Shown here: piece after piece, positions 1 to 64,000 of the stretch
How positions within the stretch are numbered: the first letter of the stretch is position 1
How the letters are laid out: every line of letters begins with the position of its first letter
Assembly (NCBI RefSeq): GCF_040412085.2
Contig: NZ_CP115921.1
Location: forward strand, 806,001 to 870,000
Direction of reading: 5' to 3'
DNA length: 64,000 nucleotides
Origin: Vibrio sp. CB1-14
GTDB taxonomy: Bacteria > Pseudomonadota > Gammaproteobacteria > Enterobacterales > Vibrionaceae
Notes under the pieces: generated by a model
Seen by the model: only the letters and a program-made list of their open reading frames with translations
Database searches by the model: none
Told to the model about the DNA's origin: nothing
Made by a program: the position numbers and the translations under genes

Positions 1-94
1 GAATCTAGTGTTGAGGTTCATAACGGAAAGAACAAGAACCATCAACATCACAGCAGTGGGGGGCAACGCTACTTTGCTTGAACTTGGTAGCTAG
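1..94 (+). CDS. putA: 3' end of putA (partial)
   Basis: The second reading frame is open from the window edge to a TAG at 92-94 and gives about 30 residues ending TINITAVGGNATLLELGS. PutA proteins of gammaproteobacteria, as I remember them, end in a similar run around AAGGN. PutA is the bifunctional proline dehydrogenase/P5C dehydrogenase that oxidises proline to glutamate. The gene lies 90 bp upstream of putP on the same strand, which fits a putAP unit. Only the C-terminal tail is visible, so no catalytic domain can be checked. Confidence 0.7.
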   Translation, partial: NLVLRFITERTRTINITAVGGNATLLELGS

Positions 95-130
95 TGGCTA
101 AGGTCTTCGACCCGCTCCACGCCGCCCTAC

Positions 131-161
131 CAGCCTCCAGCACTAAGCATGTTGGAGGCTG
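131..161 (+). other. Intercistronic hairpin between putA and putP
   Basis: CAGCCTCCA at 131-139 pairs perfectly with TGGAGGCTG at 153-161 around a 13-nt loop. No T-run follows, so it is more likely an mRNA stability or partial attenuation element between putA and putP than a full terminator. Confidence 0.5.
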
Positions 162-184
162 AATTCTAGGATGAGGAAATAATA

Positions 185-1678
185 ATGATTCAAAATAGCT
201 TCGCTATTACGACAACTTTTATCGCTTACTTGGCGATGATGCTTGCTATCGGCGTGATCGCTTATAAGCGCACGGCGAGTTCAAGCGACTACTTTCTTGG
301 TGGACGCTCTTTAGGCCCTTGGCCTGCGGCGCTATCTGCTGGTGCATCAGACATGAGTGGATGGCTGCTACTTGGTTTGCCGGGCTACGCCTATGCAGCG
401 GGTATTGAGGCATTTTGGTTAGCGGGTGGCCTATTGGTGGGTACTTGGCTTAACTGGCTTATCTGCGCGAAACGACTACGTACTTACAGTATTACGACTG
501 ACGCTCTGACTCTTCCTGAATACTTATCTCGTCGTTTTAACGACAACTCTAAGGTTATTCAGGTTGTATCTGCGTTCTTCATTTTGCTTTTCTTCCTTTT
601 CTATACCAGTTCTGGTCTAGTGGCAGGCGGTAAACTGTTTGAAACGGTATTTGGTTTGGACTACACCATCGCAGTTATCATCGGTACTGTGTGTGTTGTG
701 TCTTACACGCTATTTGGTGGCTTCCTTGCGGTATCTTGGACTGACTTAGTTCAAGGCCTACTAATGGCAGCAGCGCTAATGATTGTACCGGTGATCGGTA
801 TGCAAGGTGGTCTTGGTCAGCTAACGGCAGACCTCAAAGCGATTAACCCTGAACTGCTGACACTTTGGAATGACGCGAAAGGTCAGCCTTTGTCTGCAGT
901 TGCCATCATTTCATTGGTCGCATGGGGCTTAGGTTACTTTGGCCAGCCACACATTTTGGCGCGTTTTAAAGCATCACGTAGCAACAAAGATCTAACGACG
1001 GCGCGCCGCATTGCGGTCATTTGGTCTGGCCTTTCTATGATTGGTGCATTGCTAGTGGGCGTGGTTGGTCTTGTATACATCACTAATACCGGCGGTGACG
1101 TTCTAGCAGATGGTGAGAAGATCTTCATGCTGCTTGTGAACGCGCTATTCCATCCTGTGATTGCGGGTATCTTGCTTGCGGCAATTTTAGCAGCAATCAT
1201 GAGTACGGCGGATTCACAGCTATTGGTGTCATCTTCAGCATTGGCAGAAGATTTCTACAAGCAAGTCATCAACAAAGATGCGACTTCTGAGCAAGTTGTG
1301 ATGGTTGGTCGTGTTGGTGTTGTTTTGCTATCTGTTATCGCGCTGGTGCTTGCCATGACGCCAGACAGTTCGGTGCTTGGTCTAGTCTCTTACGCTTGGG
1401 CAGGCTTTGGTGCGGCGTTTGGTCCTGCAATCCTACTTAGCCTTTACTGGGCAGGTATGAACCGTAATGGTGCTATCGCAGGTATCATCGTTGGTGGTGT
1501 GACCATCGTTGTATGGAAGCAGCTTTCTGGCGGTATCTTTGATATCTACGAAATCGTCCCTGGATTCATTCTATCTTGGATTTCAATCATGGTAGTGAGC
1601 TCAATGACGGGCGGCCCTGATAAAGCGGTTCAGGCGCAACATGCGACGTTTGAGAAGAACTTGGTTGAGTTAGACTAA
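185..1678 (+). CDS. putP: Sodium/proline symporter PutP
   Basis: A 497-residue integral membrane protein of the sodium:solute symporter family, close to the usual PutP length. It imports proline with Na+ across the inner membrane to feed PutA. The protein is hydrophobic throughout, consistent with about 13 membrane spans. The first spans carry the family-typical SDYFLGGRSLGP and SGWLLLGLPG stretches, and a later segment (STADSQLLVSSSALAEDFY) matches the conserved SSS signature region. The start ATG at 185 follows a GAGGAAAT ribosome site. It lies just downstream of putA and ends at a strong terminator, so it closes the proline operon. Confidence 0.93.
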   Translation: MIQNSFAITTTFIAYLAMMLAIGVIAYKRTASSSDYFLGGRSLGPWPAALSAGASDMSGWLLLGLPGYAYAAGIEAFWLAGGLLVGTWLNWLICAKRLRTYSITTDALTLPEYLSRRFNDNSKVIQVVSAFFILLFFLFYTSSGLVAGGKLFETVFGLDYTIAVIIGTVCVVSYTLFGGFLAVSWTDLVQGLLMAAALMIVPVIGMQGGLGQLTADLKAINPELLTLWNDAKGQPLSAVAIISLVAWGLGYFGQPHILARFKASRSNKDLTTARRIAVIWSGLSMIGALLVGVVGLVYITNTGGDVLADGEKIFMLLVNALFHPVIAGILLAAILAAIMSTADSQLLVSSSALAEDFYKQVINKDATSEQVVMVGRVGVVLLSVIALVLAMTPDSSVLGLVSYAWAGFGAAFGPAILLSLYWAGMNRNGAIAGIIVGGVTIVVWKQLSGGIFDIYEIVPGFILSWISIMVVSSMTGGPDKAVQAQHATFEKNLVELD

Positions 1679-1706
1679 GTTAGCTTCAACATCGATGTTA
1701 TTACGA

Positions 1707-1734
1707 TAGCCCCGACTAAGTCGGGGCTATTTTT
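1707..1734 (+). terminator. Rho-independent terminator after putP
   Basis: TAGCCCCGAC (1707-1716) and GTCGGGGCTA (1720-1729) form a perfect 10-bp stem with a 3-nt loop, followed by TTTTT. Confidence 0.93.
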
Positions 1735-1767
1735 ATCCATACCTTTATCAAGTTTCAACCGAGAGTT

Positions 1768-1965
1768 TTAGAAGCAATACGCCACACCCACTTCAAATTT
1801 ATGATCATTATCGTTAGGTAAGGCGATGCCTTGTGAGTTCGATTTCATCTCCATATTTGACCTAGTATAGGTGTGTGAAGCTTTACCCACCACAAGCCAT
1901 ATTTGGAAATCGGCTGGCCGTAGTTTTCACCTGCAAGACATCGCCATCTTCCCAAAATAGCTTTC
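1768..1965 (-). pseudogene. Remnant of an outer-membrane beta-barrel protein gene
   Basis: Read on the minus strand, the last roughly 45 codons before the TAA at 1768-1770 encode alternating polar/hydrophobic strands ending KFEVGVAYCF. A final aromatic strand ending in F is the usual C-terminal signature of outer-membrane barrels recognised by BamA. Upstream the frame slips: GENYGQPISKYG is readable in another frame at about 1920-1950. No start or signal sequence remains. I read this as the decayed 3' end of a barrel gene. The family cannot be named from this fragment. Confidence 0.4.
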
Positions 1966-2018
1966 GATTCGCCTCTGCTGAGGCACTCAGATAATTTTGG
2001 AAACACGGTAATCTAGGG

Positions 2019-2040
2019 TTCGAATTGTGAGCAATTCGAA
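2019..2040. repeat. Perfect 9-bp inverted repeat downstream of rpiR-type gene
   Basis: TTCGAATTG and CAATTCGAA flank a 4-nt centre (TGAG). It lies about 40 bp beyond the stop of the minus-strand regulator at 2080, with no T-run on either side. It may be a weak transcription end point or a binding palindrome. Confidence 0.4.
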
Positions 2041-2079
2041 CGAAATTAGAAATGGATAGAGAGGCTAGTGAGTCACCTA

Positions 2080-2955
2080 TTAGCGGAGCAGCGCATCAAC
2101 GTTAGCACGAATGAGTTCAAATCGTTTCAGTCCTTGAAGAGTTCGATTTGGCGACAGAGCTGTTAGATTGCGGATAATCGCATTGCTAACGACTAGTGAT
2201 GGACTGACCGATTTTGTCCCCTTAGTCTCTCCACGATAGATCCGTATCAAATACACATCATCTGGGACAACCATAGAACTCAGATCGCTGATGCCAATAA
2301 TTTGCATGTCCAGACTCCTTCCGAGGGAGATAAGGCGCTTGGTGTTGTCACTGAGCTCGTTGTTGAAAATTAAGATAAGCACATCATTTTTCTCAGAAAG
2401 GGAAAAACGCTCCGCGAGCTTTGATCGACTCATTGATACCTCTTTGGCATCAATACCGGATCGCATCAGTCGCCTCGTAAAGTGCTCTGCAAACCCCTCG
2501 GTATTGTCTTGTCCGTTTACGTAGACTCGTTTGGCATTGAGGATCAGATGACACACCTGATCCAGTTGTTGCTGGGTGAGTGTGCTGGTGATTAACTTTA
2601 GGTGTTCAATTTCTTGGGCGATAGTGGCGTGTAGAACATTGCCAATCATCTGATTGTTAGTGTGTAGATGCCTTTCTCTCGCATCTTCAAAAGATTGAGT
2701 GGTCTTAATTAAATAGCGCTTAAGCTCAGGATGACCTTTGAATCCGAGTTTTTGCGCCAGTCGAACCAAAGTGGATGGGTGAACCTTTATTTCCCGGGCA
2801 ACGTCTTTGCCTGAGAGACCTATGTGTTCGGGGCTTTTTAGGTAAAAGTCGACAGCCCGAAGCTCTTTTTTGGTTAGTTGAGAGCCCTCATCTACAAGGA
2901 GTTGCTCAAATAACGCACGTAATTTTGATTGAAATGTCAGTGTCTTAGAATTCAT
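2080..2955 (-). CDS. RpiR/MurR-family transcriptional regulator
   Basis: A 291-residue protein with the two-part layout of the RpiR family. An N-terminal HTH_6 region (about residues 1-85, with LSGKDVAREIKVHPSTLVRL as the helix-turn-helix) is followed by a SIS sugar-phosphate-binding domain (about 125-260, beginning near QVCHLILNAKRVYVNGQDN). Such proteins sense phosphosugars in the cytoplasm. It is transcribed divergently from the Ugp-like ABC operon at 3205, with palindromes between them, and is therefore the likely local regulator. This differs from the PhoB control known for enterobacterial ugp. Confidence 0.85.
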   Translation of the reverse strand: MNSKTLTFQSKLRALFEQLLVDEGSQLTKKELRAVDFYLKSPEHIGLSGKDVAREIKVHPSTLVRLAQKLGFKGHPELKRYLIKTTQSFEDARERHLHTNNQMIGNVLHATIAQEIEHLKLITSTLTQQQLDQVCHLILNAKRVYVNGQDNTEGFAEHFTRRLMRSGIDAKEVSMSRSKLAERFSLSEKNDVLILIFNNELSDNTKRLISLGRSLDMQIIGISDLSSMVVPDDVYLIRIYRGETKGTKSVSPSLVVSNAIIRNLTALSPNRTLQGLKRFELIRANVDALLR

Positions 2956-3032
2956 TTGGAAAGAGATTGGCTCCGAAACATAGAGTTATCGTAGCGAGAG
3001 ACTGTGACTGTTTGGTTTCAAATTGCAGGTTA

Positions 3033-3111
3033 ATTGCGTGTGCAATGAAAGTTGCGGATTACTAACAGTTTTAATATCAATTGGTTATACCTGTTTTGCA
3101 ACAATTGCAAA
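3033..3111. promoter_or_regulatory. Candidate RpiR operator palindromes
   Basis: Between the divergent regulator and ABC operon are ATTGCGTGTGCAAT (3033-3046; 5-bp arms) and TTTGCAACAATTGCAAA (3095-3111; perfect 7-bp arms, 3-nt spacer). Both are built from TTGCA/TGCAA half-sites, and a further ATTGCA lies at about 3022. Their shared core and location suggest binding sites for the adjacent regulator; this is inference. Confidence 0.45.
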
Positions 3112-3204
3112 CCAAGATTCAAGCAATTGGCTGATAAATGTAACTTAAGTGTCAACTAATCAACTTAGCATTCATGGCAGTTCTTCAACGATATGGAATT
3201 TGAA

Positions 3205-4437
3205 ATGAAACTGCGTCTTTCTTCTCTAGCTCTTTCACTTGTGGCTGCGAGTGCGGTTGCACAACCGGTTCAGGTCGAGCTTTGGCATAACCAGACTGGT
3301 GATGCGGAAGCGGTGTTACAAACAATCATCGATAACTTCAACAGCGCGCACTCTGATGTAGAAGTGAGTGCCACCTACAATGGTAACTACGCCGATATCA
3401 TTACCAAGTTGCAAGCCTCAATCCCTGCTCGTCGCAATCCAGATATGGCGGTGCTAGAGGTTACTCAGTACGGCGTATTTGCTGAAGCAAAAGTACTGAC
3501 TGATCTGAACGGCTACTATCGAGCCAATGGCGAGTTTACTGAAGAGTTACAGCCTTTTGCTCTAGAAATTGGCAATTACAAAGGCGGCAACTATGTCATG
3601 CCGTTTAACTCTTCTACACCACTCATGTATGTGAACAAGGCATTGTTAGAGAGAGCGGGAATCACTGACGTACCGGAGATGACCAACTTTGACCAGATCC
3701 TTGAAGTCGCGAAAACAGTTCAGTCTAAACTTGGTAACAGCAATGTTTATGGAATCAACACACCGAGCCAGTTCACTCGTTTTGCGTTAGTGATGCAAAA
3801 TGGTGGTGATTGGGTTAATCCAGTCACTAATGAATCTGGCTTTGATCAACAGGCCACAATAGACGCGTTTCAATGGATGGGCGATCTCTACCACAAACAT
3901 CATGTCGCTTCTGCAGAGAGCGTGACCGATGAAAAGATGGTGAAGCAGCACTTCAGCTCAGGTCGTGTGGCTATTCACTTTGATAGTACCGGTAACCTTG
4001 GCGACTACAAGCGCGCGCTAGGAGAGGATCTCGTGGTATTGCCAATGCCATGTACGGTGGAATGTCGTGTGCCTATCGGCGGTGCCGGTGTCGGTATGAT
4101 GGCGAACATTGGCGAAGAAAAGCAGCAAGCCTCATGGCAGTTTATGCAGTACTTGGCATCCCAAAATCAAAGTGCTAAGTGGTTCCAACATACGGGTTAT
4201 ATGCCTGTGAACAAGACTGCACTTGAGGTTGAATCTTCGAAGTCTCTGATAGAGGAACACCCTGAGTTTGGTGCTGCAATGGATCAATTGCCAGTGGCGC
4301 AAGGGCGTGCTCGTCCGCCAGCAATGGCTTGGATACGCTCTCAGGAAAGAGGGATCTGGGAGTCGATTGCGCTTGGTCAAAAGAGCGCTGATGAAGCCCT
4401 CAAAACATTTGATAAACGCGTCAAATCGCGCCTTTAA
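3205..4437 (+). CDS. ABC transporter substrate-binding protein, UgpB-like
   Basis: A periplasmic solute-binding protein of about 410 residues. It has a Sec signal peptide (MKLRLSSLALSLVAASAVAQ, cleavage after AVA) and the family-1 binding fold. The stretch around YNGNYADI and the PFNSSTPLMYVNK segment match UgpB, the sn-glycerol-3-phosphate/glycerophosphodiester binding protein. I start it at ATG 3205, which gives a normal signal peptide and has GGA 8 nt upstream; an in-frame ATG at 3193 has no ribosome site. It is first in an operon that also contains a glycerophosphodiesterase, supporting glycerophosphodiesters as ligand. A maltose-type sugar ligand is a less likely alternative. Confidence 0.8.
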   Translation: MKLRLSSLALSLVAASAVAQPVQVELWHNQTGDAEAVLQTIIDNFNSAHSDVEVSATYNGNYADIITKLQASIPARRNPDMAVLEVTQYGVFAEAKVLTDLNGYYRANGEFTEELQPFALEIGNYKGGNYVMPFNSSTPLMYVNKALLERAGITDVPEMTNFDQILEVAKTVQSKLGNSNVYGINTPSQFTRFALVMQNGGDWVNPVTNESGFDQQATIDAFQWMGDLYHKHHVASAESVTDEKMVKQHFSSGRVAIHFDSTGNLGDYKRALGEDLVVLPMPCTVECRVPIGGAGVGMMANIGEEKQQASWQFMQYLASQNQSAKWFQHTGYMPVNKTALEVESSKSLIEEHPEFGAAMDQLPVAQGRARPPAMAWIRSQERGIWESIALGQKSADEALKTFDKRVKSRL

Positions 4438-4449
4438 GCGTTCTTTTTA

Positions 4450-4467
4450 GGCAGGCTGCCGCCTGCC
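4450..4467 (+). other. Hairpin after the binding-protein gene
   Basis: GGCAGGC (4450-4456) pairs with GCCTGCC (4461-4467) around a 4-nt loop, followed by a pyrimidine/T-rich stretch. It sits between the binding-protein and permease genes. Such a partial terminator or stability element commonly leaves more binding protein than membrane components. Confidence 0.6.
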
Positions 4468-4495
4468 TTCCTACTTTATTTTATGAATCATTAAA

Positions 4496-5365
4496 ATGAA
4501 AAAGTTAGCACCTTATCTGTTTGTGCTGCCTTGCATATTGCTCATAGGCATTTTTACCTATTGGCCCATTGTTTCTTCGTTTTTCTACAGCTTTCATAGC
4601 TGGAACTTTCTTAGTAACGATATGCCTTTTGTGGGATTGGAAAACTATCGCAATCTGCTTGGTGGGGAAGAATTTCGAAACTCATTAATCATTACGATTG
4701 TGTTCGTGGTTGTATCAGTACCGATAAGACTCGGTCTTGCGCTGTTACTGGCGAACTTCCTTGTCAACGAGACCAAACTCATCCGTTTTTTACGAGGTGC
4801 GTACTTCTTACCTTCAGTGACCTCGACGGTCGCGATCTCTGTTATTTGGAGTTGGATATTTGCGACAGATTTTGGTCTGGTCAATAGCCTACTAGCCATA
4901 TTGGGTGTTGATAAGGTGACTTGGCTTCAGTCTCCCATGCTTGCTCTTTGGGTCATTATCATCGTGAACACGTGGAAGCAACTCGGTTATGACATGGTGA
5001 TATACGTCGCTGGATTGCAGTCTATCCCAAAGGAGCTCTACGAAGCGTCTCAAGTCGATGGCGGTAAAAAGTTTCATGTGTTCCGCAGAGTGACTTTTCC
5101 GCTAGTCATGCCAACCACCTATTTCTTGCTGATTATTTCAGTAGTTGAGTCATTCCAGATCTTTACCATTGTAAATGTGATGACCAATGGTGGTCCAGCG
5201 TTCGCGACCCATATGTTGGTGAACTTACTCTACCGTACTGGATTTGTGTTGTTCGATATTGGTGAAGGCTCGGCACTCGCCGTCATTCTGTTCATCATTC
5301 TTTTGGTTTTGGCCGTCGTAAAGTCCAAATTAATTGGCAAGAAGGTGCACTATGAAGGCAGCTAA
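4496..5365 (+). CDS. ABC transporter permease, UgpA-like
   Basis: A 289-residue inner-membrane permease with six predicted spans (the first LAPYLFVLPCILLIGIFTYW). The cytoplasmic EAA loop reads LYEASQVDGGKKFHVFRRVTFP, the contact site for the ATPase. Length and sequence fit the MalF/UgpA branch of sugar-type permeases. It overlaps the next permease by 14 nt, as expected for co-translated heterodimer partners. It works with the UgpE-like permease, the UgpC-like ATPase and the binding protein. Confidence 0.85.
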   Translation: MKKLAPYLFVLPCILLIGIFTYWPIVSSFFYSFHSWNFLSNDMPFVGLENYRNLLGGEEFRNSLIITIVFVVVSVPIRLGLALLLANFLVNETKLIRFLRGAYFLPSVTSTVAISVIWSWIFATDFGLVNSLLAILGVDKVTWLQSPMLALWVIIIVNTWKQLGYDMVIYVAGLQSIPKELYEASQVDGGKKFHVFRRVTFPLVMPTTYFLLIISVVESFQIFTIVNVMTNGGPAFATHMLVNLLYRTGFVLFDIGEGSALAVILFIILLVLAVVKSKLIGKKVHYEGS

Positions 5366-6194
5366 TCTCACTCTCATTGAACCGAAGAAAACACATTGGT
5401 CGTTATCTAATGTTGTGCTCATCGCACTGGCGTTGATGTTTCTTTTTCCAATCGGTTATGGCGTGTTTTTATCACTCATACCCTTTGATGCATACAGCGC
5501 TGGTGAGTTTCGATTCTCACTGGAAAATTACGCGATTGCGTTTAGCGATATGAACTTTCCATTGTATTTGTTCAATACCGCTGTGGTCTCGATAGCCGTG
5601 ACGGTACTGAGTTTAGTGGTATCGGTATGCGCTGCTTATGCTTTTAGCCGTATTGAATTCAAGGGAAGGGAGTTTTTGTTCTGGCTAGTGGTTGCAACAC
5701 TCATGGTGCCGGGTCATATAAGCTTGATTCCGAACTACTTAAACATGGCGAAAGTGGGGCTGTTGGACAGCTATTGGACGTTGATCCTTCCTTCTATTGC
5801 GAGTGGGTTTGTCACCTTCTTTTTGCGTCAGTACTTCAAGAATATACCCAAAGCAATGGACGAAGCGGCTTGGGTGGATGGCGCTAGTCATTTGCAGGTG
5901 TTGTGGAAGGTGATTGTCCCACTGTCGAGACCTGCTATTGCAGCGATGGCGCTGTTCACGTTCCTTGGAGAGTGGAACTCATACATTTGGCCACTTATCG
6001 CCACCGACAGTGAGGAAGTCAGAACGCTTCAGATCGCGCTATCGCGTCTTTATGCTGCCGCCGCTGATGATGGCATTGTTAACTGGCCGCTGGTGATGGC
6101 AGGGGCGACATTAACCATGCTGCCAACCTTACTGTGCTTCAAACTTGTGGAAAAACACCTTGTCCGTGGCATCGCCATGGGAGCGTTAAAATAA
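5352..6194 (+). CDS. ABC transporter permease, UgpE-like
   Basis: An inner-membrane permease of 280 residues (MKAANLTLIEPKK start) with about six spans and an EAA loop MDEAAWVDGASHLQVLWKVIVP, typical of the MalG/UgpE branch. Start 5352 is preceded by AAGAAGG and overlaps the end of the ugpA-like gene; the upstream in-frame ATG at 5334 would add six residues and has no clear ribosome site. It forms the second half of the transmembrane channel with its neighbour. Confidence 0.85.
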   Translation: MKAANLTLIEPKKTHWSLSNVVLIALALMFLFPIGYGVFLSLIPFDAYSAGEFRFSLENYAIAFSDMNFPLYLFNTAVVSIAVTVLSLVVSVCAAYAFSRIEFKGREFLFWLVVATLMVPGHISLIPNYLNMAKVGLLDSYWTLILPSIASGFVTFFLRQYFKNIPKAMDEAAWVDGASHLQVLWKVIVPLSRPAIAAMALFTFLGEWNSYIWPLIATDSEEVRTLQIALSRLYAAAADDGIVNWPLVMAGATLTMLPTLLCFKLVEKHLVRGIAMGALK

Positions 6195-6205
6195 GACTTT
6201 TTACT

Positions 6206-6964
6206 ATGACAAAATCATTCATTGCGTCTCACCGAGGCGGTACATTGCTTTGGGGTGAAAACACCCGCGTAGCATTCGAGAAAACACTAACCTTGCCGGT
6301 TGAACTTGTTGAGTTCGATGTTCACCCCACAAAGGATGGTGTGTTAGTCGTTCATCATGATGCCACCCTTGACCGAACCACCGACATGACAGGTGCCATA
6401 AGCGAAAAAACGTGGCAGGAAGTGTCTCAGGCTCGAGTTAATCACTCTGGTGGCGAGCGTATGCTGACACTAACAGAGCTGTGTGAGATGTACCGAGAAA
6501 GTGACATCAAGCTAAGGCTCGAAATCAAGGGCGATGTTGAGAAGTCACCCTATCCGGGACTCGTCGACAAGGTGCTGTCGGTGCTTGAAGAAACAAACAT
6601 GACCGACAAGTGCATCATTTCTTCATTTAACTGTGAAACACTGCAAGAGCTGGCTAAAAAACGACCGCCCATGTTCACCATATGGCTCGTTGCAAGAAAT
6701 CTACCGAATCTTTTAGGAGCAGAGAGAGTGGCAACGCTGGCAAAAGACATGAGCGTCAATGAAGTGTCAGTACACGTCAGTCAGCTAAAAACAGAGACTC
6801 AATGTGCGGTCAAGGCGATGGGCATGGAGTATGGATGCTATGGCGCACACTGTGCAGAGACAATTACAAAAGCGCTTAATTACGGCGTTTATGCGTTTAC
6901 CACGGACCGTCCAGATCTAGCTTTGAGACTGCGAGACCAACTTCCAAGAGGGGCTTCAAAATGA
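6206..6964 (+). CDS. Glycerophosphodiester phosphodiesterase, UgpQ-like
   Basis: A 252-residue GDPD-family enzyme that hydrolyses glycerophosphodiesters to sn-glycerol-3-phosphate and an alcohol. Catalytic and metal-binding motifs are visible: SHRGG near residue 8-12, ENT at 18-20, VEFDVHPTKDG with the metal-binding E and D, HHD, and LEIKG in the middle. There is no signal peptide, so it acts in the cytoplasm on imported substrate, as UgpQ does. I chose ATG 6206, since the longer frame from 6134 lies inside the upstream permease. It overlaps the following ATPase gene by 4 nt (ATGA). Confidence 0.88.
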   Translation: MTKSFIASHRGGTLLWGENTRVAFEKTLTLPVELVEFDVHPTKDGVLVVHHDATLDRTTDMTGAISEKTWQEVSQARVNHSGGERMLTLTELCEMYRESDIKLRLEIKGDVEKSPYPGLVDKVLSVLEETNMTDKCIISSFNCETLQELAKKRPPMFTIWLVARNLPNLLGAERVATLAKDMSVNEVSVHVSQLKTETQCAVKAMGMEYGCYGAHCAETITKALNYGVYAFTTDRPDLALRLRDQLPRGASK

Positions 6965-8064
6965 CATCGATTACGCTACAGAACATAGATAAAGTCTACT
7001 CTGAGGGCAACCAAGTCATTCACGATGTGAACATGGATATCAAGAGCGGAGAGTTCATTGTCATTGTTGGCCCTTCGGGTTGTGGTAAGTCGACCTTGCT
7101 GCGCATGATCGCCGGTTTAGAGCACATTTCCGCAGGTGACTTAGTGATTAACGGCCAAAGGATGAATTCGGTACAGCCTCAGGATCGAGACCTTGCCTTC
7201 GTATTTCAAAACTATGCGCTCTATCCGCATTTGACAGTGCGTGACAACATTGCCTTTAGTCTTGAGCTCAGAGGGGTCGACAAAGCCACTAGGCATAGTA
7301 AGGCTGGTGAAGTCGCAAAAACGCTTAGGCTGTCAGAACATCTAGATAAAAAGCCGGGACAGCTTTCTGGTGGTCAGCGTCAACGCGTCGCAATGGGGCG
7401 AGCTATTGCTAGAGATGCTGGGATTTACCTAATGGATGAGCCCTTGTCTAATCTAGATGCAGAACTTAGAAACTCCATGCGAGCTCAGATAAAGCAGCTC
7501 CACCGCAAGCTCAGAAACACAACTGTTTACGTCACACATGATCAGATTGAGGCGCTAACATTGGCAGATAAGATTGCGGTGATGAAAGATGGCGTTTTGC
7601 AACAGTTTGCAAGCCCTGAAGAGATCTATGATGATCCTGCCAACGTATTTGTCGCATCGTTTATCGGTAACCCACCCACCAACATTTTGCCACTTGAGGT
7701 TGATGGCACAGTCGGTAAGTTGATGAATGGGGAAACATCTTGGACACTGCTGGACTCTAGCATGACCTCAGGAGAGTATTTACTGGGGATCAGACCTGAC
7801 AAAATGTCGGTTCTAGAAGCAAGCAAACAAGCGGAAGTGTGCTGGCAAGCGAGTGTAGAGCTAGTCGAGACAACAGGTGGCTCACGCATCATTCACTGCC
7901 TGACGAACCAGCAAAAATTCTTACTGAGTGTCGACCGAAGTTTCAGAATAGAAGAAGGCCAAGTCATCGACGTTGGTTTTAATTTTAGTGATGCTTTTTT
8001 GTTTGATGTTGATAGTAAAAAACGCGTCTATCTAGATGAAAAAGTTGCAATGAAAGTCGCTTAA
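6961..8064 (+). CDS. ABC transporter ATPase, UgpC/MalK-type
   Basis: A 367-residue ATPase of the carbohydrate-uptake CUT1 type. Walker A is GPSGCGKST at residues 37-45, the Q-loop VFQNYALYPHLTV follows, the signature is LSGGQRQRVAMGRA, Walker B is GIYLMDEP, and the switch histidine lies in YVTHDQ. The C-terminal part, about 130 residues, is an OB-type regulatory (TOBE) domain as in MalK and UgpC. It ends the operon and energises the two permeases. A strong hairpin follows. Confidence 0.9.
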   Translation: MTSITLQNIDKVYSEGNQVIHDVNMDIKSGEFIVIVGPSGCGKSTLLRMIAGLEHISAGDLVINGQRMNSVQPQDRDLAFVFQNYALYPHLTVRDNIAFSLELRGVDKATRHSKAGEVAKTLRLSEHLDKKPGQLSGGQRQRVAMGRAIARDAGIYLMDEPLSNLDAELRNSMRAQIKQLHRKLRNTTVYVTHDQIEALTLADKIAVMKDGVLQQFASPEEIYDDPANVFVASFIGNPPTNILPLEVDGTVGKLMNGETSWTLLDSSMTSGEYLLGIRPDKMSVLEASKQAEVCWQASVELVETTGGSRIIHCLTNQQKFLLSVDRSFRIEEGQVIDVGFNFSDAFLFDVDSKKRVYLDEKVAMKVA

Positions 8065-8070
8065 GAGAGA

Positions 8071-8110
8071 CCAGAATAACGAGTGCTTATTTTGATACTC
8101 GTTATTCTGG
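8071..8110. terminator. Bidirectional terminator hairpin
   Basis: CCAGAATAACGAGT (8071-8084) pairs perfectly over 14 bp with 8097-8110. The loop is T-rich, and no long T-run follows on either side. It sits between the convergent ugpC-like gene and the broken MFS gene. Confidence 0.65.
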
Positions 8111-8119
8111 GATATCGAC

Positions 8120-9353
8120 TTATCGTATATCTAGAATACTGCTCTTAAGTTGCAGCAGTGTGGCTTGGCTATGTAGCCTGTAGACCATAATAATTGATAT
8201 GACACCGATGAGTGCAAAGCCCCAAATCGCCCACAGTACGTAGTCATAACCACCCATTTGCCAGATCAAAGATCCAATGTAAGGTGACGTCGCAAAAGCT
8301 AGCAGATACGGCACCGCGAGTGCACCAGCGATAGCGCCAAAATTGAGGTCGCCCATCACTTCTCTAGTAACGAGTGGTTTGACGATACTCAACACTCCGT
8401 ATGCAGACCCCTGGAGCAGAACGAACACAAATACTAAATAGGTCACACTGGATGATGCGATTAAGCACAACGTGGCGGTAGTGACAGACACAAAACACAG
8501 AACTGTAATTTTCATCACTGACCAGTGTCTGTCAACGAGCGTCCAAGCGACTCGTCCGGCAACCTGCATCGGACCGATTAAGGAAATGACAAGCACTGCT
8601 AGGCTATCTGGCAGTGCCCGCTCACTCATTAATGGGAGTAGGTGATTTATTACCACACCATGAGTTAGAGCTAACATCGAAAATCCGCAATCCGCATGTG
8701 AGCAGCCAAAACAACGGAGATGTCAGAAAATGAGTGGCACTCTCTATTTTGTCTGTAGAAGTAGGAGAGGTGCTTGCTGTACTGCTCGCTAGGTAGTCTC
8801 TCGCCACAGCTCGTGACCCAAAGAACATTAGAGGACCCGCAACGATAATGACGCATATTGAGAATATCTGCAGAGTTGACTCGATCCCAAAATGTTCGTG
8901 AAGATAATGCACCGAGGGGAAGCAAATGGTGCTGGCGAAACCTGCCATCAAGGTAATCAGAGTAATCGCTCGTTTGGCACCCGCCTTCATGCAATGAACC
9001 AAAAATGCAAAACATGGCTCATATAAGCAACCGGCCATGGCGAGTCCCATGATTGACCATAGAATATAGAATGAAAAGAGAGTGTCAGCGACACTAATGA
9101 GATAGAGAAGAATGCCTCCTGCTGTCGCAGACATTGTCATCATTATTGAACCGTAACCTCGGTCGATAATGCGCCCTGCAAAGGGTGCTACGATCGCGGA
9201 TACCCCAACGGCAAGCGTTAGAGCTAGTGTGAGATCCGATCTTGACCAACCGTATGCTGACTCCCAGTGTAGCAAGGTTGCAGGGAACACATAATACAAG
9301 CAACACCACAACATCGTTTGCCCAAGTGCTAATAACCAAACTGCCTTTTTCAT
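8120..9353 (-). pseudogene. MFS transporter gene split by a 7-bp duplication
   Basis: Two overlapping minus-strand frames make up one 12-span major facilitator. The N-terminal part, 9353 down to about 8690, begins MKKAVWLLALGQTMLWCCLYY. The C-terminal part runs from about 8679 down to 8120. At 8682-8695 the sequence AATCCGC is present twice in tandem. Removing one copy joins the frames as LLTCGFSMLALTHGVV, a sensible transmembrane segment. The 7-nt insertion therefore breaks the gene after about 222 codons. The signature YGWSRSDLTLALTLAVGVSA and the GRIIDRGYGS loop resemble monocarboxylate/oxalate-formate type carriers; substrate unknown. A sequencing error is possible, but a slip-mediated duplication is the simplest reading. 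Confidence 0.8.
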
Positions 9354-9433
9354 ATCTCTACAATTCTAGATTTGTCGAATTTGAATAATAAGCCTAGTAC
9401 ATGACAGAAATAAGATGGCGGTTATAGAAATGG

Positions 9434-9676
9434 TTAAAGATGTTTTACTTCGATAGAGTGATGATTAAAACCAATACTCCTAGCAACCTTTAGTAAGGCT
9501 AGTTGGGTTTTGAACGCTCTTGGCTTTTGCGTTCGAGCAGTTTCTAGAAAGCTATTAATGCCCCATTTATGGCTTTTCACCATAAGGTAGTATTCATCCC
9601 TGTTGGGTGAAAGGACGGCAACAGCGCACTCTAGGTCTCCCGATTGAAAGTGGTGCCTTAATTCCCTTAGCAGCAT
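9434..9676 (-). CDS. Small protein of unknown function (80 aa)
   Basis: An 80-residue soluble, basic protein (MLLRELRHHFQSGDLECAVA...). The start at 9676 is preceded by a near-perfect ribosome site, AAGGAGGT, which supports translation. I do not recognise the family. No signal peptide, membrane span or metal motif is visible. It is followed downstream by the broken MFS gene on the same strand, with a gap of 80 bp. Confidence 0.6.
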   Translation of the reverse strand: MLLRELRHHFQSGDLECAVAVLSPNRDEYYLMVKSHKWGINSFLETARTQKPRAFKTQLALLKVARSIGFNHHSIEVKHL

Positions 9677-9696
9677 AAGACCTCCTTACAGTGATT

Positions 9697-9723
9697 AAAA
9701 AAGGGAGCGAATTTGCTCCCTTT
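9697..9723 (-). terminator. Terminator of ulaG (minus strand)
   Basis: On the minus strand AAAGGGAGC, a 6-nt loop and GCTCCCTTT form a 9-bp stem that runs into TTTTTT. It lies just after the ulaG stop and upstream of the small gene at 9434-9676. Confidence 0.88.
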
Positions 9724-9739
9724 GGAATAGGATTAAGGA

Positions 9740-10807
9740 TTAAAGGAAAGCGCGATACGGCAGCTCTGGATCATTCTTAAAGATGTCTGCAAAGCCACGG
9801 AAGTGTTGATAGTGCATACGTCCTTTGTCTGTTGGGTAAGTGTACTTACCGCCGACTTGCCAGAAGAATGGTGCGAAGCCATATTGAAGGCGCTCTTTCT
9901 TCATGTTCCACAGCATTTCAATTTCGCGTGGGTCGTTTTGGAAGTTCGCCCAAATATCGTGGTGGAATGGCACAACGACTTCACAATTTAGTGATTCAGC
10001 TGCACGAAGAATGTCCGAAGAAGTCATTTTATCTGTGACGCCTCGTGGGTTTTCGCCGTATGACAGCAACGCTACATCGATTTTATGGTCGTTACCATGT
10101 TTTGCGTAGTAGTTAGAGTAGTGAGAATCACCAGAGTGGTAAACTGAGCCGCCCGTTGTTTCTACGAGATAGTTAACTGCGCGGTCATCCATTCCATCGA
10201 GAATCTCTTTATCTAAAGATGATGTGCCTTCTGGTAAGGTAACGAGAGCGGTACGGTCAAATGCATCTAGCACCTTGATGTTGACATCTTTGATTTGAAT
10301 TTCATCACCGACTTTTGCAATAACGCAGCGATCTGCTGGTACACCCCATTTCATCCATAGGTCAACGCACGCTTTTGGCCCGATGAATTTCACGTGTTCA
10401 CCGCAGTTCTGAAGTACCGCCGCGGCGACATTGATATCAATATGGTCACCATGGTCGTGCGATGCCATAACCGCGTCAATTTCTTTGATTGCAAATGGGT
10501 CGAGAGGGAAGATCGCGGTGCGCAGATTAGGCTGAAGTGCTTCCACGCCACCCATACGCATCATCTGGTGTTGGTTTTTCATTTTTTGAACCGCTTGGGT
10601 CTTTTTACCAGTACCACACCAGAAGTCCATCGATAGATTTGCACCACCTTCTGACTTTAGCCAGATGCCAGTACAGCCTAACCACCACATTGAGAAAGTG
10701 TTCGGTGCAACAACGGTTTGCTCAATCTCTTCATTTAGCCAAGTACCCCACTCAGGGAATGTGTTTAGGATCCAAGACTCGCGAGTGATTTCGTTTACAT
10801 TGCTCAT
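9740..10807 (-). CDS. ulaG: L-ascorbate-6-phosphate lactonase UlaG
   Basis: A 355-residue metallo-beta-lactamase-fold hydrolase, full length for UlaG. It opens the lactone ring of L-ascorbate 6-phosphate to 3-keto-L-gulonate 6-phosphate, the first cytoplasmic step after PTS uptake. The metal-binding motif is visible as SHDHGDHID, with further conserved residues in [13 protein letters not shown] and [10 protein letters not shown]. The N-terminus [29 protein letters not shown] is typical of UlaG. It lies downstream of ulaR on the same strand with a 123-bp gap and opposite the ulaA operon, as in other ula regulons. Confidence 0.95.
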
Positions 10808-10861
10808 GTTAATACCTTTTATTTCACAAATTTGATTAATTTTGGATGTAGGGAGCCGAGC

Positions 10862-10930
10862 GCCTTAATTTTTGACTAAGGCACTGAGCTGAAATTTATA
10901 ATTGTTCGAGGGCGAGAAAGCCCGTTCGAA
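10862..10930 (-). other. Two hairpins between ulaR and ulaG
   Basis: GCCTTA (10862-10867) pairs with TAAGGC (10877-10882). A second stem uses TTCGAGGGC (10905-10913) and GCCCGTTCGAA (10920-10930). The second lies immediately after the ulaR stop with no T-run, so partial termination or RNA processing between the genes is possible. Confidence 0.4.
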
Positions 10931-11686
10931 TTAAACCAAGATGACTTGTGTTCCTTGAGCTTCAATTCGTTTTACGACATCGGGGTCGGCGTCTTTGCCC
11001 GTAATGACGATGTCGATTTGTTTGGTGTTGCAAAACAGCATGCCTGTACGCTGACCAACTTTAGAGCTATCCACAACAACAACCAGCTTATCGATTTGTT
11101 CCAACATCTGTTGCTCAGCAACAGCGGTCAACATATCCGCTTTATATAAGCCTGCATCGGTTAGCCCTTTGCCAGAGGTAAACATCCAGTTTCCAGCGTA
11201 GCCACCCAGTGAATTGGGGGTTGGATTAAGGAAGATGTTTTGCGCTTTGTTGTATTGACCACCAATGATGATCACATCGTTATGGTCTTCATTGATTAGG
11301 TAGCTAGCGAGTGGAAAGTAGTTGGTGACAATTTGAACATCTTCGCCACACAGCTGTTGTCCGAGTAGAAACGCAGTAGAACCACAGTTAATGACCACAG
11401 TGTCACCTGTTTTACAAAGCGATGCTGCAGCGTGTGCTATTTGCGCTTTCTCTTCATAAAAATCAGTACTGTTGATATTAAGTGGTGACCACTTTCTCTT
11501 CTGATTCTCTATTTTTTCTGCACCGTTTCGTACTTTTCGAAGCTTACCAAGCTCGTCTAATTTAGCGATGTCCCGTCGAGCAGTCGCCGGGGAAACACTA
11601 AAATTATCAATAATATGAGAGACATTTATTGTCTGCATTTCTTCGAGTAACGATAGGATACCGTTGTGTCTTTGTACTTCATTCAT
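10931..11686 (-). CDS. ulaR: Ascorbate-utilisation repressor UlaR (DeoR family)
   Basis: A DeoR-family repressor of 251 residues. The N-terminal winged HTH (SPATARRDIAKLDELGKLRKVRNGAE) and the C-terminal DeoRC sensor domain (VVINCGSTAFLLGQQLCGEDVQIVTNYFPLASYLI) closely match UlaR, which binds L-ascorbate 6-phosphate. I start at ATG 11686, where the alignment to UlaR begins (MNEVQRHNG) and AAGTGAT lies upstream; the longer frame to 11794 adds 36 residues unlike the family. It is divergent from ulaA and likely represses both arms and itself. Confidence 0.93.
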   Translation of the reverse strand: MNEVQRHNGILSLLEEMQTINVSHIIDNFSVSPATARRDIAKLDELGKLRKVRNGAEKIENQKRKWSPLNINSTDFYEEKAQIAHAAASLCKTGDTVVINCGSTAFLLGQQLCGEDVQIVTNYFPLASYLINEDHNDVIIIGGQYNKAQNIFLNPTPNSLGGYAGNWMFTSGKGLTDAGLYKADMLTAVAEQQMLEQIDKLVVVVDSSKVGQRTGMLFCNTKQIDIVITGKDADPDVVKRIEAQGTQVILV

Positions 11687-12017
11687 ATTTATCACTTCAT
11701 TGGTTTTCGTGACAACTTCTTGATTACTTGTGAGTCTAATAATCACGATAATGATTGTCAAACGGTCACGATCAAAAAACGAGACATTTATCACCTTATT
11801 TATTAAGTGATTGATTTTAATGATTTTTATGTTTTTGGGTGTGATCCGTTACTCAATTAACCATATTGCAATGATGGATAATTGATATAAATCAAACTAA
11901 TCACAAGTGAGCATTGAATGACTACTTTTGATTGTTAAAGTTAGTCCCGTGAGCAAAACAACAAATCACTGAATCCTACAAATCATTAAAATTACAAATT
12001 ACATTAAGGGTAAAGAT
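11687..12017. promoter_or_regulatory. Divergent ula control region
   Basis: A 331-bp AT-rich region between ulaR and ulaA. It holds a perfect FNR-type box (11882-11895) and a directly repeated TCACGAT at 11743-11749 and 11766-11772, 23 bp apart. These repeats are candidate UlaR sites on the ulaR side. No convincing start-site hexamers could be fixed by eye. Confidence 0.5.
11882..11895. promoter_or_regulatory. FNR-type binding box upstream of ulaA
   Basis: TTGATATAAATCAA matches the FNR consensus TTGAT-N4-ATCAA at every fixed position. It is centred about 130 bp upstream of the ulaA start codon. Ascorbate fermentation through the Ula pathway is an anaerobic process in enterobacteria, so activation under oxygen limitation would fit. 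CRP can bind related sites weakly. Confidence 0.65.
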
Positions 12018-13820
12018 ATGGAGTTCCTATACGACATCTTCTATATTTTTTACAGTCAGGTTATGACCAAAGCACCACTGCTGCTTGGTATCGTGACTTG
12101 CCTCGGTTACATCCTCCTCAAACGTGACGCAACAACCGTGATCGCTGGATCAATTAAAACCATCGTCGGTTTTATGATTGTTCAAGTGGGCGCAGGTACT
12201 CTGGTTGCTGGCTTTAAGCCAGTGATTGAAAAAATGAGTGAAATTCATGGGTTAACTGGTTCGGTTATTGACCCATATACCTCTATGATGGCCACCATGG
12301 AAACCATGGGAGACAATTACTCCTGGGTTGGGTATGCCGTACTAATGGCTTTGGGTATCAACATACTATTGGTAGCCTTTAGACGAATCACAGGTATACG
12401 TACTATCATGCTTACGGGACATATCATGTTCCAACAAGCTGGCCTAATCGCTGTATTCTATTTTGTGCTTGGCGCGAGCATGTGGGAAACCATCATTTAC
12501 TCGGCGATATTAATGGCGCTTTATTGGGGTATTTCCTCAAACATCATGTTCAAGCCAACGCAGGAAGTGACGGGTGGCGCAGGTTTCTCTATTGGTCACC
12601 AGCAGCAGTTTGCTTCTTGGGTCGCGACAAAGGTAGCACCTAAGTTAGGTGATAAGAACGACAGCGTAGACCACATTAATCTTCCAAAGTGGCTTCACAT
12701 CTTCCACGACAGTATCGCAGCGACAACCCTGGTAATGACGGCATTCTTCGGCATTATCCTACTTTCTTTTGGTCTCGATAATCTGCAGGACATGGCAGGT
12801 AAAACTCACTGGCTAATCTATATCTTTGAGACTGGACTGAAATTTGCGGTTGCGATTCAAGTTATCGTAACGGGTGTTCGTATGTTTGTGGCAGAGCTGT
12901 CAGAGGCATTCAACGGCATATCTCAACGCCTCATCCCAAATGCAGTATTGGCTATTGATTGTGCGGCTATCTACGCTTACTCACCAAACGCAATGGTATT
13001 TGGTTTCCTATGGGGTGCCGTCGGTCAATTCGTGGCAGTGCTCGCGATGTTGGCATTCGACGCACCTATCATGATTATTCCTGGCTTCATCCCAATGTTC
13101 TTCTCCAACGCAACGATTGGTGTATTCGCTAACCACTTTGGTGGCTGGAAAGCGGTGATGAAGATCTGTTTCGTCATGGGCATTATCGAAGTTGTGGGCT
13201 CTGCCTGGGCAATTCATATCTTTGCACAATCAGGCACTGAGTTTAACGGCTGGATGGGCATGGCTGACTGGGCGCTGGTATTCCCTCCAATTATGCAAGG
13301 TATCTCAACGTCTGGCATGTTCTTCTTTGTTGTTGTTGCACTTGCGGGTGTCTATATGTACTTCGCATCAAAAGCTCTGCGAGCAGAAGAAGATGGCGAA
13401 GCCGCACGTGCTGAGACTATGACAGCTGTGACACCAGAAGGAGTTGAGGTTGAGGTAGAAGTTCCTGCGAAATCTTCAGCGGTGGCAGAAGCTCCTCAAG
13501 CGAGCAGTGCAAGTGAACATAAACCAGTACGCGTTCTAGTTTGCTGCGGCTCTGGTCAAGGTTCTTCTATGATGTGCTCGAAGAAGATTAAAGAGTTCCT
13601 TGATAAGAAAGGGGTGCCAGCCACGACATTCAACAGTGCGATTACGGACTATAAATCACATCTAGGGTCGTTTGACATTATCGTCACTTCTGTCGCTTTA
13701 GCAGAGAAAATCAGCAACCTTCCGGAAGGTAAGCAACAGTTGGCAGTCAAGAATATGATCATGGTGAAAACCTTTGGTGACGAACTGATTTCTATCATCG
13801 AAAACCACTTCCATAAATAA
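12018..13820 (+). CDS. ulaA: Ascorbate PTS permease, fused IIC-IIB (UlaA-UlaB)
   Basis: A 600-residue fusion. Residues 1 to about 455 are the membrane IIC domain (SgaT/UlaA family), with about 11 hydrophobic spans and the conserved FQQAG and [10 protein letters not shown] segments. An alanine/glutamate-rich linker (about 458-503) leads to a cytoplasmic IIB domain starting [14 protein letters not shown]. One of the cysteines 509-510 is the predicted phosphorylation site. In E. coli IIC and IIB are separate proteins (UlaA, UlaB). It imports L-ascorbate and phosphorylates it, using IIA from the next gene. It is first in the ula operon. Confidence 0.93.
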
Positions 13821-13826
13821 AAATGA

Positions 13827-13849
13827 GCTCAGTAGCCTAACTACTGAGC
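13827..13849 (+). other. Intercistronic hairpin after ulaA
   Basis: GCTCAGTAG (13827-13835) and CTACTGAGC (13841-13849) form a perfect 9-bp stem with a 5-nt loop. No T-run follows. It may set the ratio of IICB to IIA or protect the upstream mRNA. Confidence 0.6.
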
Positions 13850-13894
13850 CTAATAATAAAACGCTAGTAACGAAACAAATAAGTGAGCAGAAAT

Positions 13895-14362
13895 ATGAAC
13901 TTAAAAGAGTCTTTGATTAATAACAACTCAATCCAACTTAATGTGAAAGCGACAGACTGGCAGTCAGCAATAAAAATCGGTACTGACGCCTTAGTTAAAG
14001 CTGGTGTTGCAGAAGAGCGTTATTACGATGCGATCATCGAGGCGATTTCGACAGAGGGTCCTTACATCTGCATCCATGACGCGTTTGCACTGCCACATTG
14101 TCGTCCAGAAGATGGCGTTATCAAAACTGGCTTTGCGTTGACCGTTCTTGAGACACCCATCGTCTTTGATGGTGTTGACGAACCCGTTGATGTCCTTATT
14201 ACTTTGGCTGGCAAAGACTCTGAAGAGCACATTGAAGGCACAATGCAGGTCGCAAATCTCATTGAATTTGATGAAGATTTTTCCAAGCTGCGCGCCTGTA
14301 AAACACCAGAAGATGTTGCAAACCTAATTGATATGGCGCTTACCGAAGCAGAAGCAGCTTAA
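13895..14362 (+). CDS. ulaC: Ascorbate PTS IIA component UlaC
   Basis: A 155-residue EIIA of the mannitol/fructose-type fold. It passes phosphate from HPr to the IIB domain of UlaA. With the start at ATG 13895 the predicted phosphoryl histidine in FALPHCRPEDG is His68, the same number as in E. coli UlaC, which supports this start over the GTG at 13883. The N-terminus MNLKESLINNNSIQLNV also matches the family. It is followed 9 nt later by ulaF. Confidence 0.93.
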   Translation: MNLKESLINNNSIQLNVKATDWQSAIKIGTDALVKAGVAEERYYDAIIEAISTEGPYICIHDAFALPHCRPEDGVIKTGFALTVLETPIVFDGVDEPVDVLITLAGKDSEEHIEGTMQVANLIEFDEDFSKLRACKTPEDVANLIDMALTEAEAA

Positions 14363-14371
14363 GGAGTCGAT

Positions 14372-15070
14372 ATGTCTATATATAGCCAGTTGAAACAGCG
14401 TGTTTTAGAAGCGAACTTGCAGCTTCCGAAGTACGGTTTAGTGACATTTACATGGGGTAATGTTTCTGAGTTTGACCGTGAAAATGGTGTGATAGCCATC
14501 AAGCCATCTGGCGTTGAATACAGCGACATGACGGCAGAAGACATAGTGGTTGTGGACATAGACGGTAATGTCGTTGAAGGGAATCTCAATCCATCAAGCG
14601 ACACGGCGACACACCTTGAGCTGTATAAGGCTTTTCCAGAAATTGGTGGCATTGTCCACACGCACTCGCGTAGCGCGACGATCTGGGCGCAAGCTGGCAT
14701 TGATATTCCCGCATTGGGAACGACTCATGCTGACTATTTTTATGGTGATATTCCTTGTACTCGCAAATTGTCCAACCGTGAAATATCAGAAGAGTATGAG
14801 AAGAATACTGGGCTTGTAATCATTGAAGAGTTTGTTCAACGCAGCATTGAACCGATGGCAGTACCTAGTGTGATTGTCGCAGGACATGCTCCTTTTTCTT
14901 GGGGTAAAGATGCGAATGATGCGGTCCACAATGCGGTAGTTCTAGAGGAAGTTTCCGCTATGGCACTAGCGACACGCTCGCTCAATAGCGGCATTAAGAT
15001 TCAGCCAGAGCTCTCGGACAAACATTACCTTCGTAAGCACGGTGAAAATGCTTATTACGGTCAGCATTAA
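14372..15070 (+). CDS. ulaF: L-ribulose-5-phosphate 4-epimerase UlaF
   Basis: A 232-residue class II aldolase-fold epimerase that converts L-ribulose 5-phosphate to D-xylulose 5-phosphate, the last step of ascorbate catabolism. Zinc-ligand histidines are visible in [16 protein letters not shown] (His96, His98), with a third in [12 protein letters not shown], and the phosphate-binding TWGNVSE and KPSG motifs are near the N-terminus. An AAGGAG site precedes the start. AraD is the paralogue, but the ula context decides the name. Confidence 0.92.
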
Positions 15071-15091
15071 TTGGCTCGCTAAGGAGAGGAT

Positions 15092-15913
15092 ATGTATCAA
15101 GTACTCGCGCTAGATCTAGACGGGACGGTGTTGACGGACGACCACACTATCCACCCTGAAGTGAAACAAGCGATACATGAGGCTAAACAACATTGTCATG
15201 TGATGATAGTCACTGGTAGGCACCATACAGCCGCTAGGCCTTACTACTACGAGCTTGGATTAGATACGCCAATCATTTGTTGTAATGGGACCTATGTCTA
15301 TGACTACAAAACAGAAACGGTGCTGACTCACAATGCCATTGAGCACCAACATGCGCTCAAATTTATTGAGCTTGCTGATGAACACAAGCTCAAGATGGTG
15401 ATGTACATCACCGATGCAATGACGTATTCCAACTATAACCCATTTGAGTACATGTTGGTGTTGGAAGAGTGGGCAGAGCAAGCTCCTGAGCGCCATCGCC
15501 CTAATATTTACCGAGTGGATTCGTTTACCGATACCGCGAGACAGACAGACTATGTGTGGAAGTTTGTCGTTGAGGGTGAGCAAGCTTCAGTCGATAGGTT
15601 AATGCAAACGCCATGGGTGACGGAGCACTTCAACGGTGAGCGCTCTTGGTCAAACCGGATCGATTTTGCTGCTAAGGGAAATAGCAAAGGGCGACGGTTG
15701 GCGGAGTATGTGAGTAGCTTAGGGTTTGTCCCGTCTCAAGTCATCGCTATTGGAGACAATCACAATGATATTTCAATGCTCCAGTATGCGGGGTTGGGTG
15801 TTGCGATGAAAAACGCAGATGACATCGTGAAGCTGAATGCTCAAGCCATATGTAAAACAGATAACAATCAAGATGGACTTGCCCATCTAATACGTGAACA
15901 AATTAAAGGATAA
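15092..15913 (+). CDS. HAD-superfamily phosphatase (Cof/YidA type) in the ula operon
   Basis: A 273-residue Cof-type HAD hydrolase. Motif I is DLDGTVLTDD near the N-terminus, motif II MIVTGR, a lysine (AKGNSKGRRL) supplies motif III, and motif IV is IGDNHNDISML. The region between motifs II and III is the C2 cap. Enzymes of this group dephosphorylate small sugar phosphates in the cytoplasm. It has its own AAGGAG site and lies tightly between ulaF and ulaD, so it is probably co-expressed. It is not part of the E. coli ula operon. Its role could be removal of a toxic phosphorylated intermediate; the substrate is not readable. Confidence 0.85.
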   Translation: MYQVLALDLDGTVLTDDHTIHPEVKQAIHEAKQHCHVMIVTGRHHTAARPYYYELGLDTPIICCNGTYVYDYKTETVLTHNAIEHQHALKFIELADEHKLKMVMYITDAMTYSNYNPFEYMLVLEEWAEQAPERHRPNIYRVDSFTDTARQTDYVWKFVVEGEQASVDRLMQTPWVTEHFNGERSWSNRIDFAAKGNSKGRRLAEYVSSLGFVPSQVIAIGDNHNDISMLQYAGLGVAMKNADDIVKLNAQAICKTDNNQDGLAHLIREQIKG

Positions 15914-15917
15914 AACC

Positions 15918-16565
15918 ATGACTAAACCAATGATTCAGATTGCGCTAGACCAAACTGACCTTACAACTGCAATCGAAGTGGCTAACAACGTTCAAAGTTA
16001 TGTTGATGTCATTGAGGTTGGAACTATTCTAGCGTTTGCTGAAGGGATGAAAGCCGTTTCTACGCTACGCAAAAACCACCCAGACCATATTCTAGTGTGT
16101 GACATGAAGACCACAGATGGCGGAGCAATCTTGGCTCGTATGGCATTTGAGGCTGGCGCTGATTGGATCACGGTATCGGCAGCGGCACATATCGCAACTA
16201 TTGATGCATGTAAAAAAGTTGCAGACGAGTTTAACGGCGAAATTCAAATCGAGATCTATGGTAACTGGACTATGGAAGATGCGCAGGCATGGGTCGATCT
16301 CGGTATCACGCAAGCTATCTACCATCGCTCTCGAGATGCAGAACTGGCAGGTGTCGGCTGGACTGAAGAAGACCTAGTTAAGATGCGTGCTCTGTCTGAG
16401 CTTGGCATTGAGCTCTCGATCACTGGCGGTATTGTTCCGGAGGATTTGTACTTGTTCGAAGGCATCAAAGCAAAAACGTTCATTGCTGGTCGCGCCCTAG
16501 CTGGTGAGAAGGGACAAGAAACCGCTGAGGCACTGAAAGCGCAAATTAATCGTTATTGGAGCTAG
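15918..16565 (+). CDS. ulaD: 3-keto-L-gulonate-6-phosphate decarboxylase UlaD
   Basis: A 215-residue enzyme of the orotidine-monophosphate decarboxylase suprafamily. It decarboxylates 3-keto-L-gulonate 6-phosphate to L-xylulose 5-phosphate. With the start at ATG 15918 the catalytic D-x-K-x-x-D motif (CDMKTTDGG) falls at Asp62, Lys64 and Asp67, the numbering of E. coli UlaD, which fixes the start. It begins 4 nt after the HAD gene and is followed 2 nt later by ulaE. Confidence 0.95.
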   Translation: MTKPMIQIALDQTDLTTAIEVANNVQSYVDVIEVGTILAFAEGMKAVSTLRKNHPDHILVCDMKTTDGGAILARMAFEAGADWITVSAAAHIATIDACKKVADEFNGEIQIEIYGNWTMEDAQAWVDLGITQAIYHRSRDAELAGVGWTEEDLVKMRALSELGIELSITGGIVPEDLYLFEGIKAKTFIAGRALAGEKGQETAEALKAQINRYWS

Positions 16566-16567
16566 GT

Positions 16568-17449
16568 ATGTACCAAAATTTATTGCGTCATCGTGTTGGG
16601 TTGTACGAGAAGGCCTTGCCCAATAACCTTAGCTGGGAAGATAAGCTAAAAACGACCAAAGAGTTAGGCTTTGATTTTCTAGAAATATCGGTTGATGAAT
16701 CCGACGAAAAACGCAGCCGCCTGGATTGGATCGATGAGGAAATATATGGGCTTCGCCATCTATGTGAAGCATATCAAGTGCCTCTACAGTCGATGTGCCT
16801 GAGCGCTCATCGTAAGTTTCCATTTGGCTCAGCGGATCCTCAAGTACGCGAACAAGCGGTGATGCATATGGAGAAAGCCATTGCACTCGCTTACAAGCTG
16901 GGAATTCGAACCATTCAACTGGCTGGTTATGACGTTTACTATGAGCCTGCGGACAATGCGACTCATCAGCGTTTTATAGAAGGCATGAAGCTATCTGCTC
17001 AGTTAGCGGAGCGAGCAGGTGTGATGTTGGCCGTTGAAATTATGGATACGGACTACCTAAATTCGTTGAGTAAATTTGAAGTATTAAGTCGAGAGATTAA
17101 CTCGCCTTACTTCACCGCATACCCCGACGTTGGTAATATCTCGGGTTGGAACTATGACATCGTCACTGAACTTAAGTTAAGTAAACCGAGAATCACACAG
17201 ATTCACTTAAAGGATACTTACCGAGTCACCCCGGAGTATAAGGGACAGTTCCGAGATCTCGTTATTGGCGAAGGCGAAGTGGATTTCAATGCGATATTTA
17301 AAACACTGAAACAAACGGAATGCGTAGTGCCATTAGTAATCGAAATGTGGGCTCATGATGAGAAGTGGAAAGACAACATTCTCAAAGCTCAGAGTAAATT
17401 GAATGAAGTGTGTCGTCAGACAGATATGATGCCTTTGTTTGAGCACTAA
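16568..17449 (+). CDS. ulaE: L-xylulose-5-phosphate 3-epimerase UlaE
   Basis: A 293-residue TIM-barrel epimerase of the AP-endonuclease-2 superfamily that converts L-xylulose 5-phosphate to L-ribulose 5-phosphate. Conserved metal-ligand and active-site segments are visible: FLEISVDESDEKRSRLDW, TIQLAGYDVYYE, LAVEIMDTDYLNS, YPDVGNISGW, QIHLKDTYRV and LVIEMW. The ATG at 16568 has GGAG 6 nt upstream; an in-frame TTG at 16556 overlaps the end of ulaD. It is the last gene of the ula operon. Confidence 0.95.
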   Translation: MYQNLLRHRVGLYEKALPNNLSWEDKLKTTKELGFDFLEISVDESDEKRSRLDWIDEEIYGLRHLCEAYQVPLQSMCLSAHRKFPFGSADPQVREQAVMHMEKAIALAYKLGIRTIQLAGYDVYYEPADNATHQRFIEGMKLSAQLAERAGVMLAVEIMDTDYLNSLSKFEVLSREINSPYFTAYPDVGNISGWNYDIVTELKLSKPRITQIHLKDTYRVTPEYKGQFRDLVIGEGEVDFNAIFKTLKQTECVVPLVIEMWAHDEKWKDNILKAQSKLNEVCRQTDMMPLFEH

Positions 17450-17506
17450 CGAATAAAGCTAGAGGATTGCTTGTCAGGTCACTCGGGCTTAGCCATTACA
17501 ACGGTT

Positions 17507-17540
17507 GGTGTCAGAACTAAGATGCTCCAGTTTTGACACC
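17507..17540 (+). other. Hairpin downstream of ulaE
   Basis: GGTGTCAGAACT (17507-17518) pairs with AGTTTTGACACC (17529-17540) through 12 positions, one of them G-T, around a 10-nt loop. No T-run follows, but it is the only clear candidate for the end of the ula transcript. The rest of 17450-17643 shows nothing recognisable. Confidence 0.45.
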
Positions 17541-17643
17541 TAATCGGCAACCTTCTGAGCCCCCCAGATGAGTTGCATGTATCGCGGGAATGAAACCTAA
17601 CCTAAAAGAAAAGATTCATTGCGCTACCAGCAAGGACTAGATG

Positions 17644-17853
17644 CTAGATTGCGATGGTAATGTGGTCTCGACCTACTTTTGCCATCTCCATCAGAACGTC
17701 AGTGTGGTACTTTTTCTTCACCGTTACTCGAGTGCCGATTTCACTCGCAATCTTGATGATTTCAAGTGCGTCATTAGGGTGTAGTGATGAATCTTTTGAA
17801 ATCTCGATATTTACCCCAAGTTTTACGAGTTCAATAGCGTCGGTTGAATGCAT
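17644..17853 (-). CDS. Small protein of unknown function (69 aa)
   Basis: A 69-residue protein (MHSTDAIELVKLGVN...) with a ribosome site GAGAG before the start at 17853. Two halves resemble each other: a DAIELVKLGVNIEI-like helix-strand unit, then DALEIIKIASEIGTRVTV. This suggests a small repeated alpha/beta unit. It is soluble with no metal motif. I do not recognise the family. It is transcribed away from the next small gene at 18115. Confidence 0.55.
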   Translation of the reverse strand: MHSTDAIELVKLGVNIEISKDSSLHPNDALEIIKIASEIGTRVTVKKKYHTDVLMEMAKVGRDHITIAI

Positions 17854-18114
17854 GATAGTTCTCTCAATTTATAATTTTCGATGACTATAGCATTATCATT
17901 TTATGCAACTCCACCAAGTTTCTGCTAAATCTCATGTTTCTCATCTCAAATTTGATTTTTATCTATGTATTGAATCGTTGTTATTGAATGATCGTCTCTG
18001 CGTCCTATTATTGCCTTTTCGACATTTGGATGTACGAGATTTAACCGCAATAATTCCCAAAGGGTTTCTGTTGTCCGCCTATACTTTCAAAGCATTGGCT
18101 TGAAGGAGAAATAT

Positions 18115-18351
18115 ATGGACAGCGATGATGTTCAAAAGGTCAAAGATTTGCTTATAGCAACCAAGTATGGCGTATCAGCATCTGAGATGCCCATCATTAT
18201 TCAAGTGCCGCAGGAGAGAGGACTAGCCATTATCAAACAGCTCATTGCCGACGGTGAGGATGTACAGGCGTTAGGCGAAGGGGAAAATCCAGAGGAGCTG
18301 GTGCTGTACTCTATAGGCAGCATTGATGACAGTATTGCTCAGTACGAGTAG
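18115..18351 (+). CDS. Small acidic protein of unknown function (78 aa)
   Basis: A 78-residue acidic protein (MDSDDVQKVKDLLIATKYGVSAS...) with a strong AAGGAG ribosome site 6-8 nt before ATG 18115. No signal, span or known motif is visible. An in-frame TTG at 18100 would add five residues ahead of the ribosome site and is rejected. It ends at a small terminator. The function is unknown. Confidence 0.6.
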   Translation: MDSDDVQKVKDLLIATKYGVSASEMPIIIQVPQERGLAIIKQLIADGEDVQALGEGENPEELVLYSIGSIDDSIAQYE

Positions 18352-18374
18352 GCAGTACTATGACTGCCTTTATT
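18351..18374 (+). terminator. Short terminator after the 78-aa gene
   Basis: GGCAGT (18351-18356) pairs with ACTGCC (18363-18368), 6-nt loop, followed by TTTATT. It starts at the last base of the stop codon and lies at the convergent end of the XRE-cupin gene. Confidence 0.6.
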
Positions 18375-18912
18375 ATCTAGGGTAACTCACGATATTGTGG
18401 AATATTGCCTCTTCTGATACCGCTTCATAGCCATGCGGTTGGTCACTGTAAAAACGCAAACTTTCACCGGCATTTAGTAAGTGCCACTCTTGGTCAAAGA
18501 ATATCTGCACTTGGCCACTTATCACATGCACATGCTCAATAACGCCCACACTGTGTGGGCTAGACACTTGTTGATGATGCCCGGACAAAGTGATCTCAAA
18601 GACCTCAATGCCAGTGTCTTCCTGAAAAGGAAACAGGGGCTTTACCTTCATTCTGGGATCGTCAGGAAAAAGCCGTTCGGGAGTCTGCAAGCTCGGTTCA
18701 TTGGCAAAAAAAGCCGAAAAAGAGGTATCAAGGCCGCTGGCGATCTTCCATAGCGTCGCGATCGTCGGGCTCGATTCTTCTCGCTCTATTTGTCCAAGCA
18801 TGGCTTTGGATACGCCTGTGAGCTTGGACGTTGCATCTAGGCTCAATTTCTTCTTCTTTCGCTCTGATTTTAGATGCTGGGCGATCTCAGACTTAAATTT
18901 GGAGTCTTGCAT
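18373..18912 (-). CDS. XRE-family regulator with C-terminal cupin domain
   Basis: A 179-residue two-domain regulator. Residues about 8-65 form an XRE helix-turn-helix (LSLDATSKLTGVSKAMLGQIEREESSPTIATLWKIA). Residues about 105-175 form a small cupin barrel that would bind a ligand (HVHVISGQVQIFF, LNAGESLRFYSDQPHGYEA). Proteins of this layout control adjacent transport or catabolic genes in response to small molecules. It is divergent from the BenE-type transporter, and two copies of one palindrome lie between them, probably its operators. Confidence 0.87.
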   Translation of the reverse strand: MQDSKFKSEIAQHLKSERKKKKLSLDATSKLTGVSKAMLGQIEREESSPTIATLWKIASGLDTSFSAFFANEPSLQTPERLFPDDPRMKVKPLFPFQEDTGIEVFEITLSGHHQQVSSPHSVGVIEHVHVISGQVQIFFDQEWHLLNAGESLRFYSDQPHGYEAVSEEAIFHNIVSYPR

Positions 18913-18928
18913 TTGGCTTTGTCCTGTT

Positions 18929-18977
18929 GTGCGTTATAGCGCACGGTGCTATCTTTATTTTGTGCGTTATTACGCAC
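18929..18977. promoter_or_regulatory. Twin operator palindromes for the XRE-cupin regulator
   Basis: GTGCGTTATAGCGCAC (18929-18944) and GTGCGTTATTACGCAC (18962-18977) share GTGCG-N6-CGCAC arms and differ only in the centre. They lie 33 bp apart, about three helical turns, between the two divergent genes. Cooperative binding of the regulator would block both promoters. Confidence 0.75.
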
Positions 18978-19008
18978 AGATGGAGTTACTATACAGAAAG
19001 GGATGACA

Positions 19009-20181
19009 ATGAGCCAAAATATTTCTACGTTGCACCACATAACAGCGGGCTTTACGGCGGTGCTCGTCGGTTATACCAGTTCGGTGGTGATCATATTGCA
19101 AGCTGCAACATCAGCAGGCGCTTCGCCCGAGCAAATAGAGAGTTGGTTGCTCGCTCTTGGTGTAACGATGGGAATAACGTCGATAGGTTTCTCATGGTTT
19201 TACAAAATACCGATTTTAACTGCGTGGTCGACGCCGGGTGCTGCGATATTGGTAAGCTCAGCCACGCAATATGACATGCCTGCTTTGATAGGCGCCTTTG
19301 TAGTTTCTGGTCTAATGATTGTTATTACTGGCCTCGTACCTCCCCTGTCTCGAGCGCTGCAACGTATTCCAACTCCTCTCGCTACCGCTATGCTCGGTGC
19401 AATTTTGTTACCATTCTGCGTTCGCGCATTTGAGCCAGCAATGACGACACCCTATGTTTTTGTATGGATGTTTCTCACTTTTATCGTGAGTAAGCGCTTT
19501 GTGCCCAAGTACACTATGCTGCTTTTGCTTGTCGTCGGTTGCGCTCTGGCTTTTTCTGCTGATGGTGGATCGATGTCAAACCCAGAGCTAGCCATTGCCC
19601 AAGCGAGTTGGGTTACGCCTACGTTTGATAGGTCAGCGATCCTAAATATTTCTATTCCGCTTTATATCGTGACCATGCTGTCTCAAAACCTGCCTGGCGT
19701 GGCGATGATGAAGAGCTACCAATATGAGACGCCAGTAAAATCGGTACTGATAGGGACGGGTATTGCCAACGTGCTATCCGCTCCTTTCGGTGGGTTTAGC
19801 GTCAATCTCGCTGCCATTTCCGCAGCGATTTGTATGAATGACGATGTCGATAGTGATAAGAACAAACGATACCGGGCAGTGATTTGGGCGGGTGTGTTTT
19901 ATCTCGTTGCTGGGCTACTAGCATCGAGTGTTGTGTCGATATTTTTGGCGTTCCCGAAGGAAATAACTCATATGCTAGCCGGCTTTGCATTGCTCGGAAC
20001 CCTGATGATGTGTTTGCAAAGTGCGTTTGATTCGCCAGACTACCGTGAGCCCGCTTTGTTAGTGCTGGTGGTCACGTTATCGGGCGTGACGATTTTGGGT
20101 ATTAATGCGACCTTGTGGGGGCTTATTGCAGGTTGGTTGTATTCAGTGCTTCTTTGTAGCTCTGATAAAAAAGGCCACTAA
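19009..20181 (+). CDS. BenE-family transporter
   Basis: A 390-residue inner-membrane protein of the BenE (benzoate:H+ symporter) family, with roughly 10-12 hydrophobic spans. Family features include ITAGFTAVLVGYTSSVVIILQA at the N-terminus, TAWSTPGAAIL, and the glycine-rich APFGGFSVNLAAISAAI. I place the start at ATG 19009 because AAGGG lies 6-7 nt upstream; ATG 19003 is too close to it. The family contains many members whose substrate is not benzoate, and no aromatic catabolic genes are near, so the substrate is open. It is controlled presumably by the divergent XRE-cupin regulator. Confidence 0.85.
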   Translation: MSQNISTLHHITAGFTAVLVGYTSSVVIILQAATSAGASPEQIESWLLALGVTMGITSIGFSWFYKIPILTAWSTPGAAILVSSATQYDMPALIGAFVVSGLMIVITGLVPPLSRALQRIPTPLATAMLGAILLPFCVRAFEPAMTTPYVFVWMFLTFIVSKRFVPKYTMLLLLVVGCALAFSADGGSMSNPELAIAQASWVTPTFDRSAILNISIPLYIVTMLSQNLPGVAMMKSYQYETPVKSVLIGTGIANVLSAPFGGFSVNLAAISAAICMNDDVDSDKNKRYRAVIWAGVFYLVAGLLASSVVSIFLAFPKEITHMLAGFALLGTLMMCLQSAFDSPDYREPALLVLVVTLSGVTILGINATLWGLIAGWLYSVLLCSSDKKGH

Positions 20182-20188
20182 GTGGCCT
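20166..20188 (-). terminator. Terminator of the gat operon, overlapping the benE-type stop
   Basis: On the minus strand AGGCCACT, one unpaired base and AGTGGCCT (20172-20188) run into TTTTTT. It terminates the gatABCDY transcript. The stem overlaps the stop codon of the convergent transporter gene. Confidence 0.8.
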
Positions 20189-20238
20189 CTGATTATCAGG
20201 AGTAGCAGTGGGGGATTGCTGTACTCAAAATGTACGAG

Positions 20239-21096
20239 CTAGAGTCTACCCTGGCTGCGGCACATAATGATTTTGTCTTCTACCACTTTCGCCATAGCAG
20301 CTTTTGGTAGCTCGTTATAAACACGAGGGTCGTTAACGCCTGGTTGTTCTTTAAGCACCACTTTTAGTGCATCTGAATAAGCAATTTTAAGCTCTGTCGC
20401 CACGTTCACTTTAGCGATGCCCAGGTCGATGCAGCGTTGTACATCACGGCTAGCAACACCTGACGCTCCATGAAGGACGAGCGGGATATCAATCAGAGAA
20501 GCAATCTTTTCTAGGCGCTCAAAATCGAGTTTTGGCTCTTCTTTGTACATACCGTGGGCGGTACCGATGGCAATGGCAAGCGAGTCGACATCGGTTTGCT
20601 CTACAAGCAGTTTGGCATCTTCAGGGTGTGTATATGGGTCATTGACCGACTCAACGATAAGATCGTCTTCTTGACCAACAAGCTGACCAATTTCCGCCTC
20701 AACAGAACAGCCATAAGCGTGACAAATTTGCACCGCTTCACGGGTTAGTGCGATGTTTTCTTGCAGTGGCAGTGCACTTCCATCAATCATGGCAGAGCGA
20801 ATACCGAGTCTTACCTTTTCACGAATGTCGTTAAGATCATGGTGGTGGTCAAGGTGCACCACGACTTGCATGTTACGCTCTTTTGCTGCGGCATTCACCA
20901 TGTGAAGAAGTTCGCGAGAGCCGCCGTAGCCGTAGGTGCCAGGTGTACCCGCAAGAATGACCGGAGATTCCAACGACTTCGCGGTATCTAAAATAACCTG
21001 CACGGTTTCTAGGTTGTGGAAGTTGAACGCTGGGATTGCATAGCCATCGCGTCGTGCTTGTCGTAACCAGTAATTGCTATTGATAATATTATTCAT
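20239..21096 (-). CDS. gatY: Tagatose-1,6-bisphosphate aldolase, catalytic subunit GatY-like
   Basis: A 285-residue class II (zinc) aldolase that splits D-tagatose 1,6-bisphosphate into DHAP and glyceraldehyde 3-phosphate. With start 21096 the catalytic Asp83 and zinc His84 lie in VVHLDHHHD; other active-site parts are GTAHGMYK and LVLHGASGV. Length and N-terminus (MNNIINSNYWLRQARRDGYAIPAFNFHN) fit GatY/KbaY. The longer frame to 21192 lies inside the upstream dehydrogenase gene and is rejected. It overlaps gatD by 8 nt and is last in the operon. It probably needs the GatZ protein encoded at 24654. Confidence 0.92.
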   Translation of the reverse strand: MNNIINSNYWLRQARRDGYAIPAFNFHNLETVQVILDTAKSLESPVILAGTPGTYGYGGSRELLHMVNAAAKERNMQVVVHLDHHHDLNDIREKVRLGIRSAMIDGSALPLQENIALTREAVQICHAYGCSVEAEIGQLVGQEDDLIVESVNDPYTHPEDAKLLVEQTDVDSLAIAIGTAHGMYKEEPKLDFERLEKIASLIDIPLVLHGASGVASRDVQRCIDLGIAKVNVATELKIAYSDALKVVLKEQPGVNDPRVYNELPKAAMAKVVEDKIIMCRSQGRL

Positions 21097-22150
21097 CTTC
21101 TTGACCCCAGCTAAGTAAAATTTTGCCTGACATTGGTTGTGTTGGTAGTTGTGAAACGCGAGTGATGTACATATCTGGCTCGTAGATACCATCGAGTAAT
21201 ACGTTGGTGTTAACCTTGCCCTCAGAGAACAGTTGGCAAGCGATATCCCACTCTTCTCCCGGGTATGGGTAGGAGTAGTTCATCCAGCTACCGACAATCG
21301 ATAGCTCCTTGCGAAGCACTTTTTCGTAGTCTTTGTAAGCAATATTGAAATCTTTATGGATGGTGCCAACCAGATAGATGCAAGCTCGAGGACCAGCGAT
21401 ATTTAGGCTGAGCATAAAGGTTTCAGGTACACCCGCGAGCTCAATGATCATCTGATTCTGAGTTGATGAAGAGAGCTCAGTAAACTCAGCCATTTGTTCG
21501 CTATTGAGAGAGTTAACGGTACGGTCAGACCCTAATCGACGCGCTGTTTCGAGCTTGTCATCACAAATATCAATGGTGGTCACTGATGCTGCGCCTAACG
21601 CTTTTGCGACTTGTAGTGTGAGTAGACCAATTGTGCCCGCACCAACAATGACAACATGCTTATCTTTGCAGCCGCCTGCCATGACGATGGGATGAAGGCC
21701 GACGGTGATGGGCTCAAAAAATGCGCCTTCAACCAAGGAAACTGTGTTTGGAAGTTTGAAACAGCACTTTTGTGGGATAGCAACGTAATGTGCGTTACCG
21801 CCTTGACGGCGAGAGCCCACGAAAGAGTAGTGTTTGCAAAGGGAGTACAACCCTTTCTTACAGACATCACACTCTTGGCAAGGAACAAGTGGCGCACAGC
21901 AAACACTGTCCCCTTTTGTGTATTTTTCAACATCTTGGCCAACAGCAACGACTTTGCCTGAGAACTCATGGCCGAGCGTAATGGGGTAGAAGTGTGCGCC
22001 TTTGTCGAACACTCGAGGGACATCTGAGCCACAAAGGCCGGAGTAGTACACCTCGACCAACACTTCGTCTGCGCCTATTTCTGGCATGTCGTAGGCTGTC
22101 AGTTGGAGTACTTGGTTCTCCACGACTTCGACATGATGATTCATATTCAT
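21089..22150 (-). CDS. gatD: Galactitol-1-phosphate 5-dehydrogenase GatD-like
   Basis: A 353-residue zinc-dependent medium-chain dehydrogenase. It oxidises galactitol 1-phosphate to tagatose 6-phosphate. Catalytic zinc residues appear in SGLCGSD and GHEFSG. A structural-zinc cysteine cluster is PCQECDVCKKGLYSLC, and the NAD site is GAGTIGLL. The segments GAHFYPITLGHEFSGKV, FVGSRRQGGNAHYV and GSWMNYSYPYPGEEW match E. coli GatD closely. The start is 22150 or ATG 22144; only a weak GAG precedes it. It sits between gatC and gatY. Confidence 0.9.
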   Translation of the reverse strand: MNMNHHVEVVENQVLQLTAYDMPEIGADEVLVEVYYSGLCGSDVPRVFDKGAHFYPITLGHEFSGKVVAVGQDVEKYTKGDSVCCAPLVPCQECDVCKKGLYSLCKHYSFVGSRRQGGNAHYVAIPQKCCFKLPNTVSLVEGAFFEPITVGLHPIVMAGGCKDKHVVIVGAGTIGLLTLQVAKALGAASVTTIDICDDKLETARRLGSDRTVNSLNSEQMAEFTELSSSTQNQMIIELAGVPETFMLSLNIAGPRACIYLVGTIHKDFNIAYKDYEKVLRKELSIVGSWMNYSYPYPGEEWDIACQLFSEGKVNTNVLLDGIYEPDMYITRVSQLPTQPMSGKILLSWGQEDE

Positions 22151-22227
22151 AGTTTTTACTCGCAACGACACCCACATCAAAAAGTGTGTAGGTCTTACTT
22201 AACGTCTTAAATGTGAAAGAGTGAAGG

Positions 22228-22249
22228 GCTGGCAGGTTGCCCTGCCAGC
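22228..22249 (-). other. Intercistronic hairpin between gatC and gatD
   Basis: GCTGGCAGG (22228-22236) and CCTGCCAGC (22241-22249) form a perfect 9-bp stem with a 4-nt loop just past the gatC stop. No T-run follows, so an mRNA stabiliser is likely. Confidence 0.6.
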
Positions 22250-22257
22250 GAATTGGA

Positions 22258-23631
22258 TTAAGCGTTAGCTTCTGTTAGCGCTTCTTTCTCTTGTTGGACT
22301 TGCTTTTCGTATTGCTTAGCACGAGACCATGTCATAGCTACTGCGACTGAGTAGATACCACCGATAATGATGAGGCCGCCTAAGTTTTCCAGTCTGAACA
22401 GCTCAATCAAGATATAAGTGATTGGTGCGCCGCCTTGGTCCATAGAACCGATTAGGTTGCTGCCTGTTACGTGACCTGTTGTCTGACCTAGTTTGGTTAG
22501 GAATGGGATGGTTTGCGTCGCAATCCAAAGCGTTCCTGCCATGATAATAGAGCCAGAAATGATGGTTCTAAATAGGTTACCACTGTGAACCGCTACACCC
22601 ATTGCCACAAAGAAGCCGATTGTTGCTAAGTCACCAAATGGTAGAATCGCGTTACCTGGTAGCAGTACAGCAATGAAAATAGTCAATGGAATAAACATTA
22701 GACTTGCTGATACTACGTTGGTTTGACCAAGCAGTAGTGCTGGGTCTAGACCGATCAAGTAGTCATCACCACCAAATTTGCTTTGTAGACGAGCACGAGC
22801 TTGCTTCGCAATTGGGTTCAGACCATCCATGATTGGTTTGATAACGCGAGGCATCAATAACATCACCGCGGCGGTTTTCACTGCCAATTGCAGCACGTTC
22901 TGTAGGTCGTAACCTGCTAGCAAACCAATCGCTAGACCCATGATGAAGCCAACCACTACCGGCTCACCGAATGCACCGAATTTTTTCTGAATGCCATCAG
23001 TAGAGAAGTGGATATTGCGAAGACCAGGGATCTTTTCAATGATTGCGTCAACCATGACCGCAATAGGGCCACAGTAAGCTGATGTGCCATGTGGAACCGC
23101 AATGCCGTCTAGGCCAAAGTAGTTTTTAGTATCTCTTGCGAACCAATCACCGAGTTTGTAAGCGAATGCAGCGTGGACGATAACGCCAACAATACCTAGC
23201 ATGTAGCTGTCGGTTGCCATGTGAACCATCGCACCAGTAAAAGTCATGTGCCAGATGTTCCAGATATCCACGTTTACTACGCGAGTCATCTTAGATACCA
23301 GCATGAGAATGTTGACTGCGATAGCAATTGGAATGGCAATTAGCGCCATCTCACTTGCCCAGGTAATCGGAGCGGTGCCTGGCCAGCCAAGGTCGACAAC
23401 GCTTAGTTCAATACCGAAGTTAGCGGTCATCTCTTGTGCTGCAGGACCAATTGACTCCAACATCAAGCCGATGACGAGACCAATACCGACAAAACCAATA
23501 CCAATATGAAGGCCTGACTTAAACGCATCGCCGAGCTTCATTCCGAATGCCATTGAGAAAATCATAATCACAATCGGCAGCATTACTGTTGGCCCGAGAT
23601 CGAGCACATATCTGATAATTTCGTTTAACAT
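22258..23631 (-). CDS. gatC: Galactitol PTS IIC component GatC
   Basis: A 457-residue integral membrane PTS permease of the galactitol (EIIC-Gat) family, full length, with about 10-12 hydrophobic spans. Conserved segments include DLGPTVMLPIVIMIFSMAFGMK, GWPGTAPITWASEMALI and PHGTSAYCGPIAVMVD. It forms the channel through which galactitol is imported and phosphorylated by GatB. AGGAA lies 9 nt upstream of the start. Gene order gatA-gatB-gatC-gatD matches galactitol loci. A related polyol remains possible as the substrate. Confidence 0.92.
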   Translation of the reverse strand: MLNEIIRYVLDLGPTVMLPIVIMIFSMAFGMKLGDAFKSGLHIGIGFVGIGLVIGLMLESIGPAAQEMTANFGIELSVVDLGWPGTAPITWASEMALIAIPIAIAVNILMLVSKMTRVVNVDIWNIWHMTFTGAMVHMATDSYMLGIVGVIVHAAFAYKLGDWFARDTKNYFGLDGIAVPHGTSAYCGPIAVMVDAIIEKIPGLRNIHFSTDGIQKKFGAFGEPVVVGFIMGLAIGLLAGYDLQNVLQLAVKTAAVMLLMPRVIKPIMDGLNPIAKQARARLQSKFGGDDYLIGLDPALLLGQTNVVSASLMFIPLTIFIAVLLPGNAILPFGDLATIGFFVAMGVAVHSGNLFRTIISGSIIMAGTLWIATQTIPFLTKLGQTTGHVTGSNLIGSMDQGGAPITYILIELFRLENLGGLIIIGGIYSVAVAMTWSRAKQYEKQVQQEKEALTEANA

Positions 23632-23656
23632 AGTAGGGTATTCCTTTAGTCTCTCG

Positions 23657-23684
23657 ATGGCACGCTGTTTGAGAACGGTGCCAT
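23657..23684 (-). other. Hairpin between gatB and gatC
   Basis: ATGGCAC (23657-23663) pairs with GTGCCAT (23678-23684) around a 14-nt loop. It lies in the 66-bp gap and has no T-run. Confidence 0.45.
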
Positions 23685-23697
23685 TGAACAGGGATAA

Positions 23698-23979
23698 TTA
23701 AAGAACAACAGCCAGCATTTTTTCTTTTAGTTCGTCTGCGCCCACACCTGAGATAAATGGCATGCCGTGGAACAGAGGAATGTCGCCAAACGTGCGATCC
23801 ACTTTTGCAGTGGTACAGATAAAGGAGACCTCATCGCAGATGTAGGTATCGATCTCGTTAACGCGGCATTGAACAATTTCGATATCCACGTTGTGTTCTT
23901 CACACAGATCTTTGATTTCTTCTGCTGCCATGGTTGAGGTTGCTACTGCACCGCCACACGCTACAATCACTTTTTTCAT
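23698..23979 (-). CDS. gatB: Galactitol PTS IIB component GatB
   Basis: A 93-residue IIB domain of the lactose/cellobiose-like fold, with the phosphoryl cysteine at Cys8 in [17 protein letters not shown]. It takes phosphate from GatA and passes it to incoming galactitol at GatC. Length is normal for GatB. It overlaps the end of gatA by 4 nt (ATGA), showing translational coupling. Confidence 0.92.
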
Positions 23980-24446
23980 GCTACTTCCTTATCTTTGTTT
24001 AATATTTTCGAACTGAATGTGGCCGTCATTGCTTCAATCGATGGCGCGTTTTTGAGTTCGTTAAAAAATGCTTCGTCCTGCAATGATGTGAACAAGGCAC
24101 GTAATAGCTGCATTTGTTCCGCAGGGTCTGTAACCACAAGGGCGATAATTAGCTCTGCGATCAGCTCACCATCATCATCGGCTCTTTCGAAAGGGATCCC
24201 CTGAGATGGTTTAATTAAATAGACGCAAGGTTTGTTCGCATGTGATGCGTCGCAGTGGGGAATTGCCACTGCACCAAAACCTAGATCAATGCCTGTTGGG
24301 AAAATCGATTCACGCTCGTGAATCGCAGCGTGATAGCTCTCCTTTACAAATCCTTCGCCTGTTAAGAAGTCACTTAGGTGGTCGAGTACTTCTTTGTTTG
24401 TCTTTAGGTCAACATCGGTGTTTACCAAAAGTTGAGTTTCTATCAT
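23976..24446 (-). CDS. gatA: Galactitol PTS IIA component GatA
   Basis: A 156-residue EIIA of the mannitol/fructose type. The predicted phosphoryl histidine is His64 in [13 protein letters not shown] start at ATG 24446 ([11 protein letters not shown]), which has AAGG about 9 nt upstream and family-like length; the frame to 24518 adds 24 basic residues from the promoter region. It is the first gene of the minus-strand gat operon, divergent from gatZ. Confidence 0.9.
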
Positions 24447-24519
24447 TTTCTTAACCTTTCGTTTTGCTTCGGAGTGATCATAAACAAAACCTTCGAATAA
24501 AAAAGCGATCTGCCGCACG

Positions 24520-24645
24520 TTTCGTTAACTTACGAAAATAAACAGAAATTAACGAAGACATTCGTAAGTTTTGTTGGTATGTTTCGGGGTATTCGTTTAA
24601 TTAAGTTGCAAACTCGAAAGTGTGAATGGCTTTCGTTTTCGATGA
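24520..24645. promoter_or_regulatory. Divergent gatA/gatZ control region with DeoR-type operators
   Basis: A perfect 10-bp inverted repeat, AACTTACGAA (24527-24536) and TTCGTAAGTT (24561-24570), lies midway between the two operons. Several TTTCG elements surround it, including CTTTCGTTTTCG just before gatZ. Repeated TTTCG motifs are typical of DeoR-family sites such as those of GatR, AgaR and GlpR. Either of the DeoR-type regulators encoded nearby could bind. Confidence 0.6.
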
Positions 24646-24653
24646 GGTAAGTT

Positions 24654-25913
24654 ATGAAACAGATCGTTGGTTTACATAAAACAAACAATAATATAGGCGT
24701 ATATTCAGTATGTTCCGCTCACCCTTTGGTGATTGAGGCGACATTTCGTTACGAACTTGATAATTCGTTGCCCGTAGTAATTGAGGCAACATCGAATCAA
24801 GTGAACCAATTTGGCGGTTACACAGGGATGAAGCCAAAGGATTTCGTAAGTTACGTTTACGAGATCGCAAATGAAGTCGGCTTTCCGATAGAGAGAATCA
24901 TCCTTGGCGGTGATCATTTAGGCCCTAATTGCTGGCAAAACGAAACCTCTGTTCAAGCGATGGAAAAATCACGCGAATTAATCAAGCAGTATGTTGAGGC
25001 GGGCTTTACTAAGATTCACCTCGATGCCTCAATGTCATGCTCCGATGACAGCGTACCTTTAGAGCCTTCGGTCGTTGCGAAGCGAGCGGCTGAGCTTTGT
25101 GCTGTGGCAGAAGAATTTGTACCAGCAGAGACCAGAGATAAGATCACTTATATTATTGGCACGGAAGTACCAGTGCCTGGCGGTGAAGCTTCCGAGATTG
25201 ATACGGTTCATGTCACTGAACTTGCCGATGTACGCCATACCATAGATACCCATGTAACGGCCTTTGAAGCGCTAGGTATTGGCCATGTGATCGATAAGGT
25301 TGTCGGTGTTGTGGTTCAACCGGGCGTAGAGTTTGACCATAGTAAAGTCATTCGCTATCAAAAATCGGCCGCAGCAGAGATTTCACACTATATCGAAGAC
25401 ACGCCTTGGATTTACGAAGCGCACTCTACGGATTACCAAACAGCCAAGCATCTAAAAGATCTCGTTCAGACTCACTTTTCGATTTTGAAAGTAGGACCTG
25501 CTCTGACGTTTGCCCTGCGTGAAGCTTTGTTTGCTCTTGCTGAAATTGAAACCTGTTTGGTGAAATCTGAGCACAACAGTCAGTTTAAGAAAGTGGTCGA
25601 TGATGTACTACTAGATACACCAAAGTACTGGAAGTCTTACTACGGCGAGAAGCATTCCGATATCATCAATAATCTGCATTTTAGCTTTTCAGATCGCATT
25701 CGCTATTACTGGACGGATGAACGTATTCAAGCGGCTCAGAGCCGTTTGATAGAGAACCTGAATAAGGTTGAGATTCCTCTGACTATGCTCAGCCAATACA
25801 TGCCAAATCAATATATTAAAGTAAGCTCCGGAGAGATTGAAGCAAAGGCTCCTGCGCTGATAATCGACAAGATCCAAGAGGTCATCGGCCAGTATTCATC
25901 GGCCTGTCAATAA
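24654..25913 (+). CDS. gatZ: Tagatose-1,6-bisphosphate aldolase accessory subunit GatZ/KbaZ
   Basis: A 419-residue protein of the GatZ/KbaZ family, normal length. It is not itself the catalytic subunit; in E. coli it is needed for full activity and stability of GatY/KbaY. Recognisable segments include IGVYSVCSAHPLVIEA, EATSNQVNQFGGYTGM, LGGDHLGPNCWQ and IHLDASMSC. A GAGGTAAG ribosome site precedes the start. It is divergent from gatABCDY, whereas in E. coli gatYZABCD forms one unit, so the aldolase subunits here are under two promoters. Confidence 0.92.
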   Translation: MKQIVGLHKTNNNIGVYSVCSAHPLVIEATFRYELDNSLPVVIEATSNQVNQFGGYTGMKPKDFVSYVYEIANEVGFPIERIILGGDHLGPNCWQNETSVQAMEKSRELIKQYVEAGFTKIHLDASMSCSDDSVPLEPSVVAKRAAELCAVAEEFVPAETRDKITYIIGTEVPVPGGEASEIDTVHVTELADVRHTIDTHVTAFEALGIGHVIDKVVGVVVQPGVEFDHSKVIRYQKSAAAEISHYIEDTPWIYEAHSTDYQTAKHLKDLVQTHFSILKVGPALTFALREALFALAEIETCLVKSEHNSQFKKVVDDVLLDTPKYWKSYYGEKHSDIINNLHFSFSDRIRYYWTDERIQAAQSRLIENLNKVEIPLTMLSQYMPNQYIKVSSGEIEAKAPALIIDKIQEVIGQYSSACQ

Positions 25914-25928
25914 TCTGATATCGAGGGA

Positions 25929-25948
25929 CGAAGCGCTTAGGCGCTTCG
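25929..25948 (+). terminator. Terminator-like hairpin after gatZ
   Basis: CGAAGCGC (25929-25936) and GCGCTTCG (25941-25948) form an 8-bp stem with a TTAG loop, followed by TTTGTTGTTG. Some read-through into the DeoR-type gene is plausible. Confidence 0.7.
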
Positions 25949-25977
25949 TTTGTTGTTGAGTGTTAAGGATGGGTCCT

Positions 25978-26766
25978 ATGAATGTCACTTTAAGAAGAAA
26001 GAAGATACTGGATTTACTCTGTGCACAAGGGACGGTTGAGGTGAAAGCCCTCGCAGAAGAGTTGAATACGTCTCATGTCACGGTCAGAAATGACCTCACT
26101 AGTCTCGAAAAAGAAGGAAAACTCGAGCGTTTTTTTGGTGGAGCGGCTTTGCCGGCCTTGATGAGAATGCCTGTCGCCTCTCAAAATGGTTTAGACCGCG
26201 AGCTTGCCGTTAATCAGCGTTACCAGATTAATGATGAAGCCAAGCGAAAAATTGCTGCAAAAGCGGCTGAGTTAGTCGTGTCCAACTCGACCATCATTAT
26301 CGATAGTGGCAGTACTACCCACCTGCTTGCTCAGGCACTGGCAGATACTGGCAATGTCACGGTGATCACCAACAATCTAGCCGCTGCTTCCACATTGGCC
26401 GGGATTGGCTCTATTACGCTCGCGATTAGTGGCGGTGTATATCGTAATGTCTCTCAGTCGATCCATGGACACAAAGCGGAAGAGTTTTTTGACGGTGTGT
26501 ACGCGGATATCGCGTTTATTGGCGCGGATGGCCTAGACCCAAAGAAAGGAGTGACGACGTTCAATGAAGGCTATAACGTCACACAAACGATGGCGAAGTG
26601 TGCTAAAACGGTGGTGATTTTAGCGGACTCTTCTAAACTATCGCGCTCTGGTTTTAATCAAGTGCTGTTGCCTGAGCAGATAGACATGCTGATTACCGAT
26701 AGCGGCATTTCGAGTGAGGATATGGCGCGATTCCGTTCTCAAGGCATCCACGTTGTTGCCGTTTAG
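25978..26766 (+). CDS. DeoR-family regulator (GatR-like), first of two paralogues
   Basis: A 262-residue DeoR-type regulator. The N-terminal HTH is NTSHVTVRNDLTSLEKEGKLERFFGGAA. The C-terminal sensor has the family's IIDSGSTTHLLAQ phosphate-binding and GADGLDPKKGVTTFNEGYNV segments. I start at ATG 25978 with AAGGA about 9 nt upstream; ATG 25969 abuts that site. It lies downstream of gatZ in the same direction and is the best candidate to control the gat genes, sensing a pathway phosphosugar. It is convergent with a close paralogue. Confidence 0.87.
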   Translation: MNVTLRRKKILDLLCAQGTVEVKALAEELNTSHVTVRNDLTSLEKEGKLERFFGGAALPALMRMPVASQNGLDRELAVNQRYQINDEAKRKIAAKAAELVVSNSTIIIDSGSTTHLLAQALADTGNVTVITNNLAAASTLAGIGSITLAISGGVYRNVSQSIHGHKAEEFFDGVYADIAFIGADGLDPKKGVTTFNEGYNVTQTMAKCAKTVVILADSSKLSRSGFNQVLLPEQIDMLITDSGISSEDMARFRSQGIHVVAV

Positions 26767-26796
26767 TGCATGCTATTTTAGACGATGAGATAGCAA

Positions 26797-26821
26797 GCCC
26801 TATGGAGCAAATCTATAGGGC
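26797..26821. other. Hairpin between the convergent DeoR genes
   Basis: GCCCTAT (26797-26803) pairs with ATAGGGC (26815-26821) around an 11-nt loop. T-runs are absent; possible shared transcript end. Confidence 0.4.
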
Positions 26822-26849
26822 CATTGCCTAAATAAAACAATAGTAAGCT

Positions 26850-27623
26850 TTATACTACAACGACTTGGACACCACACTGCTCAAATCGAGTTTTATCTTC
26901 TGAGCTAATACCTTCATCAATCACAAGCACATCAATACGTGCGATATCCAGTACCTGATTGAACCCGATTCGACCGAGTTTTGTTGAGTCGACAACCGCA
27001 ATTACTTTCTTGACGCACTTTGCCATGACATCAGTAATTGCGTAGCCCTCGTTGAATGTTGTAATCCCTTTTTCAGGATCAAGACCATCAGCCCCTACGA
27101 CTAATATGTCGGCCTGAACACCATCTAAGCATTGTTCAGCACGAAAGCCGTGCAAAGATTTGGTTTTGTTGCGGTACGTACCGCCGATGACAACCAGAGT
27201 GGTATTTTCTGCATCCATAAGAGATACGCAAGCCGCCAGGTTATTGGTAATGATGGTGTTGCCACCGCGAACGGCAAGTTGCTCGGCCACAAGGTGTGTG
27301 GTGCTGCCGCTATCGAGAATGACGGTGTCTGATGGGGCAATCATTGCCGCTGCGGCTTCGGCGATTTTGTGTTTTGACGCGCCATTGATTTCATAACGAC
27401 GGTCAATTTGTACTTCGTTATCGATTTGCGATAACGGCAGATGTTTGATGGATTGTGCTCCGCCAAAGAAGCGCTTAAGCTTGCCTTCTTGCTCTAGAGC
27501 TTTCAAATCAGCACGTAAGGTAACCTCAGACGTATTAAGTGTGACGGCCATGTCTTTGACAAGCACCTGACCATGCTCGTTCAATGACTGAAGGATAGTC
27601 TCTCTACGTTCTAGCTGATTCAT
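26850..27623 (-). CDS. DeoR-family regulator, second paralogue
   Basis: A 257-residue DeoR-type regulator with HTH NTSEVTLRADLKALEQEGKLKRFFGGAQ and sensor segments ILDSGSTTHLVAEQL and GADGLDPEKGITTFNEGYAI. It is strikingly similar to the gene at 25978 across its length, suggesting a local duplication or two related regulators of tagatose-type metabolism. I take ATG 27623, with GGAG 5 nt before it; the GTG at 27626 is too close. Repeated TTTC boxes upstream suggest it represses itself. Confidence 0.87.
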   Translation of the reverse strand: MNQLERRETILQSLNEHGQVLVKDMAVTLNTSEVTLRADLKALEQEGKLKRFFGGAQSIKHLPLSQIDNEVQIDRRYEINGASKHKIAEAAAAMIAPSDTVILDSGSTTHLVAEQLAVRGGNTIITNNLAACVSLMDAENTTLVVIGGTYRNKTKSLHGFRAEQCLDGVQADILVVGADGLDPEKGITTFNEGYAITDVMAKCVKKVIAVVDSTKLGRIGFNQVLDIARIDVLVIDEGISSEDKTRFEQCGVQVVVV

Positions 27624-27641
27624 CACAACTCCTTTATATTC

Positions 27642-27662
27642 TTTCGTATTCTTTCAATTTCG
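27642..27662 (-). promoter_or_regulatory. TTTC-repeat operator upstream of the second DeoR gene
   Basis: TTTC recurs at 27642, 27652 and 27658 (TTTCG, TTTCA, TTTCG) within 25 bp of the start codon, matching the direct-repeat style of DeoR-family sites. Autoregulation is inferred. Confidence 0.5.
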
Positions 27663-27799
27663 ATAGTATAACCTTGTTATTATTTTTGTATACCACTTAT
27701 GTACTAACAGCGTATTGATTAAAAAGTAAATAAAAAGTCGAAGCTTAGATCGTATTCTCGGTGTTTTCCTACTTTTTTACCGAACTCCATTCGAAAGTT

Positions 27800-27852
27800 C
27801 AGTTAGAAAAGTCGTATGGTCGATTTGCGACTGCTTTCGAGATTTCTAACTG
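27800..27852. repeat. Nested inverted repeat downstream of an MFS gene
   Basis: Outer arms CAGTTAGAAA (27800-27809) and TTTCTAACTG (27843-27852) are perfect 10-bp complements. Inside them AGTCG (27810-27814) pairs with CGACT (27828-27832). Next to it GAACT and AGTTC (27782-27800) can also pair. No T-run follows, so it is not a standard terminator for the minus-strand gene ending at 27870. Confidence 0.55.
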
Positions 27853-27869
27853 TATATTTAGATTGAACG

Positions 27870-29051
27870 TTATGCTGTTTTGAGGTGCGCGATAGACTTG
27901 TTGTCCAGTGCGCCACTTAATCGAGTGAGTAACAAAGCTAGGATCACAATCGCTGCGCCAACCCAAGGGGTATGCATGAGTCCTGCTTTTGCGACGATGT
28001 GACCACCACCCCAAGAGCCAAGGGCAATGCCAACGTTGAAGGCTGCGATATTTAGGCCTGAAGCGACGTCGATACCATCAGGTGCATATTTCTCGGCAAG
28101 TTTTACCACGTAAACTTGTAAGCCTGGGACATTACCGAAGGCAAAGGCACCCCAAACTAGAATAGTGATAACAGCGGCAATCGGGTTTACTGCGGTAAAG
28201 TTAAATACCAATAGAATGCCCGCCAAGCCGGCAAAGATAATGGTCAGCGCCTTGATTGGCCCCATAGAGTCCGCCATCTTGCCACCCCAGATGTTGCCCA
28301 CAGCAACGGATACGCCGTACACCAACATGATTAGGCTCACTGCACTCGATTCAAAACCTGACACCTGCTCCAAGATAGGGGCTAGATAAGTGAAAGCGGT
28401 GAAGGTGCCGCCATAGCCGAGGGCGGTGATCGCATAGACAAGCAACAAGCGTGGTTGCGCCAATACCTTGAGCTGAGCAGAGAGTTTTGCTGCCGGTGGT
28501 TGCTTAAGATTATTTGGTACTAGGAATGCACTGCCAATCAGCGCGATGAGACCCAATACAGCCACCACCAAGAAAGTAGTTTGCCAGCCAAAAGTTTGTC
28601 CAATGTAGGTACCAAGAGGCACGCCAGTGACAAGTGCCACGGTGAGACCGGTAAACATGATCGCAATCGCACTGGCTGCTTTCTGTTTCGAAACTAGTCC
28701 GGTTGCAATGGTCGACCCAATCGAGAAGAACACGCCGTGAGCAAGACCTGTCAGTATGCGCGCTAGAACAAGTGTATTGTAGCCAGGCGCTTGCCAAGCT
28801 AAGAGATTACCCGCAACAAACAAACTCATCACAGCAAGCAAAACATATTTACGCTTCCAGTTACCGGTTAAAGCAGTGAGCACGGGTGCACCAACAGCAA
28901 CACCAAGCGCGTATAAGCTGACTAATAAACCTGCTGAAGGCAGTGATACGCCCAGATCAGCGGCCATAGTTGGTATTAACCCAACAATAACGAACTCTGT
29001 TGTGCCGATGGCAAAGGCACTGAGAGTTAATGCAAAAAGTGCAATAGGCAT
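27870..29051 (-). CDS. MFS transporter, DHA1 family (AraJ/YdhP-like)
   Basis: A 393-residue major facilitator with 12 predicted spans. Family marks are ALTLSAFAIGTTEFVIVGLIPTMAADLGVSLPSAG at the start, the motif A loop with NWKRKYVLL, and the motif C-like GVPLGTYIGQTFGW in span 5. Members of this group export sugars, arabinose-like compounds, purines or drugs; the substrate cannot be read. It stands alone, divergent from the redoxin gene. Confidence 0.85.
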   Translation of the reverse strand: MPIALFALTLSAFAIGTTEFVIVGLIPTMAADLGVSLPSAGLLVSLYALGVAVGAPVLTALTGNWKRKYVLLAVMSLFVAGNLLAWQAPGYNTLVLARILTGLAHGVFFSIGSTIATGLVSKQKAASAIAIMFTGLTVALVTGVPLGTYIGQTFGWQTTFLVVAVLGLIALIGSAFLVPNNLKQPPAAKLSAQLKVLAQPRLLLVYAITALGYGGTFTAFTYLAPILEQVSGFESSAVSLIMLVYGVSVAVGNIWGGKMADSMGPIKALTIIFAGLAGILLVFNFTAVNPIAAVITILVWGAFAFGNVPGLQVYVVKLAEKYAPDGIDVASGLNIAAFNVGIALGSWGGGHIVAKAGLMHTPWVGAAIVILALLLTRLSGALDNKSIAHLKTA

Positions 29052-29276
29052 TGTATTTCTCCAATAATTTGCAGTTGCTGATTAAAGACGTGAACTGCTT
29101 TCGTTTTGTTAAGCGCATTATTGAAGAAAGTTGAATTGTAAAAAACAGCAGTTGTTACAAATGATTTTTGCCAGTTTTGCAAAGGTGGTTCAGGTGAGGT
29201 TACTAAAAGTTAACTACTTGAAGTTATAGAGAACTCGACCCACAATCTAAAGCGATCAGACAATGTGTGCTAAGGA

Positions 29277-29822
29277 GTGAGTAAGTCTACATCGGTAAAA
29301 CTTAAAGCGGGCGATGCGTTTCCATCACTACGAGCGACCTTCTTGGATGGTACATCGGTAACTCTTGGAGAGCCCCAAGGCGGTTTAACGTGGCAAGCGG
29401 TATTCGTTTATCGCGGCAAACACTGCCCTTTGTGTACGAAATACCTCAATGAGCTGGAGTCTTACAAACAGGCATTTGCAGATGCGGGTGTAGATATTCT
29501 GGCAGTGTCAGGAGATTCGAAAGCGCAGCTAGAACAGCATTTAGAAAAGCTCGATGTGAGCTTCCCACTGGCTTATGGTGTGACGGAAGAGCAAATGAAG
29601 CAGCTTGGCGTCTATATTTCATTGCCTCGCTCAGAGCAGGAAACTGACCACAATTTTGCAGAGCCTGGGCTTTTTGTGGTGAATGAACACGGTAACTTAC
29701 ATGTCGTCGATATCTCAAACAACCCGTTTGTTAGGCCAGAATTAGGCGCGTTATCTCGCGGCCTCGCTTGGATCCGAGACCCGAATAACCACTATCCAAT
29801 TCGTGGAACGCTAGATTACTAA
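29277..29822 (+). CDS. Redoxin/AhpC-TSA-family peroxiredoxin-like protein
   Basis: A 181-residue thioredoxin-fold protein. The redox motif is a CxxC (Cys50-Pro-Leu-Cys53) in VFVYRGKHCPLCTKYL, followed by the AhpC/TSA-type AGVDILAVSGDSKAQLEQH. It probably reduces peroxides or disulphides in the cytoplasm, as no signal peptide is present. The start is the GTG at 29277: an in-frame TAA lies two codons upstream and no ATG follows nearby. The AAGGA ribosome site almost touches this GTG, an unusually short spacing, so translation may be weak. Confidence 0.75.
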   Translation: MSKSTSVKLKAGDAFPSLRATFLDGTSVTLGEPQGGLTWQAVFVYRGKHCPLCTKYLNELESYKQAFADAGVDILAVSGDSKAQLEQHLEKLDVSFPLAYGVTEEQMKQLGVYISLPRSEQETDHNFAEPGLFVVNEHGNLHVVDISNNPFVRPELGALSRGLAWIRDPNNHYPIRGTLDY

Positions 29823-29845
29823 TTTCCCTGTACGAGAGATGAAGC

Positions 29846-29870
29846 AAAGGGGAGCATCATGCTCCCCTTT
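29846..29870. terminator. Bidirectional terminator
   Basis: AAAGGGGAGC and GCTCCCCTTT form a 10-bp stem around ATCAT, with terminal T residues on both strands. It lies between the convergent redoxin and HxlR genes. Confidence 0.8.
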
Positions 29871-29888
29871 GTGGTTCAGGTGTTTGTA

Positions 29889-30257
29889 TTACGAGCGGAT
29901 TTGAATGTCGTAGGTCTCAGACCATACGCGTAGATCATCAAGTATTTTCAGCGCAGTGCGGCCAAACTCAGTCAGCTCGTAGCTTACGGCAATGGGCCTG
30001 TCACTGATGACCTTACGGTCTACCATGCCTTCGAGTTCAAGCTCTTTCAGTCTCTGGTCGACCATTTTCTTACTGGCACCACCTAAAAGGCGCGTTAGGT
30101 CATTAAAGCGCACCGGGCCATCTTTGAGATGATAAATAATCGAGCCTTTCCACTTCCCACCAATCAGGCGCATGCCTTTCTCTATTGCACAGGGCTCTGA
30201 ACAGGCATTTTTAACAGACTTTCGGCCACGATTATCAACTTTGATCTGGCTTTCCAT
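29889..30257 (-). CDS. HxlR-family transcriptional regulator
   Basis: A 122-residue single-domain winged-helix regulator. The family signature CAIEKGMRLIGGKWKGSIIYHLKDGPVRFNDLTRLL is complete. Several cysteines near the N-terminus (CSEPC) could sense redox or electrophile stress, as in HypR/YodB-type members. It is divergent from an FrnE-like oxidoreductase, with direct repeats between them. Confidence 0.88.
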   Translation of the reverse strand: MESQIKVDNRGRKSVKNACSEPCAIEKGMRLIGGKWKGSIIYHLKDGPVRFNDLTRLLGGASKKMVDQRLKELELEGMVDRKVISDRPIAVSYELTEFGRTALKILDDLRVWSETYDIQIRS

Positions 30258-30269
30258 GATAGAGCTCCT

Positions 30270-30330
30270 AGGTCACCAAATGGTAACTGGTTGAAACAGA
30301 TATTTAGGTCACCATAATATACCTAGTCAC
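30270..30330. promoter_or_regulatory. Candidate HxlR operators
   Basis: AGGTCACCA occurs at 30270-30278 and again at 30306-30314, exactly 36 bp apart, between hxlR and frnE-like genes. Related TGGTAAC and TAGTCACT elements lie nearby. Confidence 0.5.
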
Positions 30331-30373
30331 TAAAATTTCAATAAAAGAAAGCATCAACAAAGAGAAAGTCATT

Positions 30374-31018
30374 ATGAGCCAAACAATCAAATTGGATGTA
30401 GTATCGGACGTGGTGTGCCCATGGTGCATTATCGGCTACAAGCGCTTGGAACAAGCGATTCGAGAGCTGGGTATTGAGGATCGTATCGAACTTGAATGGC
30501 AGCCGTTTGAACTCAATCCCCATATGCCATTGGAAGGTCAAAACCTGCGAGAGCACTTAGCAGAAAAATATGGAACAACGAAAGAAGACAGCATTCGCGC
30601 TCGCGAGCAACTGACCCAGTTAGGTCAAGAGGTTGGGTTCACCTTTGACTACAGCGATGAGATGAGAATGCTCAACACCTTTGAGGCGCATATTTTGCTT
30701 GAATATGCGAAAGAGCAAGGTAAACAAACAGACTTGAAACTCCGCCTGTTCAGTGCGTTCTTCGGAGAGGGAAAAGATATCAGCAATCGTGACGTGCTGG
30801 CGAATGAACTTGCTGCGGTGGGGCTAGACAGTGGAAGTGCAATTGCGCGTCTTGATGAGCCAAGTGCACGCCTTGAAGTCCAGCAAGCGGAAGATACTTG
30901 GAAGAATTTGGGAATCAGTTCGGTGCCAACGGTGGTGTTTAATCGTCAAAGTGCATTGACAGGGGCGCAGCCGGTAGAGGTGTATAGGCAGGTATTGCAA
31001 GAGTTGCTTGCTCAATAA
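30374..31018 (+). CDS. DsbA-family thiol oxidoreductase, FrnE-like
   Basis: A 214-residue protein with a thioredoxin fold and a helical insertion, typical of the FrnE group. The active site is CPWC (Cys15-Cys18) in VVSDVVCPWCIIGYKRL. The cis-proline region is GISSVPTVVFN near the C-terminus. It has no signal peptide, so it acts in the cytoplasm, probably in disulphide exchange under oxidative stress. It is divergent from the HxlR regulator that likely controls it. Confidence 0.88.
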   Translation: MSQTIKLDVVSDVVCPWCIIGYKRLEQAIRELGIEDRIELEWQPFELNPHMPLEGQNLREHLAEKYGTTKEDSIRAREQLTQLGQEVGFTFDYSDEMRMLNTFEAHILLEYAKEQGKQTDLKLRLFSAFFGEGKDISNRDVLANELAAVGLDSGSAIARLDEPSARLEVQQAEDTWKNLGISSVPTVVFNRQSALTGAQPVEVYRQVLQELLAQ

Positions 31019-31038
31019 GTAGCGGGCTAAATGAACTG

Positions 31039-31078
31039 AAAGGGTCAGGCATTGCGGATGCGATGTCTGACCCTTTTT
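31039..31078. terminator. Bidirectional terminator
   Basis: AAAGGGTCAG pairs with CTGACCCTTT, the stem extended by CAT/ATG with single-base bulges, and is followed by TTT on the plus strand. It separates the convergent frnE-like and permease genes. Confidence 0.85.
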
Positions 31079-31082
31079 GACA

Positions 31083-32483
31083 TTAACCTACATCAGTATT
31101 GAGTTCCTGCTCTGCGACTGACAGCATCGCAAATTCTTCTTCAGCGCTAGAGGCCACCAGGTTGTTGCGGCTATATAGCCCATAGTAAACCCCACCAATG
31201 ACAAACAGTCCAAATGTCATATAGAACGCCGATGGGTCAAAGGCATACACACCTGTAAGTGCGACTAGCGATAAAATGAGTGAAATCGCAGAGGTGACAA
31301 TCCCGCCTGGAGTGCGATACGGACGCGCAAGTTCAGGCTGTTTCACTCTCAGTAGGATGTGGCTAAGAGACATTAAGGCATAGGACACTGTGGCGCCGAC
31401 AACGGCCATGGCCAAAATCAAGTCTCCCTCGCCAGTAAGCGACACAGCAAATCCAAAAATGCCCGGGACAATTAAAGCGCGAGATGGCACTTTGTTTTTA
31501 CTGGTTAAAGATAAGCTTTTCGGCAGGTACCCGGCTCTCGAGAGTGCAAAAACCAAGCGGCTGTAGCCGTAAACAATCGAGAAGAACGAAGCGATAAGGC
31601 CAGCAAGTCCGAGCATGTTGACTAAAGTTGCAATCGTTGGGTTGTTCGTCACTTTTAGCGCATCGACCAACGGTACTGCACTCGCGCCAATCAGCTCTGA
31701 GCCGGCTGCGCCTGCAAGTAGAAAGACGACTAATGCTGCAGTCACGAGTAAGAAAATCATCGCGCCAATAATACCTTTTGGTACATCTTTCGCTGGGTCT
31801 TTGGCTTCTTCTGCGGCGAGAGGTACTCCTTCAACGGCTAAGAATAGCCACATTGCAAAGGGGAGTGCCGCCCAAACACCATACCAACCAAAAGGTAGGA
31901 GTTCAGTTGCTTCAGCAGTGGCTGGTGCGATGTCAAATAGGTTACTGGCATCAAAGTGACCTATGAGCGCAACCGCGGTTAGGATGATAGCCAAAACCGC
32001 CAGACCGCTGATCACCATCATAACTTTTAACGCCTCGCCGACACCAAACAGATGAATGCCAATAAACGCCGCATAAAACAGGGCATAAACGACAGGACCA
32101 TCAATACCAATCAGTTCATTCACCGCCGAGCCAATGAAGATGACGATGGCAGCTGGCGCTAGTGCATACTCGATCAAAACCGCCAGCCCAGTGACAAATC
32201 CTCCGGTTGGCCCCATGGCTTGTCTTGCGAAACTGTATCCCCCGCCAGCGGCAGGAATGGCTGCGGACATCTCGGCGAGTGATAGCACCAGAGTAATGTA
32301 CATGACGGCCATGGCAATGGCGGCAATAAGAAATCCAGCCCAGCCGGCTTGCGCGATGCCAAAGTTCCAGCCAGCGAAGTCGCCAGAAATAACGTAAGAG
32401 ACCCCAAGGCCGGCAAGTAAAATCCACCCTGCGGTGCCTTTTTTTAACTGTCTTTTAGACAGGTACTCCTGATGTTTTGTCAT
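31083..32483 (-). CDS. Ethanolamine permease (APC superfamily)
   Basis: A 466-residue amino acid/polyamine/organocation permease with about 12 spans. The N-terminal LKKGTAGWILLAGLGVSYVISGDFAGWNFGIAQAGW resembles the ethanolamine permease subgroup (Eat/EutP). It lies 11 bp after eutC on the same strand, which supports ethanolamine as substrate. It would import ethanolamine for the lyase encoded by eutBC. It is the last gene of the operon. Confidence 0.87.
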   Translation of the reverse strand: MTKHQEYLSKRQLKKGTAGWILLAGLGVSYVISGDFAGWNFGIAQAGWAGFLIAAIAMAVMYITLVLSLAEMSAAIPAAGGGYSFARQAMGPTGGFVTGLAVLIEYALAPAAIVIFIGSAVNELIGIDGPVVYALFYAAFIGIHLFGVGEALKVMMVISGLAVLAIILTAVALIGHFDASNLFDIAPATAEATELLPFGWYGVWAALPFAMWLFLAVEGVPLAAEEAKDPAKDVPKGIIGAMIFLLVTAALVVFLLAGAAGSELIGASAVPLVDALKVTNNPTIATLVNMLGLAGLIASFFSIVYGYSRLVFALSRAGYLPKSLSLTSKNKVPSRALIVPGIFGFAVSLTGEGDLILAMAVVGATVSYALMSLSHILLRVKQPELARPYRTPGGIVTSAISLILSLVALTGVYAFDPSAFYMTFGLFVIGGVYYGLYSRNNLVASSAEEEFAMLSVAEQELNTDVG

Positions 32484-32494
32484 AGTAAATCCTT

Positions 32495-33361
32495 CTACAA
32501 ACGGTTGATAAGAAAGTTGTTGGAGCTAGTTTGATTCAGTGTTGAACTGCTTTCATCGTCAATCTCAGAGCGGTCTTTGAGATCGACACCAGATAGGTGC
32601 AATCGCCTGGCTTCTTCAAGTAGGTACAGGGTTCGCTGGCAAGCGTCGTCGTAACTCAAGCCGTCAGGCCTGACATTTGAGATACAGTTTCGTTCAGAGT
32701 CTTTTGTGCCTCGCCTTGCGCCCCAAGTTAGGTATAAACCCATGCTATCTGGGGAGGATAATCCAGGTCTTTCGCCGATCAATATCAGCGCCATACGAGC
32801 GTTAAGGCATTCAGCAACATCATCGGCAATGGCGACTCTCCCTTGCTTAACGATCGTAATAGGTGCAAGGTGCCATGATTTGCTTTTATCCAGTTTTTGA
32901 AGAAGTCGCTCTAAAAAGGGAGCCGCGTGATTTTGTATCGCCGTTGATGACAATCCGTCGGCGATGACGATAGCGAGATCGGGTTGGGTTTGAGAGGTGG
33001 ACGCCTGTTTTTTCAGTTGTGCCCAAGACGCGTCACTGAGCTGTCGACCTAAATCGGGTCTTTGAAGGTACATTAAGCGATCGGTTATTTTGCTTTCGAC
33101 AACTTGAACTTCACCTGACGCAACGGACTGAAGCATTGGTAACTGTTCAAGCTCGATTTTTAAGGCTTGGGTATCTAGTGCGCAGTGCACTGCATCCATC
33201 GCTTGGGCGTGATCAAGCTGAAACGACAAGAGAGCGTCGGTCGGAATGCTGTTACCAGTTCTGCCTAGTGCGATTCGTGCTGAGGTCAAACTACGCAGTT
33301 GTTGCCAAGGACTGGTCACTACAGAGTTTGATGCTTTGTTAATGTTGACTACCTTTGTCAT
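32495..33361 (-). CDS. eutC: Ethanolamine ammonia-lyase small subunit EutC
   Basis: A 288-residue light subunit of the adenosylcobalamin-dependent ethanolamine ammonia-lyase. It helps bind the cobalamin lower side and completes the active site formed with EutB. Recognisable segments are LTSARIALGRTGNSIPTDALLSFQLDHAQAMDAVH, VIADGLSSTAIQNHA, LIGERPGLSSPDSMGLYLTWGARRGTKDSERNCISNVRPDG. Length is normal. It sits 10 bp after eutB. Confidence 0.94.
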   Translation of the reverse strand: MTKVVNINKASNSVVTSPWQQLRSLTSARIALGRTGNSIPTDALLSFQLDHAQAMDAVHCALDTQALKIELEQLPMLQSVASGEVQVVESKITDRLMYLQRPDLGRQLSDASWAQLKKQASTSQTQPDLAIVIADGLSSTAIQNHAAPFLERLLQKLDKSKSWHLAPITIVKQGRVAIADDVAECLNARMALILIGERPGLSSPDSMGLYLTWGARRGTKDSERNCISNVRPDGLSYDDACQRTLYLLEEARRLHLSGVDLKDRSEIDDESSSTLNQTSSNNFLINRL

Positions 33362-33371
33362 GTCACTTTCC

Positions 33372-34781
33372 TTAGCTGACCTGTTTTATGGCTTTGGAGA
33401 AGGGAGAGGCGAGTTGGTCGTTTAAACGTACCTTATCGACATCGTTAAAAATCTGCGTTTCTACCAGCCACTGCTCGAATTCGGGGGCAGGTCGTAAGCC
33501 AAGCACTTTTCGAGCGTAGAGAGCATCGTGGAATGATGTGGTTTGATAGTTAAGCATGATGTCGTCAGAGCCAGGAATCCCCATAATGAAGGAGCATTCG
33601 GCGACGCCGAGTAAAGTGAGCAGATTGTCCATGTCATTCTGATCGGCATAGGCATGGTTGGTGTAGCAAATGTCACAGCCCATCGGTAACCCCAGCAGTT
33701 TTCCGCAGAAATGATCTTCCAACCCCGCCCTAATAATTTGCTTACCATCAAACAGGTATTCCGGGCCGATAAAGCCGACAACGGTGTTGACTAGCAAAGG
33801 GTCAAATTGGCGTGCCACCGCATAGGCTCTCGCTTCACACGTTTGCTGATCAACACCATGAAAAGCGTTAGCAGACAGCGCGGTACCCTGACCTGTTTCG
33901 AAATACATGACGTTGTTACCAACCGTGCCGCGTTTGAGTGATAGCGCGGCCTGCTGCGCTTGTTCCAAAATAGAAAGATTGATGCCGAACGTGTCATTGG
34001 TGCCTTGGGTTCCGCCAATCGACTGAAACACTAAATCGACAGGCGCTCCTAGCTCAATGGCTTCGATGGTATTGGTGACATGAGTTAAAACGCACGACTG
34101 AGTCGGTATCTGATATTGCTGGATGACCTCATCCATAAGCTGCGTGAGCTTTATCGCCTGAGGAACATTATCCGTTGCCGGATTGATGCCAATGACGGCG
34201 TCTCCATTGCCGTACATCAGGCCATCGAAAATACTCGCTGCGATGCCATTGAGTGAATCTGTAGGATGATTAGGCTGAAGGCGAGTGGAAAGGCGGCTCG
34301 GCAGTCCAATGGTATTTCGAAAAGCAGTCACAACCTGACACTTCTTAGCCACCAAGATGAGATCTTGATTGCGCATGATTTTGCTCACCGCCGCCACCAT
34401 TTCTGGCGTAAGCCCCGGCCTTATTTGTGCTAGTGTTTCCGAGTCAGCCTGATCGCTAAGTAGCCAGTTTCTAAAGTCACCTATCGTGAGGTGCTCGATG
34501 AGTGAGAAGGCTTGTTTGTCATGGCTATCAATGATCAGTCGGGTAATTTCATCATTCTCGTAGGGGATCACGACGTCATTGAGAAACGTTTTGAGCGGCA
34601 AATCCGCAAGCGTCATCTGTGCCACTACGCGTTCTGCAGCAGATTCTGCACACACTCCAGCTAAGGCATCTCCAGAGCGTTCTGGGGTCGCTTTTGCCAT
34701 TAGTTCCGCAAGTGAACTAAACGTAAATACATGGTTTCCCTGTTGTCGACGATAGGGTTGTCGACGATACGTCGCTGTCAT
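33372..34781 (-). CDS. eutB: Ethanolamine ammonia-lyase large subunit EutB
   Basis: A 469-residue TIM-barrel catalytic subunit that deaminates ethanolamine to acetaldehyde and ammonia. Conserved stretches include ERSGDALAGVCAESAAERV, the GNGDAVIGINPATD region, YFETGQGTALSANAFHGVDQQTCEARAYA and the near-C-terminal DDIMLNYQTTSFHD. A GAAGGAG site precedes the start. The N-terminus bears an extra YRRQPYRRQ repeat, encoded by a 15-bp tandem repeat at 34743-34769, not present in E. coli EutB. No microcompartment shell genes lie beside it. Confidence 0.95.
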   Translation of the reverse strand: MTATYRRQPYRRQQGNHVFTFSSLAELMAKATPERSGDALAGVCAESAAERVVAQMTLADLPLKTFLNDVVIPYENDEITRLIIDSHDKQAFSLIEHLTIGDFRNWLLSDQADSETLAQIRPGLTPEMVAAVSKIMRNQDLILVAKKCQVVTAFRNTIGLPSRLSTRLQPNHPTDSLNGIAASIFDGLMYGNGDAVIGINPATDNVPQAIKLTQLMDEVIQQYQIPTQSCVLTHVTNTIEAIELGAPVDLVFQSIGGTQGTNDTFGINLSILEQAQQAALSLKRGTVGNNVMYFETGQGTALSANAFHGVDQQTCEARAYAVARQFDPLLVNTVVGFIGPEYLFDGKQIIRAGLEDHFCGKLLGLPMGCDICYTNHAYADQNDMDNLLTLLGVAECSFIMGIPGSDDIMLNYQTTSFHDALYARKVLGLRPAPEFEQWLVETQIFNDVDKVRLNDQLASPFSKAIKQVS

Positions 34782-34976
34782 GACGACTCCTTCAATGGTT
34801 CGATTCTTGCTGCATTTTTTGTTGAACGTGCAGCGCAGCTAATTAATCAACTTGCGAATAGCGTTCCATATGCTTGTCAAAAAGTGGCAATTGTTAAATG
34901 TGTTAATAAACAATGCCTTATAGGGCTCCTGCTCCATAGTTGGGCGCCGAAAATCTCTTTAGAAGGAGTAGTAGTG
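34782..34976. promoter_or_regulatory. Divergent eutB/eutR control region
   Basis: 195 bp between the operon and its regulator. GCTGCA (34809-34814) and TGCAGC (34829-34834) form a 6-bp inverted repeat close to eutB and could be an activator site. No clear promoter hexamers or sigma-54 site were found. Confidence 0.35.
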
Positions 34977-35918
34977 ATGGATGAAATTTGCAAGTTTGCG
35001 CCAGAGTTGTGCATCCGTCCCTCTAATGATGCAAATCAACAAGCAGACAACCTGTTGAATTGGATTCAGGCTTATGATCAGATCACCGACGGTGGGTATC
35101 ATGGACGAATTATTGAGCGTTGTTTTTCCAATGTTCATGTGTTTCGTGAAGAGAGCAATCGCGGTTTAAGGCAGGATTGCCAAGTCACTAAAGGTGGGTT
35201 GTGGTTGGGGTTAAGTGCGACCGATAAGTCTCTTTATCTCAATCATCACCAGAAAGGCGCTGACGATATGTTGCTTCGTGCGAGCGGACTGGACTTTGAA
35301 CTGGTTACGCCGGAAGACTTTTCTATTTACGGCGTGGTGCTGGACCAGCAAGCTTTAGGCTCTATTCTCGACCAGATGGATATCGAGATAGACAGTTTGG
35401 CAATGCTCAACCAAGTGGTATCGACGCCTCATGCTTATCAATTGAAAGCCTATCTATCGATATTACTATCGAATCAACCGGTGCGTTGGTCTTGCGATAC
35501 ACATGAATCATTACTTTTGGATTTTGTCGCGGATGTTATTGACTCGTCTAGCGGTGGCAACGATTCAATGGAGCCTTTGTATCAACGTGCCAAAGTCATG
35601 AAGCGGGTGAAGCAAACATTAGAGAGTCGTGATTGGTCTCATCCAATGACCATCAGCGAGCTTTGCAGTGCCGTACATGTGAGTCGTCGAACGTTGCAAA
35701 ACACGTTTCACTCTTGTTGTGGCATGTCGCCCCACCAATTTCTGTTGCGAGTTAGGTTGAACCAAGCTCGCAGGGCTTTACTCACTAGTGACGGCGAACA
35801 TTCCGTCTATGATATCGCGTTCAAGCATGGCTTCTTTCACTTAGGGCTTTTTGCCGGTAACTACAAAAAGCTGTTTGGTGAGAGTCCTTCTGCGACGCTC
35901 GCTCAAGCATCGGTTTAG
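34977..35918 (+). CDS. AraC-family activator, EutR-like
   Basis: A 313-residue regulator with a C-terminal AraC double HTH (about residues 215-310: PMTISELCSAVHVSRRTLQNTFHSCCGMSPHQFLLRVRLNQARRALL). The N-terminal half is a cupin-like ligand domain. EutR of enterobacteria responds to ethanolamine plus adenosylcobalamin, and the position facing eutB supports the same role. I start at ATG 34977, which has AAGGAG 9 nt upstream; the frame open from 34731 overlaps eutB on the other strand and has no ribosome site. Confidence 0.85.
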   Translation: MDEICKFAPELCIRPSNDANQQADNLLNWIQAYDQITDGGYHGRIIERCFSNVHVFREESNRGLRQDCQVTKGGLWLGLSATDKSLYLNHHQKGADDMLLRASGLDFELVTPEDFSIYGVVLDQQALGSILDQMDIEIDSLAMLNQVVSTPHAYQLKAYLSILLSNQPVRWSCDTHESLLLDFVADVIDSSSGGNDSMEPLYQRAKVMKRVKQTLESRDWSHPMTISELCSAVHVSRRTLQNTFHSCCGMSPHQFLLRVRLNQARRALLTSDGEHSVYDIAFKHGFFHLGLFAGNYKKLFGESPSATLAQASV

Positions 35919-36029
35919 CCGAAATATCGAACACACTCTGTTAATCGATGATTCCCTTTTGTTTGTTGATGGAACAAGAGCCATTAAAAACTACACTTAA
36001 GCAATCTGCTAGCTACTGGATGCTTACTG

Positions 36030-37007
36030 ATGATCACTATAAACAATCAATATCTTCATATAATCGCCATCATCTTGACTGGCTGCTCTTTGAACTCAGA
36101 GGTTTTTGCAAGTGAGAAGCTTAATGATTACGAAGGATCGGCCAGTATCACTCAAGGTCTTGCAGCAACTGTGGAAGCCAATCTTTTTGAGTGCAAAAAT
36201 GGTAGAAGCCGTGTTGCAGGTGTTGGTGAGATTACCGACTCTAAAGGCAAGACTTGGACAGTTCCCGCAGAAAACCAATTTGGCTCTGCAACAAAAGCGG
36301 TCGACTTGTATGAAGAGTGCGCCAAAATTACCCCTAATGGTATTGCGGACGTAGATGAAGATCTTGTGCCTGTGGTCGTTATCGATGCCGACGGACAAGA
36401 AGTGACAGGCTATATATTCGCCGACAACTACTTTGAGTTATACATTAATGGCCAACTCGTCGCGGTAGATTCGGTGCCGTTCACCCCGTTTAACTCTAGT
36501 ATCGTAAAGTTTAAGGTAAACAAGCCATACACGATTGCTGTAAAAGTCATTGATTGGGAAGAGAACCTTGGTTTAGGGACAGAAAACAACCGCGGTAAGG
36601 CATTTCATCCGGGAGATGGTGGTTTTATCGCGAGCTTTAGCGATGGCACCGTGACAAATTCTGACTGGCAGGCGCAAACGTTTTATACCTCTCCAATCTA
36701 TGATTTGGCCTGTTTGAGTGAAGTTGAAGGAAAGCGTCTTTCGACTAATTGCACGACCGATGGCACAGATAATGGTGAAAATGCTTATGCCGCTCACTGG
36801 GAAGTACCGAGCAACTGGATGGAACCCGAGTTTGATTCAAACTCATGGCCGCAAGCGACACAATATTCAGAAAATGAAATTGGTGTAAACAACAAGAAGT
36901 CGTACATGAATTTCATTGAAAAGTTCAGTGGAGAGGGAGCGAACTTCATTTGGTCTACCAATGTAGTGCTCGATAACGAAGTTTTACTTCGATATGTAGT
37001 GAGATAG
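36030..37007 (+). CDS. Exported protein of unknown function (325 aa)
   Basis: A 325-residue acidic protein. The N-terminus is hydrophobic and ends in ILTGC (lipobox-like, Cys19), but it lacks the usual positive charges; a signal peptidase I site after VFA (about residue 27) is also possible. The mature protein is rich in beta-strand patterns, with segments such as FADNYFELYINGQLVAVD and YTIAVKVIDWEENLGLG that recall galactose-binding or jelly-roll carbohydrate domains. Five cysteines remain after the signal. I do not recognise a named family. The gene stands alone. Confidence 0.7.
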   Translation: MITINNQYLHIIAIILTGCSLNSEVFASEKLNDYEGSASITQGLAATVEANLFECKNGRSRVAGVGEITDSKGKTWTVPAENQFGSATKAVDLYEECAKITPNGIADVDEDLVPVVVIDADGQEVTGYIFADNYFELYINGQLVAVDSVPFTPFNSSIVKFKVNKPYTIAVKVIDWEENLGLGTENNRGKAFHPGDGGFIASFSDGTVTNSDWQAQTFYTSPIYDLACLSEVEGKRLSTNCTTDGTDNGENAYAAHWEVPSNWMEPEFDSNSWPQATQYSENEIGVNNKKSYMNFIEKFSGEGANFIWSTNVVLDNEVLLRYVVR

Positions 37008-37027
37008 TTTGGTGGTATATGGCGTAT

Positions 37028-38287
37028 TCAGTCGGCCACAGTTTTTATCTCATTTGTCGTAGTGCGGTGCTCCCTGAACAATGTCGATGTCGCAGTGAGT
37101 ATCACGCCACATAAGAGCCAAGCGCTGCTGACTCCCCAACGTTCTGCGATATAACTAAGTAGAAGTGAGCTTAACACTGCGCCTCCAGTGACAACGAATG
37201 AGTGAATAGAAATCATTGTTGAGCGATGCTGAGAGGCTGTACTGGTGTTAAGTAACACTTTTTCTGAACTGCTTCCTATTGTGAACCAAAAGAAGAACAG
37301 CAGGTAATAGGTAGCAAAGGTGCTGATACTTGCTGTTTGGGACAGTATGATAAGTAGGGATCCCGATAAGGCTCGGCTTGCCATCAACAGCCTAAGGTGA
37401 GAGCCTTTCAAAAGCCTTAATATGCTCACGGCGGCGAGTGATGACAGTGCCGCCACAGCGAGATAACCGGCCGCGATGCCTCCAAATAAGCGGGTATCCG
37501 CTCCCTCACCGTTAGACTCTAAGAGTGCAGCTAAAAAAGGCTGCCAAAAATTTTCCAAACTGATTAGCACCATTCCGTAGATACATGCGGTTTGAAGCAA
37601 TCGCCTTAATTGAGTGTTTTTCAGAGCGTTGTGAATTGCAGCGCTAACGATTTGGTTTGCTTCAATTGTGGTGTCTGGATGAGAGTGCTTTGTCTTTGAC
37701 GGGTCTTTGATGAGCAGTGCGGTCAGAATGATGAGCCCAATATTGCCGATTAGAGTGGCGACAATATTGAGGTCGTATGGACTGTTAGCGCTATGAAGAA
37801 CAGCTATACCTATATTTGGCAAAAGCCCGCCTAGATAGGCGCCAATAGCAAGCCCGAGCGTTGTCATTAGATTGACGATGGCCGATGCGCTGTGAAAGGT
37901 CTTTGTTCCTGATGAAGCCTGAAAATAGTCATAAAACCAAGCGTCAAGGGTACCGGAGTAGACGGCTCGAGCCGCACCTAAAATTATCGCGGTTAAGCAA
38001 AAGGTTTGGATGTTAGCTGCGAAGTAAAGACTGATCGCTCCGACAAGGTTGAGAAGTAACGACAATAGATAGGTGAGTTTTCGCCCATATTTATCTGCAA
38101 GGCTACCTAAAGGGATCTCTAGTACTGCCGTTGCTCCAACCCAAACCGCCATCACAATACCGACTTCTTTCAGAGTCAATCCATGAAACTGAAATATCAG
38201 AATGAGCACAGGAACCAGCATACCGACGACCGCCCAGTGGCAAGCTTGATGAATGGCATAGTGTCGTGTGAGGATTTCCTTTGTCAC
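37028..38287 (-). CDS. MFS transporter of unknown substrate
   Basis: A major facilitator of about 419 residues with 12 spans. The motif A loop is GSLADKYGRKLTYLLS after span 2. I prefer the GTG at 38287, which has AAGGAACAT upstream and begins VTKEILTRHYAIHQACHW, close to span 1. The frame continues to 38365 with a basic 26-residue leader not expected in this family. It is divergent from the XRE regulator at 38452, which may control it. Confidence 0.8.
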   Translation of the reverse strand: MTKEILTRHYAIHQACHWAVVGMLVPVLILIFQFHGLTLKEVGIVMAVWVGATAVLEIPLGSLADKYGRKLTYLLSLLLNLVGAISLYFAANIQTFCLTAIILGAARAVYSGTLDAWFYDYFQASSGTKTFHSASAIVNLMTTLGLAIGAYLGGLLPNIGIAVLHSANSPYDLNIVATLIGNIGLIILTALLIKDPSKTKHSHPDTTIEANQIVSAAIHNALKNTQLRRLLQTACIYGMVLISLENFWQPFLAALLESNGEGADTRLFGGIAAGYLAVAALSSLAAVSILRLLKGSHLRLLMASRALSGSLLIILSQTASISTFATYYLLFFFWFTIGSSSEKVLLNTSTASQHRSTMISIHSFVVTGGAVLSSLLLSYIAERWGVSSAWLLCGVILTATSTLFREHRTTTNEIKTVAD

Positions 38288-38451
38288 AGCATGTTCCTTT
38301 TGTTTGACTTTCTCTGTACAAATAAACTTCGATTTGAGATCCCTGTGGCTAAATAGGTATCGCAATAGTGGACTCTTTGGCTAATAGTTCATGTAAAGGT
38401 TATTGATGTGATACTTTAGGGGTCTTTATATGAGCCGAGGATCAGGCAATC

Positions 38452-39219
38452 ATGGAAAGCCGACTAGCACAGGAAGTGTGTGCACTAATCAAAGCGGAAC
38501 TTAAGCGAAGTAAACTGCCTTACCGAGTTTTGGGGGAGCGTTTAGGTGTCTCGGAAGTGAGCGTGAAACGAATGCTGAATAGTCACCAGTCCTTGTCGGT
38601 GGAGCGTTTGATTGCCATTTCTGAGAATCTAGATATGCCGCTATCAAAGCTCATCGCGAAGGCTGAAAAGAATCTATCGCGCATTCCGTTGTTTACTAAA
38701 GAGCAAGACTTGGCATTTTTTAACTACCCACCACTGTTCACTCTATGGACAGAATTAACAGAGAACCGAAGCCTAAATGAGATTCAAGACAGGCATCAAC
38801 TGACATCAGCGTCGCTGTATCGTTATCTTCGAATGCTTGAAGACGTTGGTTTGGTCACTTTGGATATCCACGGCAGCCCTAATCTCAACGTACCTACCCA
38901 TACTGCATTTGAGCAAGGCGCTAAGTATCCGGTGTTTTTCACCAGCCAAGTTCTGAATCGACTTCAACAACGAGTGATTAACTTGCCTGCCAATGATGAT
39001 CAGGCTTTTTTGACAATGGTAAAAGCGGAGCTGACACACGAAGAGTTTGCAGCAATCAACAAAAAGCTGGAAGACTGGATGTTCACATTGCTTGGCGATA
39101 GCCAAAATCAGCAGTCAAGAAAAGGACTTAATGTGCGTCCTTACACGTTTGGTTTTATGGGCGCACAAGGGGCGTTTCATGATGAGTTGCCGCTGATACC
39201 TAACCTATCACAGTCGTAA
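38452..39219 (+). CDS. XRE-type regulator with C-terminal winged-helix region
   Basis: A 255-residue DNA-binding protein. The N-terminal XRE HTH (about residues 15-70) reads LPYRVLGERLGVSEVSVKRMLNSHQSLSVERLIAISENL. A second region (about 100-140: RSLNEIQDRHQLTSASLYRYLRMLEDVGLV) looks like a winged helix, and the C-terminus resembles no sensor I know. It is divergent from an MFS gene and 165 bp away. Confidence 0.78.
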   Translation: MESRLAQEVCALIKAELKRSKLPYRVLGERLGVSEVSVKRMLNSHQSLSVERLIAISENLDMPLSKLIAKAEKNLSRIPLFTKEQDLAFFNYPPLFTLWTELTENRSLNEIQDRHQLTSASLYRYLRMLEDVGLVTLDIHGSPNLNVPTHTAFEQGAKYPVFFTSQVLNRLQQRVINLPANDDQAFLTMVKAELTHEEFAAINKKLEDWMFTLLGDSQNQQSRKGLNVRPYTFGFMGAQGAFHDELPLIPNLSQS

Positions 39220-39290
39220 AGAGCTTGTTCGATTAGATAGACAGCGGCTGGTTTGACTCAGAAAGGTGAAGAGCCTGAGGGGCTGCGTCT

Positions 39291-39875
39291 TTAGAGGTGC
39301 TGATTCAGGTGCTCTTCAAATCGAGCAAAGTCCTTGTCGATATCGCCATTTTTCATCACGTCATAAGCCGCAAAGGTTGGCATGGCTTTCATACCAAAGA
39401 AGCGGAAGTTGGCGTGCATGTGGAACATGAGGTCATCAACACTTTTACCTTGGAAAAGGTATTCAGACTCATCATTGAACGACTCTTCCGGTGCGTTGAA
39501 CGTTAATGACAGCATGTACTTAGAATTAGTTTGCGTGCCACCTGTGCCGTAGTTCTTCTTAGGCTCAGCTTCTGAGCGACCATCAAACAAACACAAGTCA
39601 CCACCCATACCCGCAGTAAACACGTCGTCCATGTACTTTTTAAAGCTCCAAGGTACGGTCATCCAGTTCACTGGTGACTGAACGATCACTCGAACTGCCC
39701 ATTTGAAGTTCTCCAATTGTGCCGGTACATCAATTTCTTCTTGCATCGTCACTACGCGAGTCTGGTGGCTTTTCGCCTCCAATAGCGTGACCGCTTTGTC
39801 GACCAGAGTGGCGTTAAGTTTGCCCTCAGAGAATGGATAAGGCTGGTATGCATTGATAATAAGTACATTGCTCAT
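39291..39875 (-). CDS. mdaB: NADPH quinone reductase MdaB
   Basis: A 194-residue flavodoxin-fold NAD(P)H:quinone oxidoreductase of the MdaB family. FAD/NADPH-binding segments are visible: NVLIINAYQPYPFSEGKLN at the start, FKWAVRVIVQSPVNWMTVPWSFKKYMDDVF in the middle, and GMGGDLCLFDGRSE. It reduces quinones by two electrons and protects against oxidative stress. Direct AGTAACCT repeats upstream hint at HxlR-type control. Confidence 0.9.
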   Translation of the reverse strand: MSNVLIINAYQPYPFSEGKLNATLVDKAVTLLEAKSHQTRVVTMQEEIDVPAQLENFKWAVRVIVQSPVNWMTVPWSFKKYMDDVFTAGMGGDLCLFDGRSEAEPKKNYGTGGTQTNSKYMLSLTFNAPEESFNDESEYLFQGKSVDDLMFHMHANFRFFGMKAMPTFAAYDVMKNGDIDKDFARFEEHLNQHL

Positions 39876-39940
39876 GGGTGTTGACCTCTAAATCTCACTA
39901 CGGCTTGGGAACTGCCCCTAACGCCTTGGTGGTATATTAA

Positions 39941-39984
39941 AGTAACCTGGAGTTTGTTTGCAATTAGTATACTTTTAGTAACCT
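39941..39984 (-). promoter_or_regulatory. Direct repeats upstream of mdaB
   Basis: AGTAACCT occurs at 39941-39948 and 39977-39984, exactly 36 bp apart, 66-110 bp before the mdaB start. The spacing equals that of the repeats before the FrnE-like gene. Confidence 0.4.
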
Positions 39985-40043
39985 AAAAATAGTGCCAATG
40001 GCGCTATCTGAAAACGGCGGGCGTTCCTGAGTTTGGTGACTGT

Positions 40044-40889
40044 TTAGTCTAACGGTGGCGCAAAGCAGTATTCTGCAGATTCATAACGTACTTGCTGTTT
40101 ATAGAGGTCTTGTAATTTGCGCTTACTATCTATTGTTGAGGTTGGCGAGTGACTCCAAAGCTGGCAAGCGTAACGGTTTAGCGCTTGGCGTTGTTGTATC
40201 CACGATGCGGAGAAAAGTGGGTTGGCTTGGGAGTGCGCAAGGGAGCGAAATTCAAAGTAAACGGTGCGGCGTTGTGTTTGTTCGGTAAGGGGGGATGAGC
40301 GATGCAAAAGCATAACGTCGTGAATGACGATGTCACCGGCTTTGGCTGTGACTTCGGTACTTGCTATGTCGTTTTGTTGCCAACGACGCGTGATTTCACA
40401 AACGGAATCCGAGCTCAGATGCGAGTGTGGGATGACTTGCAATGCACCTTGTTGATGTTTGGAGTCATCGAGGTACAGACCAACAGTAAAGATTCGAGAC
40501 TCTCTTTGGTAATTCATGTCTCTGTGCCAATTAATGTTCTGGTTATCACCTTTGTGTTTGATGAGCAGTGATTCGTAGATAGGAATGGCCTCACCTTCAA
40601 CTAGGGTTTGTACTGTTTGTTGCAGAGCTGGAAGCCCAAGTAGCTGAACGAAGGTAGGTGTATCGAAAGAAAACAAGTTGTTTATTCTGGTGATAAAATT
40701 TTGGTCGCCTTGATGGAGAGTGGCAACGTTGTTCACCAAGCCATCAAATTGCGCATTCTCCAGTAGCTGTTGCTGCAAAGTGTCGTAAGACTGACGTAAG
40801 TCTCGAAGCAGTGACGTAGGAATGGCATTTTTTAGCACCAAATAACCGCGCTCGTCGAAGGTTGCTACTTGTTTGCTTGAAATGGTCAC
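40044..40889 (-). CDS. Phytanoyl-CoA dioxygenase (PhyH) family oxygenase
   Basis: A 281-residue Fe(II)/2-oxoglutarate-dependent oxygenase. The metal-binding HxD is in NINWHRDMNYQRES, the distal histidine is in VIHDVMLLHRSSPL, and an arginine for 2-oxoglutarate follows (TQRRTVYFEFR). The N-terminal FDERGYLVLKNAIPTSLLRDLRQ is typical of the family. Members hydroxylate lipids, amino acids, ectoine or mitomycin-like substrates; context gives no clue here. It lies downstream of a TetR gene but a terminator separates them. Confidence 0.82.
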   Translation of the reverse strand: MTISSKQVATFDERGYLVLKNAIPTSLLRDLRQSYDTLQQQLLENAQFDGLVNNVATLHQGDQNFITRINNLFSFDTPTFVQLLGLPALQQTVQTLVEGEAIPIYESLLIKHKGDNQNINWHRDMNYQRESRIFTVGLYLDDSKHQQGALQVIPHSHLSSDSVCEITRRWQQNDIASTEVTAKAGDIVIHDVMLLHRSSPLTEQTQRRTVYFEFRSLAHSQANPLFSASWIQQRQALNRYACQLWSHSPTSTIDSKRKLQDLYKQQVRYESAEYCFAPPLD

Positions 40890-40913
40890 TGTGATAGTCC
40901 TTTAGTGCGTAAA

Positions 40914-40937
40914 AAAAGCAGCTTTAGGGCTGCTTTT
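40914..40937 (-). terminator. Terminator of the tetR gene
   Basis: On the minus strand AAAAGCAGC, a 6-nt loop and GCTGCTTTT run into a total of seven T residues, just after the TetR stop. Confidence 0.88.
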
Positions 40938-40949
40938 AAAAGGTTCTGT

Positions 40950-41672
40950 TTACATTGGGCATTCGCCCCAATCGCACTTAACATGGTAGACGAGATCAGA
41001 AACTTTGCTTGGTTTGAGCCGATCTTGCTCTGTTATTTGTAGCTTGTGTGCGGTCAATTGTTCGAAAAGTTGCCAGTGTTTGAGTAGGCACTCATCATCG
41101 ACTTGAGTCACTTCCGACCAAGCTTCTTTTAGCATTGGCATCATGCACGCAGAGCCATACGCATAGAGCATCATTTGCCATTTGAGCTCATGCATATTGA
41201 ACTGCTCGCTTTCACTGCGACCTTGGTTGTATTCACTCACCAATGCCATCACGATACATTCAATTTCCCCTTTGCTATCAATAAAGTAGTCGAAGAACTC
41301 GTTTTCTTGACGCATCGCATCGGCGATTAATTGCATTGGCTGGCGGTTGATCAGCAAGTTGGCCAGCATTTCAGTCGCAAATCGATATAGCTTGATGTTC
41401 GCTGGTGTATCTTCGGGTAGCTGCGAGAGAAGGTGCATGATGTACTTTTGCATATACGCATGCATATGGTCACTGATGCCATACCAGATCTGCTCTTTGC
41501 TGCCAAAGTGGTGGCGAATTAGGCTGTGAGATACCCCTGCGCGATCGCTGATATTGCGAATCGATACGCGTTCGTAACCAAGTTCACAGAACATGTCTGC
41601 GGCGACCGTCATGATCAGGTTTTTCGTCTCTTCTGCCGCCATGGCGCTGCGACGACCTTTTTTCTTCTCCAC
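40950..41672 (-). CDS. TetR-family repressor of the RND operon
   Basis: A 240-residue TetR regulator. The N-terminal HTH reads MFCELGYERVSIRNISDRAGVSHSLIRHHFGSKEQIWYGI; the rest is a helical ligand domain. The start is a GTG with AAGG 7 nt upstream. It is divergent from the RND efflux operon with three repeated ACTGCAC sites between, so it probably represses that operon until a pump substrate binds. Confidence 0.87.
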   Translation of the reverse strand: MEKKKGRRSAMAAEETKNLIMTVAADMFCELGYERVSIRNISDRAGVSHSLIRHHFGSKEQIWYGISDHMHAYMQKYIMHLLSQLPEDTPANIKLYRFATEMLANLLINRQPMQLIADAMRQENEFFDYFIDSKGEIECIVMALVSEYNQGRSESEQFNMHELKWQMMLYAYGSACMMPMLKEAWSEVTQVDDECLLKHWQLFEQLTAHKLQITEQDRLKPSKVSDLVYHVKCDWGECPM

Positions 41673-41832
41673 TCGATACCTTTTTAATTAATCATTCCTA
41701 TACAGGGTACTGAATTACCTACCTATCGACAAGATGCACATCAGCTGGGCCGCATAATGCCGTAAATCTACTGAAACCGGGGTTTGAGGGTTTCTTTATA
41801 ACCAAAAGTGATGAAGTTCATCGAAAAAAATT

Positions 41833-41921
41833 ATACTGCACGCATGTGCAGCATGTATTGATCTCTTTCAAATTATACATATACTGCACAATTGTAAAGT
41901 TAATTTACTGCACGCCCGTAA
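41833..41921. promoter_or_regulatory. Three TetR-type operators before the RND operon
   Basis: ACTGCAC recurs at 41835, 41883 and 41907, spaced 48 and 24 bp. Each sits in a TAC-N9-GTR frame: TACTGCACGCATGTG, TACTGCACAATTGTA, TACTGCACGCCCGTA. The third extends to a TTTAC-N9-GTAAA palindrome. They cover the 110 bp before the first efflux gene. Confidence 0.7.
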
Positions 41922-41943
41922 AATATAATTTGGGATAAATATT

Positions 41944-43017
41944 ATGAAAACCCATCGTCTATTCAAAACTGCCAGTATGCTGGTCCTGCCCTTGTTGGCA
42001 GTCGTCGGCCTTTCTGGTTGTAATCAAGCTCAATCAGAAATCAATGAACCGGTCATTAAGCCCGTCAAAGTGGTTCAGGTGCCTGAGCTCAACTTTGCTC
42101 CTGTTAGCAGTTACCTAGCACAAGTTGATGCAACAGATCGTGCTCAACTTTCTTTTCAGGTGGCGGGACAGATTTCGTCTATAGACGTCAAAATGGGTGA
42201 AGCCATTAAGAAAGGTGAAATCTTAGCGACGCTCGATCCGACCGACTATCAAGTGGCACTTGACGCCAAGCAAGCAGAATTCGATCTTGCCGAATCCCAG
42301 TGGAAGCGAGCAAAGCAGCTGTTTGCTAAAAAGCTTATTAGTGCCGATGAGTTCGATCGCAACGAAACTCAATATAAAGCGGCACAAGCCTCACTCGCAC
42401 AAGCAAAAGCGGATCTTGGTTACACCCAAATTATCGCCCCATTTGATGGTGTGGTCTCTTTAACCTACCAAAAGCCCTTTGAAGTCGTTGGTGCCAAACA
42501 ACCCATTTTGAATCTAATTAGCAGTGATGATCTCGATGTCACCTTCACTATCCCTGTAAGAGAAGTGAAGGCGATGACGCTAGAGGAGCTGAAAAATCAG
42601 CACTTTTTTGTGACGTTGGATAGCCATCGTAATCAACGTATTGAAGCAAGGTTCCGTGAGATTGCTATGCAGCCAGATCTTGATACCAATAGCTATGCAG
42701 CGGCAGTAACAATGGTTAAACCACATAACATCAATGTGTTGTCAGGCATGTCTGGTCTGGTGCATATCCAAAGCGAAGCCAAAGAGCGCGCTTTTTCGCT
42801 ACCTGCGAGCGCGTGGATAAGTCAGCAAGAGAGCAGTGGCAAAGTTTGGCGTTTTGACCCGATGACAGAGCAAATCAACCAAATCCAACTTTCAACCAAT
42901 GAAAACGGCGCAGTGACAGCAGGCTTGCAGCAAGGTGACCAAATAGTGGTCGCAGGCGCTGCAAACTTAGTTGAGGGACAGCGAGTAAAACTATGGACAC
43001 GTGAGGGTGGTATCTAG
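41944..43017 (+). CDS. RND efflux periplasmic adaptor, first
   Basis: A 357-residue membrane fusion protein. It has a lipoprotein signal ending LSGC (Cys26), so it is anchored to the inner membrane facing the periplasm. The biotinyl-lipoyl motif is split around a helical hairpin: VAGQISSIDVKMGEAIKKGEILATLD before, and APFDGVVSLTYQKPFEVVGAKQPILNL after. It links the RND pump to an outer-membrane channel. It overlaps the next adaptor gene by 1 nt. Two-adaptor systems resemble V. cholerae VexIJK. Confidence 0.88.
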   Translation: MKTHRLFKTASMLVLPLLAVVGLSGCNQAQSEINEPVIKPVKVVQVPELNFAPVSSYLAQVDATDRAQLSFQVAGQISSIDVKMGEAIKKGEILATLDPTDYQVALDAKQAEFDLAESQWKRAKQLFAKKLISADEFDRNETQYKAAQASLAQAKADLGYTQIIAPFDGVVSLTYQKPFEVVGAKQPILNLISSDDLDVTFTIPVREVKAMTLEELKNQHFFVTLDSHRNQRIEARFREIAMQPDLDTNSYAAAVTMVKPHNINVLSGMSGLVHIQSEAKERAFSLPASAWISQQESSGKVWRFDPMTEQINQIQLSTNENGAVTAGLQQGDQIVVAGAANLVEGQRVKLWTREGGI

Positions 43018-44075
43018 TGAAAAAGTCAATTATTGCCATCGGTCTCGCATCGCTAGCGTTAACGGGTTGCTACTCGGATATCACCGTTCGTGAACGTGCC
43101 CCTTTGATGGTGGAGTCCATTGAGGTATCTAAGCCTGTAGAGCAGCAATATCGTGAGTTTAAAGGTCAAGTTGTGACTGCGGAGCAAACCAAGCTGTCAT
43201 TTCGCATTCAAGGTGAAATAGCCCATTTGCTTGTAAAACCGGGTCAATCGGTGAAGAAGGGTCAGGTTGTTGCCAAGCTGGATGATGAAAAACTTCAGCA
43301 GCAATATCGTGATGCTCTGGCTCAATATGAGCTGGCGACTAAGCAATTGCGTCGAGGTACGGAGCTTTACGCGCGTGACATGATTTCAAACTCTGAATTG
43401 GATGAGTTGACTTCAAACCGTCAACTAGCGAAAGCGCAGTACCAAAACATCCAACATCAAATTCAGTACACCAGTCTAAAAGCACCGTTTTCCGGTGTCG
43501 TGGCCGAAGTGAGCAAAGAGCGTTTTGAGAACGTTGGTCCAGGTGAAACTGTGGTGTCCATTTATCAGGATGACAAAGTCTATGTGAAGATCAGTCTTTC
43601 TGACCACATTCTAGCGTCTATTACCCCACAAGCTCAGCGCAATGCTTATCAGCCGCGTGCTTTTTTCTCTGGGGTTGAAGACAGTTTCATCATGTCTTAC
43701 CTGGAACATTCTAGCGAGCCTGATGCGCAAAGCCGAGCCTATGAATTGTGGCTGCAAATGCCTCAGCCAAAAGCAAAGATTTTGCCGGGAACCAGCGTGT
43801 CTGTTCATGTTGATATGGTGGCCGCTGGTTTGAGCACGATTCAAGGTTATCAACTGCCTATGACGGTGCTAGAAGCAGGCTTTGAGCCGCAACAGTTTTA
43901 CGTTTGGAAGCATGAAGATGGTGTAGCAATGAAAACACCCGTGCGTGTCGATCAGGTGAATAGCTTTGGCGTGATTGTCGATTCTGGCGTTGCTCAAGGT
44001 GATGTTCTAATTAGCTCAAGTTTGAGAAAGCTCAGAGATGGCGAAGCAGTAGCACTCATGGAGAACAATAAGTAA
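43017..44075 (+). CDS. RND efflux periplasmic adaptor, second
   Basis: A 352-residue membrane fusion lipoprotein (lipobox LTGC, Cys18). The lipoyl halves are IQGEIAHLLVKPGQSVKKGQVVAKLD and APFSGVVAEVSKERFENVGPGETVV, separated by a helical hairpin. It starts at GTG 43017 in a TAGTG overlap with the first adaptor and ends in TAATG with the pump gene. It probably forms mixed hexamers with the first adaptor. Confidence 0.88.
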   Translation: MKKSIIAIGLASLALTGCYSDITVRERAPLMVESIEVSKPVEQQYREFKGQVVTAEQTKLSFRIQGEIAHLLVKPGQSVKKGQVVAKLDDEKLQQQYRDALAQYELATKQLRRGTELYARDMISNSELDELTSNRQLAKAQYQNIQHQIQYTSLKAPFSGVVAEVSKERFENVGPGETVVSIYQDDKVYVKISLSDHILASITPQAQRNAYQPRAFFSGVEDSFIMSYLEHSSEPDAQSRAYELWLQMPQPKAKILPGTSVSVHVDMVAAGLSTIQGYQLPMTVLEAGFEPQQFYVWKHEDGVAMKTPVRVDQVNSFGVIVDSGVAQGDVLISSSLRKLRDGEAVALMENNK

Positions 44076-47000
44076 TGAGTTTGACCGAGTATTCAATTAA
44101 AAACCGCGTCATTAGCTGGCTGTTTCTGGTCATTTTGGCCATTGGTGGTATTCAGTCGTTTAACGATCTAGGTCGTCTTGAAGACCCTGCTTTTACCATT
44201 AAAGATGCGATGGTGATTTCGACTTATTCCGGCGCAACATCAACGGAAGTAGAAGAAGAGCTCACGTATCCACTTGAAAAGGAGATCCGTAAGCTTCCTT
44301 ATATTAAGAACATTAAGTCGACGTCATCCGCCGGGCTGTCACAAATCATGGTCAGTATGGAAATGGACTATGGCCCAGACGAGCTTCCGCAGATTTGGGA
44401 CGAAATGCGTCGTAAGATTAATGACTTAAGACCAAACCTGCCATCAGGTGTGAATTCGATTCAGATCATCGATGACTTTGGTGATGTGTTTGGTGTGATG
44501 ATCATGCTGACTGGTGATGGTTACGACTATGTGGAGCTTAAACGGTATTCTGATTATCTAAGTCGTGAGCTTGAGTTGGTCGATGGCGTTGGAAAGGTGT
44601 CGATTGCGGGTGACCAGAAAGAGATGCTGTTTGTGGAGTTATCGCTGGAACGTCTCTCTGCACTTAACCTAGATATGAACACCGTTATGGGACTGCTGAA
44701 TCAGCAAAATAGCGTGCAGTCTGCCGGTGAAATCATGATCAACGGCGAAAGCTTGGCGATTCGTCCAAACGGTAATCTGGACTCAGTGGAGTCGCTGGAA
44801 AATCTGATTATCCACGGCCGCGACACGGGCAACCTGATTCGCTTAAAAGATGTGGCTGAGATTTCCAAAGGTATCCAAGAAAAGCCATCGAACGTGATTA
44901 CCTTTAACGGTAAGCCTGCTATCAATCTAGCTATCTCATTTGGCGCGGGCGTTAACGTAGTTGAAGTTGGTAAAGCTTTAGATGCACAGCTTCAAGCGCT
45001 GGAAAACATCAAGCCTGCAGGCATTAATCTCGACTACTTCTATAACCAGTCGGCGGAAGTGGATAAGTCGGTACAAGACTTTGTTGTCAGTCTTGCTCAG
45101 GCTGTGGGCATCGTGATTGTGGTGTTGCTGTTCACCATGGGTATGCGCAGCGGCATCATTATTGGTGCGGTTCTGCTGCTTACGGTGTTTGGTACTTTCA
45201 TTATGATGAGTATCAACAATATCGAGCTGCACCGTATCTCGCTAGGCGCACTGATTATCGCGCTTGGTATGCTGGTGGACAATGCCATTGTGATCGTCGA
45301 AGGCATTCTGGTCGGGCTCAAGCAAGGTCAAACTAAGAAGCAAGCTGCGATGAGTATTGCTAAGCAAACTCAGTGGCCGCTGCTTGGTGCAACGGTGATT
45401 GCTATCACAGCGTTTGCGCCAATTGGCTTGTCACAAGACGCGACGGGCGAGTTTATGGGTTCGCTGTTTTGGGTACTGTGTTATTCGTTGTTCCTAAGCT
45501 GGATCACGGCACTAACTCTAACGCCGTTCCTAGCCGATATCTTGCTGAAAGAATCGGATAAGAATGACCAAGCCGCTGATGCAGATCCATACAAAGGCGT
45601 GCTGTTTACAGTGTTCCGTTGGTCTTTGGAGTTGGCATTGAAACTACGTTGGCTTACGGTCGCAGGTATGATTGCGCTGCTTGTCTCCGCAGTCATGGCG
45701 TTTGGTCTGGTAAAACAGTCGTTTTTCCCACCGTCAAATACGCCAATGTTCTTTGTCGATATGTGGATGCCGGAAGGCACTGATATTCGCCAAACGCTCA
45801 AGCAAACCGAGCAGGTAGAAGCGTATATCCAAGAGCAGGACAATGTTGAGTTTGTGTCTTCGACCGTTGGACAAGGCCTGCAACGTTTCATGCTGACTTA
45901 TCAGCCTGAGAAGAGCTATGAAGGCTTTGCGCAGTTGCAAGTGCGCACAACTAGCCGCGATAACATGTTTGGATTGCTCAATAAGCTAGACGCGGAATTG
46001 TCTTCTCAATTTGCAGCACCTACGTTCCAGCTACGATTGATGGAATTTGGACCGTCGCCAGCGTCTAAGATAGAAGCACGTATTATTGGCCCAGATCCGC
46101 AGGTACTGCGTGATATCGCGGTGCAAGTTGAAGATGTATTACTTGCCGATCCTGGTTCGAGAAACGTTCGTCATGACTGGCGTGAGCGTACTAAGCAGTT
46201 GGTACCTCAGTTCAACGAGTCAAAGGCGCGCCGCTTGGGTATCTCAAAAGAAGATCTATCAAGCACCCTGCAATTGGCGTTCGGTGGAAACACGATTGGT
46301 GTGTTCCGCGATGGTACGCAAATGCTACCAATCGTGACCAGATTAACGGAAGCAGAGCGGGTTGATTACGCGTCGCTACAGAACATCTCCATTTGGAGCC
46401 CAATGCTGCAAACGTATGTGCCCGTTGAGCAGGTGATTGATAATGTCACGTTGGAATGGCAAGAACCAATTATTCAACGCCGTGACAGAAAACGTACGCT
46501 AACCGTTCTCGCTGACCATGATGTGTTGGGCGACGAGACGGCGGCAAGTTTATTCGCTCGTGTTAAGCCACAGGTAGAATCACTGCCTCTACCTGCTGGC
46601 TACACGATCGAATGGGGTGGCGAATATGAGTCATCTAAAGACGCGCAAGAGGCGATGTTTAAGTCGCTTCCGATGGGCTATCTGTTGATGTTCATTATCA
46701 CTATGCTGCTTTTCAACTCGTTTAAGAAGCCGTTGGTGATTTGGCTCACGGTACCGCTCTCTATCATTGGTGTGGCGTTTGGTTTGCTGGTGTCTAATAT
46801 GCCGTTCAGCTTTACTGCGTTGCTTGGTCTACTTAGCCTTAGTGGCATGATCCTGAAAAACGGTATTGTGCTTATGGATCAAATCAACTTGGAACTTGAT
46901 AGTGGCAAAGACCCATATCTGGCGCTGGTTGATAGTGCGGTAAGTCGTGTACGCCCAGTGAGTATGGCTGCGCTTACGACTATTTTAGGGATGATACCGT

Positions 47001-47131
47001 TGGTGTTTGATGCCTTCTTTGGATCAATGGCGATCACCATTATGGCGGGTCTAGGGTTTGCAACCGTGCTGACCTTGATTGTGGTGCCAGTTCTGTTTGC
47101 TATTTTCTTTAAGGTAAAACCGGCGAAATAA
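44075..47131 (+). CDS. RND efflux pump (AcrB-type, HAE1 branch)
   Basis: A 1018-residue inner-membrane drug/proton antiporter with 12 spans and two large periplasmic loops, full length. Proton-relay aspartate lies in GMLVDNAIVIVEGI in span 4. The N-terminus SIKNRVISWLFLVILAIGGIQSFNDLGRLEDPAFTIKDAMV and the late ILKNGIVLMDQINLELD are typical of the family. It needs a TolC-type channel, which is not encoded here. It is the last gene of the operon and is followed by a strong terminator. Confidence 0.93.
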   Translation: MSLTEYSIKNRVISWLFLVILAIGGIQSFNDLGRLEDPAFTIKDAMVISTYSGATSTEVEEELTYPLEKEIRKLPYIKNIKSTSSAGLSQIMVSMEMDYGPDELPQIWDEMRRKINDLRPNLPSGVNSIQIIDDFGDVFGVMIMLTGDGYDYVELKRYSDYLSRELELVDGVGKVSIAGDQKEMLFVELSLERLSALNLDMNTVMGLLNQQNSVQSAGEIMINGESLAIRPNGNLDSVESLENLIIHGRDTGNLIRLKDVAEISKGIQEKPSNVITFNGKPAINLAISFGAGVNVVEVGKALDAQLQALENIKPAGINLDYFYNQSAEVDKSVQDFVVSLAQAVGIVIVVLLFTMGMRSGIIIGAVLLLTVFGTFIMMSINNIELHRISLGALIIALGMLVDNAIVIVEGILVGLKQGQTKKQAAMSIAKQTQWPLLGATVIAITAFAPIGLSQDATGEFMGSLFWVLCYSLFLSWITALTLTPFLADILLKESDKNDQAADADPYKGVLFTVFRWSLELALKLRWLTVAGMIALLVSAVMAFGLVKQSFFPPSNTPMFFVDMWMPEGTDIRQTLKQTEQVEAYIQEQDNVEFVSSTVGQGLQRFMLTYQPEKSYEGFAQLQVRTTSRDNMFGLLNKLDAELSSQFAAPTFQLRLMEFGPSPASKIEARIIGPDPQVLRDIAVQVEDVLLADPGSRNVRHDWRERTKQLVPQFNESKARRLGISKEDLSSTLQLAFGGNTIGVFRDGTQMLPIVTRLTEAERVDYASLQNISIWSPMLQTYVPVEQVIDNVTLEWQEPIIQRRDRKRTLTVLADHDVLGDETAASLFARVKPQVESLPLPAGYTIEWGGEYESSKDAQEAMFKSLPMGYLLMFIITMLLFNSFKKPLVIWLTVPLSIIGVAFGLLVSNMPFSFTALLGLLSLSGMILKNGIVLMDQINLELDSGKDPYLALVDSAVSRVRPVSMAALTTILGMIPLVFDAFFGSMAITIMAGLGFATVLTLIVVPVLFAIFFKVKPAK

Positions 47132-47158
47132 CTGAAATTACAGTGAATATGATCAAAG

Positions 47159-47182
47159 GCCTGCATTTATTGCAGGCTTTTT
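47159..47182 (+). terminator. Terminator of the RND operon
   Basis: GCCTGCA (47159-47165) and TGCAGGC (47171-47177) form a 7-bp stem with loop TTTAT, then TTTTT. Confidence 0.92.
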
Positions 47183-47439
47183 GCGTTGTAGCGAGTGCAA
47201 AATTGAACCCGCTTCTCGTAATTTCGCCGCAATTTTGTGTTTTTTGCGGACGAGTTCGGTATTCATCGGCTTTAACGAGCGATTTGTAAGTTAATTTCGA
47301 AATCTTGATCAAATTTTCGCAAAATAATGACGTTATTTTGGAATACCAACCACATTTTTTGGCATGATCGTTTTGCCAAACGACCAAGATTAAACACAAT
47401 ATGGTCACGAATCATTCAGAACAGATGGAGAGACTTGAA
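47183..47439. other. AT-rich intergenic region with one inverted repeat
   Basis: TTTGGCA (47358-47364) and TGCCAAA (47374-47380) are 7-bp arms around a 9-nt spacer, about 60 bp before the small CxxC gene. They could be an operator or 5' RNA stem. I see no other feature. Confidence 0.35.
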
Positions 47440-47673
47440 ATGCCAACTAACTACTGCACCGCGTGCAAAAAGGATACGGCACACAAAGCAGTGATGCGAC
47501 GCAGCCACAACGATAACTCATCTATCGTTCAAAACTTCCAAATGTTGATGTCTCAACTGGTTAACGGCAGCGGCTACTACAAGCTAGAGCGACAGCTTTA
47601 TTGCCGTGTATGCAATAAGCAGAATCAACAAACAGTGAAGACTGTACTTAGCGGTCAAACGAATCTCGCATAA
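47440..47673 (+). CDS. Small double-CxxC zinc-ribbon-like protein (77 aa)
   Basis: A 77-residue protein (MPTNYCTACKKDTAHK...). Cysteine pairs CTAC at the N-terminus and CRVC near the C-terminus are spaced as in a zinc ribbon. A GGAGAG site lies about 8 nt before ATG 47440; the longer frame from 47401 lacks one. It is basic and soluble. The function is unknown; nucleic-acid or protein binding is plausible. Confidence 0.68.
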   Translation: MPTNYCTACKKDTAHKAVMRRSHNDNSSIVQNFQMLMSQLVNGSGYYKLERQLYCRVCNKQNQQTVKTVLSGQTNLA

Positions 47674-47795
47674 ATTAACACTGTAAACTGATATCGATTG
47701 ATGGCATTTGTCACAACTTTGTGATCTCACATCTTTTTACATGCATAACCTTTGATTTACAATCGTGGAGTATCCCGTTCACTTGAGTTAAATCA

Positions 47796-48281
47796 ATGGC
47801 TTCGCTTGCTTTAGATAAAATCGATTTAGAAATACTGCGCATACTTAGCCGCAAAGGTCGTATGCCAATAGTTGAGTTGGCTAAGCTGGTCAATTTGACG
47901 ACCTCCCCTTGCTCAGATCGCGTGAAACGTTTGGAAAAAGAAGGTTTCATTGTGGGTTATCACGCTGAACTCAACCCAGAGAAACTGGGGTTGGATGTTC
48001 AAGTGTTTATTCATATCCGTCTTGATCAGACGAGTTTCTCTATCTTTGAAAAATTTGCCAAGGCTGTCGAGTTGATGCCTGAAATCGAAGAGTGTTACTC
48101 ACTCTCTGGTGATTTCGATACCATGATTAAGGTGAGAACCAAAGATATGAAGTCTTATCAATCTTTCATGTCTACCAAACTGGGCACTTTGCCGGGTGTT
48201 ATACAAACCAGAAGTGAAGTCGTGATAGAAGAGCATAAAACTGGGTTTGGCGTGAATCCGGATCTTCTTGACACGCTGTAG
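47796..48281 (+). CDS. Lrp/AsnC-family regulator
   Basis: A 161-residue regulator of normal family length. N-terminal HTH (about residues 5-60) LDKIDLEILRILSRKGRMPIVELAKLVNLTTSPCSDRVKRLEKEG is followed by a RAM ligand-binding/oligomerisation domain (about 70-150) with the EIEECYSLSGDFDTMIKV motif. Members respond to amino acids. The neighbours do not show the target; PutAP-type and ethanolamine genes are far away. A hairpin follows. Confidence 0.88.
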   Translation: MASLALDKIDLEILRILSRKGRMPIVELAKLVNLTTSPCSDRVKRLEKEGFIVGYHAELNPEKLGLDVQVFIHIRLDQTSFSIFEKFAKAVELMPEIEECYSLSGDFDTMIKVRTKDMKSYQSFMSTKLGTLPGVIQTRSEVVIEEHKTGFGVNPDLLDTL

Positions 48282-48325
48282 ACTCATCTCGACAAACCAT
48301 TACCAAGTATCCGTTGCATCCCACG

Positions 48326-48357
48326 GTATCTTCAATGAACCTTCTCATTGGAGATAC
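48326..48357 (+). terminator. Hairpin, probable terminator after the lrp-type gene
   Basis: GTATCTTCAATGA (48326-48338) pairs with TCATTGGAGATAC (48345-48357) over 13 positions with one G-T, 6-nt loop. A TTTTTT run begins about 10 nt later, so the fit to a classic terminator is imperfect. Confidence 0.5.
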
Positions 48358-48460
48358 AGTTCATGTCTTTTTTGAGAATTTTCACATTTTCTAATCTCTA
48401 AGGGTTTAAAAGCCTGATTTTTATTGGTAATTACTTAGTAAAGTAAATTAGAAATCTGCT

Positions 48461-48489
48461 TTTACAGTCCTACACTGAACATATATAAA
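48461..48489 (+). promoter_or_regulatory. Candidate sigma-70 promoter for the giant adhesin
   Basis: TTTACA (48461-48466) and TATAAA (48484-48489) are separated by 17 bp, close to both consensus hexamers. A start near 48496 would leave about 76 nt of leader before the ATG at 48572. Confidence 0.5.
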
Positions 48490-48571
48490 ACTATCTTATA
48501 AACAATGAGTTGCTTCAGTGAATGTGGACAGTTGACTAAGTGTGTTGCGACGGTTGTTCGAGGAGTTCGCC

Positions 48572-51500
48572 ATGAGTATTGCTGCGTTATTGGGTCTAGT
48601 CGATTTGTCAGGAACGTTAGTTCTTGATTCAAATGGCAAAATTGTCTTGCTGCCAGAAGGTGCTGAAATGAGACCCGGTGATATAGAGCTGTCGCCGGAT
48701 AACTTGGTTCCTGATGTTGAACTGCGGGAAACACTATTTGCTCAGATTAATTCCCAAGCCGAAAACAGTGCTTCCGATTTAGAGGACTTCTCAGCCAACG
48801 ATCTCGATGCCGATGCGATTATCGCTCAAATTGAGGCCGGTGCTGATCCTACTCAAAATGAAGACCAAGCCACAGCAGCAGGTGGCTCATTAAGCTCCAG
48901 TATCACCGATGCTGCTACCGTCGAAGCAATTAATCCACAAGTCTTAGCCGCTACGTTTTTTGAAACCCTGGGCCTCAATAGACAAGACCTGACAGAAACA
49001 CAAACCAATGCACTGTTAGATATCGCAACGAACAGTGCGCCCGTCACTCTATTTGAAGCGCGAAACTATGATGAAGAGTCACAGGACAGTGATTTAGGGT
49101 TGACCTTTCCAACGGATACCGATGGTGATGCTCTAACCGTTGCAGTCACAGAGCTTCCTAAACTGGGGCAAGTGACGCTCGCAGATGGCACGCCGGTTAG
49201 TCTTGGGCAAACCCTGACTCAAGAGGAGTTTGAGAATCTACAGTTTGATGCGCCCCAAGAGTACACGTTTGGTGAAGATGCAGGCCAGTTTACTTATAGC
49301 GTTGATGATGGGCAGGGTCAGCCGGACTCCGTGCAAACGGGTGGTGTGTTACTAGAAATCAATCCAATCAATGACATACCGGTTATTGACGAAGTAGGGC
49401 AAGGTACCTTAGTTGAGAGTGGTAATCTTGACGATGGCCAAATTGTAGAAGGTGTGAATACGGCTTCCGGTAGCATTAGTGCCTCTGATAATGATACGGA
49501 TGCAGCGCTGACTTATGGCGTAGAAAACGATACCAATGAATACGGTCAGCTTAGAGTCGATCCCGAAACGGGCGACTGGGTATTTACTTTGGATAACAGC
49601 TCTTCTGCGACGCAAAGCTTAAAAGAAGGCGACTCAATAAACACCACATTTGAGGTAACCGTTACCGATGATAAAGGCGCGGTCACTACAGAAACACTAA
49701 CGCTTACCATTAATGGCACTAACGATTTACCGACATTTGATGCGGGTGGCGATGCTGCTGGGACTGTGACTGAGCAGGGAGATGGTATTGGCAGCGACAA
49801 CCTAGCCTCAGGTGCTTTGTCAGTAACCGATGTTGATGCGGATGCGATTCTCACATTTGAAATTGAGTCTGAACAAAATGACTTTGGCTCTTTCTCAGTG
49901 GATGAAAATGGTCAATGGCAGTTTGAACTCGACAATGAAGCTTCGGTGACTCAGGCGTTAAGTGAAGGTGAAACGGAAACCCTGAACTACACGGTTTCTG
50001 TTACCGATGAATTTGGCGCTCGTAGCGAGCAGGTTGTTACGATTACGGTAATCGGTACGAATGATACTCCGGAAATAAAGGATGGAAGGGGCACCAGCGG
50101 CGCTGTGAATGAGGCGGGTCATCGTGACGATGGCACACTGTTTCCAGGTAAGGTGTCTGATTTTGGCATCATACGAGCGGTGGACAATGATGGAACGCTT
50201 AGCTTTACCACTACGGACAAGAGTGACTATGGCGAATTTACCATAAACGCGTTGACCGGTGAGTGGCGCTTTACCTTAGACAATAACGCAGCGATTACTC
50301 AGTCTTTAAAAGAAGGTGAGACGGGTGAAGTTGTATTCAATATCAAAGTAGCTGATGAAGCGGGGGCGTTTGTCATGCAGCCCGTTACCATTGAAATCTT
50401 TGGTGCCAATGATCAACCTACAATATCTTCATCGAGCGACTTAGACGGCACCGTTATTGAGTCTGGAGACAACACAGAAGGTACGTCTTTTGCGTCCGGA
50501 ACTCTCGTCGGAGAGGATGTTGATGACGACACAACCTTCACCTTCTTTGTAGAAGATGGTGGCAGTGAGTACGGCCAGTTGGTGATGAAGCCAAATGGTG
50601 AATGGACGTTTGAGATTGATAATGACTCAGCCGCAACTCAAGCTCTAAATGCGGGAGACTCCGTAGACATTACCTACCCAGTTACCATCCGAGATGAGTT
50701 TGGCGCAATCAACAGCGAGGCATTGACGATTACTGTTGTCGGAACCAATGACTTACCGCAGATTATCAATGGTTCCTCCTCTGCACTGACCGAAGACTCA
50801 GGCACTGATGCTCTTGGTTACCTAGTGGCAACCGATACATTGGTGATTAGTGATAAAGATGCCGATGAGGAGACGTTTAACCCTGGGAACGCAGAACCAG
50901 TAGGTTCAACACTAGGCTCACTAACTATCGCGGCAGATGGTACTTGGACGTACTCAGTAGATAATTCATTAGCGGCGGTGCAAGCTCTGGATGTTGGCGA
51001 TCAGTTGGTTGAAGAATTTATCGTAACCTCTGCCGACGGCACTGCGCACACCATCGCTGTCACCATCAACGGTACCGAAGATGAAACCTTCATCACCGGT
51101 CCAACGGCAGATACGGTGAAAGAGGACAATGATGTAGATGCTGGTCTTCTCACTGCTGGCGATAATCTGTCGCTCACCATTACCGATAATGATGCTGGCG
51201 AGAATAAATTCAGTACCACCGTCACCAGTGTCGTTAACGACAATGGTCAGCTTCCGCTGGGCATCTTAACCATTACTGAAGATGGTGACTGGTCGTATCA
51301 AGTTTCCAATGCACTGCAAGAGCTCCAGTCCCTCGGTGACGGCGATACGCGCGTCGAGCGATTCACTGTTACCTCTATCGATGGTTCAAAAACCGAAACC
51401 ATTGAAGTCACGATTCAAGGTACCAACGACTTGCCTCTTATTGGCGGCAATGCTGTGGGCAGCGTTACCGAAGACTTTGAAGTACAAACGGGAGACCTTC

Positions 51501-54500
51501 TCAAAGACAATGGTCAGTTGACGATTTCTGATGCGGACACTGGCGAAGCCAAGTTCCAAATGGTCGTGACGCCAGTAGGAAGCGTTCTGGGTACGCTCAC
51601 CATCACCGAAACGGGTGCGTGGAACTACGAAGTTGATAATACCAATCCAACGGTTCAAGGATTAGGCGAGGGTGACTCACTCACCGAGACATTCCAAGTA
51701 TTGAGCGAAGACGGTACCCCGCAAAATATCGTCATTACCATCAATGGTGTTAACGATGTGCCGACTATCACCTCGGGCGATTCTGTTATCGCTCAAGAAG
51801 ACGTCTTGGTGGATGGCGACGGCAACATCGTCGCGACTAATACCCTTGTGATTTCCGATGATGATACGGGCGAAGAAGTGTTTAATGCTGGTACGGCAAC
51901 GCCGGTCGGCACAACGCTTGGCACCTTGACCATAGATGCAGCTGGCGTTTGGACTTATAAAGTCGATAACTCGCTACCGCAAATTCAAGCCCTTGATGTG
52001 GGTACCAGTCTAACGGAGTCGTTCACAGTGACATCCGCCGATGGCACTGAACATCAAATCGATGTCACGGTCAATGGCACCGAAGATCCGACCATCATCA
52101 GTAACTACCAGCCAGGCGCAGTGACTGAAGATACCGCCGGTATCCTCACCGATTCAGGCAGCCTGAGTATTGCCGACCTTGATGCGGGTGAAGCTCTATT
52201 CAACACCACCGTCACTAAGCTCAATAATGGTGATGGTCATTCGCCTCTAGGCAATCTCACTATTGATGCCAATGGTAACTGGACCTACACCGTCGATAAC
52301 TCCCTCACTGGCGTGCAAGAGCTGGGTGATGGTATTACTCGCGATGAAGTGTTCCAAGTGACTTCCATTGATGGTTCCGTGAGTCAAACCATAGTAGTGA
52401 CGATTACGGGTGTCGATGGCGCACCGTCGATCGTCAGCGGAGAATCGGGAGATGTCACCGAAGATGCCGTTGTAGCTCCTAGCGATACCTTAGTGGCCAC
52501 AGATAAGCTAGTGATTACCGATGAAGATGCCGGTGAGAACGTCTTTGATGCCGGTACCGCAACGCCAGTGGGCACCACGCTAGGTTCGCTCACTATCACG
52601 GCCGACGGCACTTGGACTTACACGCTGGATAACACACTCTCAGCCGTTCAGGCGTTGGATGATGGCGACAAAGTCATAGAAGAGTTCACCGTCACGTCTG
52701 CTGATGGCACCGAACACACGATTGCCGTCACCATTAACGGCACCGAAGATGAAACCTTCATCACCGGTCCAACGGCAGATACGGTGAAAGAGGACAATGA
52801 TGTAGATGCTGGTCTTCTCACTGCTGGCGATAATCTGTCGCTCACCATTACCGATAATGATGCTGGCGAGAATAAATTCAGTACCACCGTCACCAGTGTC
52901 GTTAACGACAATGGTCAGCTTCCGCTGGGCATCTTAACCATTACTGAAGATGGTGACTGGTCGTATCAAGTTTCCAATGCACTGCAAGAGCTCCAGTCCC
53001 TCGGTGACGGCGATACGCGCGTCGAGCGATTCACTGTTACCTCTATCGATGGTTCAAAAACCGAAACCATTGAAGTCACGATTCAAGGTACCAACGACTT
53101 GCCTCTTATTGGCGGCAATGCTGTGGGCAGCGTTACCGAAGACTTTGAAGTACAAACGGGAGACCTTCTCAAAGACAATGGTCAGTTGACGATTTCTGAT
53201 GCGGACACTGGCGAAGCCAAGTTCCAAACGGTCGTGACGCCAGTAGGAAGCGTTCTGGGTACGCTCACCATCACCGAAACGGGTGCGTGGAACTACGAAG
53301 TTGATAATACCAATCCAACGGTTCAAGGATTAGGCGAGGGTGACTCACTCACCGAGACATTCCAAGTATTGAGCGAAGACGGTACCCCGCAAAATATCGT
53401 CATTACCATCAATGGTGTTAACGATGTGCCGACTATCACCTCGGGCGATTCTGTTATCGCTCAAGAAGACGTCTTGGTGGATGGCGACGGCAACATCGTC
53501 GCGACTAATACCCTTGTGATTTCCGATGATGATACCGGCGAAGAGGTGTTTAATGCGGGCGCCGCAACGCCGGTCGGCACAACGCTTGGCACCTTGACCA
53601 TAGATGCAGCTGGCGTTTGGACTTATAAAGTCGATAACTCGCTACCGCAAATTCAAGCCCTTGATGTGGGTACCAGTCTAACGGAGTCGTTCACAGTGAC
53701 ATCCGCCGATGGCACTGAACATCAAATCGATGTCACGGTCAATGGCACCGAAGATCCGACCATCATCAGTAACTACCAGCCAGGCGCAGTGACTGAAGAT
53801 ACCGCCGGTATCCTCACCGATTCAGGCAGCCTGAGTATTGCCGACCTTGATGCGGGTGAAGCTCTATTCAACACCACCGTCACTAAGCTCAATAATGGTG
53901 ATGGTCATTCGCCTCTAGGCAATCTCACTATTGATGCCAATGGTAACTGGACCTACACCGTCGATAACTCCCTCACTGGCGTGCAAGAGCTGGGTGATGG
54001 TATTACTCGCGATGAAGTGTTCCAAGTGACTTCCATTGATGGTTCCGTGAGTCAAACCATAGTAGTGACGATTACGGGTGTCGATGGCGCGCCGTCGATC
54101 GTCAGCGGAGAATCGGGAGATGTCACCGAAGATGCCGTTGTAGCTCCTAGCGATACCTTAGTGGCCACAGATAAGCTAGTGATTACCGATGAAGATGCCG
54201 GTGAGAACGTCTTTGATGCCGGTACCGCAACGCCAGTGGGCACCACGCTAGGTTCGCTCACTATCACGGCCGACGGCACTTGGACTTACACGCTGGATAA
54301 CACACTCTCAGCCGTTCAGGCGTTGGATGATGGCGACAAAGTCATAGAAGAGTTCACCGTCACGTCTGCTGATGGCACCGAACACACGATTGCCGTCACC
54401 ATTAACGGCACCGAAGATGAAACCTTCATCACCGGTCCAACGACGGACACAGTGAAAGAAGACACCGATGTGGATGCTGGTCTTCTTATTGCTGGCGACA

Positions 54501-57500
54501 ATCTATCGCTCACTATTACGGATAACGATGCTGGCGAGAATAAATTCAGCACTACAGTCACTAGTGTCGCGAACGACAACGGTCAGCTTCCGCTTGGCAC
54601 CTTAACCATCACCGAAGATGGCGACTGGTCTTATCAAGTCTCCAACGCACTTCAGGAGATCCAATCTCTAGGTGACGGCGATACGCGCGTCGAGCGATTC
54701 ACTGTTACCTCTATCGATGGTTCAAAAACCGAAACCATTGAAGTCACGATTCAAGGTACCAACGACTTGCCTCTTATTGGCGGCAATGCTGTGGGCAGCG
54801 TTACCGAAGACTTTGAAGTACAAACGGGAGACCTTCTCAAAGACAATGGTCAGTTGACGATTTCTGATGCGGACACTGGCGAAGCCAAGTTCCAAACGGT
54901 CGTGACGCCAGTAGGAAGCGTTCTGGGTACGCTCACCATCACCGAAACGGGTGCGTGGAACTACGAAGTTGATAATACCAATCCAACGGTTCAAGGATTA
55001 GGCGAGGGTGACTCACTCACCGAGACATTCCAAGTATTGAGCGAAGACGGTACCCCGCAAAATATCGTCATTACCATCAATGGTGTTAACGATGTGCCGA
55101 CTATCACCTCGGGCGATTCTGTTATCGCTCAAGAAGACGTCTTGGTGGATGGCGACGGCAACATCGTCGCGACTAATACCCTTGTGATTTCCGATGATGA
55201 TACCGGCGAAGAGGTGTTTAATGCGGGCGCCGCAACGCCGGTCGGCACAACACTTGGCTCCTTAACCATCGATGCAGCTGGCGTATGGACTTATAAAGTC
55301 GATAACTCACTGCCGCAAATCCAAGCGCTGGATGTGGGTACCAGTCTAACGGAGTCGTTCACAGTGACATCCGCCGATGGCACTGAACATCAAATCGATG
55401 TCACAGTTAACGGCACTGAAGATCCAACCATTATCAGCAACTACCAACCAGGTGCGGTGACCGAAGATACGGCGGGTATCCTCACCGACTCAGGCAGTCT
55501 AACGATTACTGACCTTGATTCCGGTGAAGCCCTGTTCAACACCACCGTCACTAAGCTCAATAATGGTGATGGTCATTCGCCTCTAGGCAATCTCACTATT
55601 GATGCCAATGGTAACTGGACCTACACCGTCGATAACTCCCTCACTGGCGTGCAAGAGCTGGGTGATGGTATTACTCGCGATGAAGTGTTCCAAGTGACTT
55701 CCATTGATGGTTCCGTGAGTCAAACCATAGTAGTGACGATTACGGGTGTCGATGGCGCGCCGTCGATCGTCAGCGGAGAATCGGGAGATGTCACCGAAGA
55801 TGCCGTTGTAGCTCCTAGCGATACCTTAGTGGCCACAGATAAGCTAGTGATTACCGATGAAGATGCCGGTGAGAACGTCTTTGATGCCGGTACCGCAACG
55901 CCAGTGGGCACCACGCTAGGTTCGCTCACTATCACGGCCGACGGCACTTGGACTTACACGCTGGATAACACACTCTCAGCCGTTCAGGCGTTGGATGATG
56001 GCGACAAAGTCATAGAAGAGTTCACTATCACGTCTGCGGATGGCACCGAGCACACCATTGCTGTCACCATCAACGGCACCGAAGATGAAACCTTCATCAC
56101 CGGTCCAACGACAGATACGGTGAAAGAGGACAATGATGTAGATGCTGGTCTTCTCACTGCTGGCGATAATCTGTCGCTCACGATTACTGACAACGATGCT
56201 GGCGAGAATAAATTCAGTACCACCGTCACCAGTGTCGTTAACGACAATGGTCAGCTTCCGCTTGGTACCTTAACCATTACTGAAGATGGTGACTGGTCGT
56301 ATCAAGTTTCCAATGCACTGCAAGAGATCCAGTCCCTCGGCGACGGCGATACGCGCGTCGAGCGATTCACTGTTACCTCTATCGATGGCTCTAAAACCGA
56401 AACCATCGAAGTGACCATTCAAGGCACCAATGACCTGCCTGTTATAGATGGCGATGCAGTAGGCTTAGTTATTGAAGACATCAATGTTCAGCCTGGCGAC
56501 CTTCTTAAAGATAATGGTCAGCTTACTATTTCTGATGTGGATACAGGCGAAGCTAAGTTCCAAACCACTGTCACGCCAGTGACTGTAGGGGGCATCACAC
56601 CTATTGGTACTATCACCATTACAGCGACCGGTGCTTGGAGTTATGAAGTCGATAATACCGCCACTGAAGTTCAGCAACTTGGTGCGGGCGATACCAGAAC
56701 AGAGACTTTCCAAGTTCTCAGTGAAGATGGCACTCCTCACAATGTTGTCGTTACCATCAATGGCACCAATGACGCCCCTCAGATCGGCGGTCTGTCGTAT
56801 GTAGAACTTACTGAAGACCAAGCAACGCAAATAGATGCGAACGGCGATTTGAATTTCACATCACAGGCGACGATAAGTGATGTAGACCTTGGGGAGGGAG
56901 CTTTCGTTCCTGCTACCTTGACTGCAGCAGCTGGAAACTTTACCGACGGGGCGTTAACCATAGACTCTGCGGGTAATTGGACGTACAAAATTCCAAACGG
57001 CAGCGCTAATGTGCAAGGTTTGGCTGCGGGTGAGCGTGCAACTCAAACCTTTACCGTTGAAACCGACAATAACACCACACACACCATTACGGTCGATATC
57101 GTCGGTGTTAATGACGGTTCAGTGCTAATCAGTGACCCATCTGAATCTATAGGCAGCGTCACCGAAGATGACACCCAAGTCACACTGTCAGACAATGGCG
57201 TGCTGGAATTGTCTGATGTCGATGGTGCGAATGAAGAGGTCTTCAATACCAATCCGAATACCTTTACATCAACCAGTACCGTTGAAGGCGCTGCGGCAGA
57301 TCAAGCGCTTGGTACATTGACTATTACCACCAATGGAGCGTGGAATTACCAAATACCGAACGCCAATGTTGAGTATTTGGGGCAGGGTGAAACGGCAACT
57401 GAAACATTCACGGTCTTGTCTGAAGATGGCACTCCGCACACCATAACGGTTACCATTATTGGTACGAATGATGCACCAGTCATTGCGGGTACGAGTGATC

Positions 57501-60500
57501 CTGATGGAACCGTGGTGGAATCTGGACATGAAGATACAGGGGGTGTTGTCCTAGGTACGCCAAGTATCGAAGGCCAGATTGTAGCTAGCGATATCGACCT
57601 ACCCGATAACGACGTTTTGGATTACTCCGTAGCGAATGCCACCAACCCTTATGGCACCGCTTCAGTTGACCAAAATGGCGTGTGGAAATTTGAGCTAAAC
57701 AATGGTTCAGATGCTACCCAAGCACTAGAAGAAAATGAGACTGCTACTGTGACGTTTGATGTCGTGGTGACCGATGATCAGAACGCCACTGCAACCCAGC
57801 AGGTCACCATTACCATTCAGGGCACCAACGACAAACCGTACCTAACCTCCGGAGGGGTATTTGCCGATTCAGTCAAAGAATCTGGACTCAACGAAGCGGG
57901 CGATCAACGAGCTGACGGACAAATTAACGCTGATGATTATGATCTCGCGGATAATGCGCAGTTGAGCTATGCCTTTGATTCTAATGACAGCACGGCAACC
58001 AGCGTTGAAAATCAATACGGTACCTTTACCATCAACAGTGATGGTTCATGGTCGTTTGAACTGGATAACACAAAACCTGCCACCCAAGCACTAAGAGCTG
58101 GAGAGTCGACAACGGTAGATATTGATGCCTTCATAATCGATGACCGAGATGCCTACATTAGCCAAACTCTCACGGTGACCATCAATGGTACCAATGATCA
58201 GCCAACGATCTCTGGTACCAATACTGGTGATGTGGTTGAAGACAGAAATGTCACGCGAGAAAATGGTGTTCGTTATATCACCAGTGAAGGGTCACTTCGT
58301 GTCGATGACGTTGATACCGGAGAGAGCATCTTCAACACTACCGTTGAACCAGTCGGTTCCCCTCTCGGTACTTTAACTATTGATGCTCTTGGTGACTGGG
58401 ATTATCAAGTGAACACTCGCGAGAGCGCGATTCAGCGCCTTGGTGTGGATGAAACCATGGAAGAGTCGTTCCGTGTTTACTCTGTTGATGGCACGTCCTT
58501 TGAAACCATCACTATCACGATTACTGGTACTAATGATCGTCCCAATATCCGTGGTAGGAGCTCCGACTCTATTACTGAGAATGTCGAAGGAGATGATAGC
58601 GAAGTTAAAGCAACTGGCGATCTCAACCCAAGAGATGCGGATGCGACTGATGTGCATACCTGGTCTGTCGTTGGCAGTTCAGACGGACAGTATGGCTCGT
58701 TCTCAATCAATGCCTCTACAGGCACTTGGGAGTACATTCTCGATAACGACAAAGCCGATTCGTTGCAAAAAGATGAGCTCGTTACGGAGACCTTTACGGT
58801 TCTTGTCGACGATGGCAACGGCGGTACTCGCACCAAAGACGTTACGATCAATATTACTGGTACCAATGATGCGTTGGTATTGACGGGTGATGATAGCGCG
58901 ACAGTCGTTGAAGACCTCAACATTACCGAAGATGGTGTCATTGACGTTAGCGATCTCGATACTTTGGACACGTTTGAGTTTGAAGTGTTGAATCCCGTTG
59001 GTGTGCTTGGCGATTTAACTATCGATCAGAATGGTAAGTGGACTTACACGCTTGTTCCAAATCGTGCGGAGCATTTAGAGGATAACGTTACCTATCCAGC
59101 GGATTCTCAATTTGGTGAGCAAATATTCCAGGTCAGTGTCACAGATGGTACGGCAACTAAGGTGTTCGAAGTCAGCATTGACGTTATTGGTACCAATGAC
59201 GCTCCAGACATTGATGGTGTGCGTACTGGCGTACTGTATGAAGTGAATGGGTATGGTCAAACCGTTGGCGCTGACTTAGGCGCGAACGATCCGGATCTCA
59301 ATGAAACTGAAGCGTGGCAGATTAACGACACCAATGCGGGTGTAGGTACCTATGGTACTTTGACGCTGAATCCAACGACCGGTGAGTGGGAGTATACGCT
59401 GGGCGTGAGTGATGGCCAAAAAGCCTCTGTAGATGCCCTTGCTCACGACAGTGTCGTTACTGAAACATTCTCAGTGAGCGTCACCGACAAATACAACGCG
59501 GTGAGCACCAAAACCATCACTATTACGGTTAACGGCGACAACGATCGTCCAGTGATTGGCGGAACCTTAGCCGGTGAAGTGACGGAAGATGTACATCCTG
59601 ATGATAACCCTGCCAACCCAATCACCACATCGGGTACGCTGACGGATGGCGATGTCGATATTGGTGACGACCATACTTGGTCAATTAATTCGACCAAAGG
59701 GCAGTACGGTAATATCTCCATCGACCCACAATCTGGCGAGTGGGTGTATACCCTCAACAATAACAACCCGACCGTTCAGGGGTTGAAAGGTGTCGATAGT
59801 GAAACGCTAACCGACACCTTTACCGTTACAGTGAAAGACGATTCAGGTCAAAGTGATAACACTGCAACTCAAACCATCACTGTCACGATCAAAGGCACCA
59901 ATGATACGCCGGATGTTAAAGGCGACACTTCTGGTAGCGTGATCGAAGCGACCAATGCTCGCTCAAGTGCCACTGGTGCGCTTACTGTCAGCGACATCGA
60001 TACCACTGACTCTCATACCTGGACAGTCGAGAACGAAGATCAAGCGACAGGCCAAGCAAGCGGCACCTACGGTTATATGTCGGTTGATGACAATGGTCGA
60101 TGGACGTATCAGTTGCAAAGTGACTGGGATGCCACCCGCGAGATTCCACCGGGTGAAAGCCGTGTCGACAGTTTCGAAGTCATTGTCACTGACGAAGGAG
60201 GGCTGACTGACACCATTACCGTTAACGTCACCATTGCCGGTACCAATACCGATCCAGAAATCTCAGTGCAGCCGAGCTACACCGTTATTGAAGATGGTGC
60301 CAACCTAAGTGGTACCGTCATCGCAGGTGTGCCAACTCAAGGTCAGCTCGATAGCAACGTGATTGGCGGCGGTGATCCTGATCTCAATGAAGTAGTGACT
60401 TGGAGCGTTTTGGACGGCGGTCAATACGGTACATTTAGTATCGATGAAGCGTCGGGCACGTGGCAGTATGTACTTAACAATAACGCTCTGGCCGTGGATT

Positions 60501-63500
60501 CACTTGATAAGGGTGACACGCTGGAAGACACCGTGCGTATTCGAGTGCTGGACAAGTTTGGTCATGAGTCGATTCAAGATATCACCATTAATATCGTTGG
60601 TGAAAATGACGTGCCGAACATACGTGGTGCTCAAACTCGTACAATCTCAGAAGATACAATCGAGGCAGGGAATTATACCGCTACCGGTCAGTTAAATCCT
60701 GGCGATGTTGATGCTGATGATTTCCATCTATGGGAGATATCAGATTCTAACGGTGGTCGTGGTGAATATGGGTCACTGATACTGTCGTCTGATGGTCAGT
60801 GGACATTTACTTATGATCAAGCGGACAAGTTAGATGATATTAAAGCATTAAAGCCTGGAGAGCGGGTGACGGACACCTTCGAGGTGACGGTGACTGACAG
60901 TCATGATGCAACGTCCACCGAGCTTGTGACGATTCGAATTGAAGGTCAAAACGATGCTCCGACTGTAAGTGGAGATATCACAGGCACTTATGTTGAAGAC
61001 AATGGTACCGATGACCCATCAGACGATCTGACGCCGTTAACGGGGCGCGCGATACTGTCAGATGTTGATAATGATGACTTTGCGGAATTTGTTATTGCAG
61101 ATGGTCAAACAGAGAATGTCTATTCAGGTCTTTATGGCGATCTATCAATCGATAAAGATGGCAATTGGCAGTTCACACCGAAAAACGATGTGATTCAGTC
61201 GTTGAATGAGGATGAGGTGAAGCAAGAAGTCTTTACCGTTATCGCTCAGGATCAAAATGGGGCCACTATTACTCAGGATATTACGATCTCGATAGAAGGG
61301 CGAAATGATGTTCCGGTAATAACCGGTGAATCAACGGGTACGGTCGTAGAGGACGGTACGGCCGACATCTATGGGGTTGATTTGACGCGTACTGACGGAC
61401 AATTAGTCGCCAGCGATGTCGATAATGAAAGCTCTATTAGTGGATGGTCTATCGAGACTTCCGGAGTGGGTACCTATGGCACGTTAACGGTCGATAATAA
61501 TGGCAAGTGGACCTATGTCATCGACAACTCTTTGCCTGCCACACAAGCTTTGATCTCTGGTGAAACTGTTCAGGAAACGTTTTATGTTGTGGCGACAGAT
61601 AACGACGGAGGCATATCTAATCGCCAAGAGGTCGTGATCGATGTTGTCGGTCAGCGCGATCCAGGTGACGGTTCTGGAGGTGGCGGCATTATTCCAGTGG
61701 ATATCTCGGAATTAGAGGTAACTGAGGATGGTCAACTTATTGATGGCGACTCTTACATATTTGATGTCCCTGAGGCAGCTCGCTTTGTACCGGTTAACGG
61801 TGGAATCTATGGGCAGCTGGTGAGAACGCCAGACGGCAACTGGCAGTATGAGCTTGATAATGATTCACTCCTTGTTCAAGGTCTGGATGAGGGAGAAACC
61901 GCGACAGAGAATTGGCGTATTATTCTTGGCCCGTTCTACATTAATGTTGATGTGACCATCAATGGTACAGCGGATAAGCCTGAGATTACTTACAGTTCAG
62001 ACACAACGAGTCCACAAGATGACACCATTTTCTTAGGTGAAGCCTTTGAGGACGTAACGGACTCAATTTCGGGTGTGTTGGGCGTTGATGACGCAGATCT
62101 TGGTGATACCCATGTGTGGGTAGTAGAGAACGGTCAAGGCAGCTATGGTACGTTAACGGTTGACTCAGAAACAGGTGAATGGACATATGTGTTAGACCCA
62201 TCCGTAGAACTGCCTGCGGGTGAAGAAGTCTTTGACACCTTCTTTGTAACGGTAACAGACACCGATCCTAACGAAGATCTAAGTACAGCCTCTGATAGAC
62301 GCGAGGTGAAAGTTAAGATTGTCGGTTCGGCTGAAGATGTTGTTGTGGAAGACAAAATCGTAGTTGAAACCGTTACAGCGAATGAAGATAACGATGACCC
62401 GAATGAGCTCGGCACTGGCGATTCTGCAATAACGATTACATCTGCGGATGCAGGAGGGCCTCTTGCACTTGATCCTGATCTTGGCTTGGGTGACCAAATC
62501 ACCTGGACCTTGATTGACGGAAGTGGTACATATGGAAATATCACAGTGAATCAAGATGGTTCCTGGGTCTTTACGCTTGATAATGACAGCCAAGCAGTAC
62601 AATCACTCCAAGAGGGGCAGACTCGCCAGGATGTCTTCGAGGTCTATGCCGTTGACCAATATGGCAAAACCATTGTGGATGAAAACGGGCTACCTCAGAC
62701 CTTAGAGATTGTAGTCAACGTCAATGGTCAAAACGACGCGCCAACGCTGCAAGCGAACGTTGAAGAAACCATAGTGGCGGACGACCCTGATCAAACCATT
62801 TCTGGTCAGCTGTCGGTGTCTGACGTCGATACTCAAGATCAGAATCTTCATACTTGGGCTGCGACACCAACGAGCGTAGAAAATGACTACGGCACGCTTC
62901 AATTTAATAGCGACGGCTCATGGACTTACGTGGTCAATCCAAACAATGCGGATATCATTGCGCTTGGTGCCAATGAGTCAATCCCACAAACCTGGCAAGT
63001 CACGGTTACAGATCCATCTGGTCTAACCGATACCCAAACGCTCACGATCAACATCCGTGGTGAAAACCAAGCGCCGACAATGGTGACTCAAGATGGCGAA
63101 GTGACGGAAGATGATACCAACGGCTCGGGTAGTATTTCTGTTACCAAAGCGATTGTCCTTGATGATGTTGATACCAACGATACGGTGACACTGGCTGCAG
63201 CGGATCTCAATGGCACTTATGGCCAATTTGTCGTCGACCCAACAACCAATACTTGGACGTACGAACTTTATAATGATGAGCCGCATGTTCAAGCTTTGGC
63301 CGACGGGGTGAAAGTAGTTGAATCATTCACGGTGCGCGCAACAGACAGCTTTGGTGCAGAGGTGACACAAACCGTTGAAGTCACCATTACCGGCACCAAT
63401 GACAGGCCAAGTGTTTCTGGCGCGGCAACAGGTTCCGTGAGCGATAACTTAGGCAGCACCGCCAGCGGTAAAGTCACCGTCGCCGATGTGGATATTGGCG

Positions 63501-64000
63501 ATGGCCATACTTTCGACGTCAAACAAGACACCGACTTAGGCACATTCACCATCGATAATACAGGCAAGTGGACGTTTGTTGTCGATGAGGAAAATGCAGA
63601 AATTAACGCTTTGGCCAAAGGTCAAACTAAGACGGTTCAGGTAAGCGTGATTGCTACTGATGATTCCAATGTCAGCGCAACGGAAGAGTCGAACGAGCAC
63701 TTCATTACTATTACCATTGTTGGTACCAATGATGCGCCTCAAATTGTGGATATCGGTCAGCAGATGGCCACAGAAAACACCAATACTCAGCTATCTGGAA
63801 CGTTTGATGATGGTGATGTGGATACGGTGAATATTGCCGATGACCATCTTTGGGAAGTCGTCTCTGGTGACCCGCGTGGTGACTTGAGTGCTGACCCTAC
63901 AACGGGGGCGTGGACGTTTGATCTTACCGGCGATTTTGAATACTTGTCTGAAGGTGAAACGCTACCGGCACCATTGACTTATGAGGTCAAAGTGACGGAT
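48572..64000 (+). CDS. Giant VCBS-repeat adhesin with LapA/BapA-type N-terminus (3' end outside window)
   Basis: One frame stays open from ATG 48572 (GAGGAG 7 nt upstream) to the last base: 5143 codons, no stop seen; frame checked at several points. Residues 1 to about 120 look like the retention module of type I-secreted adhesins (DLSGTLVLDSNGKIVLLPEG, then TAAG at 101-104). Residues about 150-270 form one cadherin-like domain. Then come about 40 VCBS domains of 105-120 residues, most ending in GTND-like turns after a VT(V/I)NG strand. Residues 835-2502 are three near-identical five-domain units. A glycine-rich linker (GDGSGGGG) lies near residue 4365. The protein is acidic and probably calcium-stiffened, serving surface attachment or biofilm. 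RTX repeats and a secretion signal would be expected beyond the window. Confidence 0.92.
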   Translation, partial: MSIAALLGLVDLSGTLVLDSNGKIVLLPEGAEMRPGDIELSPDNLVPDVELRETLFAQINSQAENSASDLEDFSANDLDADAIIAQIEAGADPTQNEDQATAAGGSLSSSITDAATVEAINPQVLAATFFETLGLNRQDLTETQTNALLDIATNSAPVTLFEARNYDEESQDSDLGLTFPTDTDGDALTVAVTELPKLGQVTLADGTPVSLGQTLTQEEFENLQFDAPQEYTFGEDAGQFTYSVDDGQGQPDSVQTGGVLLEINPINDIPVIDEVGQGTLVESGNLDDGQIVEGVNTASGSISASDNDTDAALTYGVENDTNEYGQLRVDPETGDWVFTLDNSSSATQSLKEGDSINTTFEVTVTDDKGAVTTETLTLTINGTNDLPTFDAGGDAAGTVTEQGDGIGSDNLASGALSVTDVDADAILTFEIESEQNDFGSFSVDENGQWQFELDNEASVTQALSEGETETLNYTVSVTDEFGARSEQVVTITVIGTNDTPEIKDGRGTSGAVNEAGHRDDGTLFPGKVSDFGIIRAVDNDGTLSFTTTDKSDYGEFTINALTGEWRFTLDNNAAITQSLKEGETGEVVFNIKVADEAGAFVMQPVTIEIFGANDQPTISSSSDLDGTVIESGDNTEGTSFASGTLVGEDVDDDTTFTFFVEDGGSEYGQLVMKPNGEWTFEIDNDSAATQALNAGDSVDITYPVTIRDEFGAINSEALTITVVGTNDLPQIINGSSSALTEDSGTDALGYLVATDTLVISDKDADEETFNPGNAEPVGSTLGSLTIAADGTWTYSVDNSLAAVQALDVGDQLVEEFIVTSADGTAHTIAVTINGTEDETFITGPTADTVKEDNDVDAGLLTAGDNLSLTITDNDAGENKFSTTVTSVVNDNGQLPLGILTITEDGDWSYQVSNALQELQSLGDGDTRVERFTVTSIDGSKTETIEVTIQGTNDLPLIGGNAVGSVTEDFEVQTGDLLKDNGQLTISDADTGEAKFQMVVTPVGSVLGTLTITETGAWNYEVDNTNPTVQGLGEGDSLTETFQVLSEDGTPQNIVITINGVNDVPTITSGDSVIAQEDVLVDGDGNIVATNTLVISDDDTGEEVFNAGTATPVGTTLGTLTIDAAGVWTYKVDNSLPQIQALDVGTSLTESFTVTSADGTEHQIDVTVNGTEDPTIISNYQPGAVTEDTAGILTDSGSLSIADLDAGEALFNTTVTKLNNGDGHSPLGNLTIDANGNWTYTVDNSLTGVQELGDGITRDEVFQVTSIDGSVSQTIVVTITGVDGAPSIVSGESGDVTEDAVVAPSDTLVATDKLVITDEDAGENVFDAGTATPVGTTLGSLTITADGTWTYTLDNTLSAVQALDDGDKVIEEFTVTSADGTEHTIAVTINGTEDETFITGPTADTVKEDNDVDAGLLTAGDNLSLTITDNDAGENKFSTTVTSVVNDNGQLPLGILTITEDGDWSYQVSNALQELQSLGDGDTRVERFTVTSIDGSKTETIEVTIQGTNDLPLIGGNAVGSVTEDFEVQTGDLLKDNGQLTISDADTGEAKFQTVVTPVGSVLGTLTITETGAWNYEVDNTNPTVQGLGEGDSLTETFQVLSEDGTPQNIVITINGVNDVPTITSGDSVIAQEDVLVDGDGNIVATNTLVISDDDTGEEVFNAGAATPVGTTLGTLTIDAAGVWTYKVDNSLPQIQALDVGTSLTESFTVTSADGTEHQIDVTVNGTEDPTIISNYQPGAVTEDTAGILTDSGSLSIADLDAGEALFNTTVTKLNNGDGHSPLGNLTIDANGNWTYTVDNSLTGVQELGDGITRDEVFQVTSIDGSVSQTIVVTITGVDGAPSIVSGESGDVTEDAVVAPSDTLVATDKLVITDEDAGENVFDAGTATPVGTTLGSLTITADGTWTYTLDNTLSAVQALDDGDKVIEEFTVTSADGTEHTIAVTINGTEDETFITGPTTDTVKEDTDVDAGLLIAGDNLSLTITDNDAGENKFSTTVTSVANDNGQLPLGTLTITEDGDWSYQVSNALQEIQSLGDGDTRVERFTVTSIDGSKTETIEVTIQGTNDLPLIGGNAVGSVTEDFEVQTGDLLKDNGQLTISDADTGEAKFQTVVTPVGSVLGTLTITETGAWNYEVDNTNPTVQGLGEGDSLTETFQVLSEDGTPQNIVITINGVNDVPTITSGDSVIAQEDVLVDGDGNIVATNTLVISDDDTGEEVFNAGAATPVGTTLGSLTIDAAGVWTYKVDNSLPQIQALDVGTSLTESFTVTSADGTEHQIDVTVNGTEDPTIISNYQPGAVTEDTAGILTDSGSLTITDLDSGEALFNTTVTKLNNGDGHSPLGNLTIDANGNWTYTVDNSLTGVQELGDGITRDEVFQVTSIDGSVSQTIVVTITGVDGAPSIVSGESGDVTEDAVVAPSDTLVATDKLVITDEDAGENVFDAGTATPVGTTLGSLTITADGTWTYTLDNTLSAVQALDDGDKVIEEFTITSADGTEHTIAVTINGTEDETFITGPTTDTVKEDNDVDAGLLTAGDNLSLTITDNDAGENKFSTTVTSVVNDNGQLPLGTLTITEDGDWSYQVSNALQEIQSLGDGDTRVERFTVTSIDGSKTETIEVTIQGTNDLPVIDGDAVGLVIEDINVQPGDLLKDNGQLTISDVDTGEAKFQTTVTPVTVGGITPIGTITITATGAWSYEVDNTATEVQQLGAGDTRTETFQVLSEDGTPHNVVVTINGTNDAPQIGGLSYVELTEDQATQIDANGDLNFTSQATISDVDLGEGAFVPATLTAAAGNFTDGALTIDSAGNWTYKIPNGSANVQGLAAGERATQTFTVETDNNTTHTITVDIVGVNDGSVLISDPSESIGSVTEDDTQVTLSDNGVLELSDVDGANEEVFNTNPNTFTSTSTVEGAAADQALGTLTITTNGAWNYQIPNANVEYLGQGETATETFTVLSEDGTPHTITVTIIGTNDAPVIAGTSDPDGTVVESGHEDTGGVVLGTPSIEGQIVASDIDLPDNDVLDYSVANATNPYGTASVDQNGVWKFELNNGSDATQALEENETATVTFDVVVTDDQNATATQQVTITIQGTNDKPYLTSGGVFADSVKESGLNEAGDQRADGQINADDYDLADNAQLSYAFDSNDSTATSVENQYGTFTINSDGSWSFELDNTKPATQALRAGESTTVDIDAFIIDDRDAYISQTLTVTINGTNDQPTISGTNTGDVVEDRNVTRENGVRYITSEGSLRVDDVDTGESIFNTTVEPVGSPLGTLTIDALGDWDYQVNTRESAIQRLGVDETMEESFRVYSVDGTSFETITITITGTNDRPNIRGRSSDSITENVEGDDSEVKATGDLNPRDADATDVHTWSVVGSSDGQYGSFSINASTGTWEYILDNDKADSLQKDELVTETFTVLVDDGNGGTRTKDVTINITGTNDALVLTGDDSATVVEDLNITEDGVIDVSDLDTLDTFEFEVLNPVGVLGDLTIDQNGKWTYTLVPNRAEHLEDNVTYPADSQFGEQIFQVSVTDGTATKVFEVSIDVIGTNDAPDIDGVRTGVLYEVNGYGQTVGADLGANDPDLNETEAWQINDTNAGVGTYGTLTLNPTTGEWEYTLGVSDGQKASVDALAHDSVVTETFSVSVTDKYNAVSTKTITITVNGDNDRPVIGGTLAGEVTEDVHPDDNPANPITTSGTLTDGDVDIGDDHTWSINSTKGQYGNISIDPQSGEWVYTLNNNNPTVQGLKGVDSETLTDTFTVTVKDDSGQSDNTATQTITVTIKGTNDTPDVKGDTSGSVIEATNARSSATGALTVSDIDTTDSHTWTVENEDQATGQASGTYGYMSVDDNGRWTYQLQSDWDATREIPPGESRVDSFEVIVTDEGGLTDTITVNVTIAGTNTDPEISVQPSYTVIEDGANLSGTVIAGVPTQGQLDSNVIGGGDPDLNEVVTWSVLDGGQYGTFSIDEASGTWQYVLNNNALAVDSLDKGDTLEDTVRIRVLDKFGHESIQDITINIVGENDVPNIRGAQTRTISEDTIEAGNYTATGQLNPGDVDADDFHLWEISDSNGGRGEYGSLILSSDGQWTFTYDQADKLDDIKALKPGERVTDTFEVTVTDSHDATSTELVTIRIEGQNDAPTVSGDITGTYVEDNGTDDPSDDLTPLTGRAILSDVDNDDFAEFVIADGQTENVYSGLYGDLSIDKDGNWQFTPKNDVIQSLNEDEVKQEVFTVIAQDQNGATITQDITISIEGRNDVPVITGESTGTVVEDGTADIYGVDLTRTDGQLVASDVDNESSISGWSIETSGVGTYGTLTVDNNGKWTYVIDNSLPATQALISGETVQETFYVVATDNDGGISNRQEVVIDVVGQRDPGDGSGGGGIIPVDISELEVTEDGQLIDGDSYIFDVPEAARFVPVNGGIYGQLVRTPDGNWQYELDNDSLLVQGLDEGETATENWRIILGPFYINVDVTINGTADKPEITYSSDTTSPQDDTIFLGEAFEDVTDSISGVLGVDDADLGDTHVWVVENGQGSYGTLTVDSETGEWTYVLDPSVELPAGEEVFDTFFVTVTDTDPNEDLSTASDRREVKVKIVGSAEDVVVEDKIVVETVTANEDNDDPNELGTGDSAITITSADAGGPLALDPDLGLGDQITWTLIDGSGTYGNITVNQDGSWVFTLDNDSQAVQSLQEGQTRQDVFEVYAVDQYGKTIVDENGLPQTLEIVVNVNGQNDAPTLQANVEETIVADDPDQTISGQLSVSDVDTQDQNLHTWAATPTSVENDYGTLQFNSDGSWTYVVNPNNADIIALGANESIPQTWQVTVTDPSGLTDTQTLTINIRGENQAPTMVTQDGEVTEDDTNGSGSISVTKAIVLDDVDTNDTVTLAAADLNGTYGQFVVDPTTNTWTYELYNDEPHVQALADGVKVVESFTVRATDSFGAEVTQTVEVTITGTNDRPSVSGAATGSVSDNLGSTASGKVTVADVDIGDGHTFDVKQDTDLGTFTIDNTGKWTFVVDEENAEINALAKGQTKTVQVSVIATDDSNVSATEESNEHFITITIVGTNDAPQIVDIGQQMATENTNTQLSGTFDDGDVDTVNIADDHLWEVVSGDPRGDLSADPTTGAWTFDLTGDFEYLSEGETLPAPLTYEVKVTD
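48872..48883 (+). other. TAAG motif, putative LapG cleavage site in the adhesin
   Basis: Codons 101-104 encode Thr-Ala-Ala-Gly, inside ATAAGGSLSS and preceded by IEAGADPTQ. In Pseudomonas fluorescens LapA the periplasmic protease LapG cuts between the two alanines of a TAAG motif near residue 108. Both motif and position correspond. Function here is inferred. Confidence 0.7.
51074..52741 (+). repeat. 1668-bp tandem unit 1 in the adhesin gene
   Basis: A unit of 556 codons holding five VCBS domains (ending NDLP, NDVP, TEDP, VDGAP and TEDE turns). It is nearly identical to unit 2; differences seen include one ATG/ACG change at 51550 and a small cluster at about 51870-51900. Confidence 0.9.
52742..54409 (+). 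repeat. 1668-bp tandem unit 2 in the adhesin gene
   Basis: Second copy in the same frame. It has the same five-domain order, with long tracts identical to both units 1 and 3. Confidence 0.9.
54410..56077 (+). repeat. 1668-bp tandem unit 3 in the adhesin gene
   Basis: Third copy. About 54440-54670 and 55250-55520 differ from unit 2 by many mostly synonymous changes. The tracts 54672-55247 and roughly 55520-56020 are essentially identical to it. The alternation points to recombination between units. Confidence 0.88.
56078..56400 (+). repeat. Partial fourth unit
   Basis: Only the first domain of the unit recurs at high DNA identity. From about 56400 the sequence departs, and only protein-level VCBS similarity continues. 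Confidence 0.75.

Follow-up and report, generated by a model that had tools for sequence, protein, structure and literature searches.

A probable giant VCBS-repeat adhesin of Vibrio sp. CB1-14 with a predicted LapG cleavage site

Introduction

In Pseudomonas fluorescens, the adhesin LapA carries a retention module and a di-alanine site within a [T/A/P]AAG motif, and is accompanied by LapD, LapG and LapEBC (PMC13090378, in the part of its text available to us); the same text describes LapG substrates as having a targeting helix, a DP pair and a scissile di-alanine in [T/A/P]AAG. In Vibrio cholerae, LapG cleaves FrhA (at PAAG) and CraA (at AAAG) in a calcium-dependent manner (PMC6890996, available part), and in V. 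fischeri the cleavage of LapV by LapG promotes dispersal (PMC12186489, available part, whose reference list includes a title that names LapV as a VCBS-containing adhesin under LapG). Since giant adhesins under LapG control, the VCBS type included, have thus already been published, the gene described here adds a member to a known kind of system; the member itself is new.

This gene, adh1, begins in a stretch of 64,000 nucleotides of the Vibrio sp. CB1-14 genome (the window; C2:806001-870000; the genome is 5.54 Mb in three contigs). An earlier note on the window had proposed that the LapA/LapG mechanism applies to adh1. At the level of sequence, this proposal is supported by the LapG, LapD, LapB and LapC proteins of the genome and by the layout of the N-terminus. 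We consider it highly probable that adh1 is a VCBS-type giant, likely a surface adhesin, which is predicted to be exported by the Lap system, anchored by its N-terminal module, and released by LapG when c-di-GMP falls.

Compared with the described systems, adh1 resembles LapV, as LapV is described, in being a likely VCBS-type giant adhesin from a genome with LapD and LapG. The likeness to V. cholerae lies in the use of one LapG for two giants (here predicted for adh1 and a second gene, adh2) and in the gene order lapC-lapG-lapD-lapB, which is the same here and in VCA1080-1084 (PMC6890996, available part). The cut motifs differ, however (PAAG in FrhA and AAAG in CraA, but TAAG in adh1), and so do the domains: FrhA has Calx-beta and cadherin domains and CraA has T1SS-143 repeats, whereas adh1 has VCBS repeats; moreover, the V. 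cholerae lap operon is without an adhesin, while in the present genome 2.6 kb separate adh2 from that operon. With P. fluorescens LapA, adh1 shares the di-alanine site, the set of Lap proteins and, putatively, the retention module, but its match to the NCBIfam retention_LapA model (NF033682) reaches 36.7 bits, below the curated cut-off of 50, and the LapE-like gene is on a separate contig.

Results and Discussion

The adh1 coding sequence is on the forward strand, running from 48572 to the end of the window at 64000 and onward to window coordinate 67195 (C2:854572-873195), and encodes 6,207 aa with a calculated mass of 649.8 kDa, a pI of 4.05 and no cysteine. The frame is open from the ATG at 48572 to the window end, over the 5,143 residues given in the earlier note; the VCBS repeats that the note saw in them are present, but they do not extend over the entire length, since the first ~160 residues form the module described below. 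The VCBS model TIGR01965 matches 40 stretches in residues 1-4809 and 10 in residues 4837-6207. A GAGGAG that is likely the ribosome-binding site can be read directly at 48560..48565 (forward strand), 6 nt 5′ of the ATG. The expectation of RTX nonapeptides beyond 64000 was borne out (PF00353, 27.4 bits; nonapeptides at residues 6072 and 6081). When the last 400 residues of the three giant proteins of this genome were compared, adh1 was 38% identical to adh2 over 128 residues and 36% identical to adh3 over 66; the similarity to the adh2 C-terminus suggests that adh1 ends in a type I secretion signal. The closest named relatives by adh1 are V. maritimus and V. variabilis (in a search that may omit the window's own records): residues 1-160 are 94% identical in V. 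maritimus JCM 19240 and 89% in V. variabilis CAIM 1454. No report on a V. maritimus adhesin was found by title in the open-licence literature.

Scanning upstream of adh1 gave two promoter-like sites (3.8 expected) and two terminator-like sites (1.2 expected), on which we base no claim. The 14-mer VpsR-type site of PMC6890996, allowing up to three mismatches, occurs 10 times in the window against an expected 9.85, with none in the region just 5′ of adh1; as this count is about the expectation, we make no claim of a VpsR site.

Residues 1-160 of adh1 (48572..49051, forward strand) form a retention-like module with the cleavage region, as indicated by the NF033682 match, by relatives across Vibrio and by a profile match to the solved fragment 5ix9. 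Within it, on the same strand, three short predicted strands (residues 14-40, 48611..48691) may constitute the retention core, followed by a predicted targeting helix (residues 77-88, 48800..48835), the DP pair (residues 92-93, 48845..48850) and, as the earlier note had it, TAAG at residues 101-104 (48872..48883), where LapG is predicted to cut between Ala102 and Ala103. Thus adh1 has the elements of a LapG substrate in the published order, and the layout is as in the available part of PMC13090378. The only other match to [TPA]AA[GV] in adh1 is an AAAG at residue 2785, within the stalk. Given the composition of the protein, [TPA]AAG is expected by chance 0.68 times in the whole of adh1 and 0.009 times in residues 60-140; the presence of TAAG is therefore weak evidence in itself, and its position and conservation carry the weight.

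An AlphaFold2 model of the module, built from 53 modules, has modest confidence (mean pLDDT 62.7, pTM 0.26; 73-83 in the blocks of residues 11-40) and places strands at residues 14-18, 24-28 and 38-40, helices at 3-7, 49-61, 77-88 and 142-154, and an unstructured segment at about 105-141. The modelling that had been suggested for the N-terminus thus gave the strands, the helix and an unstructured cleavage segment, but no match to a solved fold: Foldseek returned 0 matches at E ≤ 0.001, the low-confidence model being too weak for fold matching, and a PDB sequence search with the single adh1 module gave matches at chance level only. The profile of the family of 53 modules, on the other hand, matched 5ix9 (‘Antifreeze protein’), presumably from the N-terminal part of the ice-binding adhesin of Marinomonas primoryensis. 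The match spans the helix, DPT and AAG of the adh1 module and aligns the DPT and AAG motifs, although its E-value is only 0.0021 and the module model did not retrieve 5ix9 by fold. None of these comparisons assigned the N-terminus to a different kind of domain.

With residues 1-160 of adh1 as the query, modules were matched in 124 of 148 genomes of the genus (its own genome included). The 71 modules that we examined comprise 30 returned loci (adh1 itself included), 40 further listed places and adh2; they are part of the listed matches, mostly from the top of the list, and not a random sample. Their median pairwise identity is only 40%, and still AAG follows DPT in every one (TAAG in 53, PAAG in 16 and AAAG in two), a count that is partly circular as the query itself contains the motif. 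The invariant columns include D92, P93, T94, A102, A103, G104 and S109, while the nearby positions 106, 107 and 113 rank with the most variable. In a separate MAFFT alignment of 53 rows, A103 does not vary; A102 and G104 are almost invariant. Because the motif is so constant among the fetched modules, dependence on LapG may be predictable from sequence.

The earlier note would have given way had LapG or LapD been missing; the genome has one homologue of each. The note had looked for lapD, lapG and lapEBC-like genes near adh1. LapG, LapD, LapB and LapC are indeed encoded together, in one operon on the reverse strand (C2:777127-783284; HlyD/LapC, 463 aa; LapG, 236 aa; LapD, 636 aa; LapB, 704 aa), although 73 kb from adh1, and the LapE-like TolC (382 bits) is on contig C1, adjoining an OmpA-domain protein. 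LapG is the sole PF06035 protein of the genome (51.7 bits, cut-off 27); aligned with the solved homologues 4u65 and 4fgo, its Cys117, His152 and Asp169 are the C-H-D residues, and its score in the NCBIfam LapG equivalog model is 221.7 bits, below the cut-off of 320. LapD is the sole LapD_MoxY_N protein (PF16448, 128.7 bits) and matches 6pwj, which we take to be V. cholerae LapD, with 682 bits over the cytoplasmic part; in the NCBIfam LapD equivalog model it scores 284.3 bits, below the cut-off of 1020. Its Trp126, the LapG-docking tryptophan, aligns with the GW of 3pjv. Since its motifs are degenerate (STDEF for GGDEF, and HREVF at the EAL region), LapD is likely a receptor rather than an enzyme. 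LapB scores 972 bits in TIGR03375, with a weak, below cut-off match to Peptidase_C39 (Pfam) at its N-terminus, and LapC is an HlyD adaptor. An IS110-family transposase gene (L005:13942-14970; C2:785942-786970) lies about 2.7 kb past lapC.

Modules and LapG also occur together across the genus: a PF06035 match is found in 123 of the 124 module-bearing genomes, as against 9 of the 24 genomes without a module (four genomes that the module search left unlisted, G128, G131, G142 and G143, were identified by elimination). The only module-bearing genome without a LapG match, G053, is 65% complete. The Fisher p-value of this association, 1.5e-13, is overstated, as the genomes share ancestry. An adh1 match of at least 50% identity occurs in 10 genomes; in seven of these, adh1 and lapG share a contig and are 23-86 kb apart, and in the remaining three they are on different contigs of draft assemblies. 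One genome without a module match (G014) has three PF06035 matches, on C1 and C2, each containing one TAG.

By analogy with P. fluorescens and V. cholerae, adh1 would be exported through LapB and LapC together with the LapE-like TolC channel encoded on C1, and its N-terminal module, left in the periplasm, would plug this channel and so retain the protein at the outer membrane. At high c-di-GMP, LapD would hold LapG; at low c-di-GMP it would let go, and LapG would then cut between Ala102 and Ala103, so that the rest of adh1 leaves the cell. If so, the biofilm-release switch already described extends to a further clade of Vibrio.

The same contig encodes two further giants. The gene adh2 (C2:761588-774517; 4,309 aa) has Calx-beta, cadherin-like and RTX domains and a retention-like module with PAAG, which, like that of adh1, is below the cut-off of 50 in NF033682 (37.3 bits). 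Two genes stand in the 2.6 kb between the end of adh2 and the lap operon, and adh2 is likely shed by the same LapG. The third, adh3 (C2:1393924-1403139; L097:3924-13139; 3,071 aa), combines T1SS-143 repeats with a T1SS_VCA0849 C-terminus and has its own ABC, HlyD, TolC and OmpA genes next to it. It matches in 28 genomes, and the AAG is missing at the N-terminus in all 20 fetched members (the copy of this genome included), unlike CraA, which has T1SS-143 repeats together with AAAG (PMC6890996, available part). In a profile comparison, the adh3 N-terminus was related to the module with a probability of 36%, over 58 columns; as this kinship is weak, that adh3 stays permanently on the cell is our guess. 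The genome therefore offers a contrast between two giants with a cut site and one without, all three ending in RTX repeats. Two genes upstream of adh3, on the opposite strand, is a gene for an HD-domain protein carrying an SBP_bac_3 sensor region (L097:2-2497, reverse strand; 832 aa within the stretch), possibly related to c-di-GMP.

The position of adh2, so much nearer to the lap operon than adh1 (2.6 kb vs 73 kb), would suit an arrangement in which LapG serves adh2 only, the TAAG of adh1 is unused, and adh1 either remains attached to the cell or leaves it in some other way; the dispersal of early V. fischeri biofilms, too, is largely independent of lapG (PMC12186489, available part). We consider this unlikely. 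The adh1 site retains DPT and AAG, as do all the fetched modules, and the LapG of V. cholerae cleaves two distinct adhesins, both encoded outside its operon (PMC6890996, available part).

The stalk of adh1 may be labelled differently as well. The BapA/Bap/LapF model NF045619 gives residues 1-4809 of adh1 180.8 bits, just above its cut-off of 180 (its best stretch spans positions 101-206 out of 458, and the C-terminal part of adh1 scores 30.8 bits), so that a Bap-like label for the stalk is also possible. Could adh1 then be an adhesin of the Bap/BapA type that is not released in a regulated way, and whose resemblance to LapA at the N-terminus is shared by type I secreted giants in general? Its sub-threshold NF033682 score would agree with this, as would the absence of the AAG from adh3, which is likewise a giant secreted by a type I system; but adh1 has the complete layout of helix, DP and TAAG, and its module co-occurs with LapG, and we hold such an adhesin to be very improbable. 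Regulated release of adh1 by LapG remains our preferred reading.

The stalk includes three cassettes of 556 aa (residues 740-2407; 50789..55792, forward strand), whose copies have nucleotide identities of 0.90-0.96, followed by a partial fourth (55793..56400, forward strand, end approximate; successive 200-nt windows are 1.0, 0.90 and 0.89 identical to cassette 3, then at most 0.74). The cassettes were detected by scripts only; Tandem Repeats Finder, with a longest period of 500 bases, gave 0 rows. A relative (G044) has six full 556-aa cassettes in a protein of 8,003 aa, and another (G052; 6,489 aa) has instead a unit of 241 aa repeated about ten times. Nucleotide identities between cassettes are 0.84-1.00 within G044 and 0.79-0.85 between G044 and the genome studied here; copies are thus more alike within than between genomes, with slightly overlapping ranges, which fits duplication or homogenisation of cassettes within each lineage. 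The last 300 residues of adh1 are 97% identical in G044 and 94% in G052, while residues 41-80, which precede the cut site, belong to the least conserved blocks (0.60 and 0.55, respectively). No report on cassette copy number in VCBS giant adhesins of Vibrio was found in the open-licence literature, searched by title and the start of the abstract.

A wider picture, conceivable but on balance doubtful in this full form, is one of two releasable giants and one permanent one: on a drop in c-di-GMP, one LapG would shed both adh1 (at TAAG) and adh2 (at PAAG), while adh3, with its own exporter and no cut site, would stay, so that the surface is re-profiled rather than stripped; independently, the length of the adh1 stalk would be set by recombination among cassettes, with anchor, cut site and distal end unchanged. 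As the cassettes differ among relatives, one could test whether adhesion is tuned by the length of the stalk under an unchanged release mechanism.

Directly downstream of adh1 lies a catabolic cluster of the sialic-acid type (L002:4259-14461), with genes for two NANM proteins, an RpiR regulator, a DHDPS-family lyase, DctPQM, a ROK kinase and an amidohydrolase. We reject a functional link of adh1 to these genes, which their position might suggest, as extremely improbable, since the linkage is not conserved: they were found in none of the four downstream stretches of relatives (7-13 kb each), whereas the RND pump and AsnC regulator genes upstream of adh1 are kept in six of seven stretches, the seventh having 1.7 kb to the contig end. 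In the window, this upstream region (41944-48281) encodes two HlyD-like proteins, the RND pump and the Lrp/AsnC regulator.
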